Positions 1 through 64,000 of a stretch of 64,000 nucleotides of DNA are shown one piece after another. The stretch lies in assembly GCF_026151205.1 (NCBI RefSeq), contig NC_087076.1:13811675-13875674 (forward strand), given 5' to 3'. The notes under the pieces are model-generated. The model ran no database searches, had not been told where the DNA came from, and saw nothing but the letters and a program-made list of their open reading frames with translations. The translations under genes were made by a program, and so were the position numbers. Numbering within the stretch: the first letter of the stretch is position 1; every line of letters starts with the position of its first letter. The DNA comes from Bolinopsis microptera. Lineage: Eukaryota > Ctenophora > Tentaculata > Lobata > Bolinopsidae.

Positions 1-1012
1 AACAGTCTGAACAGAACCAAAACAGAGACAGCCATCAGAGTGTACACCACAATGTCACAGTATAAACACATGATAAGAGGCATTGAGACAGCCGTGGAGT
101 TCATCCCCAAACTGCGAACATATGCGGAGGAGCATTTTAGTGAGCACTGTAAGGACGCGCTGGTAAAGGCAGGGTTATTCGAGGGAGCTGGATGTCAGAT
201 GTGCGCTCCCGGGATAGGTTTGTTTTAGTTCCATTGCTTTTCTAGGATAGGTTTGTTTTCAGTTTCCTTCTTTTTTATAATAGGTTTGTTCTTAGTTTCC
301 ACTTATTTGTTTAATTTCAGCTGGAGCCCCAGTTTGCTCGGAGTACTGTCTGAACGTAGCTAAAGGTTGCATGAGGCCCATACTCTGTTACGTAACCCAA
401 TGGGAAGAGTGGATCAGACACCAGCAGTCAATAACCAGAGAACTCCTCGCCGTCTCAGGGGAACGGAGGAAGTTTCTAGGAACACTGATGACCACCTTTG
501 AGACGGAGATGTTAGAGCACGCTCCACAGTACAGGATATACGGGGAGTGCACCCCACCAGAGACCCCCACTAAGGGGGAACAAGCAGTGAAATACAAAGT
601 TGCCAGTCTGGTCCCTCCCGTCCTCCTCCACTCACGTGACCTCTTCATCAGACGGTTCAGTGATCTCCTCACCTCCCTCCCTCAACAGTTCTGTGAGGAG
701 ATGATGGGCAAGCAGCCCGTCACGGAGAACTGTTGGAACGGGCTGGACACTTCCGGGTATCACAAACCTCCCTCCCTCTTCAACATGGAGGATCAGAAGT
801 GTAACCCGGAGGTGCTGCCAGAGCGGTTACCCTGTGATCTGGCTACTGCCGGTAAGAACCTGGAGTGCGACAGAGGGAGTTATCTGATGACTGGGTACGC
901 GGCTACTCCGAGCGTGGAACCACCGGGCAGGGCTGGGAGTGGCAACCTTGTGGGACACCCAACTCAGCTTTATTTTTGTTTGTTTGTGTCAGTTTTTGTG
1001 TTGTCGAGGTGA
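1..1012 (+). CDS. glypican, C-terminal exons (5' part outside window)
   Basis: Glypicans are GPI-anchored heparan sulfate proteoglycans that tune Wnt, Hedgehog, BMP and FGF signalling at the cell surface. Two exons are seen: 1-217 (frame open from base 1) and 321-1012, joined through a GT-AG intron in phase 1. The join reads through the family signature around CQMC...VCSEYCLNVAKGC. Further on come EEMMGK and CWNG, both typical of the glypican core. The C-terminus has a hydrophobic stretch (LYFCLFVSVFVL) before the stop at 1010-1012, as expected of a GPI-attachment signal, with a small-residue region (AGSGN) before it as a possible omega site. Only one Ser-Gly pair is obvious in the tail, whereas many glypicans have several glycosaminoglycan sites. 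Which glypican subgroup this is cannot be decided from this part. Confidence 0.88.
218..320 (+). repeat. glypican intron with three copies of a donor-like motif
   Basis: This 103-nt intron begins at the donor GGATAG|GTTTGT. The stretch around the donor (ATAGGTTTGTTTT) recurs near 248 and, less exactly, near 281, so the intron is essentially three 33-35 bp units, each with a donor-like GT. The 5'-most donor gives the in-frame glypican join. Confidence 0.55.
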
Positions 1013-1221
1013 AATGTTGATGACCACGACGGAGGAATTTTCGTGAAATATTGTAATGGTGTACGTGTAGAGGAAATGCTTAATTTCACCCTAAATTTTG
1101 TTCCAGTAATTTATACATTATAATTGTTAATTCGATGCGATATTTAAAGATTTAATTGGTTTTCATTTTCGCGAGATTGGATTTCTGTTTTATTCAAATA
1201 ATTTGCTAAAAGTACAACTTT

Positions 1222-18589
<17,368 letters not shown>

Positions 18590-19869
18590 AACTCACATGA
18601 GCAAAGTACCAGATAACTCCCTCCAGAAGAAGTCATTCATGAATTACTAAACTTATAATGCTACATGGAAAAGTGTGTTAATGTTGTTTCCACAACAAAC
18701 AAGACATAATTAGTAAAACAAATTTATTCACGATCAATTTTGATCTATCTGCAATACTTTATTGCTGACTTTAATAGAACTAAAGTATATATTCTTTTAA
18801 TCCATGCTCCAAGAAAATCATATTACTGGCAGAATAATGATTAAAATATGCCAAATATCATATAATAAGGTATCCTAAAAATTTACGTAGCTAACAACAA
18901 GAAAACATATTTTTCAGTTCCTTTAAGAGAATTTCCCATGAATTGATAAAAAATAGACATGAATAGTTCTTCTCTTAAAGCAATTATATCAGACATGCTA
19001 TTAAACTACTGTCCCTTGATAGTGATACTATTCTTCATAATACCCCTTCATCGTAGTCCGATAGTTTCACTGCTTCTTAATATGATCCAAACCTGACCTG
19101 GAACTGGTATTGGCAAACAATTCATTTATAAGGAAATGTATTTATGATGTATCCAGTATCCTACTTGTTATTCTACCTGCCCTTAATAAATGTTTTCATA
19201 CTTCATCAGTCGCGCGCCGATGCAGCTTGTACTGATTTTTTTAAAGAAGCATCAACTCTGGTGATACAAGTGAAAAAAAATATATTTCAAATTAGATTTT
19301 TGAAAAAATGTTCTGTCGTCAATTTTTTATAAAGATCCAACAAATAAATTTAGCACATGATTTTTTAAAAACTCGCCTCCCTTATTTTATATTTATAATA
19401 AACAAACAAAACAAAAAGGGGGGGGGGACCCCAAACCCATGTAGCTGAGACACCTCACAGCAATGCAAGTTGACCAAAGTGCCTCTTGCTTGTGAAAATA
19501 ATAATAATAATAATAATAAAAACTTGTGAAAAGTGCTTCAACTACCCCCCGAAGAGTTGGGTTGTGAGTCCCCCTGGGATCATTTCGTCCCTAAAATTGT
19601 ACACAAGCTACAATAAATGATCTACAAAATGTACATAACAAATTTAGGACACATCATAGCTCGTTTTCTAAGCACTTAAGGGGGAACTGAAACCAGGTTT
19701 TTGATCAGAAAGTAAAAATAAGTTTTACCTTCGATCGTAACAATTCTGAGAAAAAGCGCGGCGGTACAAGTAAAATCCGTTAATGTTTAAGTGTTGCGGT
19801 GAACATTTCAACTGATTTGTCTGAGCACAGCGTCGATTATTGATGTACATATTATATTATATATAATAC

Positions 19870-20233
19870 GGCCAGGTAGCGCAGTTGGTTAGAACGCCTG
19901 TCTTACAATCGTTAGGTTGCGAGTTCGAAACCCACTGACTGCCTGGTCGTGGGGTGAGCGTCGTCGACGTTCAGCTAAGGATCATGAGTGGTCTATGCAG
20001 CCCCCCGGTCTACTCAGCCGAATACTCGAGAAATCGGGTGTGAGGGTTAAATGAGGAGCTGCACATTGCAGCAAAGTCTCGGACGAAGAAAGTATGGTAC
20101 ACACTACCTTAACCGTCACTGGCCAAAAAGATCCTTCGGCTTCCTGTAATTGGCTGGTTGCACTTGTGTAACATTGTGGCTGTTGGAATACACCGAAGTA
20201 AAATAAGTGTCTAGATAAAAAATATATATAAAA
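19870..20233 (+). mobile_element. tRNA-derived SINE
   Basis: The head reads as a degraded tRNA. There is an A box TAGCGCAGTTGG at 19877-19888, a B box GAGTTCGAAACCC at 19921-19933, and complementary ends GGCCAGG/CCTGGTC forming an acceptor-like stem. About 280 bp of unrelated body follow, then an A/T-rich tail (AAAAAATATATATAAA). An internal RNA polymerase III promoter followed by a body and an A-rich tail is the SINE layout. The family is not recognised. Confidence 0.78.
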
Positions 20234-20398
20234 CTAGCACGAACTTTAGACCAAATATCTTACGGGACTTGGAATAGCAAGAAAGTGACTAAAAGGTATA
20301 GCAGGACGCAATGAAACTACCAAACCACGATGTATGTTGCCACCCCATGGGAACATTAAAATATATCGACTCTGTAGTCTGTTACATCGTTTTATACA

Positions 20399-21090
20399 TT
20401 ATTTGTTATATGTAGTGTTGAAAGTATTAAAAATACACCTTTTATAAAAATACGTCGAAAAGAATCCAGGGTGATACAGGATTGGAAAGTGCAGACTGTA
20501 TAATTTTTTTTCCAGCAGTGAGCAGCAGTCTGCAGTTAGCAGCAGTTTTTTTTGCACTATAGTCCTTCTGTGACCCCTGCCTCCTGAATTTTGTTTTACT
20601 TAATCAATATCAATATAAAATTGTTATGTTATGTTTGATCGACGATGTCAATCCATCTAATTTCTAATCGATATCGTTGCTTTGCGATGAACGACGCGAA
20701 GCAAGAATGCTAGTTTGCGCGGCGCGTCGAAGCGGCGAAGTCCTCCATATGTTATGTAAATTTAAGTTTATCATAAATCAGTCTGGTGGTGGTCTTTTCA
20801 TATTTTTGGTTTCATCCTTATGTTATTGACGATGTCAATTCTTCCAAACTCGGCGAGGCCCAGTAGCGCGAAAAGCATCATTGAGTGCGCGGCCCGGCCC
20901 AGTAACGCATTGCGCTACAAATCCTTTTGTGGCGAAGAAGCAGTTTACAAATTTTAATTCCAATTAGAAAAGTTTGAATAGCTTTTTAAATTTTTAAATT
21001 TTCGAATTCTAAAAATATAATTATGTTTTTTATCATATTTCTTAAAATTGAATATATATAGTAAAACAAATTTTAGTAAAACAAATTTAA
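20399..21090. repeat. segments repeated near 28008-28080
   Basis: TTATTTGTTATATGTAG...TGAAAGTATTAAAA (20399-20436) matches 28008-28043 with a few changes. AGTAAAACAAATTTTAGTAA (about 21061) matches about 28048-28080. The two blocks are about 640 bp apart here but adjacent at 28 kb, on either side of the retrotransposon. Confidence 0.5.
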
Positions 21091-22296
21091 ATTTTGGTAT
21101 TTATTAATAACAATCAAAACATATCATATCATAAAAATAAAGCCGCGCGTTGGTTGACTGCCTCAGTATGGTGAATAATTTAAGCTTGAAGGTGCCCTGC
21201 GCATTTACAGAACATTATGCGGCGATCACATGATCACGAGGACCTGTGAGCGCCAAATTTAATTTAAACTTTCTAGAAATCGTACATCACTACGAGTTAC
21301 TCATGCTTTTGAATTATAGGAGTGCGGATTGTCATGTATTTCATTCATTCATACTTAATCGGTTTAAAGCTGTATATTTAGAGCTCACTATTGTTTGAAC
21401 TATGAAAGCAGAACGTAAATAATGGACAATATACCGACGACAATACCAAGGACCCGAGTGCCGCATTGACTTTTCCGGATCCGTTTTTACCGAAGGCTTA
21501 TCCACCAGTTACTCATGCTGCATGTATAGTCTGATAATATTTTGTTTTATCTCTAGCAAGCATTCTGTAAGTTGGAGTGTCGTATTTATTATAGAAGAGC
21601 CAGCCAACCTCCGCATTACAATCTTTTGTATGCCAGGTTCGTTTATAAAATCTAATCATATAATAAGATTGATCCAATAGTCTAAGATGAACGGTATATC
21701 TTAGCTCATCGTTATTAAAATCCTAATGGATGAATTAATCAAGTAATGTTCCCTTCCAACACAACTAAACAACAAACAAATGCTTGCTCACCAGTGGTGA
21801 CGCAATCGTAGGGGCATGCAGTTGGTTCAGATAACTCTCACCCCGACGACAGCGTCGAGAAATTATCAAATGATGCATTTGCGCCATACTGGACACATTT
21901 TATATTTAATATTTTGTGGTTTGTAGAAATTAGTGTCATCTAAAGTATAGCTTAACTGGCGAGCAAGCATCGTCCCACTCGGCGGGGACGAAAATACCGA
22001 GTCCAATCACAGAAAGTTAACCAAAAGATAAAAACAAGAGCTCGGATATCAACAAAAATCACACGCTCCAGACGACGGGGGAAGAGAGGATAGGAAGTAA
22101 GCTGCTGGGCTCAACAAATTTTGATAATTGTAAACAAATTTGTTCTTGTGCCCTATAATAATTTGGTATTGAGGTATGACCCTGTACTGTGCGTGATAGT
22201 GAAAATGAAAGTGAATGTGAATCTGCAATGCGAACGAAATGAGTTATGGCCAGACGATTCTTCAATTTCAAAATAATAAAGTCAAAGGACTCTGTT

Positions 22297-25200
22297 TTAA
22301 AATACAAGCTCATTCTTATCGAAGTTTAATTCTGTCCATTCTAATTCTTCGTACCTGGACTGTATCTTGAGTAGCTCACTTTTCAGTGTTACTTTAACTA
22401 AGTTCGTTGACTTAGTAAAGCTTATCATACTGTCAATTTTTCGACAGTCGTTCCACATTTTTGTTGATTGATAAATGAAAGAGGAGGATGGGTTCGGGGT
22501 GATGAACTGGTCTGAACGTCTTTGTGATGGTGATCTGTGGAGTAAAGATAGGAGTGAGATTGGAGATTCTAATCTGACAATTTTGAACAGTTCTAATAGA
22601 CATGTGTATTTGTACAGGTTGTGGACGGTAAGAAGGCCGTTCTTGTTAAACAACGGCTTTGTATGCTCTTTTTCAAAGAATTCTCTTCCTAGGATTTGTT
22701 CATCTATACAACGTGTTCTGGCACATGTTCTAAATTTATCTAGATATGCTTCAAGGTCACCAAATAGTATTCTGATACATTTTTTCTGAGTGATGAAGAT
22801 AGGTTGAAGCATATTATTACTCGACCCACCCCATACCGATATTCCAAATCTTAGGTGTGACTCAAATAACGTGTGGTACAATTCTTTATGGTGTTTTTTC
22901 GGGATAACGTGTCGTATTCTACTGAGTCTTCCGATCTCACACCTAAGTTTCGAGTTGAGGGCTCTTATTTGAACATCCCATTTTAGCTTTTCGTCAATAA
23001 TAACACCTAAAAACTTGGTCTCTTTAACTTGCTTTATTACCGTATTATTTAGAGTTAGTATATATTCTGATTCGTTATCTGCCTCATTACCAGTAGCTGT
23101 ACGTGACGGATTGAAGTGGATGTAGCAGCATTTCTTTATATTTATATGTAATAGATTGCATTTCATGTACTGGTGTAACAAACGGAGAATTTCGTTTGCT
23201 CTTGCATACAGTTTTTTTCTACATCCATCTACTACGAATATGTTTGTGTCATCTGCAAATAGTATGAACTTGCCCAGATCAGTTGTTCTAAATAAGTCGT
23301 TAACATATATTATAAATAGCAAGGGTCCGAGACAAGAGCCTTGGGGAACTCCAAAGAGAACAGGCAGCTTGTCAGACTCTTCGCCCAGTACAGAGACATA
23401 TTGATATCTATTAGAGAGATAACTAGCGATGAGTCTATTGGCGTTTCCACGTATTCCATAGTTGTCTAGTTTATTAAGTAGTTTTTCATGTGAGATCGTG
23501 TCAAACGCTTTAGATAGATCAATAAATATTCCTAGTACATGCAGTTTTTTGCTAAGACAGGATTCTATGTAATTCACTGAGGAGTTGAGGGCATGGCTTG
23601 TGGAGTGATTTTTTCTAAATCCGTACTGGTTCTCGTAAATCATTTTCTGGGACTGAAAGAAGCTATACAGTCTGTTGTAAATAATTTTTTCAAATATCTT
23701 ACCAAAAACAGCTAAAGTTGATACTGGCCTATAGTTTTCCAGCAATTCCTCATTATCCTTCTTATAGATCGGACTGATTCTCCCAGTCTTTAAATCATCT
23801 GGGAATACTCCATTCCTCATGCATTCACTGTATAATAAAGATAGTATAGGACAGATCACTTTAGACGATTCTTTAACTACATGTATTGGGATGTCGGATG
23901 ACTTCCCATTCTTCAGTTCAGATATAATCATTCTAACCTCGTCAGCTGTACAGTCATTAATGAAAATACTGGACGTGTTTGCTCTAGGCAGGTAGTCATA
24001 AAAACTAGGAAGATTGTTAATAGTTAGTTCTCCAATTTCATTATATGCCCCGTTTAAATTAGACGCTAGAGAAACAAAATACTTATTAAATTCATTGGCT
24101 ATTACTCTACGATTGGTTATCTTCTCATTGTTTATAGTAAACAGTGGTTTTATTTGCCGTTTCTGTTTGCCCCGTATTTGATTAATCAGTTCCCATGTCT
24201 TCTTACTATTACCGTTTGTGTCTGCAAATTTTCCCATGAAATACTTAGTTTGAACATCTTTGCGATCTTTTTTAACCATCCTTCTATAATCCTTATAAGT
24301 TTTGTATCTATAACGTTTTTCACAACATTTCAAGCATTGACATGTTCCACCTTTATAATCAGTTTCACCGAGTTTACATTTTTTCTTTCTAACTTTAGCC
24401 CAATTGTCATAGAGCTGGTGCTGATGCTTGATTTTGGCTATAAGCCCAGGTGTGATCCATGGGTTATTTTGTGTAGTTCTTTTGGAAGACTTAGGGGTTG
24501 CCAACTTACACGTTTTATCGATACTACTTTTGAAAACATCATGAAATACCGTGAAGTTGTCAATTACTTTATTCTCTAATTCATGTTCCAAGTCCTTTAC
24601 AAAAGAGGTAACATTAGACTTACAGTAGTCGTAATATTGTTTATATTTTAGGTTACTCTTAGTGGATCCCATACTCTTTTCAAATATTTGAAAGACTGGT
24701 GAGTGGTGGGATATACGATCAGTAAGTGTGCCTGAGGCTATTATACTCTCTACATCGTTAGTTATAATATTGTCAATACACGATACTTTACAACCTGGCT
24801 TCTCATGAGTTGGCAGAGATATTAGGGGAAAAAATCCTCTACTGAACAGGACTTCCTCATAACGTTTTACAATCGCATTATCCTTATTATGTAGATCAAT
24901 GTTGAAATCACCTGCCAGGTAACTGCATTTCGGCAAATTATCGAGAATTGCTGAGAGTTCTAATAATGCAACATTTACATCACCACTTGGAGGGCGATAC
25001 ACTACACCAACAGTGACCGGAGTATTCTTGCTGCTTATCGTAACAAATAGAGTTTCTAGGTTTTCAGATATATGGGACAAATTGCCATTTACTGTAGCAC
25101 TGAGGGTATCACATACATAAAGAGCGACTCCAGTGCCTTTTCTTTTATCTTGCAAAGTGTTTTGGTAGAAACTATTGTATCCAGTCAGTTGGTAAAGGTC

Positions 25201-25665
25201 ACTTAATTCGGGGCCTTCATTTGTTTCTGCTAAAGCAATGATCGAAAATTTCATATATCTCTGTAGTTCTATTGCCAGAGTATCAAAGTTAGATTTATTA
25301 CCATCGATATTTTGAAATAATAATGATGAGTACTCGTTCATTTGGTTGCAAAATGTTTTATTAAATTCTTTAACACTATATGGGTTACAGTTATTGAGTA
25401 ATCGGTTGATGTTTACAAGTGTTTCATCAATGTCAGTACTATTATTTTCAGAGTCAGTATCTTCATATATAAACGGATTGTAACGAGTACTTGCCAAGTG
25501 TACACAGTTAGGGCAGTAAAAATCTTCATATATTTTGTTTGTACTGGATTTAGTATAGCATTTATGGTGCATAGCACAGTCACACCTACAACATTCAGCA
25601 ATGAATTGGCCAATGGAAATGAATTTTGTACAGACAGGGCATACCTCTTTGGTCAATTTATTCAT
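22297..25665 (-). CDS. retrotransposon ORF2: PHD finger, APE endonuclease, reverse transcriptase
   Basis: The 1122-aa protein makes the nick and copies element RNA into DNA at the target. A Cys/His zinc finger of PHD type fills residues ~9-57 (CPVC...CCRCDCAMHHKC...CPNC). The EEP/APE endonuclease follows at about 100-330, with FQNIDG, ALAETNE and LAGDFNIDL. Its last motif reads SHHSP, where SDH is usual. Reverse transcriptase spans about 570-850, with NYRPVSTL, FIDLSKAFDT, GVPQGSCLGPLLF and the catalytic FADD. The start ATG overlaps the ORF1 stop, so translation probably depends on ORF1 termination. The frame is intact throughout. The first 60 residues being a PHD finger is an addition to the usual APE-RT layout. 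Confidence 0.92.
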   Translation of the reverse strand: MNKLTKEVCPVCTKFISIGQFIAECCRCDCAMHHKCYTKSSTNKIYEDFYCPNCVHLASTRYNPFIYEDTDSENNSTDIDETLVNINRLLNNCNPYSVKEFNKTFCNQMNEYSSLLFQNIDGNKSNFDTLAIELQRYMKFSIIALAETNEGPELSDLYQLTGYNSFYQNTLQDKRKGTGVALYVCDTLSATVNGNLSHISENLETLFVTISSKNTPVTVGVVYRPPSGDVNVALLELSAILDNLPKCSYLAGDFNIDLHNKDNAIVKRYEEVLFSRGFFPLISLPTHEKPGCKVSCIDNIITNDVESIIASGTLTDRISHHSPVFQIFEKSMGSTKSNLKYKQYYDYCKSNVTSFVKDLEHELENKVIDNFTVFHDVFKSSIDKTCKLATPKSSKRTTQNNPWITPGLIAKIKHQHQLYDNWAKVRKKKCKLGETDYKGGTCQCLKCCEKRYRYKTYKDYRRMVKKDRKDVQTKYFMGKFADTNGNSKKTWELINQIRGKQKRQIKPLFTINNEKITNRRVIANEFNKYFVSLASNLNGAYNEIGELTINNLPSFYDYLPRANTSSIFINDCTADEVRMIISELKNGKSSDIPIHVVKESSKVICPILSLLYSECMRNGVFPDDLKTGRISPIYKKDNEELLENYRPVSTLAVFGKIFEKIIYNRLYSFFQSQKMIYENQYGFRKNHSTSHALNSSVNYIESCLSKKLHVLGIFIDLSKAFDTISHEKLLNKLDNYGIRGNANRLIASYLSNRYQYVSVLGEESDKLPVLFGVPQGSCLGPLLFIIYVNDLFRTTDLGKFILFADDTNIFVVDGCRKKLYARANEILRLLHQYMKCNLLHINIKKCCYIHFNPSRTATGNEADNESEYILTLNNTVIKQVKETKFLGVIIDEKLKWDVQIRALNSKLRCEIGRLSRIRHVIPKKHHKELYHTLFESHLRFGISVWGGSSNNMLQPIFITQKKCIRILFGDLEAYLDKFRTCARTRCIDEQILGREFFEKEHTKPLFNKNGLLTVHNLYKYTCLLELFKIVRLESPISLLSLLHRSPSQRRSDQFITPNPSSSFIYQSTKMWNDCRKIDSMISFTKSTNLVKVTLKSELLKIQSRYEELEWTELNFDKNELVF

Positions 25666-27899
25666 GGGTACGGTACGTAACCTTCCCCATGTTGAGTCGC
25701 AGCAGCAGCAGGAGAGGAACCACCCATCGTCTGGGAGTATAAGCGATTGTCAACTTTATCCGATCTCTTCTTCCTTCTATCAGTCCCTCCATTCATCCTT
25801 AAAAGTATTGTATTACGTATAAGAACCCCCAGTTTTGCTGTACCACTCCAATTGAGGTGTAAATAGTCCGGTCTCTGGTTTCGTCCAATGTTCCTAGAGA
25901 ATTGCTGGCTTAGGAGCCCAGCCTCATCACAGAACATGTCAAAACCAGGTACCAAAGTCACACCAAAGTTGGAATGGAGCAGCTCCTTAAAAATTAATTC
26001 ATTATAATGTGCAACTTTACGATTTAGCTCAACGAGTTTGGTTGGCAGCAGCGGACACACAAATATATTTGCTTTGGGGTTAAGCGCTTGGATCATTTCT
26101 ACTTTCTGAACAAATGGTTTAAAAACATTGTTCTTTATATCAGCGGTATTTTTGATCTCAGGTTTCCTGATATCATTTATACCACACATCAAGAGAACAT
26201 TCCTGTATCCACATGAAACTGTAGGATTTATATCCCCCACTACCGGAGCAAAATACTGTTTTCCGGGGAGCCACTGCCCAAATGATTTTTTGGGGTCCAG
26301 CCCGAATTTGAGACCACCAGTATGCGAGTCTCCGATGATACATGTAGAGTTCCTGTTTCTAAAGCTAACTGAACGAAAAGTTAGGCTGTATCTCACCCCA
26401 CCAGTTATTGCCCCATCCTCGATACAGTGGCTGTAGAACTCTTGGCTGCGTCGAGTCATGCGATACATGGATCTTGGCACACATGTATGGTCATGAGCCA
26501 TATGATCCGTCTTCTTATCAAAGAATTTGATGTTGCACTGGCCTCCAATAGAAACAGTGAAAATTTCGGATTCAGGGTGGATGGTAGTTTCATCATCCGA
26601 GTGTTTCGGTAGGGAGCCATCCTCTTTGAAGCGATTGATCAGCAGGCTATTGATCTTCGGTTTTTCACCACTACAGAATGCACCATTGATTTTGTCCACT
26701 AGATTGGAGAAGCTAGTTGAAGCTAGTTGGCCATTGGATGACTTGGAGCCATTATACTTGTATGGTTCTCCCAAAGAATACACAGCACGAGCTCCCTCCA
26801 CAACAAAATCCTCGTCAAGTGATTGGCAGGCAAGGAGGAGAGTTTCCTGCTCTTCTGTGGTAATAAACTCTTCTATAGCGCCTACAACTGGTTCTTCTTT
26901 TGATTGAAGATGCTCATTAGCTATTAGGTCTGGGCCAGGGGCAAGTGAAGAACTGGTAATTTGGACGTTTAAATGGTCAGAAGAAGCCAAGGAATTTCGC
27001 TCAAGAGTGTTCAAAGACTGTCTAATGGCTGTTAGCTCCTGATTCGTCTCCAGAGACTGCTTGGAATTTAGCTCCTGGAGATTCTTCTCTATTTTTTCCA
27101 TGAGATCGTTGGTCTTGGAGGAAGATTGAGCACTTACTTGAGGAGTAGAAAAGTCCTGCAGTTGCTTGTTCAACACTTTAATCTGTTCTGTTAGGCCACT
27201 ATCAGACTCAGAAACCTTTCCGAGTGAAGAGTCAACTGAAGTTTTCAGCTGCTTTAGATCTCCTTCCATCACTTCAACCCATGCTGGAGCAGTGCCCTTG
27301 TCACTTACCAGTAGGTGCTTGATATGGAGGTCAAGGTTCTGGATGGCAGCAATGCTGTCGTTTAGACTGTCAAAGTCAACCTTTGCAAGCTTTTCACCAA
27401 AAGCTGTGATGGTATTAAGCTTCTCTGTGGCAATAGCTGTCTCACACTGACTGTTAGATTTTTGAAGTGTCAGAGTGTTCCTACACACATAACACACATC
27501 TTCAGCAGTTTCGAATGTGGGGATTGGTGAAACCAAACAAAAAGGGCAGTGCCAATTGGTCATGCTGTTGACATTTTTCTGGTTGAGTCCATTCATAGTT
27601 AGACAGTCTATGTGCCAATATTGCTTGCACTTTACACAGTCAATCTTCCATGACGATATTGACTTACTACATGGACATTTCGTCTTGTCCCTGTGTGAAC
27701 TGTCAAACTTTGGGGGTGTTACATCACTGTCTACAACAATAGTTTCACAAGATACATCCTTTCCCTTCGCCTCTGGTCCTGGAGTGTTGTTCTTGATTCG
27801 GGACTTTGCCTTTTTGTCCGCAGGGGAAGGAATCCGAGAGTTATTGGTGATAGATGAGGCTCTCTTGTTACTCTTGTTGTTGTCACCCATACTCAGCAA
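25662..27899 (-). CDS. retrotransposon ORF1: PHD finger, coiled coil, AlkB-like dioxygenase, SGNH hydrolase
   Basis: A 745-aa ORF1 protein, presumably part of the element RNP. A basic, Ser-rich start is followed by a zinc finger of PHD type (residues ~74-140, CPCS...CVKC...HIDC...CPFC...CYVC) and a heptad-rich stretch (~160-310). Residues ~365-512 match AlkB-type 2OG-Fe(II) dioxygenases: NSLLINRF, then HSD (H433, D435) as metal ligands, TVSIGG, distal H491 and the 2OG-binding RYSLTFR (R503, R509). Residues ~518-700 match SGNH/GDSL hydrolases: GDS (S525), GIND (N575) and the Asp/His pair DYLHLN (D678, H681). Esterase-bearing ORF1s are known from CR1/L2-type elements; an AlkB domain joined to one is unusual. 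Which substrates either domain acts on is not shown by the sequence. Confidence 0.85.
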   Translation of the reverse strand: MLSMGDNNKSNKRASSITNNSRIPSPADKKAKSRIKNNTPGPEAKGKDVSCETIVVDSDVTPPKFDSSHRDKTKCPCSKSISSWKIDCVKCKQYWHIDCLTMNGLNQKNVNSMTNWHCPFCLVSPIPTFETAEDVCYVCRNTLTLQKSNSQCETAIATEKLNTITAFGEKLAKVDFDSLNDSIAAIQNLDLHIKHLLVSDKGTAPAWVEVMEGDLKQLKTSVDSSLGKVSESDSGLTEQIKVLNKQLQDFSTPQVSAQSSSKTNDLMEKIEKNLQELNSKQSLETNQELTAIRQSLNTLERNSLASSDHLNVQITSSSLAPGPDLIANEHLQSKEEPVVGAIEEFITTEEQETLLLACQSLDEDFVVEGARAVYSLGEPYKYNGSKSSNGQLASTSFSNLVDKINGAFCSGEKPKINSLLINRFKEDGSLPKHSDDETTIHPESEIFTVSIGGQCNIKFFDKKTDHMAHDHTCVPRSMYRMTRRSQEFYSHCIEDGAITGGVRYSLTFRSVSFRNRNSTCIIGDSHTGGLKFGLDPKKSFGQWLPGKQYFAPVVGDINPTVSCGYRNVLLMCGINDIRKPEIKNTADIKNNVFKPFVQKVEMIQALNPKANIFVCPLLPTKLVELNRKVAHYNELIFKELLHSNFGVTLVPGFDMFCDEAGLLSQQFSRNIGRNQRPDYLHLNWSGTAKLGVLIRNTILLRMNGGTDRRKKRSDKVDNRLYSQTMGGSSPAAAATQHGEGYVPYP

Positions 27900-27959
27900 A
27901 AGTTAAAACAAACAGCAAGCAAAAGTCAAAACAATCAGCTGTTAAAGCAACGTGTAAAC

Positions 27960-30900
27960 TTACGACACCCTTTTGAGGGAATTACGACATACTTTCCCTG
28001 AACTCAAATTATTTGTTATATAGCAGCGCTGAAAGTATTAAAACATAGTAAAACAAATTTTTTTAGTAAAACAAATTTATTATATTTTTAAATAATATTG
28101 CAATGATGCTTTGTAAATATAAAATATTATGTCATCATTGCATTTTTACTTTACTTAACTTCAGAATTGTTAGATTTTGAATATGCAATTTTCTGGCTAT
28201 TTTATTCATACTTTTAAAACTATGTGCGGTTGTACCAATTACGAGCAGAAAATTGTCAGGTGTAATATATTGTAATATATGGAGAATTATAATATTGGTT
28301 GTCCAACTCAAAGCTACGGGTGAAAGTCATGAATGGTGTAATCAAAACAAATATGTTATTCACAAATCTAATTGAACACTTCAAACTCGATGTGTTTTTA
28401 TATTATCATATAACACCTTTAAATTAATCCTACTTGTAAATAAAATAACTGGAATGGTTTTACTGAGAAAAGAAAATTTTATTATTAATCACCAATTCAA
28501 TACATAATCAATAAATATATATCCGAATAAATTTGATTTAGAATTAAATGATACAAGTATGCTAGCAGCTATCGCGCTTGTATTTAATAAATATTCACGC
28601 TGTTAAAAATAGTTCTTACCACACCGCCACTCACATTAGCACAGTTGGTGAACGGACCCAGGCGCTGTTAAGCTTTTATGAGCCCTGGTTGACTGCTGAG
28701 AGTGGCGACGGGTCTGACATTAATTTTATTTTAGTTTTCCCTATATTCCAATAAAATTTTAGTTTTGAGTTAAATGATTTTTACACGATATTTAAGTTAC
28801 AGCTGCTTGCTTAAAAATTGTTAAATATGCTCGCTATACGCTTAATTTTTAGATACCGTATCATGTATATGTACATATCAGCTCATAATACCAAATAACA
28901 ATAATAAATAAATTAAAAGCATGAAGAGGTCCGAAACCAATTCAAGCATGACACCAGGTTGAATACATTGTCATCGGAAGCTGCAAGCTTATTAACGTTT
29001 GATTCCATGTTGATCCGTTATTATGCAGTCACCTTCAGGCGGTGTCGACGGATCATGCGAAAAGGGTTTTTGACAGGCTGTGCCCTTACCATAATTAGAC
29101 TGAACCATTGCCTGATCCGATGTAAACATGAGTGGTGGATAAGTGAGCTGCGCAAGCGCTCGCGCATTTGTGTCGCTCTGACAAATAGCGCTTGAATAAT
29201 TTAGCTACCAAGACGTAAATCGCGCGTTACGTAAAGTATTATTTTTCCCTTTGGATTTAAAGAGAACGGTACACCCGCGTGTAACCTTAGCTTCTTCAAT
29301 GGTTTGTGAGCGTGTGTGGTGGAGTGAGTGTATAATGTAATGTATACACCATCTCACATGTATTGTATCTTTTACCTTATCATCTGTTATCACTTACATC
29401 TTAAATCATCTGTTATCACTGTACATGTCATTCCATCACACGATCACAATCACGTACTTGCTGTTTAGTGGATGTTTTAAGTTTATTGAATAGCAGATCG
29501 AGTAGTGTTGTATATATATAGATTTTGATTCTAATTTTAGTCGAGTATTTGAACAATTTGTTGTCGTTTAGCCATTTTTGATTAATAAATTTTATGAGAC
29601 AGTTTTCTCACATATTTACCAATTTTGTCAGCATGAATAAGAAGTTGTTACTTTGAAACGTCGTTTATCCTAACAGTGCAATATCATTTGTCGCAAATCA
29701 GAATAATCAGAAACTATTTGGAAAAACCCAAAACTGTCTATATAATGTAATGATTGAATGAATCTTTTTTTTGTGGTGTATATATGATGTGAGTGACAGG
29801 TGTAAAATGTAAAAGATATAAATATAAATGGGGGTCTTTTCATAGGAAAGTGTTCAAGTTTAAGTCCTGCCAGTTAATATTGTCAGGTTGGTGTTGAGCC
29901 TTCATGATAGAATGCTTCAATTGGGATTTAATTGAGCCTAGTGAACCTATTTTACCACGTGCATTTGACTGTTCAAGAAACGTATTCCATAGAAAGATTT
30001 TTGTTATACTAAAATTGAATTTTGCTTTTTTGTATCCTTGTATCCTTAGTACATCATTGTAAGTTCAAATATATACATGATTATCATTTCAAGCAGATAT
30101 GGACTGCTTTAAAACTTATATTTTGGAAAAAGTTTGTTTCAGTAACCATTGAGAACCAGTGGCCTTTTGTAACTGCATCTTCAACCTCAGTTTCATTTCG
30201 AAACGTCAAGTGACTGGTAAAGTCAAATATTTTGTACTATGAACATTTATTCTAGTATTTTGAAGTGTATTAATTGTTAAGATCTTTAATTTTGTTAGCG
30301 GGGTGTAATTTTGTTAGGTAGGTATTAAAAATTATTAGTCTTTTGGAAATTAAAGTTCTTGATCTTTACTATTTATAAATTTTAATAACAATAAATTGTT
30401 ATTAAAATGCTCATTGTAGCCAGTTATTTTAAGATTTTCATCATCATCATATCATTTCAAATATGCGGTTTTATAAATAATGCTGCTTCGGCAGGCCTCG
30501 TGGCTCGGCCCCTCAAAGTTTCAGTCACTGAAACGTTCAGGTTAAGTAGCAGGGTAATGCTTAGTGCTTCTTTGCTTTGAGCCTGCGTTCTTCAGTGGAG
30601 TTTCTTTGATTGAATCCCCTATATAATACTAAATATATGAACCAAGATTTTTGGATCTAACCAGCACTAATCTTGTGTACACGGACTATCACTTTCAGTT
30701 TAGGTAGATTCCTCCAATAACCATTATACTGGCCTTTCACTGTCTACTGAATATGCTGCGATGGAAATTGTTTGTCAAGGAATCACAGAACTAATGTCAG
30801 GAAAGGTTAATTGTAGTCCGCTGCGAATGTTACACCATGTTTTGGAGGGTCATGTCGAACATTGTTGGACCAGTGCAGCATAGTGTTTTCACCATTTTTG

Positions 30901-31957
30901 CTATATTAATTTGCAACTTGCCAGGGAGATTAATATACCAGAAACTCCTAATTTTGTGCATGATTCAATAAAATTTATTATTTGTAAATGCAAATCCTTT
31001 CTTGCTGGAGAAGTCTCCTGAGTTTTCAATCAAATTTAGTTTATTACTTCCTAAAACGGATTTAATGGCTGTGATTGTCATTAGTTTATACTGCACTGAT
31101 TTCTAATATCGTAGATACTAGCTAATAGGCTGAACAATGTAGAATCAATACATTTATCAATATCATTTACAGATATGCCATGAATAGACCTACAGCCTAG
31201 AATCTGTAGTTTTTAAGGAATAAAGATAAAAAACGTTATGACTTGCTTAGTGGGCTATTTTTATGTTTTGCAACAATGCCTTTTAGAGATCTGTGATGCG
31301 TCTTCCTAATCGTTATGACAGCATAACCGAAATTATAACTGTACACAATGGGAAAGTTTATAAATATTCAGACCATCGAAGAAAGATATAATGTGACTTA
31401 GCCACACTGTGTACGTTTGACACAACACAGCTCACTGCAGCTAAAGACCCATTAGTACGTCATGTTATTTGTCAGCATCTGAAACAACAATTAATCTGTC
31501 ACAACCCCCATTAATTACAATCATTGACATGACAGTAGCAGGTAGTTTTAATGTTCAGGATTAGATGGTGACATTCAATGTATTAATTATTCCACAATTT
31601 TCATGTCAGCTGAGAGGGAACCCAAAATATTAAATTCAGAATGCAGCCAAGTAGTGTCATACAAACTTGCTGGTTAATGTTAGTAATCAAAGAGTTTTAG
31701 GAATAAATGGGTAGTGTACTTGTGTACTTGTTTTTTTCCAAACCTTTTTTTGTATTTATATTACTTTGGCACTAAAAGTAAAGTACTGATCATCTGTAAC
31801 TTTTACTGAACTAATGTTACTTTACGAGTTTTTATTCAATATTATATAAAAACGAATATCAATTTAATATAATTACCCTGTATAAAACATGATTATCTTT
31901 ATCTATTGATAATTAATTTGTATAACTACCATGATAGAAATGGTGTGAGATGGTTGT
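27960..31957. other. intergenic region upstream of the Abl-interactor gene
   Basis: AT-rich and without a supportable ORF. A short segment (28008-28080) repeats sequence from 20.4-21.1 kb. Near 30530 lies GTTTCAGTCACTGAAAC, a 7-bp-arm palindrome in a locally GC-rich 130-bp stretch that may be an old short repeat. The promoter of the Abi gene should lie at the right end of this region, but I cannot point to a specific element. Confidence 0.55.
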
Positions 31958-34900
31958 ATGGAAGTGCCGGCCTCCTTGATGTATGATGAGGTGGAACAGC
32001 TGTACAACGACGAAGTTTTGAACACCCGCAGAGAACTCCAGGAAAGCTCAGCAAATCTCGAGCAACTCGCACAGTATTGTGAACAAAGCTTCCTGACATG
32101 TCAGGATCAACAGGTATAGTAATACATTGAATTTAGTTTCGTAGTTTAGGTTGAGATTTGGTGATAGAGATCAAAACCTCAGCTACAATTATTTTCATTT
32201 ATTTTGGACTGTACAACGTGACGTTTCAAAATCCAAATCGAAAACTTTCAACATTTTCCATCAACTTTCTCACACCACATGCATATTCAGTATTCTTTAG
32301 TCTGTACAAACGACGTTGTAAATTAGTGCAACTGTTTTCTGACGGATGATTTAACGGCGTTTACCTGTGACAGTATTGTCGTGGCAACGTGTAACAAATT
32401 TGCACCACATCCTGATGACACATCACATAATATAACATAGAACAGTAACAAATGTTCTGTGTCTGACCTGATAGCAGGTTGTAACTGTGTTTCATTTCCT
32501 CAGAAACAGTACTATCTTATAAGTTTAAATTCAAGTCTCTTAATAGACTTGTAAACCTGGTTGCAACAAACTTCATGCTTATAACTCATGTCATTCACTT
32601 TCAATTCAGTTTCATGCGTGGTAAAATCAGTAAATATTTCTACTTGTCTGTGTGAGTTCACCTTGTAGGGTGGAACTCGTTGCTAAAACATTTCAACCAC
32701 ACCCCTTTTCATCATGCTGATGAGGTTTAACTTTTCAGTCTGTTCTATAACTCCTCCCCCTCATCATACTAATATTGCCCATGTTTATCAGACTGTGTTT
32801 GATCAAAGTAAGGGGTACGTGGTACACTCCCTTGTCAACGTATCTCACCGACTCACCAAGCTTTCGACCAGCTTATCGCAGCTGCTTAACACTCACAATG
32901 GCAGATTGGAGAATATAAATCACCAGCTACACTGTATTCAACAGGTAGGAATAATTATAGCAACCGGAAATTTGGTTATTATTAACGGTCTTATTTCCTT
33001 TTATAAACTATCGTTCAAGTTGGGTTGTAATTACTGATGACGGTATTTGTTGTAATATAAACTGTAAGGTTTTGTGGTCTAATTTTAGTTTTGTAGCATT
33101 CCGTGATAGATTGCGTATCAACACTTGAGGCAATAACTATTCTCTCAGGATTTTGAAAACATTGAAAGTTATCATTCCAAAGAAAAGGTCAAATCTCTGG
33201 GGGTTACTATTGCAATACAACGACAACATAAAGTTGTACAAAATAAGGTATCGAAAGGGAACTGAAATTGTATCCTCTTAATTGTGTTGATTTTAATTTA
33301 CATTTGCCGTAACAAACCACCTTAACCGTATTGGTGTAGAAATTTCTGCCGCTTTAAAGCCTAAAATTTACAGTTCAATAAATTGCCACAAAGTAACGAT
33401 TCTTAGCGACACGCCATTTGATATTTAAGCACAGTTTATTTTATCTAAAATGAAGCTCTAATCTCACACATAACCTACCCACACAGTCAATAAACAAAGA
33501 TGGAATGAAGCATGTACGGAAACCCATAGATCTCTCAGTGCTAGATAACATAGGTCACGGAGTGATAGTGCCAGATGAGCCGCGCCCAGTCCCCCTACAC
33601 CAGGGTCAGAACATAAACAACATTGTGGGGTCACGTGACAAGCCGACCATGCAGCGGGACAAGTCACGTGATAACTTCAGTAATAGCAGGTCTCATCACA
33701 ACTCGCTCAAACAGAACGGAGCTGGGCCGCCCAGGGGAGGTGTGTATTATTTTTTGTAATTTTGACGTGATAATATTTGACGTACTACTTATTGCAAAAG
33801 AAGTCTCAAGCACTATAATATAACTGCTAACTGGTTCGCCTAACTTTGTGCTTCGAAAATTGTTTTATAATTTATGATTGGAAGTAAAACTAAGCATCAG
33901 ATCTGCTCACGTGGTTTTTTGAGTGTTACATAATATTATGTACTCACATTATACATAGTACGTGATTTGTCTAACATGAGCACATGAAAGTTTTCCTAAC
34001 TATTTATAGAACATTGACTCAAATCGAGTGTTCCAAATATAATGATCTGTATAAAAGTTGCAAACTGTTCAATATTTTGAACACAATAACTACACAACTG
34101 AACAGCGGACTTGATGGACATAAATGGATTTATATTTCAAGTACTGATGTCATTTTGTGAATACTGAAAATGCAAATTCAAAATATCTCATCAGAATTTA
34201 GGCTGAAGAACTTTTCACAATAACCCAGCAATAAAGTATCATATTTTGAACATTCCCCTTAAAATCTGGCACCCTGCCAACAACATCATGCAACAAGGCT
34301 CTCTCTACCTCAGTAAGGGAGATCTCTGCTTAAATATTCACTTTACCTACGTCTTAAATAAGTAAATCACACATCAAATTATCTGACATTACAGAGCGAG
34401 TGTACGGTATGTGGACGAATAATCCTGTGTGTAAATAACTGCACTGCTTGGCTGCGTATCTTAATTATGGATGGAATTCTTGAACTTCGGTTATCTGAGA
34501 AATGTATTGAATATAATACTCTTGTTTTCCAGAGACTTGAGCTTTTTTACACTTGGTTGCTTAGAGAAAGTGTTTGTTTCTGTTGAGGAAGAATAATCCT
34601 GCGTGTAATTGTGTAGCTGCAAAATATTTAGCAGTATTTAAAGCTACTTGGCTGCGTATCAGGAGATATTGAGTGTGTAGGAGAGCTGGTAGTGTATGAC
34701 ACGCTAGCATGTGAATAAACGTTAGTGTGACATAGTGTACAACCAGTGTAACATTCTGTGTAATGGTCGTAACACCTAAGTGTGACACAGTGTACACACA
34801 CAGTGTAACCATTCACAGTGTCAATGTTCCCACTTTCAAGCTCAGACACCCCCAAGTGAGACACACTCGCAGAATGGCTTTACTCCTGCAGCTACTTTAT

Positions 34901-37900
34901 TACCCCCCCCCCCCCCCCTGCAGCTACTTTATTACCCCCACCCCCTGCAGCTACTTTATTACCCCCCCCCCCCCCCTGCAGCTACTTTATTACCCCCCCC
35001 CCTGCAGCTACTTTATTACCCCCACCTCCCAAACATGGTGTCATTATACAGTTACAGGATGGGTAGTTGTCAGGTGGTTAAGTGTAACTTGCCAGGTAGT
35101 GGTGGAGAAGGGGGTCACTATGTGAACTAGCTGCAGTTAATGTGGGTATGAGGGTTGAGAGCTAGATAGTTGAGTGATTAATTAAATAATGGACTTTGGA
35201 GTATGTGGGTCTGCGGACAGCAGAACTGTGTGGCTATTCAGTGTTTTAAGTCTGCTCATTTCAAAGTTTAGTCCTGGTATTTGTATCTTGTAGCGGTGCA
35301 TACAGGGCCGTTACCAAGTATCAAAGGCTCTAGATATAGGGGTTTTATTCGTGAGTTCAGAATGTAAGTTCTGAAGAGTCTAACAGTGGTCGTCATCAGA
35401 ATCTTACAATTTTAAAGGAAATCTGCGGAAAAAAGGAACATTTACTGCAGAAGATGTTTTCAGGATCCTGACTTTTGAGGTCTTTCAAATGTGGAACAGG
35501 ACAGCGTTGTTCAAGCTCGCTAAAAAGATGTTGGTTAGATGTGTTCATCTTTACTTCGTAGTGCTGGGATGATCACACTTTTATTATCTGCGCCATTGGA
35601 GATTAACCTGAAGGCCCGGTTTTACGATAACTGTTATATTATTGTGAAGGTAGAGCTGATAACGAAGGTATGTTCTACGGTAGGGTAATTATAAAGGTAA
35701 ATGTTGGAGAGTATTGGTGCTGCCTGTGTATCGTTAGCGGGACACGTCATTATACCTGAACTGGTAATAACGAGTAAGAAGTGTTTTAGGTGGTGCTAAT
35801 AGTCCCGGAGTCATTAGTAGAGTACACATTCCACGGACACACAATCCTGTATTATCATACATATTTTACATATTTGATATTTCTAATAGCTACTCATGGT
35901 ATTATTATACCAATTACAAGGTTAAATAATAGTACACAATATGATGATATCACACAGCACACACTACTATTACATTACACATGTAACAAACACATGTATT
36001 ATTGTACAACACACCTCACATCACACATTGCCCACGTGCAGTTGTAGAAGCTTTGTGTCGCTGACAGGTGGGGATGGTTATCATTACACCTGAAAAGTTA
36101 CACATAGTAAACAGCGTGTTGGGGAGCTATCAGTTGCTTAGTACCTGCTGCTTCAAGCATTAGTAGTGACCAGTACAAGCATTAGTAGTGACCAATACAA
36201 GCATTTGTGTGCAGCTGTTACCAATACAATTGGGGCTATTTTGTATTATGAAGGAGTCAGCGCTTCAAGTATTTAGCGGTACTGACACTGGCTTGGGTAT
36301 TTCATGGAATTTGCAAAGAACTCACGAGAAACAGGCCGTATATAACATATCATGATAGGCTATGCACAGCACACATGCCAAGATGTGTGTTGCACTTATT
36401 TTTGAATACCTCTTGACTTGTATATAAGTCGAGAAATAAGACCCGCTCATTTATTGAAGATGCAAATTGTGGAGAGTAATAAGTTAACAATGTATATGCT
36501 TTATCACAAACCCAAATCACTAGATTGTTTTATTTCGACTTTATAATCATTTCCGGGAATTATATCCCCAAAAAGTCGTGAACACAGATCATAAGTTTCC
36601 TCGAGGTTGCGAAAGTATTATCAACACAAACTGCCAGTCGCCTTTATGGGCAGTGTGGGAAGTTAATCATAAAAATATCAGTTGTGCACTATATATTACA
36701 CACTATATTGTATGAAGCGCACTCATCACATTACACATTCTTTCAACCAGAGACCGGCAAAAATGATAAAGTACAGACGTGATTATCATTTTTCTTCGAA
36801 ATAGCTTCAATTTTATTCGTATGGAATTATTTGGATCACCGAGTTTGTGTGATATTCACTTTGAGTTTGCATATTGACATATCGTGAACACTATTCAAGG
36901 CGTTAGTACACATATAAATTATAATAGTATTTAACTCATATAATAGTATTTAAGGACAGTACTAGCTACAACTGTACATAATATGTAAATTGTAATATCG
37001 CTGCGGGTGTACGATACATTAGTACATGACGGATATGAAAGTTGCAATAAAAATAAAGCATCCTGTGTACTGTCATTGTTTACTGTCCACCTCTCTCTCA
37101 CTCTAACAAGATAGTACATTCCTTTACTAAAACAATCAGACCAATGGTTAGCAGATCTCATCTCCAGCACGATTTAAATTTCTTGGTTAAAATTAAATAC
37201 CCAACTTTCCCTGTCAAGTGTCAGGGTTAAATTATTGGACCACTGTAATATTAATAACTGTAATAACTGTATCTGAGAAATTTTAGATTTTTGCCTATGT
37301 GGAGAAAATATGACATTTTTGATGTTTTTGTTTACGCCTAAATTAGGTCTTGGAGAAACAGTTGATTTAGCATAGGAGGCAAAGTATTTTCATATTGACG
37401 TTATATCGGAGGTCATAAAGAGTTTTACAAGTTGGGTAACCTAAAAAGGATTAATGACAAATGATGCGGCTCTGATCTGACAGACCTTGCTCCGTCTGCA
37501 CACTATAATGTCATATAAACTATATGCTATAAAGTACACTAGGTATTTTAGCGCTATCTATTTCATCGTGTAATTTAGATTATGTAATTCAGAGAATGCA
37601 GCCAACTTGCAATTTGTCAAGGTTGTGAGAGTGGGTAGCTAAACCCCTGTGTAAAGTTAAAATCAGCACTTTTATATTTACAAAACCGATTAAGTGAACC
37701 CCTTTCTGGCGTGTTCGCTTAATAAACATGTTTAAAATCAATCTCCAGATATGTAACAAATATCCAGAAATTTAATAATCACCTACTGCGCTTATAATCA
37801 AAGCTAAAACCGTATCTATCAGAGAGTGCTACCCATTTTTATAGAACCCAACTAAACGCTACCTCAACTGGATCAGCACCTAACTGTAAAGCTAGTTCTA

Positions 37901-38038
37901 CGTCACGAGACTTCTAAATTCTAAAACCTGTCATGATTTGAAGTGTATGCTGAGTTATTATTATACTCGTTACTGGAATTAGCTCAGAGAACTAGAGAGA
38001 GAGCGAGAGAGAGAGAGAGATCGAGAGAGAGAAAGGGA

Positions 38039-38097
<59 letters not shown>

Positions 38098-41000
38098 CTC
38101 TGATACCTTGCCAATATATACCAGTAACAGATTCTTGTACCGCTTCATAGCTGTCTAAAGCAGAACACTGATATTTACACGTACGACCCTGCCAGGTTGA
38201 GGGTGTGTTGGTGAGACCAGTCACTTTGCAGCTCAGAGACGCTTTTAGGTGTGGTAAGATATCGCACATTATGCGGCTCCACCACATCTAAATGATGCGT
38301 CTGAGGCACTGCAACTGACTAGACTTTGACTCATTTTTCATAAAGAACTCAAATTAACCCTGTGTTTGTATTCCAGAGATTAACAGTGTATTTATTTCAG
38401 ATTACGGGACTATGGGCGGATACGGTACCAATGGTTACCTACCCCAGCAGCATCCTAACCAGATACAGCCTCAACCTATAGCACCTTCACACCGGGAACA
38501 TCCACTCCAGCCGCATCACATGCAGCCTGGACAGATGCAGCCTGGACATATGCAGCCAGGGCAAATGCAGCCTGGACAGATGCAGCCTGGACAGATGCAG
38601 CCAGGGCAAATGCAGTCTGGTCAAATGCAGCCTGGACAGATGCAGCCTGGACAGATGCAGCCTGGACAATTACAGCCTGGACAGATGCAGCCAGGGCAAA
38701 TGCAGCCTGGACAGATGCAACCTGGTCAAATGCAGCCTGGTCAGTTGCATTCTGGACAGTTGCAGCCTGGTCAAATGCAGCCTGGTCAAATGCAGCCTGG
38801 ACAATTACAGCCTGGACAATTACAGCCTGGGCAGATGCAAAATCCAATTCAACACCCACAACTCCAGCAGATGCAACAACACAGTATGCCCAACATGATG
38901 CCACCGTATAACCCTGCCATGGAAACAAGAACTCTGGACAGGAACGTGGCGTCACTGGAACGTAACTTTGACAGAGCCCTTACTATCGACCGCTCCATCA
39001 TGTTCGATCCAAGGACGCAGAATATGGTTACAGATAGACATCCCATTATTGGAGGTATGAATAAATTGTATTATCTAGTTAAGAATAAGGTCTTAGAAAT
39101 AAGACTGCTCAAAATTGTAACTGTACTTAACCTAAAGACAGCCTTAATTATGAATTAATTCTCTTTCAAAGCACTTAACTATACATTATACAAGCTGACC
39201 TAGCCCTGAGGGGAACTTCCTTTATATTGGAACCTCCAATTCAGGTTCAGGTCACCTGATCACTTTCTAGCCTAGAATCAGACTTTGTCTAGCAACTTCT
39301 TTTGTCTAACACGGGTCCCATAATCATGTGAAGAAGTGTCCGTCTCGTTGTTTCCTGAGTACCAAATATTTTTAGATTTTCAACATCTGTTAAGACAATT
39401 CAATTCCCAAGAGGCGAAAATTAACATGATCAGAGGTCAAAAAATGTTATATTCACTCTTAAAAGAACGTCATAGTCTAATATTCCCGTCTAGTTTGTAT
39501 GTGCAGTATGTGCAATATGTGCAGTATTTGCAGTATGTGCAGTGTGATGAAAGTACAGGGCCTGTGCGACCTGTGTGTACCCAATTAGCACACTATACAT
39601 CACACCTTGCACTAATCTACCAGGCAGACTGAAGAGTATAATAGAATAATAGTGCAACCAAGCGTCTCCTCTCTAACACTTCTCTAACACTTCTATAACA
39701 CCTTTATAACACCTCTGACCTCTCGTTACACTTACCTTCTCTAATTGACTCCAGGAAACTGAGTTTTTACACGACTCTCTTTAAAATGTGGTAAAATATT
39801 CATTAGCATAACATAATTAGCATAATATGCGTATTATGGAGCGGAGTTATGTTGGTTATGAGTTATGTTGGTTAGGATAATCATTCTGCGCGGTGTTTGG
39901 TGCACAACACTTAGCACTCTGGCACATTACGTAAGGAATAATGAACAGATGCAATGTCGACATTTCAGAACAGGAAGCCAGGACTGTTAGAGTAGCGACG
40001 TAATGCTAGTAGTAGAGTCAATAACTGGTCATTTTCTTATTATACTAAAATATGCTACCCGGTAAGGAATCCGGAGATTGTTCACAGTACTGTTCAGTAG
40101 ATCATGAAGTTTATTGGATAAACAAATGGAGAGATTCATGGTACCAGTATGTACAGTTTGTGATTATAGTAGAATCAGACACGCGCACACACGTGTCACA
40201 CACACAGCACTATTAGAAAGTCGTTTATATGTGACAAATTCACTGAGTGTAGAGTCAACACTTCAAAAGTGTACTAAAGCATTCTTCTCGGGCAGAACAG
40301 TACAAGCGAGAATTGTATGCCACCACCTTTTATGTTATACTCAATAAACGTATATTAAATTAACCTTTTAGCAAGAGATGTACGTGTGGACACAATCACC
40401 TTTAATGAGGTTACTTTTAGTGAGTTAATTAGTTGAATATAATTAATTAGTGTGCGTGATCTGAACCTGAGTAATGTGTCAGAATGTTTCGTTACATTGC
40501 ATTGTACAGTAAATTAATATCAAAGATTGACAGCATAACTTATGCTTTGTAACAGTTGTAAGGATTTCAATCTACAATCGAATGCCTGTTACCATCACCT
40601 CAGCTCAATCCCTGGAATCTTTTAAAGCTCTTCTAAAAACGTACCTTTTCAAACTGTCCCCAGATGAACTTGGAAAACTTTATCGATAACTATTTTGGTC
40701 ATATTTGGTTGGTATTCGATCTTTGCATAATATATTTAAGTACCATTTTCTGGCTTTAGTATTGACGATATATTTTCAAGCATAATTTATCTTTTTAGCT
40801 CAGTATTCATGATATTTTTTGAGATGACTAGTTCAAACACTGCTGAGTATAAGTTTTATCTCAAAAGCGGTGTTATTAAATTTCAATTTATTCTTATTAT
40901 TATTAATATATGGAGGAATTTGCCTTCGGGTCTCATTAAAATAATGTACAAATGAAAAGCAGTTTATTTATGGGGCTACAAACCACATCCTTCCAGATCC

Positions 41001-41186
41001 GATCAACATAATATTCTGTATATTCGTTACCGTCGTTTAAAACATTTCCTTGTGTTTGACATTTCACACACCCAGGTCCGGGAATAGAGAGGATATCAGA
41101 CCGGAGCTCTGACCGGAGTTCTGACCACACGTCACCCAGTGTTCATAACCAGACCACCTTCAACAACTGGACTCCACAGTCACAAG
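31958..41186 (+). CDS. Abl interactor (Abi), six exons, C-terminal SH3 exon not found
   Basis: Abi is a subunit of the WAVE regulatory complex that drives Arp2/3 actin assembly and is a substrate and adaptor of Abl kinases. Exons: 31958-32113, 32792-32944, 33149-33247, 33487-33739, 38401-39054 and 41076-41186, all GT-AG and in consistent phase. The first three encode the N-terminal helical part (start MEVPASLMYDEV; then VFDQSKGYVVHSLVNVSHRL). Exon 4 carries the Abi homeodomain-homologous signature VRKPIDLSVLDNIGHGV. Exon 5 starts DYGTMGGYGTNGY, then has a run of QMQPG pentapeptides in place of the usual Pro-rich linker. Exon 6 is Ser-rich (SDRSSDRSSDHTSPS) and ends at a donor. The SH3 domain that ends Abi proteins is absent up to the window end. 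Confidence 0.88.
34886..35024 (+). repeat. minisatellite of CTGCAGCTACTTTATTA plus poly-C
   Basis: Five units of CTGCAGCTACTTTATTA are each followed by a run of 8-17 C (interrupted by one A in two units). The length varies only in the C runs. Confidence 0.95.
37992..38095 (+). repeat. (GA)n microsatellite
   Basis: An interrupted then uninterrupted GA tract in the Abi intron, about 300 bp before exon 5. ORFs called through it on both strands are artefacts. Confidence 0.97.
38519..38838 (+). repeat. in-frame 15-bp coding minisatellite in Abi exon 5
   Basis: About 21 copies of a 15-bp unit, consensus ATGCAGCCTGGACAG, encode Met-Gln-Pro-Gly-Gln with Leu/Met, Gln/His and Pro/Ser variants. The frame is kept throughout. 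It replaces or extends the proline-rich linker of Abi. Confidence 0.95.
40585..40689 (+). pseudogene. 3' end of a non-LTR retrotransposon RT ORF (fragment)
   Basis: The frame reads ITSAQSLESFKALLKTYLFK and ends at TAA 40687-40689. The form 'S.SLESFK..LKT.LF' is typical of the extreme C-terminus of APE-type retrotransposon RT proteins. Nothing upstream continues the RT, so this is a severely 5'-truncated copy in an Abi intron, followed by an A/T-rich 3' region. Confidence 0.6.
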
Positions 41187-42660
41187 GTCAGTACCGTGTT
41201 GTGTGTCACGTGATACCATGACGTGTCACGTGATACCACGACGTGTCACGTGGTTTATTCAAGTTAACTGAAGGGGCTGTCCTTCAAATAGTGCCACAAT
41301 ATCCAATCTGGAATTATGATCAGGCCGTAACTGCCCCACATCGGCTTTAGTATTCCATTTATGGTGGTGGTATATAATATTATACCATGATTCACGTCAT
41401 ATCAGAAGCGTTGCGATACATGAAGTTTCGTGCAAGTCAGCACTTCTTCACATCGTTTTAAATTTAAAGATGTAGTCCACAATGCGATTAAATTATACCA
41501 TAGATATCATATCACACACAAACTTTTAACTTTAAAAATGAACTCTAAAGTCTAGATATGCAATGTGCAACCCTGCTGTCAGTTTTCACGCGCTCGGAAA
41601 TATTCTAAAACTACAGGCAACCTTGTTTTGTTTGTGGGGCACCCACTCTACATCAATAACCTATAAATCCTCGGACCTCGATACCTAAGTAGTAAGTAAG
41701 GAGGCTAACTCCACCTTCAGGGCTAACGTCTAATGGGATTCCCAGCTCTAGAGCAGGGATTGAGCTTATAACTGAACTATGTTCTGGGCTAAGTTTATAT
41801 ATAATCTACCAGAGGACTAGGCCTTGATTGATTGTGGACGGCCACATTCCCCCTCAGACAGGCAACCTTATCGGTCCTTATTTGGTCTAATACAGGTTTT
41901 TAGGCTCGTCAAAAGAATACTACGCACTCATTTCATCAAAATAGGGGATGTAATAAATCTTATTAAACCCAGGAACACGTAATAATAATAAACTGTAATG
42001 ATTATACCAGAATTAATATCATCCAGCACTGTACTACCTGGATCAGAGCATTAGTTCTGTAGTTTAATTAGTTAATTAGTGAAGGTATGCAGGCAGTAAA
42101 TTAGTTAATTAGTGCAGGTATGCACGCAGTGGAGCTCGGTAATACCTGCACTGGGGATAATAATAAATGTAGCTTCCTCCTAATTGCTCCTCCTAATGTA
42201 GTAAATACAGTGTATATTTTATTATACAGTGCTGCCCTGGTGCTGTATACAGTCTGAGATGTGTTCTGTGAGAAGTTGGAAATGAAATTGGAAATGGTTT
42301 GGTTGACTAACTTAGCAAGTTGTAGGAACAAATTTTTGTACGGTTATTTTGAGATTCTTCTGTGCAGAAGAATAAAATTTCGTTAATGAAGAATATTTTT
42401 TATTTACATAAAATCCGAGTTAAGTTAAGTACTGTACTGCTAGTTTATATGTCTCAATGACTGGCAAAAAGATATCACCATTCACAATCATCATCATAGG
42501 CAGTCAAATATTGTTCTTGTATTAAACAAAATAAAATATCCATGAATAAAATAAGTATGGTATGACATAAATGTTGCGCTAAAAATCACAAAACAGTCCA
42601 TAGCCATAATAATCATAGAGTAGGCTGTGTGCAGTCTCCAAAGTATTACCAAGCGTCCAT
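41187..42660. other. region between Abi exon 6 and the receptor cluster
   Basis: Follows the Abi exon 6 donor. CACGTGATACCA(T/C)GACGTGT is tandemly repeated at about 41207-41250. No SH3-coding exon was found on the plus strand. From about 42400 the sequence matches the 3' flanks of the receptor genes (GACTGGCAAAAAGATATCAC, also near 43985, 50459, 52011 and 54613). Confidence 0.6.
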
Positions 42661-42760
42661 TACTCCTTCAGCTCGCTTAAAAAATCTCATACACATTATT
42701 CTCTTCCTCATTCTTCTCCTCTAACTCTGCTTCTCCGCACTTTGTATCACTCGGATTCGC

Positions 42761-43735
42761 TTAATCCCCCACTTCTTCTGTTTCCCTGTTTAAGTGCTCT
42801 GCTTGTTCACTCATTCTGATGAGATGAGATGAGGGTCCAGGTTCCTTCTTCTGTCTGATTTTGTAGAAAAGAGCCACTGCTATTAAAATACAACCAAATG
42901 TCTGAAATGCTATGAACGCAGCGACCACTATTTTCTGTGTTAGATCTTTGTGGCAGGTATTGTTAACCAGTATGTAGCCTGCTTTACAGCATTGTGTTGA
43001 GTCTGGAGGGGAGGTGCCGCCTGCTGGACAGGGGAGACACTTCTTATCAGAGATGTAGTTGTTAGCTTTACAGCCAGTACAGGAAATCTTTGTGTAGTAG
43101 TATCGGTAATAGTTATCGTAATCGTAATCTTTTGAGCTGTAAATACGACAGTTAGGAGAAGTATCATAAGTACACTCGGTAGGACTGCTACATTTCAGGT
43201 TATAAACTTTACTGTTGGACCAGCTGTAATCCTCAGCAAAACTGTAACCTACATCTAAGTTAGAAACTTGAACCACTTTCGTGTAGTTCATTCTCTGACA
43301 AATGTAGTTTCCCGAGTCTGTTGTGGGATATAGACTTGAACCACTGGACTTTTGTCTGCAAACTGGAGCCCAATATCCACCCTCTTCTTTTGCCATGAGT
43401 ACTCCCTCATCTGACTGAACATTCCTTTCGCTCCATATTTGGAATTCCAGAATGTCTTGAGCGGATCTTTTCTCCCTATTCAAGTTCATTGGATCATTCT
43501 CACGGTCGATTTCAGTGAAATTCTTGTATTGTCTAGTTTTACTGCTGCTGCCAACTACTGAAATATAATGACTCTATAACACGTGTTTATAACAAATAAT
43601 TAATTTATTCCGCGTCAATGTTTTAAAAAATTAGTGCGAAACCAAAACTTGGAATTATTTTACTGTGTTATAGTTACCTTGTCCGATGATGAACAGACTT
43701 ATGAACAGAAAAATGCGGTTGGTAGACAAAATCAT
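42761..43735 (-). CDS. cysteine-rich type I membrane receptor, short form (copy 1)
   Basis: Exons 43735-43678 (signal peptide, MILSTNRIFLFISLFIIGQ) and 43557-42761 give about 284 aa. After a basic REKR that could be a furin-type site comes a domain of ~110 residues with the W/C spacing of a divergent SRCR domain (YWAPVCRQ ... YICQR ... YNLKCSSPTEC ... YYTKISCTGC). One GCC2/GCC3 (ephrin-receptor-like) Cys module follows (CLPCPAGGTSPPDSTQCC), then a membrane segment (VVAAFIAFQTFGCILIAVALFY) and a short basic tail. Next to copy 4 it lacks all middle Cys modules and the last intron, and it ends early at GD-stop where longer copies have a 30-residue acidic tail. No ligand is known; a surface receptor is inferred. 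Confidence 0.75.
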
Positions 43736-44793
43736 GTTGAAATCCAAATCAGACTTTCACCACTGAAACCAGAGTTATGGAAAGTGGATATAGCTGATTG
43801 AAAAGAGAAATTGATCACATCATATTCGCGTGATTGAACTCAACTGTCAACTTAATGGCACGTATTCTGAATAGTTTAGTCCTAGTACTCCCTAGTTCTA
43901 TAATTACACTGGCATTACTTGGTAGTTAGTCTTGTTTCTTGTTTAAAACTATTTAGTTTTATTTACTTTAAGCAAATAATTCAATGACTGGCAAAAAGAT
44001 ATCACCATTCACAATCATTATCATAGGCAGTTAAATATTTTTCTTAAAAGTAAAATAAAATATCTTTAAATATGTATGCAGTATGACATAAATGTTGTGC
44101 TAAAAATCACAAAAACAGTCTCGATCCATAGCTATAATAATTATAAAGTAGGTTGTGTGCTGTTTCCAAAATATTACCAAGCGTCCATTACTCCTTTAGC
44201 TCGCCTAAACTCTCGTACACATTATTCTCTTCCTCATTCTCCTCCTCTAACTCTGCTTCTCCACACTTTGTATCACTCGGATTCGCCTCAACCCCCACTT
44301 CTTCTGTTTCCCTGTTTAAGTGCTCTGCTTGTTCACTCATTCTGATGGGATGAGATGAGGGTCCAGGTTCCTTCTTCTTCATACATCGTCTGAATCTGTA
44401 GAAAATAGCCGCTGCGATTAAAATACAACCAAGTGTCAGCAATGCTATGAACGCAGCAACCACTATTTTCTGTGTTAGATCTTTGTGACAGAATCCTTTG
44501 TCAACTTTAAACCCTGGTGGACACTTGTGACATTGGACCCCATCCCCGTATAGATCTTCTGGACACTTGTAACATGTGTGATTCTCCCAGTACTCTCCCA
44601 GAGTGCACCTGGAGAAAAAGAATTGGGTTACAACTTATTGCACTGACTCTAACGATTATAGACTTGTTTTTTAACTAGACCGTATCTCAAACTCTTGCTC
44701 TCTTGGGAATAGATTTATTACTGCTCCTAGATTTACATCTTGCAATTATTTAGTTACCTGTAACAGTTGCCTGAAGCTGGTTTTGCAGCAGTA

Positions 44794-46990
44794 GTACTGC
44801 AGTAGTACTACGGTTACAGAGTACAATGTGGCTCTTCAAAACCGATTTGCAAGTCTGGATAGTGAGGTCGACCTCGAGGATATGTGGCGTAATCTCAGTC
44901 AGACCGTCACTGATGTCTCACTGGAGGTACTAGGCAAAAGACCCCGGAAGGCAAAGGAGCAACACCTGTCACGGAAGACCAAGGATTTATTGATTCAGCG
45001 GGCACAGTTTAAGCGCAAAGACCCAAAATCAGACGCTAACAGGTCAGAGTATTCTAAACTTAATAAGTTAGTCAAGAAAAGCAGCAAGCTAGACGACAAT
45101 AACTGGGCAGTTAGAGTAGCTACTGATCTTGAGGAAGCAGCGAGCAAAGGTCAGCAGCGTGAGGTATGGGCAAAGATCAAGAAGATCTCTGGTAAGAACA
45201 AGAAGCCTCAAGCATCTTGTGTCCGGGACAAGGACGGTAGGAAGATCACGGATCCCCAACAGCAGAGGGATAGGTGGAAGGAGCACTTTACTGAACTTCT
45301 GAACCCTCCATTATCAAGTGTTGACCTTGCCGACCTTGATACAGTACCACCCCAACCCCACTTTAACTCTCTCTCTCTTGTTCGGATGGACCACCCACCA
45401 GAGACGAGATTAGTTATTCCCTGACAAAGCTTAAGAATAACAAAAGCCCAGGAGTGGACGGGATAACTAACGAGTAACTGAAGTATGGTGCGAGTGCTCT
45501 AGTTGATCAACTAGAGTGTCTATTCAAGAAAGTGTGGGAAGAAGAGACTGTTCCTGAAGATTGGTTAAAGGGTGTGATCATTGTCATTGGGAAGAAAGGA
45601 GACACTTCAGTCTGCGGGAACAACAGAGGGATCACCTTAAGGTCTACAGCATCCAAGCTTTTTCAGATGATTCTTCTTAAGCGGTTACATGCTGGTATGG
45701 AGTGTCTCCTCAGGGAGAATCAGTGCGGATTTAGACAGAACCGCTCATGTATTGATCAGATTTATTCTCTCCGAACTATTATTCATAACTGTCTTGAGTT
45801 TAACATTCCTCTTTACATTAATTTTGTGGATTTCAAGGCAGCGTTCGATTCTATCAGAAGGGACTTTATTTGGTGCAGTATGAGACACTATGGGCTGCCT
45901 GAAAAATATGTGACCAGAATATTTCAGTCATTTTTTGGGGGTACCATGAGTGCCGTGAGGGTTAATGGGGAGCTGACAGAATGGTTTGATGTTAACTCAG
46001 GCACAGGTCAGGGTGACATTCAAGCACCTCCTGCTTTTAATTTCTGCCTAAATTTTTCTGCATTTCTGGCTGTGACCAACAAGATCATCAGTCAAGGCGC
46101 AGTGCTGCAAAAAGAGATGAAGACGGTCGAGGAAAAGGTCATTCTGGACACCGATTATGCTGATGATATGGCTATTATGGACAACTCAGGGGAAGGCCTA
46201 CAGGAATCAACTGATCTATTAGTTCATTACAGCTCCTACGCTGGGCTCAGAATAAATGCAAAGAAGACCCAATGCATGGCTGTAAGCAAGTGCGCCTCCC
46301 AGCGACCTTTCATCAAGGATGATTGTATTGAGCTGTCGGTTGAGGGTGAACCCGTCGAGCAGGTTAGCAACTTTGTCTACCTGGGTGCAACTATCAGTGG
46401 GGATGGGACAATCAACAGAGACCTGGATGTCCGTATCCAGAAGGCTAATGGCGCCTTTCATCAGCTCTGGAACATTTGGAATAGCAGAACTATAAAGACT
46501 CCAACCAAGATCAGGATCTATAGGGCTGCTGTCCTCACCATCTTGTTGTATGGAGCTGAAGTCTGGAACACCACCAAAAAAGAGATGAAACGCTTCGAGG
46601 TTTTCCATCAAACCTCCTTGAGAAGGATCCTTAGGATTAAATGGTTCTTTCATGTGACCAACGACGAAGTTCTTAGGAGGGCTGGCATCAAGTCAGTTGA
46701 GACTTTCATGTATAGTTAGAATGCCAGACTCTAGACTACCGAGGTTTCTGTTGAACTGGAAGCCAAATTATGGAAAGAGGTCAAGGGGCAGACCCCGTAA
46801 GAACTGGAAGTCCTGCGTACTCGAAGATGCTGCTAAGTTTACAGGTGTTGAAAACATCGACAACGACACAACAGAAGCTTTGGCTATCAACCGAGTACAG
46901 TGGAGACATATGTTACGCCGCCAACGCGATGTGTGTGATGCAGGCCACTCCAACGACTAGGAGGAGACCTTACCATGTAACATGTATGTA
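44794..46990 (+). mobile_element. 5'-truncated, frameshifted RTE-like non-LTR retrotransposon
   Basis: Reverse transcriptase in three frames: 44828-45424, 45532-46719 and about 46697-46960. Motifs are NNRGITLRSTASKLF, VDFKAAFDS, GQGDIQAPPAF and the catalytic DYADDMA. A C-terminal segment follows with YGAEVW...SLRRIL and GKRSRGRPRKNW. The APE endonuclease is missing, so the copy is 5'-truncated. A stop and frame change near 45424-45531 and another near 46700 make it inactive. Comparing with copy 4 of the receptor places the junctions at 44793/44794 and 46990/46991. The 3' end has an ATGTATGTA tail, like the short repeats ending many RTE elements. Confidence 0.85.
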
Positions 46991-48349
46991 AAGTGAGAAC
47001 ATCTCGTACAATTCAGAGACCCAGCAGTAGAGTAAAAGTTCTCAGAACACGGCTCACATCTGGTATTGTTAAGCAGTATGTAGCCTGCTTTACAACTACA
47101 TGTGGTAGATCCCGGGGTTGATGTGGAATGTTGAGGACATGGTGTGCACTGTGTGTTGTTACCACTGTCTGTGTAATGGTCCTCTGGACACTGGATACAG
47201 TTCCTCTCCTCCACTCTCCAGTAGGAACCAGGCAGACAGGTACAGAACGATTGGAACTCGTTAGATGTGAGATTTCCTGGACATTTGAAGCACTCTGTAG
47301 CACCAGAGTAGCTGTAAAACCCAGCACTGCAGCCCTTGCAGACCCCATCCTCCCAGTAAAGTCCACCCTCGCACTTACACTGTTCTGACCCAGCTGTAGA
47401 ACTGGATCCTGGCGCACAGGTTGCACATTTTGGCGCTCCCTCTGTGCTGTAGGAGTTAGGTGGACAGATACTGCAGCGCGCTTCCAGTGTTGTCAGCGAT
47501 AGGAAATAGTAACCTGCTGAACAGTTACAGTGAGTAGAACCTACAGGTGAAGTGCTGTTTGTAGGACACTTGAAACAGTGCTGGTAGTTTGATGTTAGGT
47601 ACCAGTTAGCAGCACAGTTGCACTGTGTTGAGTCTGGAGGGGAGGCGGCGCCTGCTGGACAGGGGAGACACTTCTTATCAGAGATGTAGGTGTTAGCTTT
47701 ACAGCCGGTACAGGAAATCTTTGTGTAGTAGTATCGATAGTAGTATCGATTACCATCATATTCATAATGATAATTGGAGTATGCGTAGCTACGACAGCTA
47801 GAAGACGCATCGTAAGTGCACTCGGTAGGACTGCTACAGTTCAGGTTATAAACTTTATTGTCGTACCTGTAATCCTCCGCAAAGCTGTAACCTGAATTTA
47901 AGTTGGAAACTTGAACCATTTTCGTGTAGTTCATTCTCTGACAAATGTAGTTTCCCGAGTCTGTAGTAGGATATAGACTTGAACCACTGGACTTTTGTCT
48001 GCAAACTGGAACCCAAGATCCACCCTCTTCTTTTACCATGAATACTCCCTCATCTGACTGAACATTCCTTTCACTCCATATTTGGAATTCCAGCCTGTCT
48101 TGAGCGGATCTCTTCTCCCTATTCAAATTCATTGGAACATTCTCACGGTCGATCTTAGTTAAATTCTTGTATTGTCTGGTTTTACTGCTGCTGCCAACTA
48201 CTGAAATATAATGACTTTATAACACTATTAATTTATTCCGCGTCAATGTTTTTAAAAATGAGTGCGAAACCAAAACTTGGAATTATTTTACAGTATTACA
48301 GTTACCTTGTCCGATGATGAACAGACTTATGAACAGAAAAATACGGTTA

Positions 48350-49987
48350 CGGGTAAACCGCCCCTAAAATGTCACCCACCCCTAAAACGCCACTCTTGAT
48401 TGATTGGATCCCATCTTCTTAGAAAGTATCTTACCTAATCATTTGTAACTCCTAAACATAAAAAAATATCATTCAGACCCTGCCACATCCTGAAATTGAA
48501 TCTAAATGATGCCATAAGGGCATTTTTTTCACTTTCTACAAATTTTTTACTTTTGAAAAATAGCGCACAATTTTATAACTCTGGAATTCATTAATATTAA
48601 CTCGGTTTTGGTCTAGGATAGTGATATTTACATATTTTAGCAACTTTGTACATATAATGACTGGAGATATGGAAAGTTATACATTACTCAATATTACTAC
48701 CCTCCCCTAAAATGTCACCTGGCCGCCCCCTAAAATGTCATTTTATCAGATTCTGGCTTTGAGACTACAAGCACCATAAAATGGAGGTACCAGCCTATTA
48801 AACATCATATTTAGCATCTAATGGTAATATTGGAAAGCTTTGGCAGCTCAAGGAAATAGTTTTATTTTATTAATTGCAATAAACATCCCCTAAAATGTCT
48901 AATTATCCCCCCTAAAATGTCATTTTAACCTGATCAAATTACTCAGTCTTTTCATAAGATGCAATGCATACTCACATTTCGTTAATAGTTGATGTTAGTA
49001 ATTAACAAGTGCCAAAAAAAGAGCTATTATCGCACACCATGCGAACAAAATACAAATTTGACAGTTTAGGGGAGAAAAAAATGACATTTTAGGGGGCATA
49101 TCATAGGTTTACCATAAACTAGTAAGTACCAAAAACCGTAGTTTTTGACATTCAATTTTGCTAAAAGCAGTCAAATCTAGTCTATAGAGAAGGTCAGATC
49201 GATTACTGGGTTGGCTTAGTTAACTATAGGTCACTAAAATTGCCAAAATGCAGGATGATGTTAAAAATCCCAAAAAATGCAATTAAAACATGCAATTTGC
49301 ACAAGGTTAAAATCACATTGAATCCATTTCTTTTGTGCCAATTGTTAGTTTATAACTAGATAATCTAACTACAGGTGTAAATTTTGTTGACTGAGTTACT
49401 GTCTTGCCGTAAGTTCTAGGTATTCAAAAAAAAGTCCCCAAAATGTCGCAAAAAGTAAATTGACTAAATTCCACCATTTTTTTTCAACAGAGAGAGAAAT
49501 TCTGGTCGACACCTCTCAGAAATAGGTTATATTTGTCCCAGAAGTGGTTAAAATTAATAATTGAGCAACATTCTGAGTGCTACACAACCTGTTTTAGCTG
49601 ACGTTTTAGGGGTGGTGCACGTGACATTTTAGGGGGTGATTACGGTTTTGAGGTACTTCCTTTAGTGAGTGAATGTTTTCAAGTAGCTTAATGTTTTAAT
49701 AAGACAAAACAAATAGTACTAGTGACAAAAGATAAATCAGGCCTCCTGTACATTTTGTAATTATCACACATATAGAGTTGACATTTTAGGGGTGGTGTTT
49801 TAAAAGTGACTCCATTTCAATGTCAAAAAAATTGTACCTGATTTTATTTTCAAATTTCCAAATCTTCCTGGCAGGCTAGAAAAAGGTTTAAATATTATTC
49901 CTAGACACTTCAGAACCCTGTAAATTTAGCCCTAACTCGGCAATCTGGGCCCAAAAAACAGGTGACGTTTTAGGGGCGGTTTACCCG
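48350..49987. mobile_element. 1638-bp non-autonomous DNA transposon with TIRs and reiterated internal motifs
   Basis: The ends are inverted repeats beginning CGGGTAAACCGCCCCTAAAA, about 27 bp with one mismatch. A TA dinucleotide flanks each side (48348-48349, 49988-49989). Removing the element restores the uninterrupted signal-exon sequence of the paralogues (CGGTTACTAGAC), so the boundaries are well fixed. No ORF of note lies inside. Twelve copies of CCCCTAAAATGTCA or a close variant occur. Six run in direct orientation in the left half (48361, 48379, 48704, 48727, 48887, 48909). Six are inverted in the right half (49059, 49082, 49599, 49622, 49779, 49963). The TA duplication fits Tc1/mariner-like transposases, but the family is not recognised. 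Confidence 0.88.
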
Positions 49988-50750
49988 TACTAGACAAAAT
50001 CCTGTTGAAAGCCAAATCAGACTTTTACCACTGAAACCAGAGTTATGCTTTATGGATAGTGGATATAGCTGATTGAAAAGAGAAATTGATCACTTCATAT
50101 CCGAGTGATTGAAATCAACTGTCAACTAAATAGCACGTACTCTGAATAGTTTAGTCCTACTACTCTCTAGTTCTATAATTAGACTGGCATTACTTGGTAA
50201 TTAGTCTTGTTTTTTGTTCTAAACTATTTAGTTTTATTTGATTTAAGCAAATAATTCTGACAGTGGTATTGAAAACTGTTTGTGAAATGAACAGAGAAAA
50301 AAGACGTTACCATGGTTACAAAACTATTTAAAGGCTGTAACCATAGAAACACTTGTATATCGTCTACTTATAATAGTATCTTTACTGGGAAATAAAATCC
50401 GAGTTAGGTTTTAAATTGTTGTAAAACGTACTGTACTGCTAGTTTTTATGTCTCAATGACTGGCAAAAAGATATCGCCATTCACAATTATCATCATAAAC
50501 AGTTAAATATTTTTCTTAAAAGTAAAATAGAATATCCTTAAATATGTATGGTATGACATAAATGTTGTGCTAAAAATCACAAAAACATTCTCGATCCATA
50601 GCTATAATGATTATAGAGTAGGCTGTGTGCTGTCTCCAAAATATTACCAAGCGTCCATTACTCCTTCAGCTCGCCTAAACTCTCGTACACATTATTCTCA
50701 TTCTCCTCCTCTAACTCTGCTTCTCCGCACTTTGTATCACTCGGATTCGC

Positions 50751-51760
50751 TTAATCCCCCACTTCTTCTGTTTCCCTGTTTAAGTGCTCTGCTTGTTCAC
50801 TCATTCTGATGAGATGAGATGAGGGTCCAGGTTCCTTCTTCTGTCTGATTTTGTAGAAAAGAGCCACTGCTATTAAAATACAACCAAATGTCTGAAATGC
50901 TATGAACGCAGCGACCACTATTTTCTGTGTTAGATCTTTGTGACAAGTATTGTTAACCAGTATGTACCCTGCTTTACAGCATTGTGTTGAGTCTGGAGGG
51001 GAGGCGGCGCCTGCTGGACAGGGGAGACACCTCTTATCAGAGATGTAGTTATTAGCTTTACAGCCGGTACAGGAGATCTTTGTGTAGTAGTATCGATAAT
51101 AGTGGTAGTAGCGAAGACAGCTAGAAGAGGTATCGTAAGTACACTCGGTAGGACTGCTACATTTCAGGTTATAAACTTTACTGTTGGATCAGCTGTAATC
51201 CTCAGCAAAACTGTAACCTATATCTATGTTAGAAACTTGAACCACTTTCGTGTAGTTCGTTCTCTGACAAATGTAGTTTCCCGAGCCTGTTGTTGGATAT
51301 AGACTTGGACCACTGTAGTCTGTGGTAAGAGTTATAGATTCTGTTGTGGGATATAGACTTGTACCATTGGACTTTTGTCTGCAAACTGGAGCCCAATATC
51401 CACCCTCTTCTTTTGCCATGAGTACTCCCTCATCTGACTGAACATTCCTTTCGCTCCATATTTGGAATTCCAGAATGTCTTGAGCGGATCTTTTCTCCCT
51501 ATTCCAGTTCATTGGATCATTCTCACGGTCGATTTCAATGAAATTCTTGTATTGTCTAGTTTTACTGCTGCTGCCAACTACTGAAATATAATGACTCTAT
51601 AACACGTGTTTAAATAACAAATTATTAATTTATTCCGCGTCAATGTTTTTAAAAATTAGTGCGAAACCAAAACTTGGAATTATTTTACTGTGTTATAGTT
51701 ACCTTGTCCGATGATGAACAGACTTATGAACAGAAAAATGCGGTTGCTAGACAAAATCAT
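50751..51760 (-). pseudogene. cysteine-rich receptor, short form (copy 3), with in-frame stop
   Basis: Exons 51760-51703 (signal peptide) and 51580-50751, the same short architecture as copy 1. A Trp codon of copy 1 (TGG, in DYSWSNS) is TGA here at 51191-51189, cutting the SRCR-like domain. Downstream the frame stays open through the Cys module and membrane segment to the same early stop as copy 1. There is a small insertion near residue 70 in which SLYPTT is repeated. This is either a recent pseudogene or a truncated secreted product. Confidence 0.75.
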
Positions 51761-52210
51761 GTTGAAAGCCAAATCAGACTTTCACCACTGAAACCAGAGT
51801 TATGGAAAGTGGATTTAGCTGATTGAAAAGAGAAATTGATCACATCATATTCGCGTGATTGAAATCAACTGTCAACTAAATGACACGTACTCTGAATGGT
51901 TTAGTCCTAGTACTCCTTAGTTCTATAATTACACTGGCATTACTTGGTAGTTAGTCTTGTTTCTTGTTTAAAACTATTTAGTTTTATTTACTTTAAGCAA
52001 ATAATCCAATGACTGGCAAAAAGATATCACCATTCACAATCATCATCATAGGCAGTTACATATTTTTCTTAAAAGTAAAATAAAATATCCTTAAATATGT
52101 ATGGTATGACATAAATGTTGTGCTAAAAATCACAAAAACAGTCTCGATCCATAGCTATAATAATTATAAAGTAGGCTGTGTGCTGTTTCCAAAATATTAC
52201 CAAGCGTCCA

Positions 52211-54147
52211 TTACTCCTTCAGCTCGCCTAAACTCTCGTACACATTATTCTCTTCCTCATTCTTCTCTTCTATCTCTGCTTCTCCACACTTTGTATCACT
52301 CGGATTCGCCTCAACCCCTACGTCTTCCGTTTCACTATTTGATTGCTCTGCTTGTTCACTCATTCTGATGGGATGAGATGAGGGTCCAGGTTCCTTCTTC
52401 TTCATACATCGTCTGAATCTGTAGAAAATAGCCGCTGCGATTAAAATACAACCAAGTGACAGCAGTGCTATGAACGCAGCAACCACTATTTTCTGTGTTA
52501 GATCTTTGTGACAGAATCCTTTGTCAACTTTAAACCCCGGTGGACAATTTAGACATTGGACCCCATCTCCGTATAGGTCTTCTGGACACTTGTAACATGT
52601 GTGATTCTCCCAGTACTCTCCCAGAGTGCACCTGGAGAATAAGAATTGGGTTACAACTTATTGCACTCACTCTAACGATTATAGACTTACTAGGTATCTC
52701 AAACTCTTGGGAATAAATCTAATACTTCTCCTAGATTTACAACTTGCAATTATTTAGTTACCTGTAACAGTTGCCTGAAGCTGGTTTTGCAGCAGTAAAG
52801 TGAGGACATCTCGTACAATTCAGAGACCCAGCAGTAGAGTAAAAGTTCTCAGAACACGGCTCACATCTGGTATTGTTAAGCAGTATGTAGCCTGCTTTAC
52901 ACCTACATGTGGTAGATCCCGGGGTTGATGTGGAATGTTTCGGACATGGTGTGCACTGTGTGTTGTTACCATTGTCTGTGTAATGGTCCTCTGGACACTG
53001 GACACAGTTCCTCTCCTCCACTCTCCAGTAGGAACCAGGCAGACAGGTACAGAACGATTGAATCTCGTTAGATGTGAGATTTTCTGGACATTTGAAGCAC
53101 TCTGTAGCACCAGAGTAGCTGTAAAACCCAGCACTGCAGCCCTTGCAGACCCCATCCTCCCAGTAAAGTCCACCCTCGCACTCACACTGTTCTGATCCAG
53201 CTGTAGAACTGGATCCTGGCGCACAGGTTGCACATTTTAGCGCTCCCTCTGTGCTGTAGGAGTTAGGCGGACAGATACTGCAGCGCGCTTCCAGTGATGT
53301 CAGCGATAGGAAATAGTAACCTGCTGGACAGTTACAGTGAGTAGAACCTACAGGTGAAGTGCTGTTTGTAGGACACTTGAAACAGTGCTGGTAGTTTGAT
53401 GTTAGGTACCAGTTAGCAGCACAGTTGCACTGTGTTGAGTCTGGACGGGAGGCGGCGCCTGCTGGACAGGGGAGACACTTCTTATCAGAGATGTAAGTGT
53501 TAGCTTTACAGCCGATACAGGAGATCTTTGTGTAGTAGTATCGATAGTAGTGGTAGTAGTGAAGACAGCTAGAAGAGGTATCGTAAGTACACTCAGTAGG
53601 ACTACTGCATTTCAGGTTATAAACTTTACTGTGGGACCTGTAATCCTCAGCAAAACTGTAACCTGAATTTAAGTTGGAAACTTGAACCACTCTAGAGTAG
53701 TTCATTCTCTGACAAATGTAGTTTCCCGAGTCTGTTGTGGGGGGATATATGATGGGATATTCTGAGACACCATGGTTCATTTGTCTGCAAACTGGAGCCC
53801 AAGATCCACCCTCTTCTTTTGCCATGAGTACTCCTTCATCTGACTGAACATTCCTTTCACTCCATATTTGGAATTCCAGCCTGTCTTGAGCGGATCTTTT
53901 CTCCCTATTCAAGTTCATTGGAACATTTTCACGGTCGATCTTAGTGAAATTCTTGTATTGTCTGGTTTTACTGCTGCTGCCAACTACTGAAATATAATGA
54001 CTTTATAACACTATTAATTTATTCCGCGTCAATGTTTTAAAAAATGAGTGCGAAACCAAAACTTGAATTTTTTACATTGTTACAGTTACCTTGTCCGATG
54101 ATGAACAGACTTATGACCAGAAAAATGCGGTTACTAGACAAAATCAT
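52211..54147 (-). CDS. cysteine-rich type I membrane receptor, long form (copy 4)
   Basis: The only complete long copy. Exons 54147-54090, 53986-52762 and 52631-52211 are in phase and give 567 aa. Signal peptide MILSSNRIFLVISLFIIGQ; REKR; a divergent SRCR-like domain (EGGSWAPVCRQ ... TECTYDTSSSC ... YYTKISC). Then come about seven GCC2/GCC3 Cys modules (repeating C..CP..S.S..GS..C.C..G.Y), a membrane segment (VVAAFIALLSLGCILIAAAIFY) and an acidic cytoplasmic tail ending VYESLGELKE. YESL fits a YxxL-type endocytic or signalling motif. N-glycosylation sequons are frequent (NFT, NYS, NST, NNT, NCT). No ligand is known. The tandem, fast-changing family suggests a recognition or immune role, which is inference. 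Confidence 0.82.
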
Positions 54148-54846
54148 GTTAAAAGTCAAAACAGACCTTTACCACTGAAACCAGAGTTATGGATAGTGGA
54201 TATTATATAGCTGATTGAAAAGAGAAATTGGTCACGTCATATTCGCGTGATTAAAATCAACTGTCAACTAAATGGCACGTACTCTGAATAGTTTAGTCCT
54301 GCTACTCCCAGTTTTAAAGTTACACTGGCATTACTTGGTAATTAGTCTTGTTTCTTGTTTAAAACTATTTAGTTTTATTTACTTTAAGCAAATATTTCTG
54401 ACAGTGGCTTTGAAAACTGTTTTGTGAAATGAACAGAGAAAAAAAGACGTTACCATGATTACAAAACTATTTAAAGGCTGTAACCATAGCTATATAGAAA
54501 CCCTTTTATATCTTCTACTTATACTACTATCTATAATAATACTGGGGAATAAAATCCGAGGTAGGTTAATTGTTGTAAAACGTACTGTACTGCTAGTTTA
54601 TATGTCTCAATGACTGGCAAAAAGATATTACCATTCACAATCATCATCATAGGCAGTCAAATATATATCATAAAAGTAAAATTAAATATCCTTAAATAAC
54701 TTATGTAATATCCTTAAATACCTTATCCTTAAATACCTTATGACATATTTATGTTGTGCTAAAAATCACAAAAACAGTCTCGATCCATAGTTATAATAAT
54801 TATAGAGTAGGCTGTGTGCTGTTTCCAGAATATTACCAAGCGTCCA

Positions 54847-54978
54847 TTACTCCTTCAGCTCGCCTAAACTCTCGTACACAATATTCTCATTCTCCTCCTC
54901 TAACTCTGCTTCTCCACACTTTGTATCACACGGATTCGCCTCAACCCCCACTTCTTCTGTTTCCCTGTTCAAGTGCTC
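54847..54978 (-). pseudogene. receptor copy 5: cytoplasmic-tail fragment
   Basis: Encodes only the acidic tail (GVEANP.DTKCGEAELEE ... VYESLGELKE, stop at 54849-54847) of a long-form receptor. It stops abruptly at 54978, where retrotransposon 3' sequence begins. The same fragment recurs at 56892-57023 through the 2.04-kb duplication. Confidence 0.8.
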
Positions 54979-55629
54979 TTCCACCACTTAAGCGTTCATC
55001 TATGACACACCCCACAACACTTACCATCGTTTGTTTGGGGACTGGTTTGTAAGCCAGCCAATGTTTACGAATATAATATTAATAATTTTATTACATAATC
55101 ATAAATATATATCATAAATAGATCAAATCTGAAACACAAATTTGCACGCAGTTAATAAATTTATTAAAAAAAAAAAAAAAAAAAGGTTTATTGATAAAAC
55201 AAAATATGGAGCACTCTGTGCTTCCAACAGCCTTTCAGACTAGCGCTAAGTTTGTTAGGGACTGATTTAGGATATCGTAGATATTGCTATGCCATGCCAT
55301 TAGTTTGGATATGTAGTGTTTGTGATTGTTGAAATCGATTAATTACGGTTTGTGCTGATAGGAAAATAGTGATAGTGGGGAATGTGGCAGTGTAAATATG
55401 GACCTGGAATTTAGGATGTGTGGCTTATCCATTAATATTAGTTGCCGCTAGTCTGTGATCAGTTTGTTCTGGTTTTTTTGTGTGCAAATATATATATTCA
55501 TAGTTTATTTTTGTAATATCATATAATATATAGTATTTAATAATAACCATATGACTAATAACTGATTTACTAATTAACTAATTAACTAATTCACTAAACT
55601 GATATAATGACCGTTGTGTCCAGTAACTT

Positions 55630-56772
55630 TCAGACACGTTGTGACCTTCTTAGACCTGGAATATTATGTAATAAGAAACTGGGCCACGTGTCATCGTCAT
55701 TTTCACTCTGCAGGTTCAAGAGCATGCGTTTTGTAGCCGATTTAAAAAGGTTTATGGAAAAAAGTTCGGGTAGGGTGCTTACATTTGCATTTACAGCATA
55801 AATTGAGAGTAAAGGTCCTTTGAAGAACATCGAAGATCTGAAATGTGTGGTGTTGTACTCGGCTAACCAGGATGCTGCAGTCACGTGATCTGAGTTTGCA
55901 GTGGGTGCATTTTCTGGGATAGTCATACAGATTTGTTGAGGGACTGAGCTGCGGAAATGTTTGATTCGGTGCATGAGAATTAGTGTGTTTTTTACAATAA
56001 CACTGTGCACCGTGAGCATACCATTGTTATTGAAAAATTGTTTTGTGTGTTCTGGCAGTCGACCGTCTTTGTAAAAGTAATTTATGTGACCTGGCATTAC
56101 TGCCCTGATACCCTGTTTTTGTCGTGAGAAGAGTGATTCAATGTGATTTTTTGCTGCAAACCCCCATACAATTGAACAGAAGTTTAAATGCGATTGAACA
56201 AAACTTTGATATATCTGTAGCCTTATTTGAATCGATAGGTGACGTTTTATTTTATACATAATTCCTACATACCGCATCATTTTTGATCTAACAGCTGCTA
56301 TATGCTTAGACCATGTTAGTTTATCATCCATTATAACGCCAAGGAACCGTGCTTCCCTTTTACGTTCTAATTGTGTGTCTGCAATATGAATATTTGGAGT
56401 ATTATCAGTATTTCTAACACCGAAAAGCATATAGCAGGTCTTTTTTAGATTAAGTGCAAGTCCATTACAGTCAACCCAGCGTACAAACTCGTGGGAGAAT
56501 TGGTTGAATTTTTGTATAACATCGTTTGCATTTTTTCCTTTTATTATGATGTTCGCATCATCAGCGTAGAGTATATACTTTATCATACTGTTGATATTTG
56601 GCATATCATTGATGTAGATTAGGAATAACAAAGGTCCCATAATACTGCCCTGTGGAACTCCGTATGTAATAGGTTTAAGAGCTGATTTAATACCATTCAA
56701 ACATACATATTGCTGACGTGTGCTCAGGTAGAATTTAAACCATTGCAAAGCTTGCCCACGGATTCCATAGTG
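55630..56772 (-). pseudogene. duplicated 3' part of retrotransposon 2 ORF2
   Basis: About 380 codons of the RT C-terminal half (from just before QWFKFYLSTRQQ), with GVPQGSIMGPLLF and YADDANII kept. The 5' break is the duplication junction, not reverse-transcription truncation. Compared with the parent at 57673-58816 it differs at few residues. Confidence 0.88.
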
Positions 56773-56891
56773 CTTAAATACCTTATGACATATTTATGTT
56801 GTGCTAAAAATCACAAAAACAGTCTCGATCCATAGTTATAATAATTATAGAGTAGGCTGTGTGCTGTTTCCAGAATATTACCAAGCGTCCA

Positions 56892-57023
56892 TTACTCCTT
56901 CAGCTCGCCTAAACTCTCGTACACAATATTCTCATTCTCCTCCTCTAACTCTGCTTCTCCACACTTTGTATCACACGGATTCGCCTCAACCCCCACTTCT
57001 TCTGTTTCCCTGTTCAAGTGCTC
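56892..57023 (-). pseudogene. second copy of the receptor tail fragment
   Basis: Duplicate of 54847-54978, produced by the tandem duplication. It abuts the 3' end of retrotransposon 2 at 57023/57024. Confidence 0.8.
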
Positions 57024-60000
57024 TTCCACCACTTAAGCGTTCATCTATGACACACCCCACAACACTTACCATCGTTTGTTTGGGGACTGGTTTGTAAGCC
57101 AGCCAATGTTTACGAATATAATATTAATAATTTTATTACATAATCATAAATATATATCATAAATAGATCAAATCTGAAACACAAATTTGCACGCAGTTAA
57201 TAAATTTATTAAAAAAAAAAAAAAAAAAAGGTTTATTGATAAAACAAAATATGGAGCACTCTGTGCTTCCAACAGCCTTTCAGACTAGCGCTAAGTTTGT
57301 TAGGGACTGATTTAGGATATCGTAGATATTGCTATGCCATGCCATTAGTTTGGATATGTAGTGTTTGTGATTGTTGAAATCGATTAATTACGGTTTGTGC
57401 TGATAGGAAAATAGTGATAGTGGGGAATGTGGCAGTGTAAATATGGACCTGGAATTTAGGATGTGTGGCTTATCCATTAATATTAGTTGCCGCTAGTCTG
57501 TGATCAGTTTGTTCTGGTTTTTTTGTGTGCAAATATATATTCATAGTTTATTTTTGTAATATCATATAATATATAGTACTTAATAATAACCATATGACTA
57601 ATAACTGATTTACTAATTAACTAATTAACTAATTCACTAAACTGATATAATGACCGTTGTGTCCAGTAACTTTCAGACACGTTGTGACCTTCTTAGACCT
57701 GGAATATTATGTAATAAGAAACTGGGCCACGTGTCATCGTCATTTTCACTCTGCAGGTTCAAGAGCATGCGTTTTGTAGCCGATTTAAAAAGGTTTATGG
57801 AAAAAAGTGTGGGTAGGGTGCTTACATTTGCATTTACAGCATAAATTGAGAGTAAAGGTCCTTTGAAGAACATCGAAGATCTGAAATGTGTGGTGTTGTA
57901 CTCGGCTAACCAGGATGCTGCAGTCACGTGATCTGAGTTTGCAGTGGGTGCATTTTCTGGGATAGTCATACAGATTTGTTGAGGGACTGAGCTGCGGAAA
58001 TGTTTGATTCGGTGCATGAGAATTAGTGTGTTTTTTACAATAACACTGTGCACCGTGAGTATACCATTGTTATTGAAAAATTGTTTTGTGTGTTCTGGCA
58101 GTCGACCGTCTTTGTAAAAGTAATTAATGTGACCTGGCATTACTGCCCTGATACCCTGTTTTTGTCGTGAGAAGAGTGATTCAATGTGATTTTTTGCTGC
58201 AAACCCCCATACAATTGAACAGAAGTTTAAATGCGATTGAACAAAACTTTGATATATCTGTAGCCTTATTTGAATCGATAGGTGACGTTTTATTTTATAC
58301 ATAATTCCTACATACCGCATCATTTTTGATCTAACAGCTGCTATATGCTTAGACCATGTTAGTTTATCATCCATTATAACGCCAAGGAACCGTGCTTCCC
58401 TTTTACGTTCTAATTGTGTGTCTGCAATATGAATATTTGGAGTATTATCAGTATTTCTAACACCGAAAAGCATATAGCAGGTCTTTTTTAGATTAAGTGC
58501 AAGTCCATTACAGTCAACCCAGCGTACAAACTCGTGGGAGAATTGGTTGAATTTTTGTATAACATCGTTTGCATTTTTGCCTTTTATAATGATGTTCGCA
58601 TCATCAGCGTAGAGTATAAACTTTATCATACTGTTGATATTTGGCATATCATTGATGTAGATTAGGAATAACAAAGGTCCCATAATACTGCCCTGTGGAA
58701 CTCCGTATGTAATAGGTTTAAGAGCTGATTTAATACCATTCAAACATACATATTGCTGACGTGTGCTCAGGTAGGATTTAAACCATTGCAAAGCTTGCCC
58801 ACGGATTCCATAGTGCTGGAGTTTGTCAATCAATACATCATGAGACAAAACGTCAAAAGCTTTACTAAAGTCGACTAGGAGTAGTAGAGCAACTTCCTTT
58901 TTGGCAAGGGAATTCAGAATCGTGTGTTGAGCATCCAAAAGAGCATGCTCACAGGATCGGCCTGGCCGGAAGCCATATTGCCCTTCAAAGAGCGAGCCTT
59001 TCTTGTCAAGGAAGTCCATTACTCTATTATGCATAAGTTTTTCATACAATTTGGAAAAGGTGCACAGCAAAGATATGGGTCGATAGTTAGTGGCGTCGGA
59101 TTTGCTGCCTCCTTTGTGAATTGGTATAACTTTAGCTATTTTGAGAGATGATGGGAAGATACCTTGACTAAATGATGTGTTAATGATTATGGACAAGACT
59201 TTACAGAAGGAGGGGCAGTCTTTTACAATTTTTAGGGGTTCAATTTTAGTGTCTTGAGTGGATTTATTCTTAAGCTTGCTAATAATTTGTTCAACTTCAC
59301 TTTCGGTAGTTGGTCTTACGAACATAGACTGCGAAGCTGGGCTGCTAAGGTAATGTTTAAAACCCCCTGGATCGAATACAGTACGCGCGCTGATCGCATC
59401 TTTGATTTTTGTGGCAATGTTGGAGAAGTAAGAGTTAAAGTGCTCAGCTACATCACTGTCACTATTTATGATATTTCCGTCGGCGTTTTGGAGTTTAATT
59501 TTGTTATGAGATTTAGATTTTCTGCCAAGTAGAGTGTTGATCAGCTGCCATTGTTTCTTTGAACAATCTTTATACTTATCAAATTGTGTTTTGTAGTATT
59601 TGTCTTTTGCCTTATTGACGTGCTTGTCGCAGAATGCCTTATGCTTTTTGTAAGCCTTGTAGTTTTCCTCCGTTGGGTCCACTATTTTGGCATGGAATAA
59701 TTTGTTTTTACGAGCACATGCAATTTCAAGCCAGGGTAGCATAAAAGGTTTGGGGTCCTGCCTTTCAAATTTGCGGCGCACATGATTGGTTTTCACTGGG
59801 TATGCCTCATCATAATGCTGACCGTATATTTCAATAAATTTGTTATATTGTTCATCAGCACAATTTTCACGTGTGACTTCCTCCCACATTTCGGATCCAA
59901 TTAATTCTATAAATTTAAGGTTGTTCGACTCGTTAAACATACGTTTTTCAATATTCATTCCATGGTCGACTCTGTGTCGTTTGTTTCTACTCCCTGCAAT

Positions 60001-61400
60001 GTGGCTGTATTGCCCAAGTGAGATAGTAACAAGAGTGGCTAGATGATCAGACAGGTCAACAGTAAGAACATTGCAGCTGTGTGTGTGTTGTACGTTATTG
60101 CTGTAAACATGATCTATAAGAGTGGCACTGTGATCAGTGATACGTGTGGGACGTGAGACTAGCTGAAAGAAACCGTATTTAGTCATAGTTTCAATCAAAT
60201 TTTGACAATGTTTGTCAGTATCATAATGTGTAAGATCTACATTGAAATCACCGACTAATATAGTATGTTTTCTCGAGTGCCTTTCCATGCCGTGTAATAG
60301 GGAGTCAATGAGTTTGTTAAAATTATCAGGGTTTTTTGATGCTGGTGACCGATATATATTGACGATTATCTTTGTTTTGTTAAAGCTTTTGCAGTTATGG
60401 AGTTTTACCAACATGAATTCACCACTCTTGTCTGTCACATCAAAGTTTTGGGGAAAGAATTTTTCAATATTTTCAGACTCGCATACGCGCGTATTGATAT
60501 AAATTGCTAAACCCCCACCACGACCAGAACTACGTATTGGATCTCGTAACAGTGGTTCATAAAATCCCTCAAGCACTAGGTCATTAATACCATTAGGAAG
60601 CTTATCCTGCAAGAGATTAGTCTCGTTAAAACAAAGGACATCATACTTCGAGTACGTGAATATATCTTCTCTTAATTTGTCTACGTTTTTAAGAAGTCCC
60701 CGTATGTTTAAGGTAAATATCTTAAGATCACATGGTCCTGACGAACTTACATTTGTCGGCTCCATGTAATTGCAGCTAACTAAAATATCAGAAATCTCAT
60801 TCCAATATTCGAGTTCCTGATCTTGGTCAATTGTATTTCCTATTTCGTTAATCAACTGATAGCGATCGTAGGGATTGTGGATTACGCCGGTGTGAGTATG
60901 TGTATGTAATGAGTATAGCTGATAGCAATGTACATAGTATCCCGGGATCATATTTTCACAGCAATTTCTGCATCCTAATAAGTCGGAGTGACATTTGGTA
61001 TGTACTTTAGATTCGCACCAGTGGCAGGTTTTCAGGTTGGCGGGGGAGTAAATCCAGCCATTACAGCATGTGCATTGAACTTTAAATTTAGGACCTATGA
61101 CGGGCCCTTGTCTCGGTGGCTTTGCCGAGGGGCATGCATTTACTGGTAAGGCGCTGGAAATACAGTCATAACATATCCAGGCAGAGCCAGAATCTACAAT
61201 TATTTTTGCCTCAGACTTAGATAACTTCATGCATTTCATATGTTTTATTTTGTCGCAGTGACTGCAAATTAGGAACGAACGTGCTTTAGGAATACGTGTA
61301 TTACATTTGTTGCAACGCTGAGATTCGTTCATAGAACTATGAGATAATGTATTATATTCGTTAGTATTATAGTTATATTATGATATATTTAAGAGAGTAT
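57024..61400 (-). mobile_element. non-LTR retrotransposon 2 (ORF2 intact)
   Basis: Minus-strand element with its 3' terminus at about 57024, inside the receptor tail sequence. The 3' UTR is about 650 bp and includes an A run on the plus strand at 57212-57229, which is poly-T for the element and so not its tail. ORF2 spans 61332-57673. No ORF1 lies directly upstream. The next ORF1-type frame is at 63056-64000, beyond a 1.7-kb stretch of other sequence. Whether they are one element split by an insertion or two elements is open. Confidence 0.75.
57673..61332 (-). CDS. retrotransposon 2 ORF2: zinc fingers, APE endonuclease, reverse transcriptase
   Basis: An intact 1219-aa protein. Residues ~7-58 form a PHD-like finger (CNKC...CSHC...HMKC...CYDC), and a second Cys/His cluster lies at ~87-136 (CTCC...CHWC...HTKC...CRNCC). 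The APE endonuclease spans about 205-440 (LNIRGLLKNVDKL, CFNETNL, VGDFNVDLTH) and ends in the canonical SDH. RT runs from about 740 to 1000 (NYRPISLLCTFSKLYEKL, QYGFRPGRS, LVDFSKAFD, GVPQGSIMGPLLF, YADD). A CR1/L2/Jockey-type enzyme is likely; it is clearly different from the element at 22-28 kb. No stops or frameshifts are seen. Confidence 0.92.
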   Translation of the reverse strand: MNESQRCNKCNTRIPKARSFLICSHCDKIKHMKCMKLSKSEAKIIVDSGSAWICYDCISSALPVNACPSAKPPRQGPVIGPKFKVQCTCCNGWIYSPANLKTCHWCESKVHTKCHSDLLGCRNCCENMIPGYYVHCYQLYSLHTHTHTGVIHNPYDRYQLINEIGNTIDQDQELEYWNEISDILVSCNYMEPTNVSSSGPCDLKIFTLNIRGLLKNVDKLREDIFTYSKYDVLCFNETNLLQDKLPNGINDLVLEGFYEPLLRDPIRSSGRGGGLAIYINTRVCESENIEKFFPQNFDVTDKSGEFMLVKLHNCKSFNKTKIIVNIYRSPASKNPDNFNKLIDSLLHGMERHSRKHTILVGDFNVDLTHYDTDKHCQNLIETMTKYGFFQLVSRPTRITDHSATLIDHVYSNNVQHTHSCNVLTVDLSDHLATLVTISLGQYSHIAGSRNKRHRVDHGMNIEKRMFNESNNLKFIELIGSEMWEEVTRENCADEQYNKFIEIYGQHYDEAYPVKTNHVRRKFERQDPKPFMLPWLEIACARKNKLFHAKIVDPTEENYKAYKKHKAFCDKHVNKAKDKYYKTQFDKYKDCSKKQWQLINTLLGRKSKSHNKIKLQNADGNIINSDSDVAEHFNSYFSNIATKIKDAISARTVFDPGGFKHYLSSPASQSMFVRPTTESEVEQIISKLKNKSTQDTKIEPLKIVKDCPSFCKVLSIIINTSFSQGIFPSSLKIAKVIPIHKGGSKSDATNYRPISLLCTFSKLYEKLMHNRVMDFLDKKGSLFEGQYGFRPGRSCEHALLDAQHTILNSLAKKEVALLLLVDFSKAFDVLSHDVLIDKLQHYGIRGQALQWFKSYLSTRQQYVCLNGIKSALKPITYGVPQGSIMGPLLFLIYINDMPNINSMIKFILYADDANIIIKGKNANDVIQKFNQFSHEFVRWVDCNGLALNLKKTCYMLFGVRNTDNTPNIHIADTQLERKREARFLGVIMDDKLTWSKHIAAVRSKMMRYVGIMYKIKRHLSIQIRLQIYQSFVQSHLNFCSIVWGFAAKNHIESLFSRQKQGIRAVMPGHINYFYKDGRLPEHTKQFFNNNGILTVHSVIVKNTLILMHRIKHFRSSVPQQICMTIPENAPTANSDHVTAASWLAEYNTTHFRSSMFFKGPLLSIYAVNANVSTLPTLFSINLFKSATKRMLLNLQSENDDDTWPSFLLHNIPGLRRSQRV

Positions 61401-61494
61401 AGACTTACTATTAATACAAAATATGATAATAATAACGTGACCTAGTCAGATACTTCTAACGAAGACTTTCAGTCCTGTGTGTAGAAAGTACCGT

Positions 61495-61625
61495 GACTTA
61501 TAAATATCTCCGGGATTTCGACGCGGGATCATATTATCACTCAGCCCGGCCCGCTGTTAGATAAACATCTCAAGGTGATATCATCCCGCCCCGGAAATTT
61601 GTATAAACCCGGCCCGCTTTTTAGT
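61495..61625. repeat. cluster of GC-rich inverted and direct repeats
   Basis: CCCGGCCCGCTNTTAG-type sequence occurs twice (about 61543 and 61609). GCGGGATCATATTATCAC (about 61523) is an approximate reverse complement of GTGATATCATCCCGC (about 61576). The motifs TATAAACCC and ATCATCCCGC return at the far end of this unit (62328-62390). Confidence 0.6.
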
Positions 61626-61720
61626 CGTAACTGATGTTTATCATTCAATTCTCCGACTTACAATAATCAATGATACTGCTGATTAGAACTCGATAATAGT
61701 AGAACAGTTAGACGCGCGAT

Positions 61721-61804
61721 CACGTGGGCGCGTCACGTGCGTACCACGTGCCACCAATAGCATACGCCGAGTCTATACCACGTGACACGAAAGCGCACCA
61801 CGTG
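61721..61804. promoter_or_regulatory. five CACGTG boxes in 84 bp
   Basis: Palindromic E-box/G-box hexamers lie at 61721, 61734, 61745, 61779 and 61799. The region is about 200 bp upstream of the small ORF at 62012. CACGTG is bound by bHLH-ZIP factors (Myc/Max, USF, MITF types). Function here is inferred from density and position only. Confidence 0.6.
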
Positions 61805-62011
61805 ATATGAAACATCGTAACCGTCCACTTCTTTTACACGCAAATTCCTGAAAACGTTGCCAAAGCAGCTAATTCTTGGAATTTCTCCAACGCGTGGCGT
61901 GAGAAGTTGGCGACTAGCCAGCTACCCTTGTCCGTGCCCTAAAAATAGTATTGTTTTGCTTGCTCTCCTTCCAGCTCTTGTTTCTGCTAACGTTCAAGCT
62001 ATTGCTCCACT

Positions 62012-62224
62012 ATGACAGATCGGTTTGACATTCAGATTGATGAACTGCTTTCCAATCGTGTTCCGGACAGTACAGTTAGAGTCAACAACTGGGCTCTAAA
62101 CAAATTTAATTCTTGGCTTCAGTCATCCAGATTTGCTCGTGACTTCAATGACTTTGACTTTTATCACTCTCTTCTAAAGTATAAATCCCTTGTCGAAATC
62201 GCCGGAGATAATTATAATCCATAA
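62012..62224 (+). CDS. 70-aa ORF like the N-terminal SAM-like part of Crypton-type tyrosine recombinases
   Basis: The frame IDELLSNRVPDSTVRVNN, continuing ALNKFNSWLQ, resembles the N-terminal core-binding segment that precedes tyrosine-recombinase/DUF3504-type domains in Crypton-derived proteins (short helix, Ser/Thr-Arg, then a W/F-rich helix). It starts at a clear ATG downstream of the CACGTG cluster and stops after NYNP, followed within 30 bp by AATAAA. The catalytic domain is absent, so it would be a truncated or domesticated remnant, or only a resemblance. Confidence 0.4.
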   Translation: MTDRFDIQIDELLSNRVPDSTVRVNNWALNKFNSWLQSSRFARDFNDFDFYHSLLKYKSLVEIAGDNYNP

Positions 62225-62249
62225 ACACTTCACGCTCAGGGCTAAATAA

Positions 62250-62392
62250 ATGTAATCCCTCAGCTGGCGCTTCGGGATTACATATTAACACAAAACTCGT
62301 GCGCTGCGCGCACTCGTATGTGTTTATCAGATCATCCCGCTAGCGCGGGATGATCTGTTATATAAACCCTTTGCGTGGCGGGTTTATGTTAT
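62250..62392. repeat. run of perfect hairpins after the small ORF
   Basis: Four hairpins occur in about 140 bp. ATGTAATCCC/GGGATTACAT lies near 62250-62283, GTGCGC/GCGCAC near 62299-62313, AGATCATCCCGC/GCGGGATGATCT near 62330-62357 (4-nt loop), and ATAAACCC/GGGTTTAT near 62362-62388. Confidence 0.8.
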
Positions 62393-62528
62393 TATCTACA
62401 GTAATTAAGTAAACTTCACCTTTACCTTTATGATTGACCTTTAACTTCTCTTCTATTACTTGATGGCAGCAGCTCACCGTGCATGAGCCTAATTTCCATA
62501 TGTACAGTAATGTATGTGTCGAATGTTC

Positions 62529-62592
62529 AGAGTCAAATGTACAGAGTCAAATGTACAGATCAGTCAAATGTACAGAGTCAAATGTACAGTAA
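62529..62592. repeat. tandem AGTCAAATGTACAG repeats
   Basis: About four to five copies of AGTCAAATGTACAG, one preceded by an extra ATC. This lies in otherwise AT-rich sequence between the small ORF unit and the ORF1 fragment. Confidence 0.85.
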
Positions 62593-63055
62593 TGTGTGAT
62601 GTATGTATAATGAGTACTGTGTAAATATCTGTGTAGATATCGTGTAAATATTGCGTCGTCGTTGTCTGAGTACGGCATGAGGTTAGGAATTAGATAATAT
62701 GAAATGATTGTTATGATGTAGGGACGTGGACTATTATCAAGCAGGGTTTATTTCGCGTTTTGCTGATAAGGTGTGATAGATAAGGTGAGAAGGTAGGGAA
62801 TCTGGATAAGGGAAAAGTTCGTTTAAGTAGTTGGTTGTATTATGTGCTTTGTGCTTGAGTTTGAATTTGATTTAAGTTTCTAATTTTGATTTGAAATGAC
62901 GGAAAATTAAAAAAATATAGTAAGAGTTTGTTCAAATAAGTTACGTTTGTTTGATTAGTGAAATTGTTTGCGACTCAGCGCGAGTCTGGAAAGTTGTTCA
63001 GGATTCGATATTTTTGTCATGATAATTTGACATTAAGATATAAAATACGTCGTGC
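62593..63055. other. non-coding stretch after the ORF1 fragment
   Basis: AT-rich and without a supportable ORF. It lies 3' of the minus-strand ORF1 stop at 63056 and contains no ORF2 start, unlike the overlapping arrangement at 25662. Confidence 0.55.
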
Positions 63056-64000
63056 TCAGGTGCCAAAGTGGCCAGGGATTGGATAGGATATCATACGTTT
63101 AAAGTGCTCACGTAGAGGTAGGGGTCCACGCCTGAACCCCAGTCCAATGAGCACACAGTTTACCCAGCAATCTGATAATACACTCTGTCCAATATAGTTA
63201 AGATGTAGACCGTCACGAGCGAGGTGAGCGAGACTAAAACTTGAGTTGTCGAAGAGTCTGAAGTTGTCATGGTGAAGGGAGCACTTAAACATGAGTTCAT
63301 TAAGGTACTGGATAATGTCGTTGTGGGTGTTGAATCGGTCAGCATGTATCGATAGTGGACTGACTGCATCGAATAAGAACATAGTGCGCGGGAACTGTTC
63401 TATGAAACTTCTGATGTGATTATGCAGCAGGACGGCACTCGCTCTGTTTTTCTGGATATCGTTTATGCCAGCACTTATGAGTACAATGTCGGCTTGTTGA
63501 ATCGATTCCCGGTGTTCCTTTAAGTCGCGGAGGAAAAATAAGTTTTCCCGGAACGCTATGACAGGTGAACGAAATTGAGAACAGTCAAAATTACAGTTTT
63601 TGCTGTCAGACAGTATCAGCACTCGTTTGGTCTGGTTCACTTTATGATGGGGTGGAGGTCGCAGCTGATGGCTGCTAGATTTTCTGGAATGTGCCGAGGC
63701 CAACTGTCTAAAGGTTAAGCTGATTCGAGGACCTTCAAAATCCGCCTGAGTTTGCGGAGGAACAGCATGGTCAAAAAGGTCCTGCGATTTTCGCGTCATA
63801 GTGTAACAGTCGCCGTGTTGAACTGTCACGGTTTCATCGCGATACTCGCCTGGAGGACGTCTACGAAAAACTAAATCCCTTTTACCCCCCAGGGAAATGG
63901 TAAGTATAGTGCTGTCGGGTACTATACACGATTCATCATCGGAATGAGGAGGTATACACGAGACGTGTGATTCATATTTGGTGATCATGCAGCTATTGAA
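63056..64000 (-). CDS. retrotransposon ORF1, C-terminal part: AlkB-like dioxygenase plus SGNH hydrolase (runs off the window)
   Basis: The frame is open to the window edge, so the 5' part is missing. It aligns domain by domain with residues ~416-700 of the ORF1 at 25662-27899. An AlkB-like part has FNSCMITKY, then HSD (in PPHSDDE), ILTISLGG, the distal His in DLFDHAV and RISLTFR. The SGNH part has LSDSKN (block I Ser kept, Gly changed), ISAGIND and RDGLHLNY. Sequence identity to the other ORF1 is low outside the motifs, so the two are long separated. It could be the ORF1 of retrotransposon 2 or of a different element. Confidence 0.82.
   Translation of the reverse strand, partial: FNSCMITKYESHVSCIPPHSDDESCIVPDSTILTISLGGKRDLVFRRRPPGEYRDETVTVQHGDCYTMTRKSQDLFDHAVPPQTQADFEGPRISLTFRQLASAHSRKSSSHQLRPPPHHKVNQTKRVLILSDSKNCNFDCSQFRSPVIAFRENLFFLRDLKEHRESIQQADIVLISAGINDIQKNRASAVLLHNHIRSFIEQFPRTMFLFDAVSPLSIHADRFNTHNDIIQYLNELMFKCSLHHDNFRLFDNSSFSLAHLARDGLHLNYIGQSVLSDCWVNCVLIGLGFRRGPLPLREHFKRMISYPIPGHFGT

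Follow-up and report, generated by a model that had tools for sequence, protein, structure and literature searches.

An AlkB-type dioxygenase joined to an SGNH hydrolase in the ORF1 protein of LINE retrotransposons of the ctenophore Bolinopsis microptera

The stretch of DNA analyzed here (the window; 64,000 nucleotides of contig NC_087076.1 of Bolinopsis microptera) carries on its minus strand a whole LINE copy of ~7.0 kb (21058..28043), designated family A1, whose approximate ends were placed where its identity to other copies stops. By blastn, it is 99.74% identical over 6949 nt to one copy elsewhere in the genome (L009) and 98.5% and 97.6% identical to two others (L011 and L028, respectively). 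Its 5' UTR (27891..28043, blastn limits) is 83-85% identical to those of families B and D over the first ~90 nt and was predicted to fold no better than shuffled sequence (z 0.65). ORF1 follows, with 742 amino acids plus a stop when read from the first ATG at 27890 (25662..27890), or 745 codons when read from a TTG (25662-27899); we number residues from the ATG, which corresponds to the residue numbers of the preliminary description minus 3. ORF2 (1122 aa; 22297..25665) lies directly behind ORF1, its start overlapping the ORF1 stop in ATGA, and comprises an N-terminal Cys/His cluster recognized by eye, an endonuclease (Exo_endo_phos, 24850..25311; Pfam 5.7e-4, below cut-off), and a reverse transcriptase (RVT_1, 22996..23763; Pfam 4.7e-37), while the 3' UTR (21058..22296) terminates in short direct repeats (AAATTTGTTTTACTA-like). 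The initial assignment of the frame to a retrotransposon ORF1 is borne out by this arrangement, and the LINE whose ORF1 protein is encoded at 25662-27890 of the window was recently mobile.

From its N-terminus, ORF1 consists of a PHD-like finger, a coiled coil, an AlkB-type 2OG-Fe(II) dioxygenase, and an SGNH esterase, all encoded on the minus strand. We compared it with its relatives in a 17-row alignment of the window copy and 16 of 20 regions of this genome (L009, L012, L013, and L021 were left out, and the row of L026 lacks the N-terminus). Identity to the window copy is just 41-46% for ten of the 17 ORF1s, and over the whole ORF1 families A-D share 41-49% identity with one another; at 12 of the 61 places listed, spread over 10 contigs, a single open frame spans ORF1 residues 1-744/745. 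The PHD-type zinc finger (residues 72-118; 27537..27677) was recognized by eye from its C4HC3 spacing, with a Pfam PHD value of 0.1 in the window copy; the same Pfam model matches 7/17 ORF1s of families A-D at E<=0.01 (best 1.1e-5) as well as the ORF1s of families H (0.0068) and I (0.005), and gave no match at E<=0.1 in those of families E, F, G, and J. The predicted coiled coil spans residues ~146-329 (26904..27455), and its profile matches were solely to coiled-coil chains (e.g. 8a3k, 1.4e-4). When the ORF1 was used to scan viral contigs, none of the 17 pattern stretches returned was confirmed as a relative, and a tblastn search of phages with ORF1 gave a single match with an E value of 0.5.

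The AlkB-type domain occupies residues 330-512 (26355..26903), and its assignment draws upon Pfam, profile comparison, and an active-site alignment. The window ORF1 matches 2OG-FeII_Oxy_2 over residues 361-506 with an E value of 3.6e-12 (47.3 bits versus a cut-off of 31.2), and all 17 aligned ORF1s match this model at E<=0.01 and also the phrog 'alkylated DNA repair', while TIGR00568 alkb reached E<=0.01 in seven of them, the window copy not being among the seven. A chance motif match was rejected, given the Pfam value and the matches in 17/17 relatives. The motif residues first described as H433, D435, H491, R503, and R509 are present and correspond in ATG numbering to the HxD iron ligands H430 and D432 (26595..26603), the distal iron ligand H488 (26427..26429), and the 2OG-binding arginines R500 and R506 of RYSLTFR (26373..26393); all five, along with the SGNH residues S522, N572, D675, and H678, are invariant in 17/17 ORF1s. 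A broader alignment of 20 AlkB rows was assembled from 16 element and four non-element rows, with near-identical copies left out and family F (HSDSE) included. The HxD...H iron site and the RxxxxxR 2OG site occur in all 20 rows, E. coli AlkB included, and the equivalents of E. coli H131, D133, H187, R204, R210, and E136 are identical in 16/16 element rows and 4/4 others. The positions around this core do vary: the equivalent of E. coli D135, a residue taken to contact the methylated base, differs among the element AlkBs (D, N, or S), that of N120 is N in 12/16 element rows, and that of N206 is S in 16/16 element rows and N in the four non-element rows, the human proteins being outside this alignment. 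Thus, the substrate preference of the element AlkBs may differ. Estimates of dN/dS for the AlkB domain were 0.07-0.27 in seven pairs that have rows in common, and purifying selection has kept the domain along with its metal and 2OG-arginine residues. Because of the invariant metal and 2OG residues and this selection, the AlkB domain is, as judged from sequence, very likely an enzyme rather than a coincidence of motifs.

The SGNH (GDSL-like) hydrolase domain follows at residues 513-705 (25776..26354), and the motifs first reported behind the AlkB domain are found there as S522, N572, D675, and H678. Of the two Pfam models proposed as a check, 2OG-FeII_Oxy_2 passed its cut-off, as described above, whereas Lipase_GDSL_2 fell below its own in the window ORF1 (2e-4, 22.3 bits versus 32.9). 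The latter model matches 15/17 aligned ORF1s at E<=0.01 and six of the eight ORF1s L029-L036 at E<=0.1, none of these eight over the cut-off. In an alignment across families, the SGNH Ser and Asn are present in 13/13 rows; the L029 row ended before block V, a motif that the L029 sequence does contain, and family F has HxxH in place of the expected block V DxxH. Among solved chains, an SGNH profile matched several bacterial SGNH proteins most strongly (best 5.9e-10) and, further down at 6.8e-7, the zebrafish ZfL2-1 ORF1 esterase (4c1b_A). The conserved triad and this profile match back the SGNH assignment of a weak Pfam match. By sequence relationship, the protein is a type IV (esterase) non-LTR ORF1, with a ZfL2-1-related SGNH domain upstream of an endonuclease-reverse transcriptase ORF2. 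Overall, the claim that a LINE ORF1 joins an AlkB domain with an SGNH domain is supported by Pfam, the invariant residues, and purifying selection.

Within this genome, the pairing is not restricted to a single element but recurs in LINE lineages that diverged deeply and in Helitrons. AlkB and SGNH occur together in 11 LINE ORF1 families read in the B. microptera genome (two with the SGNH recognized by motif alone), and the reverse transcriptases of these families, compared within this genome, are as little as 24% identical. A second such ORF1, from LINE family W2, runs off the end of the window (63056..64000, minus strand; 2OG-FeII_Oxy_2 3.6e-16, Lipase_GDSL_2 5.7e-4, below cut-off); the ORF2 of this element (57673..61377, minus strand) contains a PHD finger, an endonuclease, and a reverse transcriptase 37% identical to that of family A1. 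AlkB is also found in the same open frame as Helitron_like_N in at least six frames of 2225-3388 aa, and among the 150 of 587 AlkB candidates listed, all six frames >2000 aa carry Helitron_like_N, L040 included, the domain by which they were recognized as Helitrons. Among 150 of 424 SGNH candidates listed, 10 match a listed AlkB in strand and frame length within 3 kb, two lie near a listed AlkB in another frame, and 138 have no listed AlkB. Family-A-like AlkB domains (47 bits) score below the listed range, so an SGNH place without a listed AlkB says little about true absence. The one stretch read upstream of such an unpaired SGNH match, the 478-aa L042 frame, has HNDDE...H...RYSLSFR, and its sole match was PF03171 at 7.7e-4, below cut-off, with no match to PF13532. 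Many SGNH elements in this genome may nonetheless do without AlkB. In the AlkB tree, the 16 element rows form one side of a branch supported at 84/63, or at 98/95 without family J, and in a tree with E. coli AlkB (family F left out) family J grouped with the non-element rows. From this branch support and the placement of family J, two acquisitions of AlkB are possible. AlkB and SGNH could form an accessory module that mobile DNA elements exchange, present in at least four deep LINE lineages and in Helitrons, that would clear polymerase-stopping lesions from whichever single-stranded intermediate (RNA or ssDNA) an element uses. We propose this tentatively, as falling somewhat short of an even chance, and rated it lower because few of the listed SGNH places are paired with a listed AlkB.

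To determine which AlkB type these domains resemble, a profile of 15 element rows was compared with solved chains. ALKBH3 was the best match (8jnr_A, 1.6e-28, profile positions 25-177 of 179), followed by ALKBH2 (~1e-22), ALKBH8 (1.6e-12), E. coli AlkB (2e-10), and ALKBH5 (~1e-3), a comparison that covers plant ALKBH5-type proteins as far as they are present in the PDB. A single family-E AlkB domain placed ALKBH3 first (4.7e-10) and gave no ALKBH5 match at E<=0.01 among the solved chains. A whole-ORF1 profile of families A-D differed: it scored highest with ALKBH8 and most ALKBH2 chains (2e-6 to 7e-6), ALKBH3 coming later at 2.9e-4, so the ranking of subgroups depends upon the rows used; the window copy alone matched solved AlkBs weakly (ALKBH2, 0.1). 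On these profile matches, the element AlkBs are nearest to ALKBH3/ALKBH2 and far from ALKBH5, although the human ALKBH3 and ALKBH2 proteins are free-standing cellular repair enzymes. ALKBH3 and ALKBH2 repair m1A and m3C. ALKBH3 has been described as an m1A eraser with a preference for single-stranded DNA/RNA (PMC10826226). This nearest likeness favors the clearing of lesions that block base pairing over the erasure of an m6A host mark. The preliminary interpretation is thus supported in part, for the AlkB-family domain and its fusion, while demethylase activity and protection of the element are putative.

The literature searched on AlkB/2OG dioxygenases and transposons gave no AlkB-bearing LINE, in agreement with the preliminary description, whose author knew of no published pairing of this kind, and a 'bring your own repair enzyme' strategy was not found in the literature searched on non-LTR or rolling-circle elements. 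Type IV ORF1s of CR1/L2/RTEX LINEs such as ZfL2-1 likewise combine a coiled coil with an SGNH hydrolase, and CR1/L2 ORF1s often have PHD fingers (PMC3905857; PMC4120745), but the available portions of PMC4120745 mention no AlkB, dioxygenase, or 2OG and those of PMC3905857 no AlkB or dioxygenase. The nearest case is a Phalaenopsis orchid Ty3/gypsy element whose encoded dioxygenase belongs to the AlkB family and has an HxD...H iron site (PMC9289625). That element is of the LTR type, carries its AlkB as a separate extra ORF near m6A demethylases (ALKBH5 type), is described from one plant lineage, and has no SGNH partner mentioned in the available portions of the same source, whereas the ctenophore elements are non-LTR, have an ALKBH3/2-like domain fused into ORF1, and belong to several families. 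Plant RNA viruses (Alphaflexi-, Betaflexi-, and Closteroviridae) are also genome parasites with their own AlkB, located in the replicase, but differ from LINEs in having no reverse transcription; RNA demethylation by viral AlkBs has been observed in vitro, and repair of the viral RNA has been proposed as their role (PMC9289625). Bdelloid rotifer retroelements share extra enzyme ORFs among distant element types of one genome, but those ORFs are GDSL or DEDDy exonuclease, with AlkB unmentioned in the available portions of PMC5408684.

We propose, with a probability of roughly one half, that this ORF1 of predicted PHD-like, coiled-coil, ALKBH3/2-type dealkylase, and SGNH domains demethylates N1-methyladenine and N3-methylcytosine in the element's own single-stranded intermediate. 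ORF1p would coat the element RNA like other ORF1 proteins, and its AlkB domain, with Fe(II), O2, and 2-oxoglutarate, would strip both modifications from the coated single-stranded RNA, allowing the reverse transcriptase to make a complete copy of it in target-primed reverse transcription. For the SGNH domain, the probable role is docking of the particle to membranes, which has been proposed for ZfL2-1 (PMC3905857), and in Helitrons the same domain pair would protect a single-stranded DNA intermediate. In vitro, the OTTR enzyme, a reverse transcriptase of the R2 LINE, is hindered by m1A; AlkB, which takes off m1A and m3C, relieves the block (PMC12140624). The Helitron AlkB frames count in favor of a need common to both element types. 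Helitrons are not known to have an RNA intermediate, and since they need no RNA template, template repair for reverse transcription cannot explain everything. The genome also has host frames matching ALKBH2 (L038, 3.9e-60) and ALKBH3 (L037, 2.5e-39), which count against the need for an AlkB of the element's own. Also speaking against the proposal are the weak match of the window copy alone to solved AlkBs, the different subgroup order given by the whole-ORF1 profile, and the many SGNH elements that may do without AlkB.

An unlikely, though by no means negligible, alternative is that the AlkB domain frees the element RNA of m6A or some other mark written by the host and so lets it escape host silencing. 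The AlkB protein of the Ty3/gypsy element is an RNA binder that demethylates m6A in vitro, such a role was proposed by its authors, and retroelements are affected by the m6A level (PMC9289625); on the other hand, human L1 retrotransposition is helped by m6A and suppressed by ALKBH5 (PMC7873242), the same AlkB domain occurs in Helitrons, and, with the element AlkBs as the profile, ALKBH5 trails ALKBH3/ALKBH2 by about 18-25 orders of magnitude. With ALKBH5 about 25 orders behind ALKBH3, an ALKBH5-like m6A eraser was rejected as first choice. Less likely still is removal of 1mA/3mC, including 3mC made by the host's DNA methyltransferases, from single-stranded cDNA, the nicked target, or Helitron ssDNA. 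The AlkB-bearing Helitrons, the second rank of ALKBH2 with the 15-row profile, and a krill paper listing alkB2 among DNA-methylation and repair genes (PMC11294593) would fit a DNA target, but the top match of that profile is ALKBH3, and the LINE AlkB resides in ORF1, the RNA-packaging protein, rather than in ORF2, which touches the target.

We consider it improbable that host tRNA, mRNA, or protein is the substrate, favoring translation or altering chromatin near the PHD finger. ALKBH3 does demethylate tRNA (PMC10826226), and a PHD-like finger accompanies AlkB in families A, H, and I and in 7/17 members of A-D; against this, no such match appeared in the ORF1s of families E, F, G, and J at the threshold above, and a mobile element should experience little selection for a host effect shared by all. 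A dead relic, or a module that does no more than bind nucleic acid, is more doubtful still, even if nucleic-acid binding is the main job of other ORF1 domains and the ZfL2-1 esterase turns over slowly (PMC3905857), since the metal ligands and both 2OG arginines are kept in 16/16 element rows and the active-site residues persist across families A-D despite the divergence of their ORF1s. The conserved active site and the low dN/dS led us to reject the dead relic. The fusion as an artefact of assembly or gene prediction, a reading in whose favor nothing was found, was likewise rejected and is given next to no weight, as the full-length open frame recurs at no fewer than 12 places on 10 contigs with ORF2 directly behind.

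If the proposed demethylation of the element's own intermediate is true, animal transposons have recruited nucleic-acid dealkylation, a capacity that the literature searched reports from plant RNA viruses and a single orchid LTR lineage, and this would suggest that methyl damage to RNA/ssDNA or host-written marks limit transposition. AlkB has already been added by hand for better reverse transcription of modified RNA, and an AlkB-bearing ORF1 may have practical value given this use (PMC12140624). A natural ORF1 with an intact AlkB site makes the restriction of LINE reverse transcription by base-blocking methylation testable in cells.

The open frame at 25662-27899 on the minus strand, in which the preliminary description had recognized a retrotransposon ORF1 joining an AlkB-like dioxygenase to an SGNH hydrolase, encodes 742 aa from its first ATG at 27890 (the start of our residue numbering), and the fusion is confirmed by its domains, conserved residues, selection, and recurrence. 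The AlkB half (2OG-FeII_Oxy_2, residues 361-506) matched Pfam above the cut-off at 3.6e-12, whereas the SGNH half (Lipase_GDSL_2, residues 552-683) was matched at 2e-4, which is below the cut-off. AlkB is preceded by a coiled-coil-like stretch and, ahead of this, by a C4HC3 zinc finger with PHD spacing (residues 72-118; Pfam PHD at 0.1 in the window copy and at E<=0.01 in 7 of 17 aligned relatives). ORF2 (22297-25665, minus strand, 1122 aa) contains RVT_1 (4.7e-37) as well as a match to Exo_endo_phos below the cut-off (5.7e-4), and it starts within an ATGA that also contains the ORF1 stop. This overlap (window 25662-25665; L018, L020, and L023 elsewhere in the genome) is common to subfamily A1, to which the window element belongs, and to B, C1, and D, while A2 and A3 have CTGA at the junction and ORF2 is nevertheless open. 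ORF2 may be translated by termination-reinitiation, with a non-AUG start perhaps used in A2. From comparison with copies elsewhere, the whole LINE extends over about 21058-28043 (minus strand). The nearest copy compared (L009) lies on a different contig and is 99.74% identical over 6949 nt, which suggests that the window LINE moved recently. The first ~90 nt of the element (window 27956-28045) share 83-85% identity with families B and D, unlike the ORF1 proteins, which are only 43-45% identical between A1 and these families. This conserved stretch is possibly a promoter or translation signal; folding of the 5' UTR as a whole showed nothing unusual relative to shuffled sequences (z 0.65).

Searching the 264.65 Mb genome (232 contigs) with ORF1 returned at least 61 matches (best 60 of 1095 candidates scored), 12 of the 61 listed spanning residues 1-744/745 without a stop. 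Short pieces aside, the listed matches were either 77-100% (family A) or 42-46% (others) identical. The window ORF1 was aligned with 16 of 20 extracted regions, and in the resulting 17 ORF1s from families A, B, C, and D, both the AlkB residues H430, D432, H488, R500, and R506 and the SGNH residues S522, N572, D675, and H678 are invariant. With 2OG-FeII_Oxy_2, the genome yielded at least 151 matches (best 150 of 587 candidates scored); 114 of the 150 listed lie in frames of >=500 aa, and 12 of the listed places were examined in sequence. In eight of the 12 (L029-L036), SGNH motifs come after AlkB within a single frame; six of the eight have a Pfam SGNH match at E<=0.1 and none has one above the cut-off, while L033 and L035 have no such match at E<=0.1 and were assigned by motifs only. 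A ninth (L040) is a Helitron-type frame. The remaining three have AlkB without SGNH in frame. Two of these are probably host genes, since they match ALKBH3 (L037, 2.5e-39) and ALKBH2 (L038, 3.9e-60), and the third (L039) is a 296-aa AlkB frame that precedes, at a distance of 712 nt, a distinct SGNH-like frame (Lipase_GDSL_2 0.0022). Overall, 11 AlkB-SGNH LINE ORF1 families were examined (A-J and W2, the latter at the window end), with an RT frame behind or close behind ORF1 in 10; family I, whose ORF2 was recovered only as its first 319 codons, gave no RT match. By RT the families form four groups (A-D with H; E with G; F with W2; J) that share 24-43% identity with one another, and judging from this divergence the pairing spans LINE lineages separated long ago.

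The W2 AlkB-SGNH ORF1 runs on the minus strand from 63056 to beyond the window edge, and its ORF2 (57673-61377, minus strand) bears a PHD. A partial ORF2 at 55630-56793 (within 55475-57817) is near-identical to the C-terminal part of W2 ORF2, about 2.04 kb off, and by this likeness is a truncated or tandem copy. The neighbouring genes look animal, with a glypican match (3.9e-10) and ephrin-receptor-like repeats; repeated gene-like units with ephrin-receptor-like/TNFR-like repeats occupy 42415-57817 with LINE pieces in between, and an RT fragment with DUF6451 (45478-46719) is apparently of a further LINE type.

SGNH frames were also searched on their own. Lipase_GDSL_2 identified at least 150 places (best 150 of 424 candidates), including multicopy frames of 478-479, 485, 521-523 aa, and other lengths. 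Ten of the 150 listed lie within 3 kb of a listed AlkB match of the same strand and frame length, two are near a listed AlkB match in another frame, and 138 have none, a number that does not give the share of SGNH elements without AlkB because both listings cover only the best-scoring candidates and all listed AlkB matches score above family A itself. The one such unpaired place examined in sequence (L042, a 478-aa multicopy frame) has very divergent HNDDE and RYSLSFR motifs ahead of SGNH, and this AlkB-like stretch gives only a sub-threshold 2OG-FeII_Oxy match in Pfam.

We aligned 16 element AlkBs with three host or unassigned ones and E. coli AlkB. In E. coli numbering, all 20 rows share H131, D133, H187, R204, R210, E136, and T208, and Y76 is kept in all 19 rows reaching it. 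Position N206 is S in 16/16 element rows and N in the four others; at N120, 12 of the 16 element rows have N and the remainder S or T, and D135 varies (D, N, or S). A profile of 15 element AlkBs ranked ALKBH3 (1.6e-28) above ALKBH2 (about 1e-22), ALKBH8 (1.6e-12), E. coli AlkB (2e-10), and ALKBH5 (about 1e-3), and the family-E domain by itself matched ALKBH3 at 4.7e-10. A whole-ORF1 profile of families A-D placed ALKBH8 and ALKBH2 on top, and the window ORF1 by itself matched only ALKBH2, at 0.1. AlkB dN/dS was 0.27, 0.16, 0.15, 0.14, 0.12, 0.15, and 0.07 in seven pairs with shared rows. Since the element rows fall on one side of the AlkB tree with support of 98/95 without J and 84/63 with it, the tree suggests either one capture followed by spread or two captures.

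The AlkB stretch also seems to have been exchanged between subfamilies. Identity of A1 to A2 is 92-100% over the 5'-most ~1500 nt, falls to 88% in the bin that follows, and is 64-82% beyond it, the break lying near the AlkB end; the ORF2s of the two are 75% identical, yet their ORF1s 88%. Between C1 and C2, identity is 96-99% at the 5' end, drops to 72-87% over 600-1800 nt, where the coiled coil and AlkB lie, and returns to 84-99% downstream except for the last bin (73%). Mosaics whose breakpoints fall close to the ends of the AlkB domain were observed for L014 versus the window and for L020 versus L022; template switching or recombination between subfamilies is suggested as their origin.

AlkB is not confined to LINEs. 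Among the matches listed, six AlkB frames exceed 2000 aa, and each of them also encodes Helitron_like_N, in the open frame of AlkB and 3.6-4.5 kb downstream of it. In the 3366-aa frame of L040 (G000:C12:8336200-8340200), SGNH and then AlkB lie N-terminal to Helitron_like_N, whereas in LINE ORF1s AlkB precedes SGNH. Judged from coordinates, three more of the six likewise have SGNH ahead of AlkB within the frame, as does a fourth, whose frame is interrupted by one stop; the sixth has no SGNH among the matches listed. Listed frames of 719, 813, and 1012 aa share the SGNH-first order.

LINE ORF1 proteins package element RNA, and the methyl groups of N1-methyl-A and N3-methyl-C are located on the base-pairing face. 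We infer as the simplest chain that ORF1p would coat the element RNA, its AlkB domain would remove pairing-blocking methyl groups, and ORF2p could then copy the cleared template further. The demethylase/repair role proposed in the preliminary description is partly supported: domains, residues, selection, and recurrence stand, while RNA packaging by this ORF1, activity, substrate, and benefit remain inferred. Packaging of LINE RNA by ORF1 is also described in PMC3905857, and PMC12140624 reports that m1A impedes the OTTR enzyme, an R2 (LINE) reverse transcriptase, that AlkB treatment strips m1A and m3C, and that full-length tRNA capture gains only modestly from it. ALKBH3, the top match of the profile of 15 element AlkBs, is described as an enzyme that favours single-stranded DNA/RNA (PMC10826226). 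For the SGNH half, a role may be borrowed from the zebrafish LINE ZfL2-1, whose esterase binds membrane and hydrolyses slowly (PMC3905857).

For an m6A-erasing AlkB, the orchid Ty3/gypsy element (PMC9289625) is a direct precedent, but this reading fits the sequence of the element AlkBs less well, and m6A is helpful for human L1 (PMC7873242). The Helitron frames, from elements presumed to move via single-stranded DNA, fit the clearing of methyl groups only if what the elements share is a single-stranded intermediate of any kind. The same frames also leave room for the alternative that AlkB acts on DNA.

Parts of this picture have been described. Among mobile or viral genomes, AlkB is known from plant RNA viruses and from a Ty3/gypsy lineage of orchids (PMC9289625), a platyfish SGNH gene mobilised by a Helitron has been published (PMC4021074), and esterase-type ORF1s are established. 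Among the top-ranked matches of searches in the full-text literature, no title or passage describes AlkB in a LINE or Helitron, which does not prove absence, as subscription papers and Repbase Reports lay outside the scope. More surprising than the fusion in the window element is the recurrence of AlkB-SGNH across LINE lineages and Helitrons.
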